Program-made: the position numbers and the translations under genes | Shown here: one piece after another, positions 1 through 64,000 of the stretch | How the letters are laid out: each line of letters begins with the position of its first letter | Position numbering within the stretch: position 1 is the stretch's first letter | Assembly: GCA_023014365.1 (NCBI GenBank) | Contig: JAEBUN010000027.1 | Location: 310,001 to 374,000 of the forward strand | DNA: 64,000 nt | DNA from: Lepiota brunneoincarnata | Taxonomy: Eukaryota > Basidiomycota > Agaricomycetes > Agaricales > Agaricaceae | Direction of reading: 5' to 3' | The notes under the pieces: generated by a model | What the model saw: the letters and a program-made list of their open reading frames with translations, nothing else | Database searches by the model: none | Told to the model about the DNA's origin: nothing

Positions 1-900
1 AATCTTTGCGCATTCGCGACTCACCGGTCGCAGCAACAAGTGTCCGTTTTCACTGGAGTCGCGTGTAGTCCAGAGACTGAAGTATAATGATAAAGTCGCT
101 CTCTGTGCGACTGGTCCACAGATCCGTGCTTCGAGTGGCCCTCTCTCGTCGCCCCCGCAAGAGCCAAGAACCACGCGTATACCCAGTGAATCAGACCTGA
201 CCACGAGATTCAGTGTCATTATAGGCTATAGCAAGTATCTGCCGTGACCTATTGATGTCTGTGTGTCCATTCGATTTACATATAGAAAGGGATTATGGAA
301 GGGAGACTCGCCATCAACGATATCACCAATAAGTGCGCCACAGGGATACGATCCCCCTTACGAGGGTGCCCACTCGCGTATCCGCTAACCTCGCAACGAA
401 CAGCAATCGAAACAATCTGCGCCAGCAGGCTCCGTCATCAAGTTGTCCAACACCTTGGTATGATTCCTCCCTCGAATTGTCGAAATAGGGTTTTTCTGTA
501 GGATCACGTTCTGCGTCTTCACGGCTTGCACTCTCCGCTTCTCCATGCCGTGGAATCTGGCAAGACACCCGGGCTAGAAAGATGCTTACATGCGGAGATC
601 AAAAGACGAGTGCCACGGCTATAAAAAAGGTCATCAGCCGGATCAGAGGCAATTAAGGCTACATACCTCGAGGATTGTACGTCACAATCTACCTATGAGT
701 CGTATGATACTCCACAGCCCTAGAATAAGAATAACAGGGCAGGTGATGCATTACATGGCTTGTCCTCCACTCTTCGTTTCATATGTTTCTCCGATCAATC
801 TTGAAAGTAACAAAACAGGGAAGAGCACACAGGTGAAAATTTCCGAGTTCAGCCTGTACTCCCAGACCCTGCAACCTGTAGCGAAATATAACTCGCCTTT
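1..900 (+). repeat. Dispersed repeat R1, copy a
   Basis: Bases 1-23 and about 392-900 match 9348-10020 at roughly 80 percent by eye, for example the stretch around 420-470 against 9400-9450 and around 605-840 against 9760-10000. The two matching parts are separated here by about 370 bases (roughly 23-390) that copy b lacks, so copy a carries an insertion or copy b a deletion. Near 590 this copy lacks the LTR-like insert found in copy b. No protein function is recognisable. The short reading frames inside, including an antisense one starting MSCQIPRH in both copies, are best seen as repeat sequence. Confidence 0.6.
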
Positions 901-1450
901 CAGCACCATATTTCCTTGCTATGCCACCAGGGCCGCCTGAATGGGGAAACTAAACCAGGACCGAGCCAAAACCACCAAAGACACCTGGGCCTCAGGTGCC
1001 AGCACTGTAATCGCCTAATGTTCTCGGAATCTTGTTTGTCAGGTAGGGTGTGAACTAGTGTGCTCTTCATAGCACACTGAGCCTGTGATACGATGATCAC
1101 GACTGTTGCTTAGTAGTACCGGGTTGTCTACAATGTATAGTGCTGACCTAGAAGGATTGGGGGGACAATCAATATAATTGATGGGTAGATATAACCGAAG
1201 TGAGGGCAACGATTTGTTGAGATGAGCCGCCAGCGGTGACAGGTTCAAAAACGTCTGAAAATACATAAAACAACAAAAAACATAGCCGAGAGTGATACAC
1301 CCACTAAAGTCATCGAATTCCCTCGCGTCTGTTGCGGTACATACGTCTGATTCGGGCTCCTATGCGGAAGGCGCTTAGCCCGCTTCTCCCCGAGCATCGC
1401 AATCAGCCCCCCACACGACGCACTCAAACCCTTGTTGATATCCTGTTGAT
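856..1450 (-). repeat. Dispersed repeat R2, copy a (inverted)
   Basis: The reverse complement matches 33.89-34.45 kb and 39.46-39.96 kb over 450-550 bases. It shares the segment with 'actttagtgggtg', the 'ggctatgttttttgtt' stretch, a 'caacgaatcgtcgtcctcact'-like block and the 'ctgaggcccaagtgtctttggtgg' block with only scattered differences. It abuts and slightly overlaps R1 copy a near 856-900. The other two copies belong to the tandem GMC/F-box duplication, so this is the only copy outside that array and the only one in inverted orientation. No terminal repeats or coding capacity are evident. Confidence 0.65.
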
Positions 1451-1589
1451 ATTGCCCACGATTGAACTACACGCTTGTACTGTATGTCTGTCACACCCGA
1501 AGTCTGTATACCCCTTGCATCCACACCAACAGTGCCTGGGCATGGGCCCAGAGTATCTCTGCTGACTCCAACTTCCTCCGCAATGCCGC

Positions 1590-4277
1590 CCTAAGCATTT
1601 TCACCTTCCCCACTCCCACTTGCATCACTCTCGGTCTCATCCTCACCTTCATCCTCGCTATTGGCTTCGCCTTGGTTGTCATCCTCTTCCTCCATTCTTG
1701 CACGCAGTGAGCTCCTGAATGACTTGACAGACCCAGGTCGTGAAATAGTCACAAGGTGCTGACCCGTCTCTTCTATCAACATCGCCGATCATGTACATAC
1801 CTCCTCCTGCAATAGGGAGAGGCAGCAATACTTGCAATAGAAAACCCACTCTCCTGCCGCAACAGCCCGAATCCGGGCTTTGTCACTGGGTGCCTTGAGC
1901 TAGCGATGCCATCCGGATTATTTGGTAACAGGGACTTCAAAATTCCGAATGGAAAATACACGACACCACCAATGACTTTGTTTGCTGAGCCCGCGATCGC
2001 ATCGACCTGTTGTTCAACACGACCGCGAAGGGAGCCTGGGATGCCGTCCGCGGACGCCAGTGGTGTTTCAACCGTGACTGGACTACGGGTAGCGGGTATA
2101 GGTGTGAGGTCAACCGTGCCGGGAATAGTACGGGTCAGTAACGTGTCCGCTTGGGCGCATTAAGCGCCATGAGGGGAGCATGCCTCATAACCTTGTCACT
2201 GTCGCCCAACCCGAGCGCGGCCAGATCAACATTCTCCAGGAACTCAGCAACGGCCATGAGATTGATTAGACAATAGCTCTCCTCCCCTCCAAAAGTCTGG
2301 TTTCTGAATCGCTGGGTGAAGGGTAGGTTTGACACGGGGTGGGGTGGGTTTGCCTTGACAACAGAATAGATGATCATTGCGAGGAGGACACCCCCCGACA
2401 CATGCAGTAGCTTCCTTCTGAGCGGAGCACTACTGAAATAAGGGGTGGTGCTGATGGAGGATGGTTCGATGATGGTGCCAACGATATCGGCGAAAGTTCG
2501 CCCCCCTGCGATATAGAGCTGGTTTCTTTAGTGGATCAGGCGGAGGAGCCTGAGGCGGGTGAAGTCACTGAAGATGGAGGTACATCTCTGGTTGGTTTCG
2601 GAGTATCGAGCGTCGTGATGGAGGCAACTGGTAATGCCTCAGCTGGTGGTGGGGTGCCCTTGGTTATGGCAATCGTCAACGGCGATCTGGTAATACCGTT
2701 GTGCCAGGCAGTCTTTAGCGCTGCCTCTTTCTTTAGAACCCTTGACTCCCGTTCTGACATCAACCGTATTGGGGGGTAGTCGCGACGGACCATCTTGGTG
2801 ACTTGGAATCAGCATACAGGTTGCCTCACGATCCCGCAGCACTCACCTAAGTTTATGAGCTGCAACCAAAATGGCAGCCTTATCCCCAGGACTGCGACAG
2901 ATGCTGAGCTGTGTGAGCACTGCGACGTGTCAACCCTGAAGCTCCGGAGTCTCGCAAACATGAATGAGACTCACTCTCGCCACACGCTTGCACCACGGAA
3001 TTAACATCTATCCCTATGTCCCCCACCTCAATGTCAAAATGTTCCAGCCAGAGATCCAACATATTCAGCGCTGCGACATGATCAAATAGCACCTCGTCAT
3101 GCGATGCATCATCCGTCAAAGGTTGCATGAATAATCTATGGCATAGCTGCAGGAAGTGACATTCGGAGAGAATAAATCGAAGACACATACCGATTATAAA
3201 ACAACGAACATATCGTTCTTTCAACACTCTCCAGAACATCTCTAACCCTTCCCTCACTCTCCATTCTCTCCAACAATTTCTTCTCTACATCTTTCTCCAC
3301 ATCCCCATCCAAATCTTTTTCACCCTTCTTAGGTGAAAACGGCACCCCACCCGCCTGGATATCTTTGCTCCAACTACCTATAGAACTCCCGCAATCGCCC
3401 AACAGCATCATCCGGAGCTTCTTCATTCGGGTTGATGATATATACTCTTTCGTCTCAGCTCCACGTTCCCGGTTTGGCGGTGCACGTATGTAGGTTTTAT
3501 TAAGGGCCCTTCGAACATCCCTGTGTTGAGTCCTCTTATCGATGAGATGGCAGAGATTTCAAGTATCGTGTGTGGGCCTGCTGCTGCGGATGGAAGTTGA
3601 AGGAGAGGCTGTAATGGGTGGTGTCACTGGTCGGACATTGTTGCTGCCAAATAGGGATGCGAATGGGTTTGGGATGCGAGATTTTGGATGTGGAGCATTA
3701 GAAAGGCTGGGTGCACCACAGGCACCTGGGCGTGGTGGTAGGGGCGGCTTAGCGGTTATGGGAATTTGTGGTGGTAAGGGGAGGGTTGTGCCCCGAACAA
3801 CGACGCCCACGGAAGGGTTGATCGGCCGCTGAGCGCCAGGGACCGCGAGAGGAAGGGGGGGAAGTTTCAGTGAAATTGTCATCCGGGTAGCAGGATCTAA
3901 GAGGTCTTGGAAGAATCTCGAGGTTGGGCGGAGGGTAGAACGAAAAATTCCTTTGTCACTAGCCTTCGTATATGTGAGAAGAGGAGCGCTAGATATAGAA
4001 ACCACGCTTACCTATCCAGAGTCCCCCATAGACCCGAAAGGGCGACAACCGGCGCGTTCTCTTGCGAGAGTCCGTCGGGCAAGATGACATGATCCCTCGA
4101 GAAATCCGGCGTTAGTTTATCGTAAAATGAAACTAGTTCAACAGGAAGCAATAGCGTGGCCCGTAGATCGGTCAAAGCTGAATAAAATCCATTCTGAATT
4201 TCAACACAAACCTTCCCAGTGGTGATCGCACTCCAGATTTCCGACCATTGCTCGCCTGCCTCGTTCCCAAGCACCAA
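1590..4277 (-). pseudogene. VPS9-domain Rab5 guanine-exchange factor, frame-disrupted
   Basis: Read from 4277 downward, an N-terminal exon (around VILPDGLSQENAPVVALSG) is followed by a proline-rich part (4005-3560). The VPS9 core follows: SHDEVLFDHVAALNMLDLW near 3060, LSICRSPGDKAAILVAAHK near 2870, DGPSRLPP near 2780, then ANPPHPVSNLPFTQRFRN and ESYCLINLMAVAEFLENVD near 2350-2240. An acidic tail ends near 1591. VPS9 domains load GTP onto Rab5-type GTPases at endosomes. Several introns are clean, for example gtgagt...cgtcgcag between ACGE and LTQL. The frame breaks at a run of six C on the minus strand (2771-2776), where five would keep it, and again before ANPPH and after DSDKVM. The 5' end was not found. 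It could be a real gene with sequence errors. Confidence 0.6.
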
Positions 4278-5356
4278 TTTCTCACCCTACACTGCTCGTA
4301 TGCAGTCCAGCATTCCGAGCAGCAGCTTTGGCGTTGGTAAGCTGAGGCTTGGTCGTTGCGTCTCCCTGGAGATGCTATGTTGGTGGGCGATGGACCGTCG
4401 TCCCTATGGACACTGCTCGATGGCGGGGTGTGTATGGCACGTATCTGGGGTTTATAAGCTCACCCCTAGTACCCGCTCCTTCGTTGGGTGGTGACACTGT
4501 ACCTGATGGCAGTGGATGTGCCTCATGGGACGGTCGGCTGTTGCATCAGCGAACGCTAAATTCTGACCGCCCAACAGATTTCTTGGACACGTGATCGTCT
4601 CTTTTTCTTTTTTTTTTTATGTACTCTGCATTTATATACCGCAAGCAAACTAGAGCCAAGACGCGGTGGGCCCACTGTATTAACAGACGGACCCCCTCGA
4701 GAGGTGAATTATCTACATGGGTGAAAGTCTGAAAAAAATGTGGTCGTCTGTAGCGTTGATTTGTTGCATCCGTGCACCCTGAGTGCGCCCAATGGATGTT
4801 GCGGGAATTTCGCTCTCTGCGCTTGATATTGTTGCAAGGCGCGCTCCCGCTATGAGCCTTGTGTTGGGTTGTGACAGTTCTAGTGAGCGCAAGACATGAG
4901 GTATCACATCATAGCATCGACCATGTATCCCAGCCTCCCAAAAAGACTGCCCAGTAACTGGCTGCCGACAGAGAGAAATCACGAGCTCTGGACGACACTG
5001 CGCTGCTATGCTTGTTGTAACGCAGAAAGATAGGCCAATACTAAGGTGGGTGGCTCAGGCTCAGACTTTCACCCCTAGACCCTAAGTGAACCCTGCTACA
5101 GAATGACAGTGAGCGGCAGGGTGAGGACCTATCTGTTCTGAACACTGCCGGTGTACTGGCTTGATGGCTGGTGACAGCAAGAGGGGAGTGCCGAACTGTG
5201 GTCAGGAGATGCATGGTGGATCAGAGAGTATAAGAAGATTGTTCAAACATCCACAGGGAACATTGAGGCCTACCGTACCGCTGATCACCTCTTCATGCTT
5301 CCCCTCACGAGAATTCGAGATCATGTTGTGATTATTGGAAATACAAAACATCATCT
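4278..5356. other. Intergenic, no supported gene
   Basis: The first part probably holds the missing 5' exon of the VPS9 gene: a splice-acceptor-like 'tgtag' precedes GEKLVLGNEAG on the minus strand near 4290. The rest contains short unsupported frames and a T-rich run near 4600-4620. Nothing else was recognised. Confidence 0.4.
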
Positions 5357-8300
5357 CTATGGAGGGAGAAGTGCCGGCGAGGAAGGATCGTCGATAAACT
5401 CAACTAAAATGTTTTGGAGCGTATAACTACCTTCGATCACAAACAACTCCAACTCGTGTTTCCCCACCTCAAAGACCAAGTCAAACGCGAAATTGCATAG
5501 TCGAGGTTCATCGAGGGGAATTTCGTCATTCCGGATCCGGCCAAGTTCAATGCCTCCTTCTTGAATTGACAGCGACGTAGGACCGGTTCGGTAGTGTAAC
5601 AATCTGATCTTCGGGCGTGCTGGGGTTCCAATGAATATCATGAGGTGCGCGATTGTGTGGTTTCCATCTGCCACTGCTCCCCTGCCGATTATGCGAATTG
5701 GAGTAAGATAAAATGTTGATGAAGTGGCGACTTGCTGTGTCCACCAATACTCGCGATTGCGTTGAATGAAAGGGAGAACAATTTCGTCGTGGGAAGTATC
5801 GCTGAGGTAGAGCAGATGGTCATTTTCCTCGATGGTGAGGCCTTTTTTTACATTGATCACGGTGCGAGTGAACGGTTTTTGGATGACTTGATAAACAACA
5901 TCGGGGTGACAAAGTATGACGTTGTAGACAGTCGCAACACTGAGTCTTGCAGCAAGCAGCCCGTGTTCACGCGGGAGGTATTGAAAGTTTGCGAACCTTG
6001 AGTAAACACCCGAGGCTGTCGAGAGAGCATACTCTGAGTACGCCTGATCCAATTGGCTCAGATTCACATCCCTAATCTGGTCAATTCCTCTTCTCCATCT
6101 CTGTCCATATGGCATCCAGAGGGGAGCTCCGACGTTTCAGTCTCATCTGTATGTCTGCCAGAAGCTCGCGGTTAGCAGACAAAGGAAAGACCCCTGGGAG
6201 GTCATCCTGTGGACCGGGAACATTGCCGCCCGCGACCACTGTCTCCCATGCCTCGTTGATTAACTCCTGGGACCTCCGCCACCACTCTCGAGCATTCTCC
6301 ATATTTCCCTCCACGGCTCGCTTTGCTGCTATCTCCATCCTCCCTTTCGCTTGCGCCCCTTCACCCTCCAATCGCTTCTTCCGTCCAGCAGACCACTCAA
6401 GGGAAAACCAGTCCCTCATCCATTCTCGCCCCTTCAACTTGACGACCATCTCAATATGTTCTTCCATTCGTGAATCAAGCACCTCCTCCTAGTCCTACTG
6501 ACATCTTCAACAGAGCCAGCTCGTGTTTCTGCCACTCTACTGCCATCCAAGCTTCCAACTGGTCCAGCTCCAACTGTTTGCCTCGTTCGTTTGTCATCGG
6601 CTCTTCATTTACAAAATGGCAGTCAAGCCAAAGCATCCTTACGCATCACCCCCATGCCCTCTACAAGCCAGTCACTCCACTGTTTTCATGAGCCTTCTTT
6701 TGAGGTGGTGCTCATGGCCCCGTTGTAGATACTGATTATCATGCTCCAAGGAGTGGCCTCGGCGTGAAGGAACTGTGTTGGGTCACCCTTCGTTCCAGGG
6801 CCTTGGCTTCAAAACTCCACTTCATGAGCAGCGGTGCAGATAGTGGAGATACAGATGGATAAGGCGCCGTCGTCAGACCAGAAGGCTGATATCATGGAAG
6901 GGGGCCGGGATGAAATCAGCCGGCCAAGCCACGGCACGAGCGTTTTGGTGAAGCGCTGGGTTTGTCGATCTAGGGGTCGATGTGCCTCGGGACCAACACG
7001 GTTCAAGGCACGCAACAGAGAGTCGTAATGATCTGTTAGATCACTCAGAAGAACGGGATAATTTATCTTCCAGGGATGCTTGTCGCCGATCTCTGAGAGT
7101 AACGTAGCTTGCATTTCCACCTTGTCCATGTCGGGGTCGATGGAGCAATTAGTGTACACAGTTCTCCCCAGCTCTCGGTATACCACAAATGCCATACGCT
7201 CGTTTGCATCGAGTACGGTCATAAACAGGTGCTTCTGCCCTTTGGCACCAGATAAAGTATAATATAACACGATATTTGGATAACCCTTGAATTGTTCCAG
7301 CGGACCAGTATAGCGAGTGATGAACTCGAGGAATCGCTGTTCTGGCATTAAAGGGAGGGTATTGTCGAGCAGGTCCACATCCTTTTCCGTTGTGACCAAA
7401 GGTTCATGCTCCGTCAATTTCAGATGTATGGTGATATCGCTCTTCTCGTCCCATCCAGGATTCCATGCCCATAGCAAAATCCGCACTACGGAGAGCGCAA
7501 CCTCTACCCCCAGCCAGATTGCAGGGCCGTTGGACGTGCTGTTAGAAGCGAGTGTAAATGATCCAATATATCCAGCTATAGCTGCAGGAATCGCAAGTAA
7601 AAGGACTATCCATGAGGAAATGATGAAAATCCAGTCTCTGACGGGGCTAGGAAAGTGTGATTTGCGTTGGTTCCGCAACTGCTCCAAAATATCATCACGA
7701 TTGATCGCCGTGAATGGATTATCAGGGCCTTGCATTGAACTCGGAGTTTGCACCCGAGGTGGGGCAGGAGACAGAGAGACAGTATCCTCGGGCGGTTGTA
7801 TAGGAATGGAGACATATGATTGAGTAGGAGATTGGGGTGGAGAGGGCGAATCGTCGGGTGGCTGTACCAAGATAAGATACGATTGGGCCGGAGAATGGGG
7901 CGGGGAAGTCCTGGGGCTCCTTTTCTGGTGCATTTGACGAGGAGGGTATCTCGGGAGGGTGAGGAGATTGGACATATTGAGACGACTTTGTCAGATAGCT
8001 CTCGAGGCTCCAGAGGCACTCCTCAGCAATGAAATCTCGATTCCACAGAACATGGTCGTGACTCTGAAGACGCAGCTCGGGCCTATCGATCTCTTTTGCT
8101 TGGAGATCGCGCAGAAGTTGCCGATGCAACGTCATGAAGATGATCCGATTCTTCATGATGGAAACTGACACGAGATTGGATAAGGAACTGGCAGCTAACC
8201 GAAGCTAGGCAACTGCCTAGTGTGCGCACAAGCGGGAAAACCCATCCCAATCCCCCCGCACCCAGAACAAGATGGAAATAGGGTGTATAACTCAGCACAG

Positions 8301-8775
8301 CAGCAATGATGGTACACAGGACAAGTTGGGCATTCCACCAGAAAGACTTCCATTCGATCGTAAGGTTCTCTGGATTGTCGATGTGTTTTTCGTTGAGCAT
8401 CTGTATTAGCCGGCTCTCTGCGGTATAGCGTTTCTTATCCATCGCAATCATAGGAGCAACCGTCCCCATGGGCTTGAAACCAGCGTCGTCGAGGACTCTA
8501 GCTCCGCACCACCGAAATCCCGAAAATGCGAGCGATAGTTTAGGTGAGCGGGAAAGCTTGATAGACGGGATGGAGATGCTTGCGACGAGGACAGATATTC
8601 CAGTCTTGATGATACCCGGACTGCCGAATAGGGAGAGAGGCGCAACGGCAGCGTAGAGGTATCCTCCCTCAAGAGCCGAACCAACGTGCTTTTCACACTG
8701 TTCAGTTCCAATTAGAGGCAGGAGAGCAGAAAGGTCCTGTATTCCACCAGTCAATGTCCCGCCAAAGTCCGACAT
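5357..8775 (-). pseudogene. Large multi-pass membrane protein, copy 1 (frame-disrupted)
   Basis: The start MSDFGGTLTGGIQDLSALL at 8775 opens a 600-nt block. It encodes hydrophobic segments (YAAVAPLSLFGSPGII; LVLCTIIAAVLSYTPYFHLVL) and then a conserved block LWNRDFIAEECLWSLESYL. A proline-rich linker follows, then two strong membrane segments (FIISSWIVLLLAIPAAIAGY; WLGVEVALSVVRILLWAW) near 7600-7450. A charged helical part (6482-6081) and a C-terminal beta-rich part ending near 5357 (LVFEVGKHELELFVIEGSY) complete it. The same order occurs in copy 2 at 51.9-55.2 kb. Frames change near 8165, where GTCAGTTTCC has one base more than copy 2, and again near 7915 and 6800-6480. Some changes may be introns, but at least one is a true length difference. 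Function is unknown; I do not recognise a named family. Confidence 0.6.
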
Positions 8776-9347
8776 CGCTATAGAAGCTGTGAGTGGGCAC
8801 GATGTGTTGGACAGATATACACCTGACCTTCGTTGGAGGAGCTTTAAATGTAGATAGATGGATTGTAGATAGCGGAAAGACCAAAAGAGTTATTCTGATC
8901 TGAGGCCAGGATAATTCACAGCGACGGGTATTCTTACCTGGGAGTTTGGGACAAGAGGGCCTCTTGGCGCTCTTGTTCAATCGAAGGATTGCCTGAGGAG
9001 GAATCAAACTCTCACGGGTACGCCTCCAACGCACTGCCCGCACCGAAAACATTAGTGTCCAGTTTTAAATTCCCTGTCATGGATTGATAGCGTGTTATCG
9101 CCGGATCACCGGATTTTCAATCCTAAGATTGACGCCCAGTAAACGAAATCTTGAACGCCCCAAAGTCATTATCCGACTGCCCTCGATTTGCTTCAAGGCT
9201 TGATCCTGCGATATAGCGAGGCATGCCTAAGAGGCTTCCGTGAGTCTTGCAATTATAAGGGCCAAAACTTTTGCAGGGGGGAGGCAAACGCGAACAGAGC
9301 GATGATTTCAAGCAGCAAAGGAATACGGATTCAAACCATATTAAAGT
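8776..9347. other. Upstream region of membrane gene copy 1
   Basis: This is the 5' flank of the minus-strand membrane-protein gene and the start of repeat R1 copy b. Only short unsupported frames are present. Confidence 0.4.
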
Positions 9348-10020
9348 AATCTTTGCACAATCGCGATTCAACCGCAACGAACAGCAATTCAAACAATCCG
9401 CGCCAACAGGCTCCCTCATCAAGTTGTCCAACACCTTGGCGTCATTCCTCCCCCCCCCCAAAATGTTCAGAAGGCGCTCTGCGGCTTCACGTCTTACACT
9501 CTCCGCTTTCATGTGCCGTGGAATCTGGCAAGACACCCAGGCTAGACAGACGCTTACATGCGTCGGTGTAAGCCCACTGGCTTACTTCATCAAGTAGGGT
9601 AGTATAAATAGTGGCGAGCTCATGTAAATAGGTAATTCTTCCTTGACCTTCGAATACTATCTCTTGTCCTGCTCATTCTCTGGTCACTCCCCCTTTAGTG
9701 AGGTCGCCCGCCGACAGGCGCCCTTTCAGTCGGTCATACTGCACGGTTCAGCATCATACAGACGAGTGCCACGGCGATCAAAGGGTCATCAGCTGGATCA
9801 AAGGTGATTAAGGGTACATACCTCGAGGGGTGTACGTCACAATACGCCTATGAGCCGTATAATACTCCTGCAGCCTAGAAGGAGGCAAGTGATGTATTAC
9901 CATGGCTTGTCCTCCATTTTTCGTTTCATCTTTTCTTCAAATCTTCGATCAATATTGAAAGTAACAAAAAGGAGAGAGCCTATGGGCGAAAATTGCTGAG
10001 CTCGGCCTGTATCTGTACTC
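9348..10020 (+). repeat. Dispersed repeat R1, copy b
   Basis: Second copy of the repeat that starts the window. It keeps the 5' joint that is interrupted in copy a but carries a 194-bp LTR-like insert at 9567-9760 that copy a lacks. A run of nine C lies near 9451-9459. Confidence 0.6.
9567..9760 (+). mobile_element. LTR-like insert (candidate solo LTR)
   Basis: It begins TGTAAG and ends CATACA. It contains a TATA-like TATAAATAG near 9605, and its first 20 bases include the 7-bp inverted repeat GTAAGCC/GGCTTAC. It is absent at the matching place of repeat copy a, where 'cttacatgcg' continues after about 10 bases into 'gacgagtgcc'. The TG...CA ends and a promoter-like interior fit a short fungal LTR. 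A clean 5-bp target duplication is not visible (gtcgg against gacga), so the boundaries could be off by several bases. Confidence 0.45.
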
Positions 10021-10757
10021 CCTCGTCTGTCTTTGAAACGGTCCCTGTCAATACCTAAAGCTCATCAAAAAGTGAAATCGTCATGATTAAAGCGGAATAT
10101 CGATACGCACGTGACCGTGGGTGTTGTCGTGTTGTCATTAGGCACGTCGACTGACAGTCCAGCGTAGCCTGAGCGGGGAAAAATCGAACATTAGTTCAAA
10201 CACTGCATATTTATTATGCGTCTTGGTTACTCGACATATCTCTTCCAGGATGTTCCAACACTCCCTCGAACTCACTGATTACACTGGAACCAAAGGTCTC
10301 TTGGTCACTATTCACGCCCTCATTGAATCGTGTTCCGACCTAAGCAACCGAGGAGAATTGGTCTATTACTAGGCAGCTGAGGCCTACCACCACGGAACCG
10401 TATGGAACCGAGCTGTGTAGATCGATCATCTGAAGTAAATAATATGCTCACATCAAAGAAGGGACCGACCGAAGATGTATGTGGAAAGACAAGATGAATG
10501 GTGTGCAGCGTTCGACTCCTAAACACCTGCTCTCATAGTAAGGAATCAGATTCGCGCCGTTGGGGACTAATGAATGACGAAACATAAATTCAGCGTCTAA
10601 TGTCAACATTACAATCAAGTCTAGGAGGCGTGATTAATACAATACAGACAACGGGTTGCAGGCTGTCGCGTTTATACCGGCCGGCACTACCCATTCACCT
10701 GCGACGTTAACCCCATAATTTACACCAGGCCCAAGTATTTTCCCATAAGCGCGATAA
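10021..10757. other. Intergenic, no supported gene
   Basis: This is the 3' flank of the DUF7137-type gene. No coding or RNA feature could be supported. Confidence 0.4.
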
Positions 10758-11467
10758 TCATCGCAAATCGAAGCGTAGCAGGTGCAACCCAGAGAGAAGG
10801 ATAACAAGGAATGAAGTGGCAATACCCACGAACGCAGGATGCGCCACAGTAGATATCACTCCAGCATTCAAAGCGTCGTGTGTCCAACCTGGCGGATATA
10901 ATTGGGATCAAATGAATCCAATTGATAAAAAAAAAAAGCCTTTTCCTACCATCTGATAGTGCAGTATACGGCTGTGGCGTATAAAGCGCAAACTGCAGCT
11001 GGTCAAACTGCTTCAGGAATCCCGGCCTCGGAACTGCGCTCGGACCCCTCTCATCCCAAATGCTCAAAGTACACGTCGCCGGGGGCAACGGCTGTTGTGG
11101 ATTATTCGTCTGCCAGGCATTGAGATCCCAAAGCACCTGCGTTGCTGTACCGGGAATGATTCCGTCCGTCGGTCCTACAGGGTATGTATTCCCATTCTCG
11201 CATATCGCGGACACGGTCAGGGATGTGGGACTTCGTAGGACGGAAGTGAGGTTCCAGCCGAATGTGACTGTCTGGCTAGGCGCAATCTTGTAGAAGGAGA
11301 CGGCGGTTTGGGGAGGTTCGGTCATTAAGATGCCGCCTGCGGGAGCGTTGGGTGGGATAACGATGGCGCTCTGGGATGTTGTGGGATGCGGAGGTCGTTG
11401 AATTGGCATCTGTCCCTGTTGGACTAGGACCGGGAGTGGTATTCTGTCCGGGTTGGTTCTGCGACAT
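10758..11467 (-). CDS. DUF7137-type secreted/membrane protein
   Basis: The core reads KIAPSQTVTFGWNLTSVL, SPTSLTVSAICENGNTYPV, DGIIPGTATQVLWDLNAW and FALYTPQPYTALSDG, the pattern of the fungal DUF7137 beta-sandwich domain of unknown function. A 61-nt intron at 10949-10889 (gtagga...ccgccag) joins SDG to WTHDALNAG. The last exon encodes a single C-terminal membrane segment (AFVGIATSFLVILLSGLHLL) and stops at 10758, so the domain probably faces the exterior. The frame starting MSQNQPGQNTT at 11467 does not run directly into the core: a frame change lies near 11390-11410. The true start and any signal-peptide exon are therefore uncertain. Confidence 0.65.
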
Positions 11468-11807
11468 GGTGGTTTATGGTTGGAAAATTTCTCCATTATT
11501 GTCCTGCAAGGAGATTGATGGGAGGGCACACCAGGGTTGCATCGCAACCAGAAAACACTTGTTGATTGATCCCAGTCGCTATGACTTTGAAACACTGTGA
11601 AAATACAGCCAGAGTCTCTTTTTACATCTGCCTTCCTCTGGATCTTATCTGGAATGTGAGCGCATGTTGTTCGGCTTAACTCACTGAAGAACGCCCTTCA
11701 GAGAAGGACGTGTTATTTGGCTCAGGGACAATAGCCAAATAAAGTGCAACAGTTGGATCCATCCCATTACTCACTCGCTCCTTCGCCCTGGTCATGGGGG
11801 GGTCGGA

Positions 11808-14005
11808 ATGCGGATTCTAACATGGAACATAGTGCGCTGAAATCCGTTGAATTTTGACAGGGGAACTGATTACCGTCTAGAATGGCATCCGTACTATTCC
11901 TCAATACTACCCGTAGGTCCATCTCGAAGTAATGTAGCCATGCATGCTCAAAAATCTTATAAGATGGAATACGCTCAAGAGCCATGATGACATCCTGGAC
12001 AAACTCGAAGGCAGACATCATTTGCTTTCAAGGTGAGTCGCGTATCCTTTCCACCTCGGCGCGACTTACCCCTTCACCGAATTAGAGGTCAAGTCTTCTC
12101 GCCCGACCCTGCCTAAAAGTGTAGCATTGCCTTCCCTCCTACGACTCTTTCTTCTCGTTTCCCATCAAGAAGACCGGATACTCCGGTGTTGCAACGTATA
12201 CCCGCATCCGCAACAGTCACCCCGAGGAAAGCAGAGGAAGGACTAACGGGAATCATCCAGCCTGAAACCCCAATTCACCACAGAAGAACGGAATTTCCAA
12301 GTTCGAGCACTATCCTCCTCAGCTCGTTGACAACGATGAACTGGACTTTAAGCACCTGGACAGCGAAGGACGGGCCATTATGGTCGATTTTGGTCTATTT
12401 GTTCTCATCAATGTGTACTGCCCGAATGACGGTGTTGGGACTGAGGAGCGGGATAAATTTAAGATGGACTATCACCGGCTGCTCGAGGCACGCGTCAAAG
12501 GTCTGATTGACGAGGGGAGGGAGGTTATTGTTGTGGGAGATATCAACGCTTGTGCGGCTGTCGTCGATCACTGCGAGGGAAATATCATGGTAGCCAGAGG
12601 CAATGCGGCTGGATTGCAGGGCGAAGATGGGTTCTGGGAAAAAGATTACCGAAGGTGGTTGCGAGATTGGCTGCAGAAGGAGGATGGGACTGGCGGTCCC
12701 TTGATTGATGTGGTTAGGCGCTTCTGGCCTGACAGGAAGGGAATGTATACCTGTGAGTCTATGTCATACTGTCATACACTATGCCTTCAAAGTCTTAATG
12801 AGGCTTCCTATTCAGGTTGGAATACGAAAATTTCTGCTCGTGAAACGAATTACGGAACGCGGATCGACTATATTCTTGTCACTCCTGGCCTTATGCCATG
12901 GATCAAAGCCGCGGACATTCAACCGGAAGTGAAGGGAAGCGATCACTGCCCGGTCTTTGTCGACTTTCACGACGAAATTGTGAACCGCGAGGGTGCTGTG
13001 ATTCGGCTCTGCGACGTTCTCGGAGTGAATGAGAGACTCGATGGCACCAAAGAACCTCCTAGGCTGGCCGCCAAGTTTTGGGACGAGCACTCGGGAAAGC
13101 AGATGGTGCTGGACAAGTTCTTCGGTAAGAAGGGGAGTGGTCAGGTTACGCCTACATCAACCCCGGCCACCCAACTGTCTGCTGATCCAGAAGGGTGACT
13201 CTGGGGGGCCCGAATGCATCGACGCCCGTACCTGTCGGACCTTCCCACCCAGACCTTACGTCTCCCATACCCGATGATACCCCTCCCTCAATAACTGCCG
13301 GACCCACCCCCTTCCCTACGCACAACGACTCACCCTTCTGCTCCTCCGGCTTCTCAGCCACTGAAGCGAAAGCTAACTCTCGATAACCGCCCGTCTCAGA
13401 CGACCGCCAAAAAACAGAAGCCGCCGGAGCGGCAGAGCAAAGGCAGTAAATCTGAGAAACAGTCAACCCAACCCAAGCTCTCATCGTTCTTCAATAAACC
13501 CACGGCCTCGAATTCTCCGTCGTCGTCCCAGAATAGGAGTAAAACTCTGCAGAACGGCGCAGGTGTGATGGACGTGGATGACGTCATTGAAGTCCAGTCC
13601 ACCTTGCCTCTCGCAGGAGCCCGTAACCTCGTCACAGGACTCGTCATTAGGGAAAGGAAATGACGCAGAGGCTAGGCAGGTGTGGAGTACCCTTCTGGCA
13701 CCTGTTGAGCCACCCAAGTGTACGGTGCACGGTGAGCCTGCGAAGGAGTACACGGTGAATAAACCCGGTCCGAATAAGGGGAAGAAATTTTTCACCTGTT
13801 CACGGTAAGTGATCCCCGTGTCCCTTGCCTTACTACTCGTGAGATACAGGTTCACTCACCTCACCTATTTGGAACTCGCAGACCGGTAGGCCCTGGATAC
13901 GACAAAGGAAGGGCTGAACGGTTGAGAGAAGAGGTTGATCCCACGTATCGATGTGGTTACTTCAAGTGGTCGAGTGAGTGGAGGAAGGAGACTGAAGAAG
14001 GCTGA
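11808..14005 (+). CDS. APN2: AP endonuclease 2 (Apn2/APE2), 5' part with frame breaks
   Basis: This is a class II AP endonuclease of the exonuclease III fold, which acts in base-excision repair. Exon 1 (11808-11831, MRILTWNI), exon 2 (11881-11912, NGIRTIPQYYP) and exon 3 (from 11964, WNTLKSHDDILDKLE) splice cleanly. The catalytic QE-V-K motif spans the next intron. YDSFFSFPIKKTGYSGVATY, VIVVGDINACAAVVDHC and the active-site RETNYGTRIDYILV / GSDHCPVF blocks follow. A PCNA-binding PIP box (QPKLSSFF, about 13469-13492) and a C-terminal GRF zinc finger (CTVHGEP...FFTCSR...YRCGYFKW, 13717-13985) match APE2 rather than APE1. Extra single bases break the frame at 12010-12011 and at about four places between 12120 and 12320; 12330-13198 is open. 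It may be a real gene with sequence errors. Confidence 0.75.
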
Positions 14006-14461
14006 ACGAGCGAGTTCGATGGCAAAGGGCGGTAGCAGGCCCCTATGAGCAGATTTAGCCCTTCAGCAGTTGTTGTTCATATGGTTCCGCTCTCAACATT
14101 CGATCTCTGGCTGCCCTCGAGCTCCGAGACGGTTACGACACGGGCTTTTACTCGTTTCACCTGTGTTTGAAACTTGTCACCTCAATAGTGTGATAGATAC
14201 ATTGACACCATACCATACCCTAGAACGGGCGCCGTGCACTCCGGCCCCCGCCGTGCTATATTTAGTTTCGTGGGGTCATTGTGGTGTCAAGCTCTCAGAC
14301 CAATTTATTCCCTCCCTCAGTACATATCGTTTGAGTCTAGGTTATATGAACACCCTCTATAGAGAGCAAAAAGGAGATTGATAAGTATCTCGTTTATGGT
14401 AAGGAAATAACGACCTTGTAATCTGAGTTACAACTTTCCGTACAGTACGTAGTGAACAGTT

Positions 14462-14902
14462 TTAACACGCCGTGTCGGGAGGGACGTCGGCGCAGCTATA
14501 CCGTGTCCCATGTTGGTAAGAATGCAGCGTCTAATAGATTGAATCCTCTTACTAGTTAGTCGCAAAGCCGTGGCAGCAGCGTTTTCCGTTGGGACCTAGA
14601 AAATGTCTGGTTATATAACAGCCTTTAGAAACTTGGGGGATGGCGCGTACTTTTGATGCAATCCTATAAACGATAGGAAGAACGAGCACGGGCATATGTT
14701 CAGCATTTAAACCTTGAAGTTCGGTAGCTTCATACCTTGTCGACTGAAACCTAATATTGGAGGTGAAGGTCAGAAGGCCCTGCTTGATATCGAAGACGGA
14801 ATTTGACTTACATTCGTGCTGTAGTTCCGGAGGCTGGGCTCTAGCATCCATCACTTGTGCGACACAAGTCAAGAACAAAAAAGTGAGGATCCTCCACTGC
14901 AT
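14462..14902 (-). CDS. Six-cysteine small secreted protein J (imperfect)
   Basis: Member of the knottin-like family of this locus. Exon 1 (14902-14812) encodes a signal peptide (MQWRILTFLFLTCVAQVMDA) and ends one base into the first Cys codon. Exon 2 is 14750-14736, a GATT microexon lies at 14663-14660, exon 4 (14595-14553) holds PNGKRCCHGFATN, and exon 5 (14495-14462) ends ...C. Predicted spacing is C-x5-C-x5-CC-x7-C-x8-C. Two irregularities appear: exon 2 is one base too long for the frame to close (total 187 nt), and the intron after GATT starts GC instead of GT. Read straight through without splicing, exons 1-4 also form an open frame of 116 codons. It is either a recently damaged copy or a gene with non-standard splicing. 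A TATA-like TTAAATACC lies near 14992-15000. Confidence 0.55.
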
Positions 14903-15707
14903 GGTAGAAATGCGGACGGTTGGAAGGGCAAATGATAGACGACGTTCAAGTTGGGAACGGGCTTATGAAGGAAACCCGGTGGAGCGTAGCCGGTATTTAA
15001 CATGTCAGCCCATCAATGCAAAGTTAGTGGGCGCTATCCCCTTTGAGGGAAATCTATAGGTCACGAACCCGCATATAGAGTGAGCGGTATGTGCACACCC
15101 CCCGCTCTCGCTTACAATCTTACCCTCCAAACCCGGCCGAGAATGAAGGGCAACAAGGACAGGCTTAATGTGCCCGTGAGGGAATTGCAAGTGCGATGCC
15201 GTCAACTTGTCAGATTAACTCGTGGCTGACGTCGGCCTAGATCATAAACAACGTCCGAAAGGTACGCTTTGCCAAGACTATGATGCCAAGAGGCGGGGGC
15301 CGAATTTGCCAGAGGGGTAGTATTACAAGGGTCATTAATCAATGCATCCCTGGCCGCCAGGAGCCTGGCCCGATATGTTCCATATGCACACCTCGAGCGA
15401 CTTACCCCCGGCGTGCTGAAACGTCATCCAGTCCGTGCATCAGAACAGGTTTCGGTGGTACTGTTAACCCATGTGGTACGGATATGAACCGGTGCCAACA
15501 ACCGTCGGCCAGGAGTAAGATTGTCATGTGGAGTTTCACAAGCGCGTCGAGAACCCACGAATGTTATTGTTTGCGCCCGATTTCAGCAATGAATACATCC
15601 ACGACAACCAAAGGGCTCGGACGGGACGGAATACATCTCTTGGCAATAACAAGGTTAAATGTAACATATCACTCTCTGTTCCACGTAAAGTGTACACTTC
15701 GTACAGA

Positions 15708-16087
15708 TCAGCAGAAAGTGCCGAGCGGTAAGCAGCTTATGTCGAGTCATCAGTTGGCTGACAGGCATCTGGAACGTTCAGTATAAACACTCACTATTGA
15801 ATCGTGGGAATGAGACCACAGCAGCGATAACCGTCTGCCTCTCTACACTGGTTAATATGAACGAATATCAGTGTCAGGTTGATCCCACAAACAATAATCT
15901 CCCTACATTATATTCATTGCAGACTGTCCGCGAGTAAAACGTGTGACAAAGGGCCAATGAGCTTCAAGTCACGCAGAAAGTAACAACAAAGGGTTTACAG
16001 ACCTTTAGGCGGTTTACTAGCAGGCACTGCTACTGCAGAGACAGCGAAGAGAGCGAGGAGAGCGACAAAGGACTTGTTGAGCAACAT
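15708..16087 (-). CDS. Six-cysteine small secreted protein A
   Basis: Four exons (16087-16003, 15923-15907, 15847-15795, 15735-15708) sum to 183 nt and close in frame to 60 residues. Exon 1 (85 nt) encodes the signal peptide MLLNKSFVALLALFAVSAVA. The mature part has six Cys as C-x4-C-x7-CC-x8-C-x6-C, around DGYRCCGL, and ends on Cys. Intron phases are 1, 0 and 2. No microexon is used: exon 3 begins directly with TGT, the second Cys. All introns are GT-AG. A TATA-like TTAAATAC sits about 40 bases upstream (16126-16134). The product should be exported and disulphide-bonded; its function is unknown. Nearest relatives are B and C just downstream. Confidence 0.75.
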
Positions 16088-16125
16088 TGTGGCTTGACAG
16101 AAACCGTCTCTGAATTTCTTTGTGT

Positions 16126-16134
16126 CTTAAATAC
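16126..16134 (-). promoter_or_regulatory. TATA-like element of SSP gene A
   Basis: The minus strand reads GTATTTAAG, about 40 bases before the start codon of gene A. The equivalent 'cttaaat' element recurs before B (16896-16903) and C (17784-17792) at the same distance, so promoters were duplicated with the genes. Confidence 0.5.
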
Positions 16135-16584
16135 CCCACGGGGCCCTAACTTGAGTGTCGAGCATTCTATCAAATTAACGATAGTTATCATAGGGTATTT
16201 CGAAACGACTGGAGGGTTTAGCCCAAGTTTCCGCACAATCTACGACAGCCACCATTTTTACACCCAGTGGGCATCAAGAGTGTATGTTCGGCGGTACTGT
16301 TAACCCCTTGCGGTACGAATATGAACTGAAAATGTTTACCGGTGCCAACAACCCTTGAGCGGGGGTAAGATTGTCAGGTGGAGTTTCACGAGCACGTTGA
16401 GAATATTCTTTGGGCCGGATTTCAGTAATGCACGCACCACGATAACCAAAGAAGCTCATACAATCACGCAAGCCTACAAAACAATGGACAGAATACATTT
16501 CGTAGCAACAACATTGTCGAATGTAGCACATCATGCTCCCAAAATCCATTTTCAGTTTCGGGAAATATGTACACATCACACCAA

Positions 16585-16858
16585 TCAGCAGACAGTACCA
16601 AGCGGCAGGCAGCTTATGTCGAATCATCATAGGCTGACACGTATCTGGAATGTTCAGCGTAAATACTCACTATTGAAGCTCTGCGGTGAGACCACAGCAG
16701 TGGTAACCGTCTTTCTCTCTACACTGGTTAATATGAACGAATATCAGTGCCAGACTGACCCCGCAGCCAATAACCTTCCTACATTGCGCGGAGTGCAGCC
16801 CTACTGCAGAGACGGCAAAGAGAGCGAGGAGAGTGACAAGGGACTTGTTGAGCAACAT
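16585..16858 (-). pseudogene. Six-cysteine small secreted protein B (deleted copy)
   Basis: It matches A and C from the start codon (MLLNKSLVTLLALFAVSAV) and in the CC exon (KDGYHCCGL) and last exon (CLPLGTVC, 16612-16585). A deletion between exon 1 and exon 2 has removed the first intron and the exon carrying the first cysteine. What remains of exon 1 (16858-16783, 76 nt) is out of phase with the next exon. If the second intron is retained, a frame stays open to a stop after HCCGLTAELQ, giving a protein without the last two cysteines. Most likely non-functional as a six-Cys protein. Confidence 0.65.
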
Positions 16859-17365
16859 CACTGGTTCGACAGAAGCCGTTTCTGAGTTTCTTTCCCTTAA
16901 ATGCCCCACGAGGCCCTAACTTGAGGGGCGAGCAAAGATCTTTATCAAATTAATGATAATTATCATACGTAATTCAAACGACTGGGGGGCCCAATCGAAG
17001 TTCCTATACAATCTACTACAACCTCCGCCTTTACACCCTCGCGTCGGGTTCTTCCAGCCAAATCGAGGAGCCGAATTTACTAGAGAGTGGGCACGACGAG
17101 CTGATGATCAGCGGTACTATTAACCCTTGTGGTACGGATATGAATGGGGAACATGTATACAGGGGTGAGATTGTCACGTGGAGTTTTACAACCACGTCGA
17201 GAGCCAGTGTTATTGTTGCGGCCCGATTTCAGGGATGCACATACCAAAGAAGCTCAGACAATCACGAAAGCCTACAGGATACATTGCGTAACAACATGGT
17301 CGAATGTAACAAATCTACGCCCATATCCATTCTCTGTTTCGGGTAATATGTACACTTCACACCGA

Positions 17366-17745
17366 TTAGCAGACAGTACCAAGGGGCAGGCAGCTTGTGT
17401 CAAATCATCAGTTTGCTGATGCGCCTCTGGAATATTCAGCATAAGGACTTACGATTGATGCGTGGCGATGAGACCACAGCAATGGTACCCGTCTTTCAGT
17501 CTACACTGGTTGATACGAACGACCATCAGTGCTATGCCGACTTTACAAACAAACAAGAATCTTCATACATTAAGTTTATTGCAGGCTGTCTCCAAATAAA
17601 CGTGTGACAAAGCCAATCAGTTCAAAGATGTGCAGAACGCACTATTAGAGGACAACACACGTGCTGGGGGTTTGCTGGCAGGGACTGCCACTGCGGAGAC
17701 AGCGAAGAGAGTGATGAGAGCGACAAGGGACCTGCTGAACAACAT
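17366..17745 (-). CDS. Six-cysteine small secreted protein C
   Basis: Four exons (17745-17661, 17585-17569, 17505-17453, 17393-17366) total 183 nt, closing to 60 residues. It has the same exon sizes as gene A (85, 17, 53, 28) and the same intron phases (1, 0, 2). The signal peptide is MLFSRSLVALITLFAVSAVA. The mature pattern is C-x4-C-x7-CC-x8-C-x6-C with DGYHCCGL around the double Cys and a C-terminal Cys. All junctions are canonical. A TATA-like element lies at 17784-17792. This is the intact sister of A and of the broken B; the three form a tandem array in one orientation. Confidence 0.75.
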
Positions 17746-17988
17746 TGTGGCTTGACAGAAGTCGTTTCTGAATTTCATTATTCTCTTAAATACCTCACGG
17801 GACCATGAGTTCAATGGCGAGGAAAGACCTTTATCAAATTAACGATGCTTGTCACTATGTAATTCAAATAACTGGGTTTAGCCGAAGGTTCCCCGCACAA
17901 TCTACTACAGCCTCCACTTATGCAACCCCAAACCAGGTTCTTCTAGCTGAAACCGAGAATGCGCCTCCTTGACGTTCCACGGTGTCGA

Positions 17989-18424
17989 TCAGCAGACGGT
18001 GTCCAAAGGGACACAGCTGTCAGAACGGCTTTGCGTCAGCGCTCTACATCGGGTCGGGGGCTCCGCCACTTACTTCATGAATGCCGCAGCGAAGCCACAG
18101 CAGTGGTAACCTTTTCCACCTATTGGAATTTATTCAGTCTTATGTCAGATAATCCTCGGTGAGATTCCCAATCAGGAATTACATTGCTATGATTGCTATA
18201 CGTCAGCTCATTGTCCGCATGATTACAATGTTACAACTCACATTGTCGCTAGTGCCTAGAATGGAAAAAAGGAAAGATTATTAGTGTTACGATGATCGGA
18301 TGTTTAAATAGCGAAGGTACTGCGCACAATTAGCAGCAACACCATAATCGGGATTGGCGCTGGGCGCCGCTGCTGCCTGGGCAGCGAAGAGAAGAGCAAA
18401 GGCGAGAACACTCTTGAATTGCAT
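17989..18424 (-). CDS. Six-cysteine small secreted protein D
   Basis: Exons 18424-18328, 18255-18242, a 4-nt microexon GATT at 18154-18151, 18119-18074 and 18016-17989 total 189 nt and close to 62 residues. The signal peptide is MQFKSVLAFALLFAAQAAAA. Cysteine spacing is C-x5-C-x5-CC-x8-C-x6-C with GKGYHCCGF. The short 31-nt intron after the microexon begins AT rather than GT (atctga...aatag), so either this donor has mutated or splicing is non-standard. If that intron is not removed, the family pattern is lost. A TATA box (TTATATAC, 18471-18478) lies about 47 bases upstream of the start. Confidence 0.65.
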
Positions 18425-18470
18425 GGTTGTAAATCGAGTTGAGATGAAAGTCCGCGGCAATGGATGTCTC

Positions 18471-18478
18471 TTATATAC
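18471..18478 (-). promoter_or_regulatory. TATA box of SSP gene D
   Basis: The minus strand reads GTATATAA about 47 bases before the ATG, the best TATA match in the cluster. Confidence 0.55.
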
Positions 18479-19004
18479 CTAGGACAGCCGTATTTTTGTC
18501 TACGTTTTCACGATCCAACACTGGTGTGTGTGTCGTCCGGTATGTTTGTCAGCGCCTGTTGAACAACAAGCCGACACCGACAGCTCACAGCTCCAAGGAG
18601 CAGTATGCATCACCCGCACCACGGCACGAAACCGCAGTAGTGGGTCCCCCTCAATGATGAGGATGGACGCTGACGATACTTGTCTGCGTTCTGAACTCAA
18701 GCATTTTCCGCGCTCTTCGCAGACACCCAGTTGGCGTCGTGAGTTGATCAACAGTCAGTCACTCATTCTAGTCACCGGCATCGAGCGGTCGGACCACCGC
18801 TTTTGGTCCGCGACGTTGATTCGGTCTTGTCAGACCGTTCCAAAAATATGCTTGGGAATTTTACACTGAAGACTCTGCTTCGGTGCTCAACTTCGCCAGA
18901 TGCTCAGCAAGACTTAATGGATCGAACAATCGCAGAAACCTTGTATTCAACAACTATGGATTGAACAAATTACATTCGGTACAGGCGAGCATGCCGAAGA
19001 GCCC

Positions 19005-19289
19005 TTAGCACACGGCGCCTTTCGGGAGTGTGGCACAGCTAAACCCCGTGAGTCCACCTGGAACAATCGACAAAGGAGAAAGGAAAGGCTTACATAGGAC
19101 CATTAATGGACTTGCAACATTGTTGTTTGGGGGTACAGTAATTGTAACCACCTGAACATGGGATTAAGGGTACACTAAGGACGAGACAAATGCCTGTTGC
19201 TCACATGGGGTACCCTTGGCCGGGGTCGCGACAGCTTGGGACGCAAAGAGAGCGAAAGCAACGGCGAGGAGCTTGAAAGTGTACATCAT
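19005..19289 (-). CDS. Six-cysteine small secreted protein E
   Basis: Three exons (19289-19205, 19151-19094, 19038-19005) sum to 177 nt and close to 58 residues. Exon 1 is again 85 nt and encodes MMYTFKLLAVAFALFASQAVA. The second exon carries the first four cysteines without interruption (GYNYCTPKQQCCKSINGP), so the introns around the microexon are absent here. The last exon follows a phase-2 intron whose acceptor must be 'tttag' before CTGTGCC; the nearer 'ccag' leads to a stop. Pattern: C-x4-C-x5-CC-x7-C-x8-C, ending on Cys. This is the most compact gene structure in the family. Confidence 0.7.
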
Positions 19290-19326
19290 GGCGTTCTTAG
19301 AGAGAGATGTCCCGTTGAACAGGGGG

Positions 19327-19336
19327 ATTTTTATAG
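19327..19336 (-). promoter_or_regulatory. TATA box of SSP gene E
   Basis: The minus strand reads TTCTATAAAAA about 40 bases before the start codon of gene E. Confidence 0.5.
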
Positions 19337-19639
19337 AAACGACGCTATTAATTCCTTGGCATCAGGTCGAACAAAGTGGTGGTTCATCTCGTACGTAGAG
19401 GAAGTGTTCCAGGCAATTCGCTTTCAAACCAAAAGACACGATGTCATTTCGTAACGGATGTGTTCCAACAGCAGCTAGCGTCGGGGCTGTGCAGTCGCCG
19501 CTCATGCCAGACCCTTGTGGCATGTACTCGTGCGGTGAGACTGGTGATGAGCAATGGGTTTACTGACCGTCACGCTGAGAATACCAATGGAGGTCCCATT
19601 GAGGGCTGATAGATATCCTTAGCCATTACAATGTATTGA

Positions 19640-19924
19640 GATTGATTCTTCTCTGTATGTCCCCAGGGGGGGGGGAAATACAACTGGGCAGGAGGATGGA
19701 TAGACACCACAAGCTTACCGCTATAGAATTTTCAACTTACGTGAAACAGTTGACAATCCCGCAGCAGTGCTGGTCGGAGTAAGGGCGACCTTGCTAAGCG
19801 CTCGAGCTGTTCCAACCTCAACGAGCCCAGCCAAATGCATCCATAGGCCTATGTAATATAGGGTCTTGGGGGCGGAGAAAACACAAAAAACACAGCGACA
19901 ATGGCGAGGAACTTGACTTCACAT
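19640..19924 (-). pseudogene. Six-cysteine small secreted protein F (decayed copy)
   Basis: On the minus strand an ATG at 19924 is followed at once by a TGA, then by signal-peptide-like sequence (KFLAIVAVFFVF). An exon after 'cttagcaag' reads RPYSDQHCCGIVNCF around 19795-19740 and ends at a gtaagt donor. The CC exon and a candidate terminal exon (after 'cctgcccag', near 19660) fit the family, but the start is destroyed and no full frame can be assembled. A run of about ten C lies in the terminal part. Relic of the family. Confidence 0.5.
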
Positions 19925-20896
19925 ATCCCCCTAGTAGTGGCATCTAGTTGTGATAAAAGCAACTAAGGATCGGAGGATAGAGGAGAGCGGCGGACCGCGC
20001 GTTTTCCACTGCCTGGTAGAGCTCCGTATGGGGACGAGAGTGAGTCAGAATAGCTTTTAATGGGCGGCCGACGATGTAGGACTTGTGTATGCCGACGTGC
20101 AAGGACCTGGATCACAAAGGGATTTAGGCAGTCGGCGCCAAGGGTCGGTATTGGAATGGAAAGTTATGCTCTATTTCCTCATGATGCTGATTTCTCCTTG
20201 ACTGAACCGGTGGGCCGAGAATGGGTACCGGGTGACGCAACTTCGGTCCCAGCAGGGCGAGCGGCCAATCTAAGTCCTAGTGTGAAGCGTCCGTGCCCAT
20301 GAGTGCCCAAGGTTCCCACATGCTGCCAGTGAATTTCCAAAAGGGGCAGTCTCATCATTGGTGTTGAAACATGATCACGCCCTGAATTTGAAGCTCATTA
20401 TGAAATTCTCGTCATTTATCCCCATGAAGGTCTAGTCTAGTCTCGTTCGAAAGCCCCTCCCAGGCACATCCTTTCAGGAACGAGCGCACCAACACCACCG
20501 GGCTTCCTGGAATGCGCTCAGAACAGTTGGGTATCAAATAAGAGAGCCCCTAGGCTTCAGAGTAACCAGTCGGTATGAGCAGCCTTCGAAGCTCATAGAT
20601 ACCCGTTGGACGTTATCCTCTACTACCAGAAAACAAGCTACGCTTGACCTTCCAAGGCTCGAAAGATCGAAGCTGCTTACTCCCTCCAGAGTCTGCGGGG
20701 GTACAGAAGTTACGAATCTGACTATGAGAGGCCCAGTGCAGATGAGCAAGCTGAGGACCCAGTAATGGGCCTTAATCGCTCCTTGGCTTCCAATTGATAG
20801 TGGCCAAACCCACGGCGGTGATCTCTATCGACGTTTCAGACAGCCAAAAGAATTGTTATCGTAAGGGGTTTCCTTGTAGAGCGCAAATCAGAGTTG

Positions 20897-20905
20897 CATA
20901 AATAC
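20897..20905 (+). promoter_or_regulatory. TATA-like element of SSP gene H
   Basis: CATAAATAC lies about 40 bases upstream of the ATG at 20944. Confidence 0.45.
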
Positions 20906-20943
20906 GGACGTTCATCGCCCGTAGCATCCCAATTCCGTCTACA

Positions 20944-21393
20944 ATGCGTCCATTCACACTCCCAGCTGTTCTTCTCGCTCTTGCCGCAATGGCCGCCGCC
21001 GGCCCACTAGACGAGAGAAAGCCCCCTGTCTACCGCTGTAAGTGGTATTTCCGAGATAATATTCTACGCATCGATAACCATTCTTCACCAGGTGCTAACG
21101 AGGCTGGGGTAAGTACCTTCGTGGTGACACACTTTCATCAAGTATTGACTAGAACCGTCTGGTCACTGTCAACATAAGGACGTCTGTGAGTTGAGTCGCA
21201 CTGCGAGTTACTTCCTGAACCAACCCAATTTCCCCAGGCCCGAGCCCTAAATACACCTGCTGTGGACCGATTACATCCCCTGATGGTGGCTAGTGCGTCG
21301 AGATTAAACCGTTTGCTCGCAGGGTGTGATCGAGGCTAACTCATCCCCTGTAGTTGCCGCATTCTAAAGCCTGGACAAGTCTGTATCTTTTAA
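20944..21393 (+). CDS. Six-cysteine small secreted protein H (7-nt microexon)
   Basis: Five exons (20944-21037, 21092-21108, microexon 21179-21185 GACGTCT, 21238-21292, 21354-21393) total 213 nt and close to 70 residues. The signal peptide is MRPFTLPAVLLALAAMAAA. Cysteine spacing is C-x7-C-x6-CC-x10-C-x8-C with SPKYTCCGP. All four introns (54, 70, 52 and 61 nt) are GT-AG with phases 1, 0, 1 and 2. The microexon encodes Asp-Val plus the first base of the second Cys codon; skipping it breaks the frame. Without the last intron the frame stops at TAG right after the double-Cys exon. It is on the plus strand, facing the minus-strand members. Confidence 0.75.
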
Positions 21394-21635
21394 GCAGGCG
21401 CCTGCCTAACTACATACATATCATCGTAGTGTCATTTTTTGTGGGTGGGCCCGTGATGGAGGAACGCCTGCGCTGATCTGAATATATTCTCATGTGAAGG
21501 CACACCTGAGCCACAATATAGCCATCTGATCATCTGACACCGATTCTATTGATCTTAATCCTTGCTTGATTCAAGGGTTGTAACTACGTGGCATCGTTCT
21601 CCACAACATACATCGTAATGACGTTGTTCTCCACC

Positions 21636-22058
21636 TCAGCAGATGACATCAGGTGGAAGCTTCACGCAGCTAAGGATGGGACGTGAATACAACACTGTGC
21701 CTTCCGGTGCTGGTATGCTTACATGGGATGCGTAACGGACTGGCAGCAGGTTAGCCCAGCTGGACCTATTGATAGCTCTGTCAGAATTTATAATAAATCC
21801 TAGCCAAGTCAGAGTTGTTCACAATCCTGTATTTTTGTGCCTCGAGTCAGAGACCAATTCACTCATCTAAATGTCGAAAAAATTACTCACGGTTTGCCTA
21901 ATACCTGGAGGATGGAAAAGATATCAGTTTGTAAATGGGTGTCATGTGGCCGTACAAAAGCACAACAACGAACATGCAGGAGGGTCAGTATAGTTTGGCA
22001 AGGCGACTGCACCCTGAACAACAACGGCGAGGAGGGCGAGGGCAAGAGCTTTGTACAT
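21636..22058 (-). CDS. Six-cysteine small secreted protein G (4-nt microexon)
   Basis: Five exons (22058-21974, 21904-21891, microexon 21826-21823 GATT, 21765-21723, 21669-21636) total 180 nt and close to 59 residues. Exon 1 (85 nt) encodes MYKALALALLAVVVQGAVA. The mature part is C-x5-C-x5-CC-x7-C-x8-C with PAGLTCCQSV and ends on Cys. All introns are GT-AG. The microexon supplies Asp and the first base of the second Cys codon; without its four bases the total is 176 nt and no frame closes. A GGATAAAAA element lies about 55 bases upstream (near 22111-22117). Confidence 0.75.
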
Positions 22059-24783
22059 GGCTTGTATGGGTTCTTTTTTGTTGAGGTTCGCCCAGGGTAA
22101 GTTCGTGCCCTTTTTATCCTGGGCGAATTCGGAACGTTGGTACTATTTTTACAGCATCCCCCGAAACCTGACACATTCTGCCCCACTTGCTCACAGAGAA
22201 CTTAACATCCGACCAACGAACCTCGCTGGCAAGCTGGGGTATTGGAATATTGTGCTGATCCTGCGGGCGGCGGGTAGGTGGGGGTATCAAGACCTGCCGA
22301 GAGGTAATTGATCTAAGGCCGGTGAGCGTGGACATCGGAATAGGGTCTGAAGAATATTCACATTCGCATGGTTCTAATCTTTCTCCAGAGGTAGTCGGAT
22401 AAAAGCGGCAAGATGTATTGAAAGTTGAAGCGTACATTCCAGACTCACGACCATGGCGGGGTTCATGATGTTCAAGTGGACTCCTTCGAACCAATACACA
22501 AATTTGTGACCGCAACCATTTGAGCAGCCATGCATGTAGGGGGTCGGCGGGGAGGCGCTCATACACATGGACTGTCTGCACGGGTATTAAATCATTGGAA
22601 CTATGAGACTATCACGCCTCGGCAACATTCAACTCCCGCGATGAGGATGATGAAGTGGTGATATTAGCAAGCCCGATCTTCCCTGCTATTTCGGATACAG
22701 CGCTTACATCCCTGAAATAATGGTCCCTAAAACTAGACGTCCTCTTCGCGGTCCGAGGAACCCTTGCCACAAGGCCCGGAACTAGGCTTGGGAGTCCGGG
22801 CGCCGCGGATCAACATACCTCAAGCCCATAACTCGGCCTTGCTTCCTATACTTAGCGTGTTCCAGGTCAGGGATTGCGGCCATCCCCGCGCGTGGACAAC
22901 AAACTAACAACTTTCCGAATCTCTGCCCATCAGCAGCGTGAGGCGTCGCAGTACCCGTACATAAGGCACGGAAACAACATTTATTTGTCAGAGGCCCCTA
23001 AGTCGGGGCCTTAGAAGTGTTAGCCTTTGGTGCTGCACGATACACCCAGGGTATCTATCTATTTGACCTTGACATCTGCACGGTGCAGACAGGCAGATGT
23101 TGATCCGTCAAACACTATAGCAAGAGACAAGTAGGCGAATGTCAGTATTTCCAGAGTAGCTCGACCCGTTTCCTACTGCGGATCAAACCATATACAATGG
23201 CAACTCGAGTCCCATAGTCACTGGATTTTTTGCTTGACGAGCCGGGCACCGCTTCACTGGAAAGCAACCACATGCTCATTATGATTCAGTGGTTGGGCGG
23301 AGAGTAAACCCCTATTGGTCAGGAATGCGGGGATAAATGCTTACTCGACTATCCAACATAGTGAGAAACCCTAACCATATGGGGCGATCCCCTTCCAACG
23401 GGCATTGTAGCCCTACATCTGAAGGGAATAGTTCAATATATCTTCCGATTGTTATTCGCAACACAGGGACGAGCTGCCGCTTCCATACTCCACTCAGCCA
23501 GTTATACACCTTTTAAAGGGTGCTGTGTAACTTCAAGCAAGACGCAGGGGCGCTCATACTTCCAGTTTAGGTCTGAGGCTCACCGCTAGAGACATCTTTA
23601 GGCTTTTGGTGTGCATCGTGACATGGGTGCGAGGGAGCACTTCTCAGCTTCAAGTCAAGCTTATAAAAACGTCACGTTGTCGACGAGTGAATGACCAGTT
23701 GACCGATTCATTCCGTCTTTTCAATAATAATTAACCAGTCTGTAGTCCAGGCTCCATTTTCACGTTCTTTTCGATAAGCCACTGTTACAGGATGGCGGAA
23801 CGGTTTTTTGATGGTTTGGGGCTACCTCTAACAGAAGCGGCAGGGGGGCTCCCCAGGTACATAGCTGAGTCCGGAATTTAGAAGGGCAGAGAAGTTGCTG
23901 AACGCGGAAGAAGCCAGGCACCCTGAATAGCGGCCTATTGTGTGTAATGGTCTGTTTCAAGAATTCCCGGTGGGGAGCTGATTGATTTCTAACACTCAAT
24001 TATATATCAAACCTGCTTATATTCAATACTCAAATCCAGGTTCTGAGATCCGATAGATGACTGATGACACCGAAACAATGAAACAGGGATTGGGGGGGGG
24101 GGGGGGGGTTTGAGTAACGTTAGCTTCGTTACATGCGTGTCTTGTCTCCCCTGCTTGATCCTACATTTTACATAGTGGTGCTTCGAAGGGGGAAATTCAA
24201 ACTCACGGGGCGCAACCTCTGTGCGTTAATAATAATAGGAAACCTGAGAGAGGAGGAAATACTAACGGCCAGGGAAAGGCACGAGATCTTATCATAACAG
24301 AGCTGGACCAAAATATGAGTTCAAAGAGATATCTCCCTACGATTTCTCACGACGCCGTATAATTTTATAACCCGTATTTTTCGCAGGAAGACCGGCATAA
24401 TCAACTGTCATCGTTGGACATCTGGACATGTTTGCTTGCCACCCGAATGCAAATCGTATTGTATGAATCTCCACGTGACCTCCTCTACCGCTGCCCTTTG
24501 CCAACTCGAGGGCCTAATGCTGGAGAAACCCGCTCATCGTCCCCTGCGCCTACCTTGTATTCAAGAACCTTCATCGCCACCATTGGATTTGGAACCATGG
24601 AAACGATTGCAGATCCAAGTTAACGACTCGGACTCTCTTAGAGCCTTGTTCAGGACTAGGGCGCACCCTTAGTTACAAACCTGACGGCACAGGCACGGCC
24701 GCAGCTGGGATATGTTGAGAGAGCGAGTTATTTTTATGCGCTTCGGCGGTGGTCTTTTTTTGGTATCAAAAGGTGCATTCAAC
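22059..24783. other. Long intergenic stretch without supported gene
   Basis: About 2.7 kb with only short frames that do not resemble known proteins. It contains an uninterrupted run of 17 G at 24092-24108. I looked for further six-Cys genes by their TGCTGT-type double-Cys exon and found none here. Confidence 0.5.
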
Positions 24784-24792
24784 TCTTATAAG
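24784..24792 (+). promoter_or_regulatory. TATA-like element of SSP gene I
   Basis: CTTATAAGT lies about 45 bases before the ATG at 24836. Confidence 0.45.
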
Positions 24793-24835
24793 TTCGAGCA
24801 CCTCAGAGCCCCAAACTTCATCATTCACCATCACT

Positions 24836-25267
24836 ATGCGCGTTACAACTCTTGCTATCGCTGTCATCGCCTTCTTGGCCTCCAATGCTATTGCGTCTCC
24901 TAGTCCCATAGACGCATCCAGTGCCACGATTCACTGTAAGTGATATTCAAAACCGTCCCTCGTTCGTAGATTTGACGGATTGTTAATAGGCAATTCATCC
25001 CATGTAAGTCGTCTTTTTAAGTGAATTGAATCGGAAATAACCACCGGCCGTTGGGTGTGATTTACCAAGCCTTGTGAGTAGAGCATTGGGCGTTTCAAGT
25101 GTGAGTTGAACTGACGACAGCCAAGGTCCGTATGGCTACCGTTGCTGTGGGCCGCTTCAGCTTGGAGTTGGCGGAACGTGAGTGTTCAACCTATTCTCCG
25201 TCCTATTCAAAGTGGTGACCACGATTCTAGGTGTTACCCTGCAGCTACGCGCCTCTGCCCTCTTTGA
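24836..25267 (+). CDS. Six-cysteine small secreted protein I (4-nt microexon)
   Basis: Five exons (24836-24935, 24990-25003, microexon 25070-25073 CCTT, 25126-25177, 25231-25267) total 207 nt and close to 68 residues. The signal peptide is MRVTTLAIAVIAFLASNAIA. Cysteine spacing is C-x5-C-x5-CC-x10-C-x7-C with PYGYRCCGPLQLGVGGT; two residues follow the last Cys. Introns of 54, 66, 52 and 53 nt are all GT-AG. The microexon encodes Pro plus the first base of the second Cys codon. The gene lies just upstream of GMC copy 1, and a truncated duplicate of it sits in the same position before GMC copy 2, so it belongs to the tandemly duplicated unit. Confidence 0.75.
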
Positions 25268-25782
25268 AGAATCACCTACTCTGGTAATATGTACATACTT
25301 GTGTTGAGTGTAAACTGTCGGAATGTGTGCAAGTGCTTGTACTGCAGTTATTAGTATTGAAGCTTACTAGGCCTATAAGTCCTGCTACATAAGTCGAATA
25401 TCTGAACGCGTCTACTCTTCACCGTCCCGATGAAGTACCACCATCTAATGTTTGAATGAGTTACCCACCGAACCCTGTGCGACTGTCGTTGTGGTATTTG
25501 ACATTGACATCAACCTCCACTGCCCACCTGGATAAGAACTCTAAATTTACTCCTTACCTCGAAGAGCTATCTTAAGCGGCAGTGTTCGCGTTGAAGTCTC
25601 CACCTTTCATAGTGCCAGGTGACCGTCCTTCTCCCCCGCCATGCTTCTTTGGACTCTTACAATGGTAACTCTTTCTTCCACATACATTTTCTTTGTTCCC
25701 ATCCCTATTTCTAGAATCTATAAAACTCACGGCCCTCAGGTGTGGGACAGATTCTGCTGACGTTACGGTTGGGCAGGCACAC

Positions 25783-28115
25783 ATGCGCCTGTTTCTTGCT
25801 TTGTCATTGCTAGGGGCTGGCTCAAGTCTCGCAGCCATCTTTCAGGATGTCTCGCAAATACCTTCCAGGACCTACGATTTCATCATTGCAGGAGGTATGC
25901 CCCTTGCATTATGGTTGGGCCCCTGGTGATCTTGTCTCAGGTGGAACCGCAGGCCTCGTCGTCGCCAACAGATTAACCGAAGACCCCAAGGTTCACGTTC
26001 TCGTGCTCGAAGCTGGGCCCTCGTGGGTCCTTCCTCTCGACGACGCATCCCCTAGCTGACCCGAATGTTTCAGGCATCAGGGAATTCTCGATCTGGAGGT
26101 TCCCTGGCTTGCTTCACGACTTAGACTGGCGGGGGCACCCTTTGACTGGAATACTTCGAGCACGCCACAGCCTGGTCTGAATGGGAGGTCAATAGTGTAC
26201 GCAAGAGCTCACGTCCTTGGCGGAAGCAGCTCCCACAGTACGCTTAATGTTCTACAAGCCAATGACACCCGATAACAACTATGATGTGATAGATGGGATG
26301 ATTTGGATTCGGGGATCATCAGATGATTATGATAAATGGGCAGAAGTTACTGGTGACAAAGGATGGTCGTGGAAAGAAATGCTGCCTTACTTGGAGAAAG
26401 TGTGTCTCTTGTTCGTTCATGGCGTGTATGCACCGTGCTGACTAGGTGGATCAGACTGAACGCTGGACCACAGCCCCGGGCCATGGTTCTGAAGAAGGGG
26501 ACTTCGAACCCTCGTACTCATGGATTCAGAGGTCCCCTTGGGTATTGGATTGAATAACGTTTTGCAACCAACGGACCCGCTGGTGATCCAGACCACAAAA
26601 GATCTGCCAGACGAGTTTCCATTTATTGAAGATGCAAATGCTGGCAGGCCCATCGGCGTCGGTGAGTGTTAGGCTCCTCACGGAAGCCGTAGCACCTAAC
26701 ATGCGAGCCAATCAAAAGCGTGGACTCAGTTCTCTATTGCGAACGGAACTCGCACCAGCGCCGCGACGGCCTACCTTGGACCCCGTCCTTGATCGACCTA
26801 ATCTCTCGGTGCTTGTCGGGACATACGTCACTCGGATTTTGCAAGCCTCTAGAGGCAGTTTCAGGAACAGTGGAGTTCGCAAATAACCAGACGAGTATGC
26901 CTGTGTCCTAAATTCCCCGGAGATCCACATAAGCCAATAATAATTGTTTTATTTTAGGTCCTCGTCAGTCAGGCTTACGGCCTCTAAAGAGCTCATCCTC
27001 TCCGCCGGCGTCATTGGCACACCACAAATTCTAATGAATTCGGGTATTGGTGACTCAGCTGAATTGCAAGCAAGCTGGAAGTCGAAACCTGTTGTCCACA
27101 TACCCAGCGTAGGAAGAATTTTAGCACTGAGCCAATGATTCCGCTTAGCTGGGGGGCTAATGTGACAATAGCCAAGTACGTGCGTTCCGTTTTCCCGCAC
27201 CCAAAGCCAACAACTAAGGTATTATTTCTCAGTTTGAACACCAATATGACAGCGTCAGACGAAGCACTAGAGCAATGGATATCTTCTCGAACGGGTCTTA
27301 TGACGGGAGGGGGAGAGAGTATGTCTGCTTACTTCAGACTACCTAGAGACTCGCCGGCGCTGGCTGGTCATGTTGATCCCTCTGCTGGGCCTAACACCCC
27401 TCACTTTCGGTATCGCCCTCAACGTGAGTTGGATAGAATATGTAACTTCAGTCCATCGTGACTGATGCTATTTTCAGGCCAATGGTTATTTCTCATTGTC
27501 ACCAATACCCGTTCTTTCCGTCCTAACGGAACTTTCCGAACCTGCTTCGCGTCAGTGATACTGTTTGCTGGTTCCCTTCCACTTATTCATTAAAACTCAT
27601 CCTCAGGCGGCTCAATCACCCTCAGGTCAAATGATCCCTTCCTAGTTACCACTAGTCGACCTTGCGTTCTACTCGGCTGCGGTTGACGTTGCAATAGTCA
27701 AGGAGGCATTCAAGACAGCCCAGAGATACGTGACTTCACCCGCATGGACGGGATTCACTCTGGACCGCATCGCACCACCCCCAAGTGCAATTTCAGAACA
27801 AGAAATTGAGCAATATATCCGCAACTCTACAAACACCGCTTCCCATGGTATCGGAACCTCCGCAATGTCCCCGCGAGATGCGGCGTATGGTGTGGTTAAT
27901 CCAGATCTGCTGGTAAAGGGGATTTCAGGGTTACGCATTGTGGATGCATCAGTCATCGTAAGTTTGCAGTGCTCTCACTGGCAATGTGACTATCTTTTGA
28001 ATCCTGTTATTTGTGATGCCAGCCCTTCAGTCCTGCGGCTAATACGCAAGCACCTGTGTATGCAATTGCTGAACGTGCATCTGATTTGATTAAGCGGGCG
28101 TGGAAATTGAAATGA
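25783..28115 (+). pseudogene. GMC oxidoreductase, copy 1 (frame-disrupted)
   Basis: Related to aryl-alcohol oxidase and pyranose dehydrogenase: FAD-dependent, secreted oxidation of alcohols or sugars. It has a signal peptide ([17 protein letters not shown]), the FAD-binding [19 protein letters not shown] split by an intron, [21 protein letters not shown] and MIWIRGSSDDYDKWAEVTGD. The C-terminal active-site block is SHGIGTSAMSP and NPDLLVKGISGLRIVDASVI. About eight introns are preserved. Relative to copy 2, extra bases break the frame near 26505 (ttcGaacc), 26537 (ccccTtggg), 26964 (two bases) and in the region 27060-27120. Downstream exons are open. It is therefore unlikely to be translated in full unless these are sequence errors. 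Confidence 0.7.
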
Positions 28116-29200
28116 ACTTGGGGGAGCCTGCACTGTAGCTGGCGGTGGCCGACACATAGGAAATGTAATTGAAGCATGGGCCCGCTCAGATTGTGTTACG
28201 TTGTAGCCACATCAAATATCTCTATTTGAGCTTGATTTGCACTAAACTCGGGATATGACCTTCAATTAATACAATATTTCTGTAGTTTTTACAGTACAAC
28301 AGGCAGGGTGGGTACGATATCGAGTTGGGCGTCCGTAACACTCACCAACCAGTGCCCACACAAGACTTGTGGCTGATGACATCGATCAGCGGCCCGCCTT
28401 TCTCGCGGGCAGGCACGTGTGCAGTGTGTGGGTGGTGTAGCTGACAATGCTGGAGGAGCTTGGTGCAAACATACGCCATCCTGAATCCAGACCAAAGGCG
28501 GCTCTTAGGCTAGTACCCCCGGCACCACTATTGTGCATGGACGCCACCAAGGAGACCACTCACACAACTACGGCATCGTACTCGTGTTCAATTGGAGGAT
28601 AATATCCAGACGACCAGGAATGAAAACCCGGTGGTCAGAACCTGGGAAAGGCGGGGACGGGTTAGACAGACTGCCCCGAGTTCCCGAGCCTCGACAGGGC
28701 CGTTAGCAATAACTCTGGCAAGGGAAGAAGTGGCATGGAAAGAACGTAAGGCGTGTGCTACGACCCTTGAGAGGTGTTGAACATGACGCTCCGAGAGCAT
28801 CATTGGTTGCAGACGCCTCCCACGGTCGTTAACGAAACCATTCCCCACGATTTATTCTCTTCTCAACCTCTTGTCGTAAGTGTGTACATACAACCAGCAT
28901 TGCGCATACGACATCCCCAAGGCGGGCCATGAACGGTGAATCAGGAAACCCTGCGGAGTACGTTAATGAATAACGGAATCTCACAATAAAACTCAGAATA
29001 TATGTAAGATTCTGTGTACGTATGATATTTCCAAAAATCAAGCTGATACAACCTTGGCTTATCCGAGGATACCTCATGACAAGCGTCGGAACGCCACATC
29101 ACTTCTCCTGAAGTATTTCCAAGATAGGAAGAACAGCCTTGCTCCCATACCGACCTTAGGTCTGGAGGGTCTTATCTTTTGGAGTCGATTCAACCACAGT
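28116..29200. other. Spacer between duplicated units
   Basis: No gene is supported. Short frames occur on both strands but none resembles a family. The part after about 29200 becomes similar to the region just upstream of GMC copy 1. Confidence 0.4.
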
Positions 29201-29239
29201 CTGGGCTATGAAATTATAAGTGACTCAACCTGGGACTGA

Positions 29240-29460
29240 CCATTGGTGACCGAGTGTAATTTACTAAGCCTTGTGAGTAAAGCATCGCCCATCGCAAGTA
29301 CAACCTGAGTCAGTGGCAACAGGGTCCACATAACCTCAGTCGCTGTGGGCCTCTTATGGGACATGGGCGTTTAATCCGGTCTTTGCCCCATTAACCAAGG
29401 CAGTGACCACGGTTCTAGGGTGATTTGTTGGACCTACAGTTATCTACCCTCACTTGATGA
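29240..29460 (+). pseudogene. Truncated duplicate of SSP gene I
   Basis: The segment 'atttactaag CCTT gtgagta' repeats the acceptor, microexon and donor of gene I. It is followed by a match to the double-Cys exon (around 29330-29370, now CGCTGTGGGCCTC with one Cys left) and to the last intron end (ccacggttctag). The first two exons with the signal peptide are missing, so it cannot make the protein. Its place before GMC copy 2 mirrors gene I before GMC copy 1. Confidence 0.55.
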
Positions 29461-30071
29461 TGACTTCTCCCCCCTCGGGCCGCGGGTAACATGTACTGCT
29501 TGAGTGCAAACTATCTGAATGTGTGCTACTGTTGCAGGCGCACTGTTGGTATTGAAACTCTCTGAGTCTTTACCATACCCCCTGCGTTGGACGAGCTCGT
29601 TGAAACGACGGGATGAGCGTATCGGACAATGCGGGGGGGGTAAACGAAATGATAGCCATGTGTACTCTGAGTACGTGATGTAACTGTACGACATAGAGGT
29701 GTTTTCTGTATTCCGACACTCCTTTCCATTATTTGCTTGATAAGGTGAAATATCCATAAATGCAAGCGCTGCCTCGTGCGATTCTCCTTGTGATATTTGA
29801 CATTGACATCGACGTACGCCACTGCCCATCGGAAGAGGAGCCCTTGTAGGGTCCCTCTGTCAGGAGTTCTCTTCGGCACCTTAATCATCGTATTGAAGCC
29901 CCCATATGCATGGGTCCTGGCTTCCTCTGCTGTGCTTCCCTGTGCTCTCACAATGGAAACTTTTCCTTGCGTACATGCTTTCTTCATTCCTATCCGTATT
30001 GTTGCTAGAATATATAAAACTAGCGTCCATCGGCACGGGACATGGCAAGGCTAACGTCGCATTGGGTAGAC

Positions 30072-32385
<2,314 letters not shown>

Positions 32386-34722
32386 ACTCAGGAGGCTGCT
32401 GGTGGTGACAGGCATACTGTACGAGTATGTAGTTAATATTATTCGTGGGCAATGTCGAATATCTTGTTCAATTTATCCCAGGCTCAACGTATGATGTTCA
32501 ATATATCACATCATCTCTAGCCCCATGTCGTCCCGGTACAACCGGCAGTGTGTGGCTTCTACTACCAACTCAAAAGCCGCTAGCCGCCTTACGAGCCTCA
32601 TGTTTGAACTATACGAGGCGGATGAGAACGACGAACGTTTCTGATGAGGTGCCCTGCGACTGCAGCCTTGCCCCAGCCCTCCCTATAAGTCGTGCTTGTT
32701 CTACTATTTCCATTTGTCTAGACTGTTTTATCCACTCGCTTCATTTTTTGGTCCATACATTTAGACCGCCGCACACGTGATTTTGTGGGCGTCATTTCTG
32801 GTCAATTCGGTAAAGTGTTTCTTGGTTTTTAACCTGCCTCAGTTCCCGTCTTATCCTTTGGAATACCTTCCTCCATGTATCGTTACTCTGGAGGATCTGG
32901 CATGCTGACAGCCTTTCTCCCTTTTCCAGTCAACCCTTGCGAAAACAAAGTCAAGGTCCAATGGTCCTGCCCTTGTAACCACAAATGATCCGACCACAAG
33001 TGGTGCTCAAGGGGTTGACGTGGCGGGAATATGTCACGGAGGTTCAAAGGTGCACCATCATCCTGGCCGGCACATCTGACACTACTCCCAGGTTAGAGCC
33101 CATTATCATATCATAAGCTTGCACCGTCATTGATGAACCTCCGCCCTTGTCTCCCAGAAGCCCATCCACCCTAATTCAGGGGCGGGGCTCTGTTGTTGTA
33201 TACCCTATCGGCGAGGTATCGCTGCCCTTTCGACCGCTCTCCAACTTATTCGTCAATTCAACAACCACAATCTGGTTCGCGTTTCATCGGACTCCTCATC
33301 CTGGATGCTCTTACGCCTGTCCATCCGCTCATCGATTTCGCCATTCAAGATGGGTTCTTGTATGTTGGCACACGTGTGATTCGGATGGGATCCCTGTTGA
33401 GGTGGTCCGGGGGGAGACGGATATTGAGGGCAAGCGCTTAGCCCATATAATTCATTGCCCGAAATTGTAAGCTGCTCTCATGTCCCAAAACCATCCCATT
33501 CGCCTCAAACAAAAGCTGCCGTATAGTAAAACGAAAGAAAACGACCTCGGCAAACGCAAATTTGATCGAAAAGGAACATGACATCAAATACGACCCTGAA
33601 ACCGGCGAAATGCATGTAACAGGACACTAACGGCGTCATTCTACACTCTCCATGCCAAGTTCATCCTCTTCTCAAACTTGCAAACTCTTGGCATAGTGTC
33701 ACCACTCATGCACGAATCTCACCCCCGTCCACATTCTGTCTTCGCGCTCCGCATTCCTGGTGTCAAGGTCGGTCTCCCTTCCACATGGCGGGAGCAACTG
33801 GAGGGGGATGTGAGGGATATTTAACCTTGTTGATCTGGCTGGGTAGCGGCACGGACCAGGGGGTCGGGTTGCCGGGTAAAGAGAGAGTGAAGGAAGCACA
33901 GGATATCAACGAGGGTTGGGTTTGGGTGCGTTGGATGATGTGATTGTGGTGCTTGGGAAGAAGCGGGCCAAACATAGGAGCCCGAAGCCGACATATTTCC
34001 TGCAAGAGTCTCGAGTGGGAATTCGGAGACTTTAGTGGGTGCATCACACTCGGCTATGTTTTTTGTTGGTTCATATGTTTCAGATGGTTTTGAACCTGTC
34101 ACCACTGGCAGCTCATCTCAACGAATCGTCGTCCTCACTTCCGTGCACAACAAGGTACGTAGATTATATTTACCCGTCAATTATAGTGATTGTCCCTACA
34201 ACCCTTCTAAGTCAACACCACGCAATTTGGTACTACTAAGAAACAGTTGCGATCATCATGTCACGGACTCAGCGGGCTATGCAGAGCACGCTAGTTTATG
34301 CCCACCTGACAAATAAGACTCCGAGAACTTCAGGGATTACAACCTGAGGCCCAAGTGTCTTTGGTGGTTCCAGCTTGGACCCGGTGGCATAGCAAGAAAT
34401 ATGGTGCTGAAAAACGAATGATATTTCGACACAGGCTGCAGGGTCTGGGAGCTCTTGGAAGGGCCGGCTAGAAGCCGATGGAGGGTGTAAATAACTGCTA
34501 ATTAGACCGCCAGTGGAGAAAGAACAGAACCCACGTTACTTGTGGGGACCGAGTATTGCCCGAGCGCTTTGGTCTGCCTTCGGCACATTATTAGAGAGGT
34601 GTTGAAGTGAGTAAGTTGTTGAGAGAACAGTGAAGCTTTGGGTAGCTGTGTATTTTGACGCATGTTATAAATGCTTCTCTGAATCACATGATCCCAATTT
34701 GACTTGTTGGTCAACACCCAAC
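32386..34722 (+). repeat. Duplicated spacer of the GMC/F-box unit, copy 1
   Basis: This spacer matches 37960-40038 through most of its length: around 32430-33000 against 38000-38530, 33300-33640 against 38610-39170, and 33640-34450 against 39170-39960. Near 33540-33630 a short frame ending NLIEKEHDIKYDPETGEMHV looks like a former C-terminus, but the family is not recognised. R2 copy b lies at 33890-34450. Confidence 0.55.
33890..34450 (+). repeat. Dispersed repeat R2, copy b
   Basis: Direct-orientation copy of the R2 repeat, ending in the 'ggctgcagggtctgggagctc' segment upstream of the first F-box gene. See also 856-1450 and 39460-39960. Confidence 0.65.
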
Positions 34723-36228
34723 ATGTCGACCCCTCACAGGAACAAGGATGAGGCCGATGCCATCCAGTGCGAAATCCGACAAATCGAAGACACGATACGC
34801 CAACTCCAGGAAAGGCGCTGGGCGTTGCTGCAAAAACTCAATAGTGTACAGGCACCGACTGCCGCCCTTCCACCAGAAGTGCTCTCCCTCATCTTTGAGT
34901 TCACCTATCACAATGATGATGACTATCGCTGCGAGTCGACTCACCCTCACCCATATCCGTCGCCCCACCATGGCTTCCCAGCCTTGACTTGCAGTCACGT
35001 CTCATCGTACTGGCGTCAGGTCGCTTGGTCAACACCCCGATTGTGGAATAGCTTGTATACCTGGGTTTCCAAGGAAAACGCAGATCGTATTCCCCACATC
35101 CTTGAGCTCCACTTACAGAACGCCAGGGCTCTCCCATTCGATCTTAGTCTCGAATTTGGTTCCGAAGAACCCATCCATTCGGCAGTCGAATCTGTGCTCT
35201 TCAACAGTGAATACTCCGGGAAAATTCGAACGCTCTATCTGACAACACCACCATTGGAGTGGCTATCTTCTATATCAGTCAGTTTTCCACGACTCGAATG
35301 CCTATTGGTAGGAGATCTAGACGACGATACACGTCATCATCTCTCTCTTGAAGCCGCTTCTCTTCTGCGCCACGTGCAGCTACGAGACGCGTATATGGAC
35401 GTGACACTCCCCTGGTCATCAGTAACCGACATCAGCCTCACCTACCTTCCCATCGACACCTGTGCCAAGTTGCTCACACAATGTCCCAACCTCATTTCCT
35501 TTCGATCGGCCCTTCCTCTGAATGAAGTAGTCGAACCAGACCCTCCTACCAACACTACCATTCTTCATCATTTAAAAACACTATCGTGGGGGCATTCCGA
35601 TGGTTCATGGTGCTTAGTCACACTCCGACGCATTCGAATCCCTGCATTGCACACCCTTTCGTGGTCAGAAGCGCACCAACCGCCCGAAGAGGAGCGATGC
35701 TTTATCGACGCGTTGTTCGACCACCTACCGGATACTTTGCTCAATATTGAACTGCACGACATTACCAGCTGGACACTCCCTTTAATCAGACATGCTTTCA
35801 GCCAGTCTCCCCACATCCGTGGTCTGAGCCTGTTCGGGTGTGTTAGGAACTGTATGTATTGGGTATTCTGCGCATTATGCCCTGGCTGGGAGGGTGACGT
35901 GACAAAATATTTGCCGTCTCTCGTGTCCTTGGCTATTCGCAAACGTCCTCAATACCACGACGTTCCTACAACGGTGCTTGATGTGGATTTCTCCTACCGA
36001 ATCCTGGATATTTGTAGGGCCAAACTTGCTGGACCGGATCGTCAATTTACATTGGAGTTTAGGGGGTTCAAGGTCGACTGGGCCCCGGGAGTAAGAGAGG
36101 AATTATGTGAGATGGTTCGGGATGGGCTCCAGCTGGAAATTTCGGACAGTGACGGAAGGGTAGAATGGTCCGACTTCAACCCTTTGGTGACCATCCTTGG
36201 GGAATATCCTTATCATGTAGGGTGGTGA
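34723..36228 (+). CDS. F-box-like protein, copy 1 (intact)
   Basis: An uninterrupted 501-residue frame. An N-terminal charged coiled coil (KDEADAIQCEIRQIEDTIRQ) is followed by an F-box-like segment (LPPEVLSLIFEFTY ... CSHVSSYWRQVAWSTPRLWNS, residues about 45-115). A long leucine-rich C-terminal part follows, with blocks such as HVQLRDAYMDVTLPWSSVTD and FCALCPGWEGD. Such proteins are very numerous in Agaricomycetes and are thought to act as substrate adaptors of SCF ubiquitin ligases. The start MSTPHRNKDEAD is chosen because it is shared by all three copies; an in-frame ATG 93 bases earlier is not conserved. Only copy 1 of three is intact. Confidence 0.85.
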   Translation: MSTPHRNKDEADAIQCEIRQIEDTIRQLQERRWALLQKLNSVQAPTAALPPEVLSLIFEFTYHNDDDYRCESTHPHPYPSPHHGFPALTCSHVSSYWRQVAWSTPRLWNSLYTWVSKENADRIPHILELHLQNARALPFDLSLEFGSEEPIHSAVESVLFNSEYSGKIRTLYLTTPPLEWLSSISVSFPRLECLLVGDLDDDTRHHLSLEAASLLRHVQLRDAYMDVTLPWSSVTDISLTYLPIDTCAKLLTQCPNLISFRSALPLNEVVEPDPPTNTTILHHLKTLSWGHSDGSWCLVTLRRIRIPALHTLSWSEAHQPPEEERCFIDALFDHLPDTLLNIELHDITSWTLPLIRHAFSQSPHIRGLSLFGCVRNCMYWVFCALCPGWEGDVTKYLPSLVSLAIRKRPQYHDVPTTVLDVDFSYRILDICRAKLAGPDRQFTLEFRGFKVDWAPGVREELCEMVRDGLQLEISDSDGRVEWSDFNPLVTILGEYPYHVGW

Positions 36229-36716
36229 ATTTGAAGAATCAGAAGTGGTGGGTTTGTCGAGAAGTATTGACGGTTCTGGTTATGGTGGAGCGCTGGGGAC
36301 ACATTTTGAAGCCTGTTTCCTCGGTGTACTGTTCTTGTATCACACTGCGAGTAAAGTCCTGAAAACCTATTAGTGTACGCCATACGTCATTTCAGAAACC
36401 TTAACAACCCTTCGGAATTTCTAAGTCCGTGCTGCATTATATCATTTCGTTTTAGGTGTACTATCAGATCCAGCATTCCCCCGGAGTAAATCACATTAAC
36501 ATCCGGTTTAGCGCTGCCAATTGGTAACCACAGATAATAGCAGAGCAAACTGATACGAGATATGATTGCGCCGCTTAGAGAGGCAGGAGGCGAGGGGAAG
36601 ATAAGTATATTCCGATAGGAACTCAAAGCCGATCTATTCGTTGCAAAAGCTGTTGAGTGAGAGTTCGAAACCATTGGTGAGTTTACTGGTGCACCGCGCT
36701 TGAGGTCGCTCCTCAC
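36229..36716 (+). repeat. F-box downstream repeat, copy 1
   Basis: The 3' flank of F-box copy 1 matches the 3' flank of F-box copy 2 (41504-42160), including 'gtgctgcattatatcatttcgtttt' and 'cattaacatccgg'. It ends at 'caccgcgctt', where the sequence jumps directly into the middle of a GMC gene. That point is therefore a duplication junction. Confidence 0.6.
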
Positions 36717-37959
36717 ATAGCTGCAGCAGTTAACATGCGGACATCAAAAGCATGGGCTCAGTTCTCGATTGCGAACGGAATCCGTTGCAGTGCCGCAAGA
36801 GCATACCTGGACCCAGTCCTTGGTCGACCTAATCTTTCAGTGCTCGTCGGCTCCTATGTCACTCGGAATTTACAATCCTCAAGAAGCAGTTTCAGGACAG
36901 CGGAGTTTACAAGTAACCAGACCCGTACGCTGTATCAGTTGTTTTAGGTCCCCGTCATCGGCTTATCTGGTATCTGTGACTCTTCTGAATTGCACCAAAT
37001 GGGAGTCAAACCCATTGTTCACCTCCCTAGCGTAGGGAAGAACTTTAGCAATGAGTCACTGCTTGTGCCCAGCTGGGAGGCGAGTGTGACGATAGTCAAG
37101 TACGCGCGTGTTCTGTCTTCCACTCCGCATCCAAAGCTGATCTTTTCAGCCTGAATGTTAACACGACGGCATTCGACGAAGCATTACGACAATGGGGATC
37201 ATCCAGAACAGGTCCTACGACAGGAGGACCGGTTGGCCTGGCGGCTTACATTAGATTACCCAGAAACTCGCCGGCGCTGGCTGGCCAGGTTGATCCTTCT
37301 GCTGGGCATAATACCACTCATTTCAGCATTGTCATGAACGTGAGTTCGATGTTATAGGTGATTTAGCTCATCGTGGCCGACGTGATATCGAATATTTCAA
37401 GCAAATGGCTTTTTTTTTGCCGTCACCAACACCCGTTCTTTTTGCGCTAGCAGAAATTCTGCTTCGCGTCAGTGATACTATTTACTATTCCTTGTATTCA
37501 TTCACCAGAATATATCCCCAGGCGGCTCAATCGCACTCAGCTCGAACGATCGTAGTTGCTACCTAAGTCATAATAGGAGTCCAATCGTCTACCTACGGTG
37601 TCCATGAGGAATATGAAATAGATAAAACATAATAGAGGACTACAAACATTGAGCTGTACACTCGATATCCGACAGCCCCTCGTCTCATGGTATTGGAACC
37701 TCTGCAATGTCTCCACGAGATGCCATGTGGGGTGTGGCTAATCTAGACCCGCTGGTGAAGGAGATTTCAGGGCTAAGCATTGTAGATGCATCAGTCATAG
37801 TAAGTTTGTGGTGCTCTCACTGGCATGTGCCATCTTTGAATGGTAACCGGTTATTTGTGATGGCAGCCTTTCAGTCCTGCGGCTAATACTCAGGCACCTG
37901 TGTATGCTATTGCTGAACGGGCATCTGACTTGATAAAGCGGGCGCGGAAATTGAAATGA
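36717..37959 (+). pseudogene. GMC oxidoreductase, copy 3 (5'-truncated remnant)
   Basis: It begins inside the intron that follows GRPIGVG in copy 2 (matching from about 30962) and keeps later exons: AWAQFSIANGIRC, AYLDPVLGRPNLSVLVGSYV, the FDEALRQWGSS segment, LPRNSPALAGQVD, SHGIGTSAMSPRDA and the C-terminal end. The TASKELILSAGVIG segment and the exon before SHGIGT are lost or scrambled (37560-37680 is unrelated). It lacks the signal peptide and FAD-binding region, so it cannot be an enzyme. Confidence 0.75.
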
Positions 37960-40038
37960 ACTTGGGAAGCTGCAGGTGGACAGGCAAACAGTACGAGCAT
38001 GTAGTTAAAATGACTCGTGGGCAATGTCAAATATCTTGTTCATTACATCACATCGATACTAGTATGGTGTTGCGACGCAACCTGCGGCGGTGTGTGGCTT
38101 TTGCTATCAAATCAAACACTGCTAACTGCCTTGTGAGCCTCATCATTGAATTACACGAAGCGGATGAGAACCACGAACATTTTTGACGTGTCCTACGACT
38201 TCAACATTGCCCCACGCCTCCATATAAGGGGCCCCTGTTCCACTTCCTCCATTTGTCTAGATTGTTTCATCGACTCGCTTCATTTTTTGGCCCGTACTGG
38301 ACCATACATTAACCGTTGCAAGACCACCAGACACGTGATTTTGTGGACATCAAGTGTTTCTTGATTTCAGATCTAACCTGCTTTAGTTCCCGTCTTGTCC
38401 TTTGCAATACCTTCCTCTATGTGCAGTTACTCTGGAAAGACCCAACATGCTGGCAGCTTTCTGCCTTTTCCAGTCAATCTTTGCCAAAAATAAAATCAAG
38501 GTGCAATGATTCCTGCCCTTACAACCACAAATGGTCCGACTGCAAGCGGTATTCAAGGAGCTGAAGCGTATTGCAACTCCCGCTGGGCATTTTAGGCCTG
38601 TTTCGCCGCATTGGACTCCCCATCCTGAATGCCCCTGTGCCTGTCCATCCGCTCACTGATTCTGCCTGCATACTGGTATATGTATGGTTCTGATAGGATC
38701 CCCGCTGAGGTGGTCGGGGGAGACGGAGATTGTGTGACGACGAGATGAACAAGTCAAGTCGTGTCACACCGGGAACTTAACACGAACGAAGGCTGACGGT
38801 TATCAACAATCGTATTTCGTATAAGTCTAAGGAAAAGATCGGAACGGGGCCGGGCCTCGACGGCCCTTTAATCTATCTACAGTGTTTGCCGCTGTAGGCG
38901 AGAGGAGAAACATAGGAAAATAAACATAAAGATAATCGGGAGTCACATGAGTGACGGAAGAGCGGCCGAACCGCTACATGTTGAGGGCAAGCACTTAGCC
39001 CAAATGATTCATTGCCCGAAATTGTGAGCTGTTCTTACGTCCCAAATCCATCCCATTCGCCTCAAACAAAAGCTGTTGTATAGTAAAACGAAACAAAAAC
39101 GGCTTCGGTAAAGGGCAAATTTGATAGAAAAAGAACATGGCATCGAACACGACCCATGTTACATGTAACAGACATGAATGGCGTCACTCTACCTTCTCCA
39201 TCCCAAGCCCATCCCCTTCTCACACTTGCAAACTCTTGGCATAGTGTCACCACTCATGCACGAATATAATCTCGTTCACATTCTGTCTTCACGCTCTGCA
39301 TTCTGGTGTCAGGGTCGGTCTCCGTTTGCACGATGGAAACAACTGGAGGGGGATGTGAGGGATATTTGAACCTCGTTGACCTCATGGGAAGTCAGTGGGT
39401 GAATGTGAATCTTGGGAATAGACCAGGGGACAAGTTGCCGGATAGAGAGGGTGAGGGAGACACAGAATGTCAACAAGGGTTTGAGTGCGTTGGGTGATGC
39501 AATTACGGTGCTCGGGGAATTCGAAGAATTCAGTGGGTGTATCGCTCTTGGCTATGTTTTTTTATTGGTTTATGTATTTTCAGACGTTTTTGGACCTGTC
39601 CACCGCTAGCAGCTCATAACGAATCGTTGCCCTCACTTCCGTGCGCTACGAGGTACGGTCTATTATATCTACCCGTTGATTGTTCCTGCAATCCTTCTGG
39701 GTCAACAATACGTAACTTGATGCTACTGAGAAACAGTAGCGATTATCATGTCACGGACTTAGCGGGCTATGAAGAGCACACCAGCTCGTGCCCCGCCTTA
39801 CAAACAAGATTCCTGAGATTATAACATTGGCACCTGAGGCCCAGGTGTCTTTGGTGGTTCCGGCCCGGTCCTGGTTTGGTCTCCCTTTCGGGGGGCCGTG
39901 GTGGCGTAGGGTGCTGAAAGACGAGCTATATTTCGATACAGGCTGCAGGGTCTGAGAGCTGCGTATTTCTCTGAATCACATGATCACAACGTGGCCTGTT
40001 GGCCCAGGCAACGTTCAAATGTTGCATCAACACTCAAT
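37960..40038 (+). repeat. Duplicated spacer of the GMC/F-box unit, copy 2
   Basis: Second copy of the 32386-34722 spacer, with indels. A segment near 38790-38990 is not found in copy 1. R2 copy c is included at 39460-39960. Confidence 0.55.
39460..39960 (+). repeat. Dispersed repeat R2, copy c
   Basis: Third full copy of R2, upstream of F-box copy 2. It is closer to the inverted copy a in places, for example the 'ggcacctgaggcccaggtgtctttggtggtt' region, than to copy b. Confidence 0.65.
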
Positions 40039-41503
40039 ATGTCGACCCCTCAAAGGAACATGGATGAGACCGATGCCATCCAGTACGAAGTCCGACAATT
40101 AGAAGGACATGATACAACAACTTCAGGAAAGGCGCGCGACGTTGTTGCGAAGGCTCAATACTCTGCAGGCATCCACCGCCGTCCTTCCACCAGAGGCGCT
40201 CTCCCTCATCTTTGAGTCCGCCTATCCCAATGATTACGATTATCACTGCTCGTCGGCTCACGATCATCCAAATCCGCTCGCCTGGGATGGCTTCCCGGTC
40301 TTGACTTGCAGTCACGTCTCGTCGTACTGGCGTCAGGTCGCTTGGTCAACACCCCGATTATGGAATAGCTTCTCCGCCTGGGTTGACAAGTACAACGCAG
40401 ATCGTATTCCCCACATCCTTGAGCTCTACTTGCAGAATGCCAGGGCTCTCCCATTCGATCTTACCCTCAAATTTGATTCCGACGAATCACCCTGCCATTC
40501 AACAATCGAATCCGTGCTCTTCAACGATGAATACTCGAGGAAAATTCAAACACTCTATCTGTCAGAACTACCATCGGAATGGCTGTCTTCTTTATCAGTC
40601 AGTTTTCCACGACTCGAATGCTTATTCGTAGGAGACCTACGTAGCGGTTTTCATCATAAGCTCTCTCTTGAAGCTGCTTCTCTTCTGCGCCACGTGCAGC
40701 TACGAGATGTGTGTATAGACGTGACACTCCCTTGGTCATCAATAACCGACATCAGCCTCACTTACATGCCCATCGACACTTGTGCCAAGCTGCTCACACA
40801 ATGTCCCAACCTCATTTACTTTCGATCGATCCTTCCTGAGGGCGGAAGAGCCGAAGCCGATCCTCCTACCAACACTACCATTCTTCATCATTTAAAAACA
40901 CTAATGTGGGATTATTCCAGTAGTCCATGGTGCTTAACCACACTCCGACGCATCCAGATACCCGCGTTGCACACCCTTTCGTGGTCAGATGGGCACCAAT
41001 TGACCGGAGAGCTGCGACGCTTTGTCGACGCGTTGCTCGACCACCTACCGGATACTTTGCACAATATTGAACTGCACAGCATGACTGGCTGGTCACTCTC
41101 TTTAATCAGACACGCTTTCAGCCACACTCCCCACGTCCAGAGTCTGAGCACGTTCGGATGTATTATGGACTGTAACTATTGGGTATTCTGTGCATTATGC
41201 CCTGGCTGGGAGGGTGACGGGACAAAATACTTGCCATCTCTCGTGTCTTTGCTTATTCAAAGCCGCCATGATTATGATGACGATGAAATTCCCGAAATGT
41301 TGCTTGATGTTCATTTCTCTTACCGAATCCTGGATATTTGTAGGGCAAAGCTTGCTGGACCAGAGCGTCGATTTACATTGAAGTTTACGGGGTCCAGGAT
41401 CTACTGGGCCCCGGGAGTAAAAGAGGAATTATGTGGGATGGTTCAGGATGGGCTTCAACTGGAAATTTCGGACAGCGGTGGAAGGGTAGAATGGTCACCT
41501 TAG
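40039..41503 (+). pseudogene. F-box-like protein, copy 2 (single-base frameshift)
   Basis: It opens MSTPQRNMDETDAIQYEV like the other copies, but one extra G at 40105-40106 (gaaGGacatgat against gaagacatgat in copy 3) throws the frame after about 22 codons. From the ATG at 40109 the original frame is open for 464 residues (coiled coil remnant, F-box-like LPPEALSLIFES, leucine-rich part) to a stop at 41503, about 20 residues earlier than copy 1. Translation from 40109 would still give most of the F-box protein without its first 23 residues, so it may be only partly inactivated. Confidence 0.75.
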
Positions 41504-42240
41504 AAGACCTCGCACGTACGCATGGGGGTCCAACTTCAACACATTGACGAACCTCCATGGGAAGTGTTCTTGTTGTACAAGGTGGTAGATTTGAAGAATC
41601 AGGAGTGGTGGGTTTGTTGGGAAGTATTGATGGTTCTGGTTACGATGGAATGCTAGGGACACATTTTGAAGCCTATTTCCTCGGCGTATTGTTTTTTGCA
41701 TCACACTGCGAGTCAAGTGTAAGGACCTACTGATACGTGCGATACGTCGTTCCATAAACCTTGGACAAGTAGCCATTAGTTAACATCATCACGCCCGTGC
41801 TGCATTATATCATTTCGTTTTTGGTGCATTATCAGACCAGCATTCCCCTGGAGCAAACCACATTAACATCCGGCTTAGCACTGTCATTACAGACCATAGC
41901 AGAGAAAGCAATACGAGATATTATTTTGCTACGAGAAGAAGCAAGAGGCGAGAGCGCGAGCACGCACGGGAGAGAGTCAGAGAGATGCAGGAGATCAATA
42001 AGAGTTGGGTGCGTTGGGCGATATGATTGCACCGCTTGGAGAGCGAGACGAGAGGGAAGGATAAACATATGTTGATATGACCTCATAGCTGATGTATCCG
42101 CTGCAAAACCTGTTGAATGAGGATTCGAAGAAATCGTCGAGTTTACTGCTGCACCGCGCTTGGGATCTCAGATTCTGCGGGCTATGAAGAACCCACTTAG
42201 TATACACCTCCCCTAACCGAGGGGATCCCAAAATGTTCAA
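41504..42240 (+). repeat. F-box downstream repeat, copy 2, with R2 fragment
   Basis: Matches 36229-36700. Between about 41960 and 42050 it holds extra purine-rich sequence and a stretch resembling part of R2 (gagttgggtgcgttgggcgatatgattg). After 'caccgcgcttggg' (42160) it joins another R2-like stretch (ctgcgggctatgaagaaccc). Confidence 0.55.
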
Positions 42241-42600
42241 ACTTCAGGCCAAATCAGGTACAAGTGCCGCTAGTGATTCCTGCTCGGTCCCCTCCTCTCT
42301 AGGAACTCGTTAAACTACGAAGGCCTCGAGATCGGAATAGGGAGTGAGAAGAGCACAATGGTGACCAAGCATTATCTGCACGGTTTGACCCACTTTCAGT
42401 ATGTTATTAAATGTGGTATAGGAGTCGAAATGAACGAATTAAGAAGGAGATATGATGGACTCGAGATAGTATTCGTACGAGTTAAAGAACGATTATAGGC
42501 TCCTTGTATCAGTTCTGGGATATGTCACCGAATATGTCATCTGAGTTGACGGTGTGAGACATCAGCGCATCAACTTACAGTATCTTATTCAAAACCCAAC
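42241..42600. other. Short region before F-box copy 3
   Basis: No feature is supported. It presumably includes the promoter of F-box copy 3. Confidence 0.35.
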
Positions 42601-44266
42601 ATGTCAACGGCTCACAAGAACAAAGACGAGGCCGATGCCATCCAGCGCGAGATACGACAAGTAGAAGACATGATACGCCAGCTCCACGAAAAGCGCGCGG
42701 CGTTGCTGCGGAGGCTCAACAGCGTCCAGGCATCCACAGCAGCCCTTCCAGCAGAAACACTCTCCCTTATATTTGAATCCACCTATGTCCAAAGCGACGA
42801 TTGCCTCTGCTCCGTCGACTCTCCATGCATATCCGCCCTGTCGGATTACCTACCCAACCTTGACTTTCAGTCACGTTTCGTCGCACTGGCGTCAAGTTGC
42901 TTGGTCAACGCCCCGGTTGTGGAGCAGTGTCTATGCTCACATCACCAAGTACAACACAGAACTACATTCACCACATGCTCAATGCTCCACTTGCAGAATG
43001 CTAGAGGTCTCCCATTTGACCTCCACCTCGGGTTTAATTCCAGGGCAGTCGCCCAATCAATCGGATGCATACTACCTAATAGCGAATATTTTCGGAAGAC
43101 CCGAACTCTCAGGCTATCGGAGCCACCATCAGAGTGGCTGCGCTCTATTTCAACCAGCTTTCCCCAGCTTGAGTGCCTCTCCATAAAAGACGACGTATAT
43201 AGGTACTCGCACCAGCATCTCCCTCTTGAAGCTCTTTCCCTTCTGCGCCATGTGCAGTTACAAGCGGTACATGTGGATGTATTACTTCCTTGGTCATCAG
43301 TAACCCACCTCGACCTGGCCTTCGTCTCCATGAACATCTGTGCCAGGCTGTTCACACAATGTCCCAACCTCATTTACTTTCGATCGGCTTTTCCTTGCGG
43401 CACAATGGTCAATCCCAACCCCCCTACCGACACCACTATTCTTCATCATTTGCAAACCCTATTTGGGGGATATCACAACAGTCCAATATGCATAAGTACA
43501 CTCCAACGCATCCGACTACCCACACTGCGCACGCTGTCGTGGTCAGAGGAGGGTCACTCGGTCGGGGAAGCTCAACCCATTGTCCATGCCTTGTTCGCTC
43601 ATCTACCAGATACGCTGTTCAATATTGAGCTGTTCGAAATTACCAGCTGGATGCTCCCTCTAATAAGACATGCCTTTGACAAATCCCGCTACGTCCGGGA
43701 TCTGAGCATGTTCGGATGCGCCAAGGTCTGTCTATATCGGGTATTCTGTGCATTGTGTCCTGGTTGGGAGGGTGATGAAACGAGATATTTCCCTTCACTC
43801 GTGTCCTTGGTTATCGACTGTTGTTATGATAACCCTCGCATCCGCGTGACGAAACCTGACATTGATTTCTCCTTCCGGGTTCCTGGATATTTGCAGAGCA
43901 AAGCTTGCTGAACCGGATCCTCAATTTACGTTTACTTTTAAGGGGCTCAAGGTCAACTGGGCCCAAGGGGTACAGGACGAGCTGTGTGCGATGTTGAAAT
44001 CAACTCAAGAAGGTGGACAACGACGAAGGCGTATATTCATGAGAGACAACGACGGGGCGACAAGAGGAAGGGAAAGGAGGGGTAAACGGACAAAGACTAC
44101 TGGTATACTACAGGTGTATATAATCTACCTACAAAATGGCCTCCATGAGGCAGTCAGGGGCATTCCGCCAGTTTGCCGGAATCACTAATTCCAACATGCG
44201 ATGGTTCGGAATGGGTTTCAGCTGGAGATTTTGGACAGTGATGGAAGGGTAGAATGGTTATCTTAA
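42601..44266 (+). pseudogene. F-box-like protein, copy 3 (frameshift plus LTR insertion)
   Basis: The start MSTAHKNKDEADAIQREIRQ, F-box-like LPAETLSLIFEST and leucine-rich part align with copy 1. Near 42850-42960 the frame departs (a shifted frame carries FSHVSSHWRQVAWSTPRLWSS) and returns. One extra base near 43876-43882 (ccgggttcctgg against ccgaatcctgg) ends the frame at 43911. The continuation (FLDICRAKLAEPDPQFTF) then runs into a solo LTR at 43992-44196. After it the coding sequence resumes (atggttcggaatgggtttcag) to a TAA at 44264-44266. Clearly inactive. Confidence 0.8.
43992..44196. mobile_element. Solo LTR in F-box copy 3
   Basis: A 205-bp insertion begins TGTTGAAATC and ends CTAATTCCAACA, so it has TG...CA ends with partly inverted termini. 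It is flanked by an exact 5-bp direct repeat, TGCGA, at 43987-43991 and 44197-44201. It holds a TATA-like GTATATAAT near 44115 and a near-palindrome TTCCGCCAGTTTGCCGGAA near the right end. It interrupts an otherwise aligned F-box codon series. This is the classic mark of an LTR retrotransposon insertion reduced by LTR-LTR recombination. The family (Copia-like ends) is an inference. Confidence 0.8.
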
Positions 44267-45304
44267 AACACCTCATGGCCTAGGAAGGGCCCCCTTGAAC
44301 CCGACGCTGATAATTCAGCACGCGTTATGACCTCTGGTTCCATATATTGACTGGTTTGAAGAATCAGAAGTGCTGGGTTTAGGGAGTATTGACTATTTTG
44401 ATTAGGTAGAATGTTAGAGACATATTCAGAGCCTATTTACGCGGCATATTATTTTTCGAATACTTGTTTATGAACTGGTTCAGCAGCGAATTTGACACGC
44501 CCATGATGAGAGAGTGAAACATGATGCATGATGAATAACAATAGGGAAAAACCCAACATAGAACCCGCCACCACAGCCTAGAAAGCGCGAGGTGGTGAGA
44601 AAGTCAAGACGGAAGGATCGAAGGTCGGTAATGTGATCTAGTATTTCATATGGCCCAGCGACCTCCCCACTGCTTCTGCTGCGTACCGCCATATCCTCCA
44701 CCCTAAGAGAAATCGGTGTCAAGCACTCTCAAGAACTGTGACGTGAGATCAGAACCGCGGCAGTTCTCGATAGTCAAAGATGCGAGGGTACGAATTAACA
44801 GATATCTTCGTTACCAGACTGAAGGTCGGGCCTCTGAACTGCAAATCTACCGTCCAAGATGGGCCCCTGCACATGTTCAGTTTAACGGAAGTCCTTCGTC
44901 GAGGTGGTCATAGCGGATATGTGGGCGGAGGCTGGGATGTCGTATTATTGAAGGCCGCCAAGAGGTTTAGGATTATGCTGTTGTAAGATTGAGGAGGTAC
45001 CTTTGCCGCAGTTATACACTCCTAGCTTCCCGTTGAAGCAGGGAAGAAGTATTTTCCCGTCTTATGCCCACCAGACGGTCGTGCTAACAACAACGGCTCT
45101 CTCATCTATTACCCGAAACTGATGCTTATGGAAATATATAAAAAGAGTTCACCCTCTCCTCCGCTAGGCCTCACATGTGTGTATCGAATATGAAGGCTGG
45201 GCTCAACGCAATCCAAACTCAGTAAAGCTCTCCGAAGCTAAGTGTATAAATCAGGGAATATATTCAAGAGAAGTTATCAAAGATTACAAGCAAACCAATA
45301 CACA
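44267..45304. other. Intergenic, unresolved short frames
   Basis: The plus frame at 44780-44986 (VGPLNCKSTVQDGPLHMFSL...) and a minus frame at 44480-44722 are open, but I recognise neither. A good TATA (atatataaaaag, about 45135-45145) points toward the ligase 3' end without a convincing coding region behind it. Confidence 0.35.
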
Positions 45305-48300
45305 TCAAGTGTCTGCATCACCCTTCAAGTCACTCTGGATCTTATACTCAGGGATCTCAGCATCCTTCGGTTTATCTTTATCAGCTGCAATCCCAACAAA
45401 CGTCGGGAACCTACAGAAAGCCGTCACGTCAATACCTGACACGAGCATTTCTCTCTAGATTACCGCACCTCGGAACACGATCTTTAGTCAACTCTTGGAA
45501 CCGGTACTACGACAATTGACCCAATTGCAGGGGGATTCTTTCGCTGTTTATCCGTCAATCCTGAGCCTACGCTGAATGTCTGGACGAGAAAAAAAGCGTT
45601 AGGTCCGGGGGTTAAAGATGTGGAAGGAGCGCAGGACAATACTTTTCCTGATTCCATTTCACACTGTAGAGCGCCAGTGACGCCCTTATTCTTCCCCTTT
45701 CCTTCGACATAACCAGTGACGATGGCTTCGGCATCATAGAACGTCTGTCAGATACATCCATCCATGGGTCCTCAATTCAATTCAACAGGCTTTCAAGCAA
45801 GAAGACATACCTTGATCTTGAGCAACGTTGACGACCGATACCCCTCATACAGCCCTTCAAAATCCACGATCGCAGCATAAACAATGATAATCAACACTCA
45901 CAAGCCCAACACAAAAAGCACATAAAGAACCACACAACTTACGATTTCGGCTTACGCAACATCAACCCTTCCCCACCGACTCTCTCAATCTCCTTCAACT
46001 TGTCCAATACATGCTGACGATCCCTAGCTTGTTCATGTACGACAACGACAACGTGCTCGGAAGAATGTGATCCTCCAGGGCCGAAGAGTGATTGGAGAAA
46101 AGCGAGGCGCGATTCGAAAGGTTCATTCCCGCGTGATGGAATATCAAATACCTGTGTGCCAGTCGGAGTGGGAATTATAAGGGAAAGGGGTTCGGGGAAT
46201 CAGCAATTGATATATAGCTCCTGAGTGCAACACCAAGTCAAACCCAAGAAACAAAGAGGAAAACGCCCCCCAAGTCCGAATCCTGTGAATCTTGGAGGGG
46301 CGTGTATGGGAAAGGGAGTTGTAATGGTCGAAGGAAAGATTTACCTGAAACGTGATGTTCTTCCAATGCGGAGAATTGCCGGTTTTCACGATTGACACTG
46401 TAGACTGGAATTCTCCGCGTCCACTAAACAATTCACCATCTAGGGTGACATCCTTTGGTAGTTCTAGTTTATGGGACAACTCGTGAGCAATTGTGAGAAG
46501 GGAAAACTTGTAAAGATACTCACTGTCCAAGAACCACTGAGGCGGCGTAAACGGATTGCCTAACCGACTAATCATCCTCGTTCCATCATAATACGTCCTA
46601 AAACAGTGTGAGGTAAAAGTCAACGACCTCTTTCCAGTCTTCAGTGTCGCAAATGCCCACCTAACACCATCCAACTTTTCCGAGATCCACCACCCCGTAG
46701 GATCCGGCCCACTATCCAAATCCCACTTGACCGCCAACAACAATCTAGGTACTTTGTCACTCTCAGCTTCTTCATCACCTCCTTCGCCTCCCTCATCGGC
46801 TTTGGCTTTGCCACCCTTCGCTCGTGGTTTTTTGTTGGTAGTAGTAGGCTGCGGGCCGTCGGGATTCTTGCTGAGTATCCGAGCGGATTCGTATGCCTCG
46901 CCCAAAAGCTGTTTGAGATGTTTGCATGTACGAGCGTTGACCGGTACACCGCCCTATAGCCGGGGAGACAGGAGGAGAGGAAGGGACAGAATGGTGAGAC
47001 TCAGGATTCATTATGCGGAGTGCTAAAGTGATCGTACCTGATTTCTCCACGCCTATCAAGTCAACAATCCGTCATTCCATAACATGAAAGGACAGCATTG
47101 AGCTTTTGCCATGTTTGAGAAGGCAAAACCGTACCGGACAGGAGCTATTCGAACACGAGTACGCATCATACACCATCAACATCAAGGCCTTCTTCGGAGA
47201 ATGGAGAGAGGAGGGGTGATACTAAGTACTCACCAGTAGTAATGATCCCAAGTGCGTTTGACCTTGTATTTTGAATTACTAACAGATATATCGTTGGCTT
47301 CCTTGTTGAATACGGAAGAAGGGGGAAAGCACGAGGCTCACCTAGTAGAGGATTCAATTTCACGCTCATCCCCGTCCTTCATATACACCTTAGGTTTGAC
47401 ACCACCAACTTCCATAAGCTCGTCGTGGTCACCATCTCCATCAGCTGATACTCCAGTCAATCCGGCATCTTGTTCTAGTCCTTCGGTGACTTTCGAATCC
47501 CCCTGTTCTCCCTCTGCATCTTGCTCTCTGAATCTTTCGCCGTCATTATCCATATCTACATCTTCCTCATGTTCAACCTTTGTCTGTGTTGGTCTTGCTT
47601 TCGACGATGTAGGTTTAGCATTGGCCTTGGATGCGGGCTTGTTAGCTTTCGTTTTGCTCGTAGTGCCGGAAGTAGCCTCGTTACTGGTGCTGGAATTCTT
47701 GACTCCGAGTCGTGCTTTTTCATAAGCCTCGCCAAATAACGACTTGAGATGTTTACACGTCCGAGCGTTGACCAGGGACGCCAGCCTGCACAGCGCGGGC
47801 AGCGCCAGTCAATGGGCGATAAGAGTCGAAGGAAATATTGGCAGACCTGGTTCCTCCATGCAGGACATGAGCTGCCAATACCGGGACGGTGACCAGCCTT
47901 GAGAACAATGGAAAGGATGGAAGATGGGGGAGGGACGGACCAATAATAATGGTTGAAAGTTCTTTTGATTTTGTATTTGCTTTTACTATCGATCATTAGA
48001 GAACCTCATCGTCAGCCTTCCTGCTTATTCCTGTGAAAATGCGCAGACACAGGAGACGAACCTGGTAGCTGAGCCAACTTCTCGTTCTTCCCCGTCTTTC
48101 ATATACACATTCGGTTTCACACCGCTGATCTCTGCAAGCTCGTCTTCACCTGCTGTTGTTGCATCTTCTTTGTGCCCTCCCTCCGAAGCACCACGAGTTC
48201 CGGGCTTGTTATCATCCGTCATGTCGACGTCACCTTCCTTGAGATCAGGTTTAGACGTTCCAGAAGAGGTCTTGAGCTGGAGGCGTGCTTCTTCGTATGC

Positions 48301-49545
48301 GTCGCCGAGCAAAGACCCGAGATGTTTACAGGTGCGGGCGTTGACTGGGACGCGAGCCTAACAGGTGGAACAATGAAATTTTCCAGAGCAAAGGGTGTGA
48401 ACAGGAACGAGGGAGTATGGTAGGCGGACAGACGGACCTGATTTCTCCATGCCTAAGGTTGTAAAAGTGGACGAAGAGGTGAGTATTAGGAAATAAGTAG
48501 AGGGGTCAGAGGAGAAAGTCGTACAGGGCATGAGCTACAAAGTGAGCACCATGAGCTCACGAAGGTCAAAACGTAGAGCGGGGATCGTACCAATAGTAAT
48601 GGTCAAAAGTTCTCTTGACTTTGTACTTGCTCTTGCTGATAGCCGGGGATCAGCTACCAGCTTTGGCAGCAAAATAGTACTGAAGGATAAGACGAACCCG
48701 GTTGCGGACCCAACTTCAGTCTCTTCACCGTCTTGAAGAACTACCAATGGCTTAATGCCGTTGATCTCGGACAACTCTTGACTAGCCTTCCCTCCGTCAA
48801 CTCCAGTTTCGATCCCCTCTTCGACAACAAGTTTCGTCTCAACCTCCCCCTTGGAACGTTTTTCGACTTTAGCGCGTTTCGCAGCCCTTCCACCGACCTT
48901 CTTCGGAGCAGCGTCCTCTTGAGCTTCCATTTCAGCATCGTCTCCCTCGTCTACGTCGGCTGCCCTTTTTACGCTTTGATGCAGGTTTGGTCCGAGTGGA
49001 GGTTGCTGCACTGGTCTTGGTCGGCTTGGATTTAGCGGGTTTGTTACTGCCTGGTGGAAGTGGTCCGTCGGGATTCTTGAGCAGGATACGCGCATTTTCG
49101 TACTCGGACCCAAGGAGGGCTTTGAGATGTTTGCATGTTCGAGCGTTAACGGGTGTTCTGGCCTGGGATAAGAGTATTAGAGGTGAATGAGGGGGTGGTC
49201 ATTTGGTGAGGGACAGACCTGATTTCGCCAAGCCTACAGAAGGAGGAGAGAATATCAGCCACGAGGGAAAGGAAACAAGATGATTATGTACAGGACAGGT
49301 ACTGCAACGATCGTCAGCGACAGCGGAATGATATCGAGGAATCAGGATGGCATATACCTACCAGTGATAGTGGTCTATGGTGCGCTTGACTTTATGTTTG
49401 GATTTACTAAAGAGGACGTGAGCAACCTTTGCACTGGCACTCGCATAGAGAGCATGCACCTCGTCGTTGAACCAACTTCGCGTTCCTCGCCGTCTGCGAG
49501 GAGAACATTCGGTTTGATGCTACTGATTTCTGTAATTTCATCCAT
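45305..49545 (-). CDS. ATP-dependent DNA ligase with four SWIM-type zinc-finger repeats
   Basis: From MDEITEISSIKPNVLL (49545) the protein has four similar units. Each has IKPxV...DGEExEV, then SKSKxKVKRT, a C-x-C-PAWRNQ element and an NARTCKHL element; together these form a CxC...CxH SWIM-like zinc finger. The CxH parts lie near 49130, 48330, 47755 and 46930. After the last unit comes PRLLLAVKWDLDSG and a nucleotidyltransferase core: motif I EKLDGVR (adenylated Lys, near 46670), LDGELFSGRG (near 46430), GGEGLMLRKPKS (near 45980) and LLKIK (near 45800-45830), then the OB-fold part ending at 45305. Ligase motifs are intact. It probably seals DNA nicks in the nucleus; the repeats suggest nucleic-acid binding. 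Many small introns are present; I did not fix all exons. Confidence 0.8.
47135..47144 (-). other. 10-nt microexon, SWIM repeat 4
   Basis: CTCCTGTCCG between 'cgaatag' and 'gtacgg' encodes Ser-Cys-Pro of the CSCP element, joined to the AWRNQ exon at 47052-47038. Confidence 0.65.
47847..47871 (-). other. Fused 25-nt exon, SWIM repeat 3
   Basis: Here the 10-nt CSCP exon and the 15-nt AWRNQ exon are contiguous (CTCATGTCCT followed by GCATGGAGG...). The intron separating them in the other three repeats has been lost, or was never gained. Confidence 0.65.
48525..48534 (-). other. 10-nt microexon, SWIM repeat 2
   Basis: CTCATGCCCT between 'ttgtag' and 'gtacga' encodes Ser-Cys-Pro of the CSCP element, joined to the AWRNQ exon at 48452-48438. 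Confidence 0.65.
49292..49301 (-). other. 10-nt microexon, SWIM repeat 1
   Basis: TACCTGTCCT between 'gttgcag' and 'gtacat'. It completes a split TGT codon and encodes Thr-Cys-Pro of the CTCP element, joined to the AWRNQ exon at 49233-49219. Confidence 0.65.
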
Positions 49546-49718
49546 GACTGTAGTTGATGGCAGATGCGCGTTTACTTGGTCAGCTCACGTGAGGATATCC
49601 GACCCCTGCCAAGCGCACATTTGTTGTTCCACACACATTTATGCACATTTATGACAGACCGTATTCTAGGCTCTGGCGTGAATGGCTGCTCAAGAATTCT
49701 CCCGCGCTGAATAATTGC

Positions 49719-50793
49719 TTAGCCCACGCAAGCCAGCTCTCCGCTCGCACCCCATTCTGACTCTGGTCGATTAATGCCCATTGCAATATCCACTCCATCT
49801 GGTCTATCAGCGCCATGCCAGAACACAGCAGCCCCACACGTTGAGCAGAAATACCTTCGACGACCCACACTCGACTTGTACACACTCATTCCCCTCTGTG
49901 CCTCGATCCCAAAGTCAATCACTTCTCCTGTTCTTGCGTTATGAATATTCTCCGGCGGCGCTACCATCCACGATACAACCTCGAATCCTGCCGTTCGTCG
50001 GCATGACTCACATCCATCATGTCCTGCAAAGAATCGACTCGCGTCGGGAGGAAGGTACCACTCCTTCTCCGTGCGTGGCCGTGCTGCGTGGTAGCGGCCG
50101 TGTAACGTACAGCTCTACCGCCCGACATTGACAGTGAAACCGCAGTTTTTCACCGTCCGATTCACCCGCGATCAGAGCTGGTGACCTCCAACCCCTCGCC
50201 AGCAACTCGCTCTTCTCTGGTATTCCTGCCCACCTTTTCAACTCTTCACCAGGAATGCCACGAAAATGATCTGCGAGGCCTCCATCTAGCGTATCCCCGG
50301 TAAACTGCATGGTGATCGACCTGCACGATGCCCTCAACCCTCTCCAACAGCCCGGCTGCGATACTCCAGTACATTCCATGCTCGTTCTCTCCATGCAGTT
50401 GGATATACCAAGGCTTTGAGCGGCACTTTGATTAACCGAGTTCGTCATATCGCGGGGCAACCGGGTACTATCATACCCCCGCAGCACCTGTGCACCGCAT
50501 GTCGTACAGAACCAGCGGGACACAGCAGGCGATGTACGATATTCCCTCAAATTCGCCAAACTTGCGGGCACGTCCTCCCCTTCTGCCTCATCTTCCTTGC
50601 CCATACGATACGGTACGCCATCTATCCGCACAAAATACGTTCCCATGCGTCCGCTCGAGTGCCTGCAAGTATTACAATGACATAACCCATTCTTGATCGG
50701 TAATCTTGTACGTTCGAATGCAATACGGAAGGTGTTGGACGTGCAGTGACATGACGCCTTCACATGTATGAGGTCCTTTGGTGTATGGGTCAT
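49719..50793 (-). CDS. Tandem GFA (CENP-V/GFA-like) zinc-binding protein
   Basis: Start MTHTPKDLIHVKASCHC. The first GFA domain has KASCHCTSNTFRI, GLCHCNTCRHSSG and SRWFCTTCGAQVLR. A linker follows, then a second domain beginning LRFHCQCRAVELYV. After an intron ending 'ctttgcag' near 50020 it continues with HDGCESCRRTAGFEVVSW and RRYFCSTCGAAVFW. The Cys sets match the glutathione-dependent formaldehyde-activating enzyme fold, which binds zinc. Such fungal proteins have no established substrate. A longer upstream frame exists, but MTHTPKDL directly precedes the domain. The C-terminus is taken at 49719 (...GELACVG); a further exon is possible. Confidence 0.75.
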
Positions 50794-51889
50794 GTCTGGT
50801 TGGTGTCGCTTTGCTTTTGTTGCGTCGGTTTCCCTGGATATGAGAGGATGTGGCAGGAGATGGCCACACGACCTCCATTGGCTTTTTATACTCACGGATC
50901 ACACTGTTATGAGGTATGTACTTCGATCCACTTTATGTTTTGCCACTATAGGCTGGGGTCGTGTCAATAGTGTTAAGTATCAGATGATCAAACTCCGGGG
51001 GATAATGTCATATCTAATTTTACAGCCTTTGGCTCCGAACACCACGCCCCTTGAAAGTATCACGCAAGCCTCGCGGCTAGTCCGACCTACTGACCGAGCC
51101 CTCCCGTCATGCGTCGATCAGATACACCTCTTCTAATGGGCCCAGACGGGCCAAGGATACATATGGTGCGTGGCGCTTGCGATGGGTGGGGGGTTGGATG
51201 ATGAGAGGCTGGTCCAGGCATGCGTCGCGCATAGTGACTGTGATAAAAGAATGAGCTTTTTTTTCATTCTGCTAAGCTGAGATTCGCGATAATGACTCTT
51301 TTTTGCCGCTGGTCCAGCGTCCCGTGGTTTTGTGATCATAAAGGGCAAACAAACGGCTATGCATGATTATCCTTCACTTCAGGGGGCTATCGCTTTGCTC
51401 GCTCCTCGCATAAGTCCCGATCTCTTCGGTGGTTTGCAGGGATTGGTTACAGAAGGTGATTATGAACTATGGACGCTCTCAAACTCCCTCCCACTGAATT
51501 GCGGGGTCGCTTTGGAGAAGAGATCGGTGACCAAATTTAAAGTTTAGCCAACGACTTTGAGATGGCACATTTCCTTTTGACTAGGCGCCAACCCCCCATC
51601 AGACCTTAGCGCTCTAGCCGTGGGATTGACTGCAACATGCCGGATATAGCGGCATTAAATAAAAATAATAGGAAAGTCGGAGCTTGCTATCAGCGGTAGA
51701 AGCACACGGTGAGAGTTCGGTCCCTTCTAGGGTATGTTACGCGGGGCACATCACTGCTAAAATGCCTTGGCCCAGAGACTATGACGACTCCGTTTCCACC
51801 ATCCGTAACCCATACACAATAGCCGTTCCAGCCAAAGTGAGGTTCATATCTCCCCACTGACATCGAGCCTGCTCATAGTTTCTCTAGCA
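50794..51889. other. Intergenic, no supported gene
   Basis: Divergent promoter region between the GFA gene (-) and membrane gene copy 2 (+). Nothing else was recognised. Confidence 0.4.
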
Positions 51890-54800
51890 ATGTCAGATTT
51901 CGGTGGGACCCTGACTGGCGGAATCCAAGACCTTTCTGCTCTTCTACCACTCATCGGAACTGAACAGTGCGAGAAACATATTGGTTCAGCCCTTGACGGA
52001 GGGTTCTTCTATGCCGCTACTGCACCTCTCTCCCTGTTCGGCAGCCCAGGGATCGTCAAAGCCGGGATATCTGTCCTGATTGCAAGCATATCTATCCCAG
52101 GACTCACGTTCTCTCGTCCGCCCAAATTCTCGCTTGCGTTCTCTGGATTGAGGTGGTGTGGAGCTAGAGTTCTCAATGATGCTGGTTTCAAGCCCATGGG
52201 ATCCGTCGCCCCCATGATCACAATGGATAAGAAGCGCTACGCAGCGGAGAGCCAGCTACTCCAAATGCTCAACGAGAAACACATTGACAGTCCCGAGAAC
52301 CTTACCATCGAATGGAAATCAGTTGAATGGAACCTCTGCCTCGTCCTGTTTACCGTGATTGCAGCCGGGGTGAGCTATACACCCTACTTCCACCTTGTTC
52401 TAGGCGCAGGGAATTCAGCATGGGTTTTTCCCTCTCGTACGGACGCTAGGCAGCTGCTTGGCCTGCGATTTGCTGCCAATTCATTATCCAAGCTCGTGTC
52501 ATTTCGATCATGAAGAGCCGAATCATCTTCATGGTGATGCACCAACGACTCCTGCGCGATCTCAAAGCAAACGGGTGTTGAGAAACCCTTATTCGGATTG
52601 GGCCAGGGACCAATCCGGTGGGATGCCGATCTCATCGCTGAGGAGTGCCTTTGGAGCCTCGAGAACTACCTTATACGCTCGCCTTCGGCATCCTCGTTCC
52701 CAACCTCAGGCACCCGTTTCTTCAAAGACTTCGATGGCGACCGATCGGGGATTACGACCACTTGCTCCTGCCCATTCGCACGTTTCTGTGCCAATACCAT
52801 CCCACCACCACGATCCTTTCAGTGATCTCGATCATGACGACCTCTTGAACCAATTGCAAGCCGAGCGCCAATCCCACTTTCCTAACCCCGTCAGAGACTG
52901 GGTGTTCATCATCTCCTCATGGATAGCCCTTTTACTCGCCATTCCTGCAGGCATAGCGGGATACATTGGGTCATTCACACTCGCTTCCAACAGTACATCC
53001 AATGGACCCGCGATCTGGTTGGGTGTGGAAGTCGCACTTTCGGTGGTTCGAATCTTATTGTGGGCATGGAATCCTAGGTGGGATGAGAATACCGACATCA
53101 CCGTGCGCTTGAAATTGACCTGAGCACGAACCCTTGGTCACGACGGAGAAAGAGGTTCGCCTTCTTGGGGATACCCTTCCTCTCATTCCGGAACATCGGT
53201 TCCTCGAATTCATCACTCGTTACACTGGCCCGTTAGAGCGATTCGAAGGTCACCCGAATATCGTACTGTATTTTACCTTGTCTGGCACCAAAGGGAAGAA
53301 GCGTCTACTCATGACGGCGCTTGATGTGAACAAACGCATGGGATTCGTCTTGTACCGAGACGAAGGGAGTAATTACATATGCTAATTGTTCCATCGACCC
53401 CGACAAAGACAAAGTGGAAATGCAAGCTACGTTGCTCTCGGAGATTGGCGATCAACACCCCTGGAGGATGAATTATCCAGCTCTGCTGAATGCGCTATCA
53501 GATCATTATGACTTTCTATTGCGCGCCCTGAACCGTGTAAATCCCAACCCTCTCCCACCCCTCTCCCACCCAACCCGGTGGTTTTCCACGATACCCACGT
53601 TTCGGTTTGGCCGACGGACCACACCCCGTACTTCCCCAACGCCATCTACCCCTCCTTCATCCGCATCCCGTGATCAAACTTCCCATCTTCCGTCTGCTCC
53701 GCTTCGGATGAAGTGGAATTTCGAACTCAAGACCCCGAAGATAGCAGCGGCCGAATATGATTCTCCGAGCCTAGCACCCCTATCACCGCATGATCACCAA
53801 TACCTACAACGAGGCCATGAACACCACCTCAAAATGAGACTCATTAAAACCTGGAGTGATTGGGTGGTGAAGGGGATGGAGGCGATGCGCGCCGATGCTT
53901 TGCTCGACTGCCACCACGTAAACGAAAAGCCGGTGAGGGACAAACGAGCCAAAGAATTGGAGCTTGATCAATTGAATGCATGGGTGGCATTGGAATGGCA
54001 AAAACATGAGCTCGTTCTCTTGACGATGTCAATGAGACTGGAGGCGATTCTTGAGTCACGGATGAAACGATATATCGAGAAGGTTATTGCCCTCGAGGGA
54101 CGAGAGTGGATGGTGGATTGGCTTTCTGTTGAATGGTCTGTTGGATGGAAGAAGCGATTGGAGGATGAAAGGGTGCGAGCAGAACGGCGGATGGAGAATG
54201 CAGCGAAGGATACGGAGGGACGAGGGGATGCTGGAGAGCAGTGGCAGGAGTCTCGGCGGTTCATTGACGAGGCTTGGAAAGCGGCGATCAAGGGCAGCAG
54301 GCTTCCGAGTGCAAACCTCGCCCTCCCGTGGATCAATCCATTTTCTCCCGACCACAAAATCCTTAAAAGCATCCAAAAAAGACTGACGCGCCGGAAATCC
54401 CCTCTGGACGATATACGAGGCGGAGATGGAGAGAAGAATAGAGCTGATTAGGGAAGGAGATCCGAACCAATTGCATCAGGCATACCACTATCCAGAGTGC
54501 TCTCAAGCGATGGCCACCGCAGTCTTTACCAGATTCGTACACTTTGAATCGCTCTCAGCACGAGCAACGGCTGCTGGCGGCAAGGCTCAGTGTTGCTATT
54601 GTCCACGACGTCAGAGACTCTGATCCAGTCATTGTTTATGCAGTCATCCAAAACCCGTGTGCTCGGATAGTAGTCAATATAAAGAAGGGCCTCACCATCG
54701 AAAAAAACGACCATTTGCTCTACCTCAGCGACGATTCCCGTGAGGAAATTGCTCTCCCTTTCATCCAAAGTAATCGCGAGCGATGGTGGACACACCAAAC

Positions 54801-55174
54801 GGTCCAATTCCTCCACCTTCTACTTCACTCCGGCTTACTTGAATCGAGGCGCTGTGACATTTGGAAATGGCACCATCGCGCACCTCATGATATTCCTCCA
54901 AACCCCAACACGTCTACGTATCAGGTTGTTGCACCGCAGATACAATCACACCAAATTGTCCATTCGAGAGGGAGACAATGAACTTCGCCAGATCCGTGAC
55001 GATGAAATCCCCCTTAATGATCCCCGATTATGCGATTTCGAGTTGGCTTCGGTGTTTGAGCCGGGGAGGCATAAACTGCAGTTGGTCGTGATGGAGGACT
55101 TTTATGAGCTATATGATATTCTGGTCGAGTTTTTCGACGATGCCTCTTCTTCTCCACCACGGCCTGCTCCATAG
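51890..55174 (+). pseudogene. Large multi-pass membrane protein, copy 2 (frame-disrupted)
   Basis: Opens MSDFGGTLTGGIQDLSALL and follows copy 1 (8775-5357, minus) through all parts: hydrophobic N-terminal block, AEECLWSLENYL, a linker, two strong membrane segments (FIISSWIALLLAIPAGIAGY; WLGVEVALSVVRILLWAW), a charged helical region (53414-54451) and the C-terminal part ending FDDASSSPPRPAP at 55174. A run of five T at 52425-52429, against four in copy 1, shifts the frame, and further shifts occur near 52460, 52590, 53120 and 54450-54740. Some could be introns, but the T-run is a real length difference. Nucleotide similarity to copy 1 remains high around the membrane segments. Family and function unknown. 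Confidence 0.6.
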
Positions 55175-55485
55175 ATGGCGACCGTGTTTGCGATAGCCAC
55201 GGACTGAAGGCCTGACCTGTCAACATGTCAATGCTGGCTCGTCACTGCCTGGAGCATGAGCATTGTTGACTCATGGTTGGTGTTACTACACCTGATACCG
55301 TCATGCAGCATTCACCGGGGGGGATACCCGATGGAACAGGGCTGAAAATAACTTGACGAGCTCTCTCCCTTCCTGGTCCGGGTCTGTCTTTTTGTCTGCC
55401 GACTAGGAGAACAGTTGGCTTATAATTTAGGATCCTGTTCCATATTAGAATACGTAGCTCTCTGTTATATTCATAATAGCATAAA
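55175..55485. other. 3' flank of membrane gene copy 2
   Basis: No gene is supported. Confidence 0.35.
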
Positions 55486-55873
55486 TGTGATGCGGTGTTC
55501 TAGAATGTTGGCCGGTATGGAGAATTCTGAGCTAATTCGTGCAGGACGCTGTGAGGGAGGAAACTCGCCTGCGTGCAGAATTCGTCCCTGCATCATATTT
55601 TCATTTAGGTATATAAGTAGCACATTTGTACTTAGATACCTGAGCTCCCAACGACGAGGATGTCTCCGCTGCCGTAAGACCTCCGAAAGGCTACAGTGTA
55701 ACCAGCCTGCAGTTTCTTTCCCTCAGTTTCACTCTCTCACTCACTCTCTCTCTCTCGCTCTTTCTAAGGTCTCTCACTCAATGGAGTTATACTTGTACCC
55801 AGTTTCACGGGGTCGAGAAGACGAGCCTGTGGTTGTTTCGTCAACCACACCTCGCCCTTATGATTCCCTTTCC
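55486..55873 (+). mobile_element. LTR-like sequence
   Basis: Starts TGTGATGCGG and has a TATA box (GTATATAAG, near 55609) and a pyrimidine-rich CTCTCACTCACTCTC stretch (about 55732-55770). It also has a perfect hairpin TGTGGTTG-tttcgt-CAACCACA (about 55829-55850) and a possible CCTACA end. This is the layout of an LTR with U3, TATA and R. No matching second LTR or target duplication was found, so the ends are uncertain. Confidence 0.35.
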
Positions 55874-55989
55874 TACAACGCAGTGGAAAAGACATATATT
55901 TTAAGGACCCCATGTTGAAGAGGCCCAGCAGCAGACAATGACACTAATTATGGTAAGATAAAAGGATGAAATGATACGGTAGATAGAAG

Positions 55990-57192
55990 CTAGGACGACT
56001 TCGCTCCATTGTCCTTGGTACCAGCAGAAGGCCAGCCAGGAAGGGAGGCGGACTCCTCAGACCTGGGAGCAACGTTGTCGGGAGGAGCCAAAGTGATATG
56101 GGACTCCATAAAGGCATTGAATAATTCCCCCCGGAGTCGTTCAACCTCCTTGCGAGGAGTAATGGGAATAGGGAAATCGTTCATCACCTTCTTGAAGTCC
56201 TCCAAGGTCTTGGAGTCCTTAACAAAGCCAGCACCGATAAGGAACTGGGAACCATGGTCTCGTTCTAAGGATTGGACATTAGCGAGGACTTGCGCAAGTG
56301 CATTTCCAAATTGGACTTGAGAGAATTCGTGGGCATGACGTGTTATAGCGGTGCCTACAGTATGTTGTCTCGAGATTCGAAAGGAGAGGACTCAAAGCTG
56401 AGAACGACTATCAGCTAAACCCACGGATGAACTAGCTAGAGGCTATTAGACTTACTAATAGAGCCAGAAGACGCGGCACGCGCAGAAATGTCGGCAGAAG
56501 CGAGGCGAAGGTTGGGAGGGTATTGGTTGCTGCAGTTTGGGAGCGTCTTCTCAATGCAACGGACACAAGGGCGATCTTCCTCCTTAAAAACGCAGTCGGC
56601 CCAAACTCTTGCACAATTGTGGCAGCGAGGGGGATCCTTGGCAAGCTAGAAAGAAAAATGGGAAGTAGAGGTTAATGAGAAAAAAAAGGAGAGAGAAATC
56701 ACCTCCTGGCGAGTAGCTTCCCCGTACTTGATCAGGTTAGCAAGCTCCGAACCAAGGAGTGGAGTCTCAAGGACTCGACCGAACTCCTCAGAGTAATCGT
56801 TGACCCGTTTAACAGGCCCCACTGGAGAAGGAGGTGTAAATGAACAGGGGGGCAAGACGGTATATAGACATGAGAAGAAACTTACACCGGCGTGCCCGAG
56901 GGGGTTGGGGCTTGGTGATGGCAGGGCCCCTTCCTGTAGTAGGAGGCGGGAGAGCAGCGACGAATGCATCGTTGACACATCCTTTGCCTTTGGAGGACGA
57001 GGCGAGGGTAGCAGTCGTTTTCCTCCTCTTCGCTGCAGCAGCAACCTTGTCCTTCTTCTTCCCCTTGGCACTAGGAGATGAGACCTTACGCTTGCGCTTG
57101 ACAGCAGCGAGGAGTGTTTCAGAAGATGGGATCTGCTGATCACTGGAGAGCAGTTGGTCCTCAGCTTCTTGAGCATCAACGTCGGAAGACAT
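55990..57192 (-). CDS. Protein with internal Zn2Cys6-like cluster
   Basis: Exons in order from MSSDVDAQEAEDQLLSSDQQ (57192): a lysine-rich, nuclear-localisation-like stretch (AVKRKRKVSSPSAKGKKKDK), then PVKRVNDYSEEFGRVLETPLL. The cysteine cluster near 56640-56550 (CHNCARVWADC ... CVRCIEKTLPNC) has spacing C-x2-C-x6-C-x8-C-x2-C-x7-C, which fits the Zn(II)2Cys6 binuclear pattern. A C-terminal exon (TRHAHEFSQVQFGNALAQVL ... EVERLRGELFNAFMES) ends at 55990. The cluster is central rather than N-terminal, unlike most fungal Zn2Cys6 activators. Many basidiomycete genomes carry similar multi-copy proteins near transposons, so it may be element-borne rather than a host regulator. Confidence 0.55.
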
Positions 57193-58304
57193 GGTGGCAA
57201 CTGGAGGAATATCAGGATAGGCTTGGGTTCACGTGCTACAGGACCTAGACATTGGTCCAGGTGAATGGCTTGGCGCCCGTAAATTGAGGGAAACAAGTCT
57301 ACACAAGAAGCAAACTAACTCGAGTACTGCTAGCAGGCTTCACAAAAAACACTCTCCCAACTTTCGGTAGCACGAACGATCAGGACCACTTCCTATCCAG
57401 CTTCAGGCCTCAACAAGCCCGATTTTTACCAAGGTATTCCCAACTTCATCGCACCGACCTCCAAGCGTGCCCTGAATTCGTGGCAAAGCTTGACCCACGC
57501 CAGGAATGGCAGTCCAACCGTGGAGGCACTTGGAGCTGTAAGAAACAGTAAGGCTCAGTCACCCGTTATGCGCGCAAGCAGCGGGGGAGACGTCTGCGAG
57601 TTATCTGTAATATATATCTACGTAGTGAAGGGATAATGGGGAAACCGTACAAGTGCTACAATGATAGAAAATATAATGCTAAGGGACATTGTGGGTCCAC
57701 GGCCCTACCACGTTTTTGCGGTTCAGCAGGAACCTCCGTCCGTCGCATTGTCAGTGAGAATGGAGGGCTGTCAGAGCACGGTCTAGGCCGACCTCGGCGT
57801 GCCGTCAAGTACCCTTCCCCTGCCTCCGCGAAGTCTGATTTTTGACAGCAAAGGTACATGTTTAACACACTGTCTGATGTTCCTATCCGGAAGGTCAGTA
57901 AACCCGAGATTTTTTGTTCTCATGTTTCGTCCACGGAGCACCCGGAGTGCGGGTTCTGCTCCGCTATACAACACTCGTGCTCCAATGAGAAGGGGAAATC
58001 ATTTTACCCAGGAACAAAACTCGAAATATAAACCGATGAGACAGGGGGGCGCCCGGGACGGACAGAGGATATCGGAGAGGTGCCCTGGTACCTGGGAGGT
58101 TGTGCCTAGTCGGTGACAAGGTGAATGGCAGAGCCGTGACGGGACCAAATAAAAATGATGAATTTAATGTACTGTATGTGACAGGAAGCTCGACAGATCC
58201 GAGTCATGCGCAAGGCCCAGTATGCAGCTCAGGCAGATGAGTGCACAGGTCATTTGCTAAAAAAGCAAGCACCCAACCTGGCAGCCCTGCAGGATCTGTA
58301 GGCA
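57193..58304. other. Intergenic, no supported gene
   Basis: Promoter region of the Zn2Cys6-like gene on the left and of the aegerolysin on the right. No other feature is supported. Confidence 0.4.
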
Positions 58305-58310
58305 TATAAA
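58305..58310 (+). promoter_or_regulatory. TATA box of aegerolysin gene
   Basis: TATAAA about 95 bases upstream of the ATG at 58403. Confidence 0.5.
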
Positions 58311-58402
58311 AAGCGACACTGTCACCTCTTCAAGTTCGCCGCAGACCGCAATTCTTGCCTTGCACCTTCCATCCAACATCCTCCCTAATTTCATCAACCA
58401 AA

Positions 58403-58874
58403 ATGGCCATCGACCTGACCCATTACATCCATCTCGAAGTGTGGAACCACACCAACGCTATCATCCGCCTCGGGGGCGCACAACTCGTTGATGGCAAGTT
58501 TTGCGAGAACGGTAAACGAAGCCACCTTCTACTGCAAACTCGCTTGTCCCTAAATTCGCGAATGCACAGGTGACCGCAACACCAATATTCCACCAGGGAA
58601 TTTTAATGGTCAACAAATCCCAATCGGCGCGGCCTATGTCGTTTACTCCTATCCAGTTGTGGGCCAAATCAACAGTGTTAGGGGGTCGATCAAGGTCTAT
58701 AACAACAATGGCGGGGTCCAAATCTGCAAATTATCTTGGGATAACCCCTTCGGCGTGGGCAACAACAGCTTCGATGTCACGGAGCACGAGCAAGGAGGTT
58801 ATATTATTACACACTCGGGTTTCCCCACACAGGGTCCGCTCAAGACCATCAAAGTCACAATTGCTGATGGTTAA
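58403..58874 (+). CDS. Aegerolysin family protein
   Basis: Two exons (58403-58511 and 58570-58874, intron gtaaac...gcacag, phase 1) total 414 nt and close to 137 residues, the usual aegerolysin length. Conserved features are an N-terminal beta region (YIHLEVWNHTNAIIRL ... GKFCENG), then SVRGSIKVYNNNGGVQI, the characteristic WDNPFGVGNNSFDV block and a C-terminal beta strand (LKTIKVTIADG). Aegerolysins bind specific membrane sphingolipids; several act with a separate MACPF partner protein to permeabilise membranes. There is no signal peptide, as is normal for the family. No MACPF-like gene is visible in the window. Its role here could be in development or defence. Confidence 0.8.
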
Positions 58875-60123
58875 TCCGAATAAGGGTAAGTCTTTATCGA
58901 GTATCGGTTGTGTTAATCATTGTCAATAACAGTCTCGATGCAGGTCTTGTTGATACTGTAATATGATGAGTTCAATAGGGACTTATGCGTAATTATCTGA
59001 GTTCTTATGTTGCGTATGAATATTTGTATATGCCGTACCCCGCTGGATCATTGAGTTTCTGTGTGTTCTAGGGGCGCTCTGCCCGCTAGGCTGTGTCATC
59101 ACTCACTTCACAATCCTTCCTTCCTCCACTAACACACCCTGCGAATGCGGTATGTCCCACCCATGGCTGTATCTGCCACGCATACACATAGCCCGGCCCA
59201 AAAACCCCCATGCCTTTCAGAAGGTCGACTTCCTCCTCGGCTGAGATCGTTACAGGGATACACCCCTTCTCTCGTTTGTTTTGAACCCTCATAAATCAAC
59301 AAGTCAGGGATTACCAGAGCTTCAGTGTGAGGGAGGAAACGCGCTCGCGAGTGGAACTTCACGCGCGCTCCCTCCCCACCATTGTGCTATCGATCCCGAC
59401 GTGTCTCGACTCCCGAGGCATTGTGCTTCCCGGTGGCACAATGCCCCTCTCATCCTCTAGCGTAGGTCTCATCTCTGCTTCCGTAGATACTCATTCTTCT
59501 CCCTTCGCGACGTATTCTAGTAGTCATAGCTAATTGTCTTCTAAGTAGTATAAAGCTCAGGTGCTCGTGCATCTGAGGTAGTGAGTTCGGAGGGACCCGC
59601 TTCACGTCTCGACTTTTCTTTCTTTTCTTTGGCTCTTTCGTATCTCGATCCCACTGTCCTTACGCACCAGGTTATCACTCTCGTTTGTCCCTTCCCCTTC
59701 TGCTCCTGACGGACTTGAGCCCTGGCGACCGTTTCGTCGATCCCACTCGTCCTTTTCTGTACCTTATTCGCGAACGCGATTCGTTGATCTTCATCAGGCC
59801 ACAGTCTCTGAGGCAAAGATGATAGATGAGGTGGAGAAACCGATCTGGAGGGGTTTTAAAATTACCTTTTGAAACTTATTTTTGCCATTCGAATAGTTAC
59901 TAACGGCCATATAGATCATATTAAGGCTTCGTTACCCAAGGGCGGTCTATGCTTTTTGTTGAACAAAGACGCTAGGCACTCTTCGTTTACTTAGGCCAAA
60001 CTCCGTGAGTTGTGCATTCAGTCGGCAAGACCGGAGTTACGGATCAACTCCTCAGCTCTTCTCGAACGTGGTGTGATCCTGCACGTGAATGGTTCGGGGT
60101 ACCTGATCCCAACGGGTTATATG
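58875..60123. other. Intergenic with unresolved short frames
   Basis: A minus frame at 59086-59362 (EEEVDLLKGMGVFGPGYVYA) and another at 59541-59816 are open, but I cannot assign either. A perfect 9-bp hairpin GCATTGTGC-ttcccggtg-GCACAATGC lies near 59418-59444. Confidence 0.35.
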
Positions 60124-62091
60124 TCAAACAAAGTTCAGATTCTTTGCAACAATAGATGGCGAAACATACGAAAGTAACCCATTTGTCATCTCGGGCTCGA
60201 TGGGAATCTCCTTGCCATTCTTATCCAAGCCAGGTCGGATATCATAGACGGCAAGAAGGTGGGAGATGAGGATGAACATGGAATTCTCAGCGAGAAACCT
60301 CCCTGGGCAGATTCGCCTTCCAAAGCCAAAGAATGCCACAGTTGGATCACGGACCGTTGGGTCAAAATTTCCGTCTTTGAGGAACCGCTCTGGGTTATAG
60401 GTTGAGGGGTCTTGGTAGATCTCTGGGTCGTGTAATATGGACCTAGAACCAATGCTTGAATACAAGATTTTGATCAATGAGTAAACCTGATATACCATGC
60501 ATTCCCTACGATAATGGTGTCTTTGGGGATATAGTACCCGTTGTATTCATCAGCCTCCGAGGCTTTGTGCGGCAAGGCTAGACGAGAAGAAATGTCATGA
60601 ATTGGAGTAGGTATCATATTATGAAGCTTTACCCAGAGGTGTGACAATTTGCCACCTCATAGACTCCTTCACCATTGCATTGATGTAAGGAAGGCTTGGA
60701 CGATCGTTGAATTCGGGAAGGCGACCACCAATCACTCGGTCGAGTTCCTCTTGAGCTTTCCTCTGAACCTCTGGATATAGAGACATGGCCATGAAGTAGG
60801 ATTGTATAGTTGAGACCGTCTATTGTGATGGATCAGCCATACAAATTTCAGTTAGGTACGGAAGTTTGAGAGCTCACTGTATCGGCACCCCCTAAGGAAC
60901 GTGATCTCAATTTTTCCCCCGCCGCAAGAATGGCATGATCAACTTACCCGCAAACGATACCGCACAGACATCACGTGCCAATATTTCTTTGTCGGTGCGA
61001 TCGGGCGAGTTCTCGTCTGGCAATTTCTCAAGCATTGTTGTCGCCATACAAGGCTTCCCCGTGCCTTCTTTCTTTTCAAGTACGACAATTACTGCACAAT
61101 AAGAGGACCGAAACAAGGAGTCCCTCACAAATTCATTCTTTGCCACGTTCCAAGGTCTATTTGCAAAAACTTCGCTGATGTGTCGCCAGTAGTTTGCCTT
61201 CTTCTTCCATCCAGCACCAGGGAACCACGCAGGAATGTATTTCATCGCGGGGAATAGATCGACCAAGAAAGACCCCGGGTTGCCAACTTCTGCGGCACTG
61301 CGAACTACTTCTTCGGCTGTGATTGTGTAGGAATCGTCGTCGTCGGAGATGGTTATTCCATACGCAATTTCCATGATAGTTGATGTGAACGCACTGTTCA
61401 CAAAGGGACTTGAAGCTTCGGGATATTGATTGCAATGATGAAATCTTACCGTCGGACGTGGAGCATGAAATCATCTGGAGACTTCAGCAATCGGCGTAGG
61501 AAGGTGCGAGTTGTAGTGATTTGCAGGGAGTAATATTTATGGACTATATTTGGATGGAAATGATCGTGGAAGCTGCGGCGGTGGTGCCTCCACCATGGTC
61601 CATATGGCATAAGTGCCATATTCCATGTCCAGTTCATGCTAACTTTGCGTGAGTGCCAATCCCTCGAAGGGGGCTCCGATGGGAGAAGCGAACGTACAGT
61701 TCGTTAAACATTGGCATGCGATTGCGGTCAGAATAGTTCGACGACCGCCTCTCGAATAGGTCATATGTCCGCTCCACGCTACCAAGGATAACAAAAGGCT
61801 GCCCGAGAACCTTAAAGTAAACCATATCGCCTATGGAATACCTTGAGGTATACCTTCAATCCCACCGGAGGCGTACATACCATACGTCTTGAACCACTTG
61901 TCGTATACTAGCCATGGTTTATACCTGGGGAAATCGAGAAGATTATCAATACAAGGATAGGCTTTTGGACCAGGCGGCAAGGGCAGTCTGTTCGGATTGT
62001 CCCTCTGCTCTCGAAGCTTGCCATAGAACCACCATACCAGAGCCAAACCACAAGAGCAGAGAACTGTTGTGGAGAAGAGAATTGACATCAT
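60124..62091 (-). CDS. Microsomal cytochrome P450
   Basis: An N-terminal membrane anchor ([20 protein letters not shown]) is followed by the proline hinge [15 protein letters not shown], a [12 protein letters not shown] helix-C region (near 61570), an I-helix GGADT (near 60890), an ERF-type segment ([12 protein letters not shown]) and the heme-binding [11 protein letters not shown] with the Cys ligand (near 60300-60335). Several introns of 50-60 nt separate the exons; the junctions I checked are GT-AG, such as [15 protein letters not shown]. No frame break was seen. It is a monooxygenase of the endoplasmic reticulum needing a P450 reductase. Substrate unknown; it resembles the large basidiomycete P450 clans expanded for xenobiotic or secondary metabolism. 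Confidence 0.8.
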
Positions 62092-64000
62092 GAAGGTCCC
62101 GGATTTGTGTGGACTTCAAATTCCGTCGAAGTTTTGTAGTGGTCTTACAGATGTGTGGGGAAATAATTCAAGCGTGCTGTTATGTATAACCATGAACAAA
62201 TATAGCGTGGTAGCCCACAAAACGAAAATGGGCCCCAGGAACATAGTTGGCCCCAGAGAAAGGCGGTACGTGTAGAAAGGATGGAGCTGTGTACATGTGG
62301 TAACCGCCCAACTTGTCGATTCCCACTGAAGAAGACCCTATCTTCCCGAATAGGGGCCCCCTTCCAAATCCACTCGCTCCCACCCTCCAAACCCATTCAG
62401 CCTCAATATCCACACTTGTCCACCTACCTATACTAACTCTCTCGCGTCTAGTTCAGCTCGCAGGAGGGTCGCACTACATAGACACTCAGGGAAACCCCAC
62501 TTACCCTTTGGAACTCCTCTCTCTCTTTGCTCTCTCTTTACTCTTCTCTCTCTCGCTCTCTCTTTCCCTCTGGTCTCTCTTTCCATCCCCCCTCACCTCA
62601 CTTCACGTCGATCGCACTCGCCACCACTCTTCGTTGATACCTTTACTAATCATTCCTTAGAGCACTAGTACATATAATTGAATTCGGGCGGAGTGGAGCC
62701 CATCATAGTCAGTGGCCAAATCATGGAGCCCGCTGCTTGCACCAAACGTTTAAGGACTCGGCTTCTCCGGTCAGTCAAATGAAGACCATTTATGATATCA
62801 TATGGTGGTGCTAGCCCTATCTGTGTTTTCCCTGGCTTCTTTGCGGGTGTATGGAGTTCAATGAGGCATGAGGATATCCACGCGTGGGTGGCCTTGTACC
62901 ACTGTAATGGACAAAAAATGCAAAAAAAGTAATATTCGGACTGGAGGCACTTGATTTCACTATGGAAGTGACCTCCATGAGTCAAACTCAGGGTCTCTTG
63001 GCCCGTTTTGCGCTTGGGTCTACATTACCCACCATACTTTCACACGAACCCCTCCTACATATGTATACCCATCACCTTCAAATCGGGAGGGATTTTCCGA
63101 GCATATGTTATCAATAATCAGATCGTAGTCAAAAATTGACACCAGTATTGGTGCTTAACTAGGATGGGGAAGCAATAATGCTGGTTTGAAGGGTGCCTGC
63201 GATGATCAACGCACTAGGTGTCCCGAGATACCGAAGGATATTATACGTCGTGCTACGCCGACATTGGTTGATCATCAACGCCCACCATGAAAATTTGAGG
63301 GGCTGTGTAATGGACGATTGCACGCTAACCAAAGAGCAAAACTTGTGCAAATCACCATTGTCATGACTTGCGTGCTTCTCAGCTTCTCCTTTGATGCTTG
63401 GAGATATCGGTTGGCTTATATCAACCATGGCGGTGGTGCTTTTGTTGTCTGTTGCAAAATCCAGTCTTATTGCCAAGTCACTCGGTTATCAGTGTTACAG
63501 AATAGATCAAATAGACTTTTTGTTTAGTCTATTGATTCTGATAGAGGGAGTTCGAAGATAATCATTGAGCATCTTATGTTCAATAGAGCCTGAATGAGTG
63601 ACCTTGGGGGGCAATCAAGCGGCACCACCAAAACTCAATGTTCGTGCCTCACGGAACATCAAACGTGTCTATACTGAACGTTTCTAAATTACATCTGGTT
63701 GCATGGAGTATGTTAAACCACTTTTCATCCGTGTCGAGGACATGTCCCCTGACTCTCAACTTACTTTTCACGGACCACGATCCAAAGTTTGTTCTTCCCT
63801 TGTGTCCACATCCAATCCGCTGGCCCTAGATCTAAGGTAACGCACTTTCCAGCTGAGCTTGATACTCCTGTTGGGCGCGAACGAATAATTTATATGGTGG
63901 TTATGTAAGCTCTGGCGCGTTCTGTTTCCTCAATTCCTGCGGTTGGAGATGAGCCGGTTAAAGTGACGAACGACAACGTGGGTGGTCAATTGGACAGAGC
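62092..64000. other. P450 upstream region and gene-poor right end
   Basis: Contains a CT-rich microsatellite-like stretch (about 62516-62585) upstream of the P450. The remainder has only short frames on both strands that I could not assign. Confidence 0.4.

Follow-up and report, generated by a model that had tools for sequence, protein, structure and literature searches.

What kind of protein is encoded by the array of very small genes at 14.46-25.27 kb of this window (the whole 64,000-nucleotide stretch of Lepiota brunneoincarnata DNA analysed here)? The presence of a six-cysteine mini-protein gene cluster in this region is confirmed. Exon chaining yielded eight gene models that close in frame, each with a hydrophobic N-terminus and, in the mature part, six cysteines arranged as C, C, CC, C, C. 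Seven of these are better supported and one (c1) is weak, and the cluster also contains a damaged copy (c3). The initial annotation had proposed seven genes closing in frame; closure and the six-cysteine frame held, the count became eight with c1 weak, and its letters A-J could not be mapped one-to-one onto the following members.

c1, 14902-14462, minus strand: weak gene, five alternative chains with a best score of 0.0; exons 14902-14812, 14735-14713, 14663-14651, 14595-14553 and 14495-14462 (91, 23, 13, 43 and 34 nt); loops 8,8,0,7,8; intron phases 1,0,1,2 on the chosen path; no TATA-like match, weak splice sites.
c2, 16087-15708, minus strand: gene for 60 aa; exons 85, 17, 53 and 28 nt; loops 4,7,0,8,6; TATTTAA at -46.
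c3, 16858-16585, minus strand: damaged copy in which the CC exon and the last exon can still be made out.
c4, 17745-17366, minus strand: gene for 60 aa; exons 85, 17, 53 and 28 nt; loops 4,7,0,8,6; TATTTAA at -47.
c5, 18424-17989, minus strand: gene for 62 aa; exons 97, 14, 4, 46 and 28 nt; loops 5,5,0,8,6.
c6, 19289-19005, minus strand: gene for 58 aa; exons 85, 58 and 34 nt; loops 4,5,0,7,8.
c7, 19700-19915, minus strand: probable relic; CC exon followed by a GTAAGT donor, seen by eye only.
c8, 20944-21393, plus strand: gene for 70 aa; exons 94, 17, 7, 55 and 40 nt; loops 7,6,0,10,8; the 7-nt micro-exon (21179-21185, plus strand) codes for D and V and supplies the opening base of a Cys codon.
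c9, 22058-21636, minus strand: gene for 59 aa; exons 85, 14, 4, 43 and 34 nt; loops 5,5,0,7,8.
c10, 24836-25267, plus strand: gene for 68 aa; exons 100, 14, 4, 52 and 37 nt; loops 5,5,0,10,7; TATAA at -49.

Several features given by the initial annotation recur in these models. The signal-like N-termini are hydrophobic in all eight closed models, a G/Y-rich lead into the double cysteine is seen in many members, and the CC-to-C loop, previously put at 7-10, measures 7, 8 or 10 in the eight genes. All 14 family proteins carry six cysteines with one CC pair, and the loops range over 4-8, 5-8, 0, 7-10 and 6-8. The intron phases are related, as had been claimed, being 1,0,1,2 in c5, c8, c9 and c10, 1,0,2 in c2 and c4, and 1,2 in c6; this agreement within the window is partly a matter of choice, because chains were picked to fit the family exon lengths. 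One strict chain each was obtained for c8 and c10, equally scored alternatives differing in exon 1 exist for c2, c4 and c9, with two tied chains each for c4 and c9, and the chain used for c5 scores 7.9 against 8.9 for the best-scoring one; for ambiguous genes the chain matching the family exon lengths was taken. The copies of c5 and c6 on another contig (C1) gave the family exon lengths as their top-scoring chains.

Chance assembly of these genes was ruled out by shuffle controls. Strict chaining recovered four genes (five stop ends) from the real 10.9 kb versus one match in 300 dinucleotide shuffles, and loose chaining at a score of at least 1.5 gave eight stop ends, not all of them distinct genes and with c1 scoring below 1.5, versus none in 32 shuffles. 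A strict search of 144 kb found only c4, c6, c8 and c10. Within 130 nt before each ATG, a TATA-like motif occurs at -46 to -59 in seven of the eight genes, where the motif set had been widened after some of the upstream sequence was seen and the motif is present in 10% of random 60-nt stretches.

The sister cluster on C1, at 3.057-3.061 Mb, contains small exons of identical length (14, 4, 46 and 28 nt; 58 and 34 nt), including two copies of c6 with exons of 88, 58 and 34 nt. The initial annotation stated that members share little beyond the cysteine frame, intron phases and G/Y-rich lead, which does not agree with identities of 72% between c2 and c4, 61% between c5 and its C1 copy, 54-58% between c6 and its C1 copies, and 50% over the full alignment between c8 and one annotated Coprinopsis protein. 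As judged from substitution patterns, comparison with C1 shows codon-level conservation of the c5 and c6 types: differences by codon position in the three window-C1 pairs are 15/13/35, 13/15/25 and 18/13/35, with dN/dS of about 0.10-0.27, where dS is saturated in two of the three. The c2/c4 pair has little third-position excess (14/10/15; dN/dS 0.37), and exons are more similar than introns overall. A whole-genome search for the pattern GYxCCG returned 48 matches, and among the 43 examined, family genes occur only in the C22 and C1 clusters; the pattern QCCxSING gave three matches, all of them family. The remaining five GYxCCG matches are copies of one dispersed repeat. The pattern TCCGPI was also tried, and three of its four matches hold no closable family gene.

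Signs of decay are also present in and near the cluster. For c3, splice chains score -1.2 or lower from its own start and -0.8 from an upstream ATG; by eye, its signal-bearing exon 1 continues into what in c2 is intronic sequence, so that exon 2, intron 1 and the 3' part of exon 1 appear to be deleted. The c7 relic is absent among the tblastn matches listed on its strand (E<=1, best per ~60-bp bin). A further relic, previously placed at 29.2 kb, was not recovered: among the tblastn matches listed, none falls between 28990 and 33849, and one at 28990-28904 has an E-value of 0.33. A lone signal exon lies 4.6 kb before the window. These damaged copies and the lone exon, together with the weak splice sites of c1 and the tied chains of c2, c4 and c9, would fit a set of decaying, non-expressed relics or a splicing mirage, which we consider extremely improbable given the codon-position skew, the shuffle controls, the TATA-like boxes, the identical exon lengths on C1 and three annotated homologues.

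Profile comparisons point, with weak E-values, to granulins. A profile of 13 mature peptides (A7) gave five PDB matches (E 0.048-9.6), all of them granulins, versus 1, 0 and 0 matches, none granulin, for three column-permuted controls in which the cysteine spacing was kept. The hhalign probability of A7 to granulin N-halves is 92.5 versus 0.5, 8.7 and 0.9 for the permuted controls, the granulin sequences of this N-half profile (A13) having been selected for their match to the family. The alignment with granulin spans only 19 columns (Cys I-IV), and no PDB profile match has an E-value below 0.03. With a profile of seven window genes (A2), granulin A and granulin-4 are the top two of six PDB matches, and a two-sequence profile (A3) gave two PDB matches, both gallinacin-11 and neither granulin. 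The granulin A chain has a spacing of 5,5,0,8 up to Cys V, and the N-half residue pattern C..CPxGYTCC of the mini-granulin fold is present by profile match; c6-type peptides are without the CPxGY residues. Pfam granulin (PF00396) matches none of the 14 family proteins at E<=10 and finds nothing above cut-off in this genome, with three sub-threshold places outside both clusters. This family is a 12-cysteine module with paired CC motifs whose N-terminal 19 columns align with the fungal profile, whereas the fungal peptides have six cysteines, one CC and no C-terminal half. Searches against NCBIfam gave weak, unrelated matches only.

Two AlphaFold models, both of low confidence (pLDDT 64.5 and 60.2; pTM 0.41 and 0.35), contain strands at 44-51/55-60 and 46-49/57-61. 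Their tentative pairing suggests a hairpin that turns between Cys IV and V. No significant structure match was obtained with these models by Foldseek/VIA. An excerpt of PMC7463432 describes mini-granulin peptides with one hairpin at residues 13-23, a stretch that we read as Cys III to V. Half-modules of the mini-granulin or paragranulin type comprise zebrafish paragranulin, a truncated fluke granulin and the conotoxins phi-MiXXVIIA, H-Vc7.2 and TxVIIB, and share with the fungal family the C-x5-C-x5-CC spacing and the CPxGYTCC residues; the low-confidence models would add a IV-V hairpin. They differ in that Cys V and VI are adjacent in the half-granulin (paragranulin), versus 6-8 residues from V to the last Cys here, and in that the fungal peptides come from independent genes of three to five exons in a fungal host.

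We lean towards reading the cluster as an array of eight genes for secreted, three-disulfide, mini-granulin-like single-hairpin peptides whose variable hairpin loop would bind an extracellular target. The signal peptide is probably cleaved after about residue 20, leaving about 38-50 mature residues, and three disulfides would lock each predicted secreted peptide into a mini-granulin-like single hairpin. The six cysteines, which from the granulin motif we take to be granulin positions I, II, III, IV, V and VII, would be paired I-III, II-V and IV-VII. These are the granulin disulfides stated in an excerpt of PMC7463432, and since the set I-V plus VII is closed under this pairing, each peptide may form a half-module complete in itself. 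The lengths of the IV-V and V-VI loops differ from one paralogue to another, and these loops might form the surface for the extracellular target. The likeliest use would be as a stable extracellular binding peptide directed at competitors, grazers or the fungus's own cells; a uniformly cationic membrane-lytic peptide is disfavoured by net charges of -4 to +4.

The initial annotation, partly supported overall, had assigned the cysteine order to the inhibitor cystine knot, and ordinary fungal knottins with a long CC-C loop, paired I-IV, II-V and III-VI with the third bond through the ring and acting as effectors or in defence, are the alternative that deserves most attention, though we hold it to be unlikely. 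The cysteine order is identical, and the sole Foldseek match of the second AlphaFold model is a spider toxin (E 9.6). A solved fungal example is described in an excerpt of PMC6889267, namely MLP124266 of the MLP124266/AvrP4 family of Melampsora, likewise small, secreted, six-cysteine and multigene, which has its strands at Cys V and VI together with knottin pairing; MLP124266 is absent from the PDB matches of A2, A3 and A7. The mini-granulin fold has two parallel disulfides, I-III and II-V, yet it can carry cystine-knot pairing (PMC11035057), as in some conotoxins, and either pairing may therefore apply to the fungal peptides. Against knottins, none of the five A7 matches is one and the low-confidence models put the hairpin turn between Cys IV and V; the assignment is thus not favoured. 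The same method does retrieve venom peptides for a separate six-cysteine family 4-37 kb past the right end of the window, in which the CC-C loop is 3 rather than 7-10: five of the six PDB matches of its profile (A12) are venom or toxin peptides, and its profile-profile probability to granulin N-halves is 0.25. By profile comparison, it is this neighbouring family, not the cluster peptides, that resembles venom cystine-knot peptides.

Reduced WAP-type (four-disulfide-core) protease inhibitors would share the C-x5-C-x5-CC core, and Pfam WAP (PF00095) matches three of the 14 proteins, c5 at 22.7 bits (cut-off 20.8), c9 at 19.8 and the C1 copy of c5 at 17.6. We regard this reading as very improbable. 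Eleven of the 14 proteins are without a match, and the matches begin at profile position 15, 15 or 10 of 41, leaving the first part of the domain unmatched; a six-frame genome search was empty, though the exons are tiny. The CC-C and last loops of WAP domains are shorter than in the fungal peptides. Membership was rejected on the six cysteines, where eight are needed, and on a single match above cut-off. True granulin descent, with half-modules kept from an ancestral granulin thought lost in fungi, draws on a CPxGYTCC match that goes beyond cysteine spacing, as the failure of the permuted controls indicates; it appears improbable in view of the short motif, for which convergence is possible, the absence of any granulin match above cut-off in this genome, and a narrow known spread, Coprinopsis being the only other source in the homologue searches.

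The mini-granulin-like reading bears on the distribution of granulins, whose modules are reported absent from fungi in an excerpt of PMC4527844. A stronger claim, that fungi do have granulins and that mushroom fungi keep a minimal and closed half-granulin (I-V and VII, with three native bonds) as free-standing, secreted peptides that have diversified in arrays and are encoded with 4-7-nt micro-exons, seems improbable at present. The closed set would naturally solve the folding problem that truncated fluke and zebrafish granulins deal with by a non-native bond, and a granulin-half pattern in fungi bears on the half-module as ancestral unit, an idea raised in an excerpt of PMC7463432.

Word-based searches of a 5.8-billion-protein set returned three annotated relatives only, all from Coprinopsis. 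These c8 homologues (P0001-P0003; 47-51% identical) are the hypothetical proteins FA15DRAFT_704919 of Coprinopsis marcescibilis and BKA70DRAFT_1262159 and BKA70DRAFT_1277590 of Coprinopsis sp. MPI-PUGE-AT-0042, with no Pfam family above cut-off. The other types as queries gave no homologue at E<=1, and P0002 searched against the genome that carries the cluster gave no match, an absence that shows little with exons so small. Gene callers may easily pass over genes whose exons are as short as 4-7 nt. The residues AGDVC, encoded at the 7-nt exon of c8, are found in P0001 and P0002 and not in P0003.

Eight mini-protein genes of the cluster (c1, c2, c4, c5, c6, c8, c9, and c10, numbered in window order) were recovered by an exon-chaining script that applied GT..AG rules, scored splice sites, and required a hydrophobic N-terminus and the cysteine order C-C-CC-C-C. 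Chains were tied or nearly tied for c2, c4, c5, and c9, for which the pick was made by family exon lengths, and c1 is a weak gene model. Strict chaining over 144 kb of the window's contig (C22) returned c4, c6, c8, and c10 only; when the dinucleotides of the 10.9-kb region were shuffled 300 times, the strict search gave one hit in total, and a loose search of 32 shuffles had no hit at the score for which the unshuffled region yields eight stop ends. Member c3 is damaged by deletion and c7 is a probable relic spotted by eye, while the further relic at 29.2 kb proposed in the initial annotation was not confirmed among the tblastn matches listed.

A whole-genome pattern scan combined with the chaining script identified a sister cluster on another contig, C1, at 3.057-3.061 Mb (C1:3057006-3060740; loci L017, L060, and L061), with the following content:

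C1 sister cluster: two c6-type genes, exons of 88, 58, and 34 nt
C1 sister cluster: c5-type gene, exons of 97, 14, 4, 46, and 28 nt, lengths identical to those of c5
C1 3060.4-3060.5 kb, other strand: c9-like exons
C1 3057.0-3057.2 kb: c6-like signal and CC exon (remnant)

A lone c2-type signal-peptide exon with 81% DNA identity, which is a relic, lies 4.6 kb left of the window (C22:305384-305469, L002); by eye, GMC-oxidoreductase-like sequence comes next. The stretch C58:1805524-1805613 matches the c9 signal exon (53% identity, E 0.014) and is possibly a further family member.

Differences by codon position between window and C1 copies are 15/13/35, 13/15/25, and 18/13/35, and those between c2 and c4 are 14/10/15; on the whole, exons are more similar than introns. 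Both the c5 and the c6 type are coding and under purifying selection. Homologues, which were found in Coprinopsis, back c8 as a gene: it matches P0001 of Coprinopsis marcescibilis and P0002 and P0003 of Coprinopsis sp. MPI-PUGE-AT-0042, and the residues of its 7-nt exon are present in P0001 and P0002 and absent from P0003. For c2, c4, c9, and c10 as putative genes, the support is their resemblance to the family, and c1 is uncertain. A TATA-like motif occurs 46-59 nt upstream of the ATG in seven of eight genes, c1 being the exception, in a scan of 130 nt per gene with a motif set widened after looking and a background of 10% per 60 nt.

The initial annotation had likened the cysteine order to that of inhibitor-cystine-knot (knottin) peptides, a reading against which we weighed a granulin half-module (mini-granulin). 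Over 14 peptides, the loops between successive cysteines (I-VI) measure 4-8, 5-8, 0, 7-10, and 6-8 residues; the granulin A N-half is spaced 5, 5, 0, 8, followed by CC. In the granulin motif, the cysteine after that CC comes six residues later, which thus puts the fungal sixth cysteine at the granulin VII position, and granulin VI is absent from the fungal peptides. PMC7463432 describes pairs I-III and II-V as common to full-length and truncated granulins, and IV-VII and VI-IX as pairs of full-length granulins; given I-III, II-V, and IV-VII, Cys I-V plus VII would therefore make a closed three-bond set. Each of the two AlphaFold models, which were built on three-sequence alignments and have pLDDT of 64.5 and 60.2, contains a pair of strands flanking a turn that falls between Cys IV and V; in a fungal knottin of solved structure, the strands are at Cys V and VI, according to PMC6889267. 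Knottin pairing is possible on the mini-granulin fold and prediction programs can miss such cases, as PMC11035057 indicates.

Pfam WAP matches three of 14 family proteins, one above cut-off, and Pfam granulin matches none of the 14. Over the genome, PF00396 gave sub-threshold matches only, none of them in the C22 or C1 cluster; two lie at C90:1397367-1397438 (20.1 bits) and C34:138315-138404 (17.4 bits; cut-off 20.9). In PDB searches, granulin A and granulin-4 were the best two of six matches to a profile of seven window genes, and a two-sequence profile (c8 and P0001) had two matches, both gallinacin-11. A profile of 13 mature peptides (c1 excluded) matched five entries, all granulins (E 0.048 to 9.6, individually weak), and three column-permuted controls with cysteine positions retained gave 1, 0, and 0 PDB matches, granulin in none. 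The profile-profile probability against three granulin N-halves, a set picked from the family's own hits and aligned over only 19 columns, was 92.5 (permuted controls 0.5, 8.7, and 0.9). The c6 type is without the CPxGY residues.

A second predicted secreted six-cysteine family, unrelated to the cluster, has at least four copies 4-37 kb past the right window end:

C22:378412, 401505, 407292, and 411289, minus strand: second six-cysteine family (loci L011, L013, and L014)

Three copies share the spacing C-x6-C-x5-CC-x3-C-x10-C, and LPR precedes the mature part. Five of its six PDB hits are venom or toxin peptides (E 0.031-0.55), cystine-knot peptides that this family resembles; its profile-profile values are 0.25 against granulin and 0.21 against the window family. 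Since the second family goes to venom or toxin peptides and the window family to granulins, the method tells both kinds apart. In this comparison the window family groups with the granulins, with short alignments, weak E-values, the hit-chosen granulin set, and the c6 type as caveats.

Hydrophobic N-termini are the sole basis for the predicted secretion. Beyond residue 20, net charge spans -4 to +4 in ten genes, a spread that does not fit a single shared membrane-lytic mode. Purifying selection inside types and loop variation between types fit several putative binding peptides on one scaffold, which probably bind an extracellular target, with low confidence about the target. According to PMC4527844, fungi lack granulin-related genes altogether, and no fungal granulin-like peptide was found in the open-access literature searched.

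The source genome comprises 55.6 Mb in 95 contigs, the window being C22:310001-374000. Among the neighbours are F-box-like genes and a gene each of the GMC oxidoreductase, Exo_endo_phos, and GFA kinds. By eye, three related ORFs form a row at window 34615-43911; when the first two were scanned with Pfam F-box-like, the first was above cut-off and the second slightly under. A direct repeat of 81-84% identity (window 25776-26208 and 30065-30499) bounds a stretch right of the cluster. The sequence GGATATTGGTGTTGTGG, with 15 of 48 genome-wide pattern matches, is carried by a dispersed repeat on many contigs (e.g., C22:258548). Two near-identical protein starts, MSDFGGTLTGGIQDLSALLPLIGTEQCEKH, lie ~43 kb apart in opposite orientation at window 8083-8889 (minus) and 51809-52513 (plus); a Pfam scan of the latter protein was without match, and more similar ORFs adjoin each by eye.
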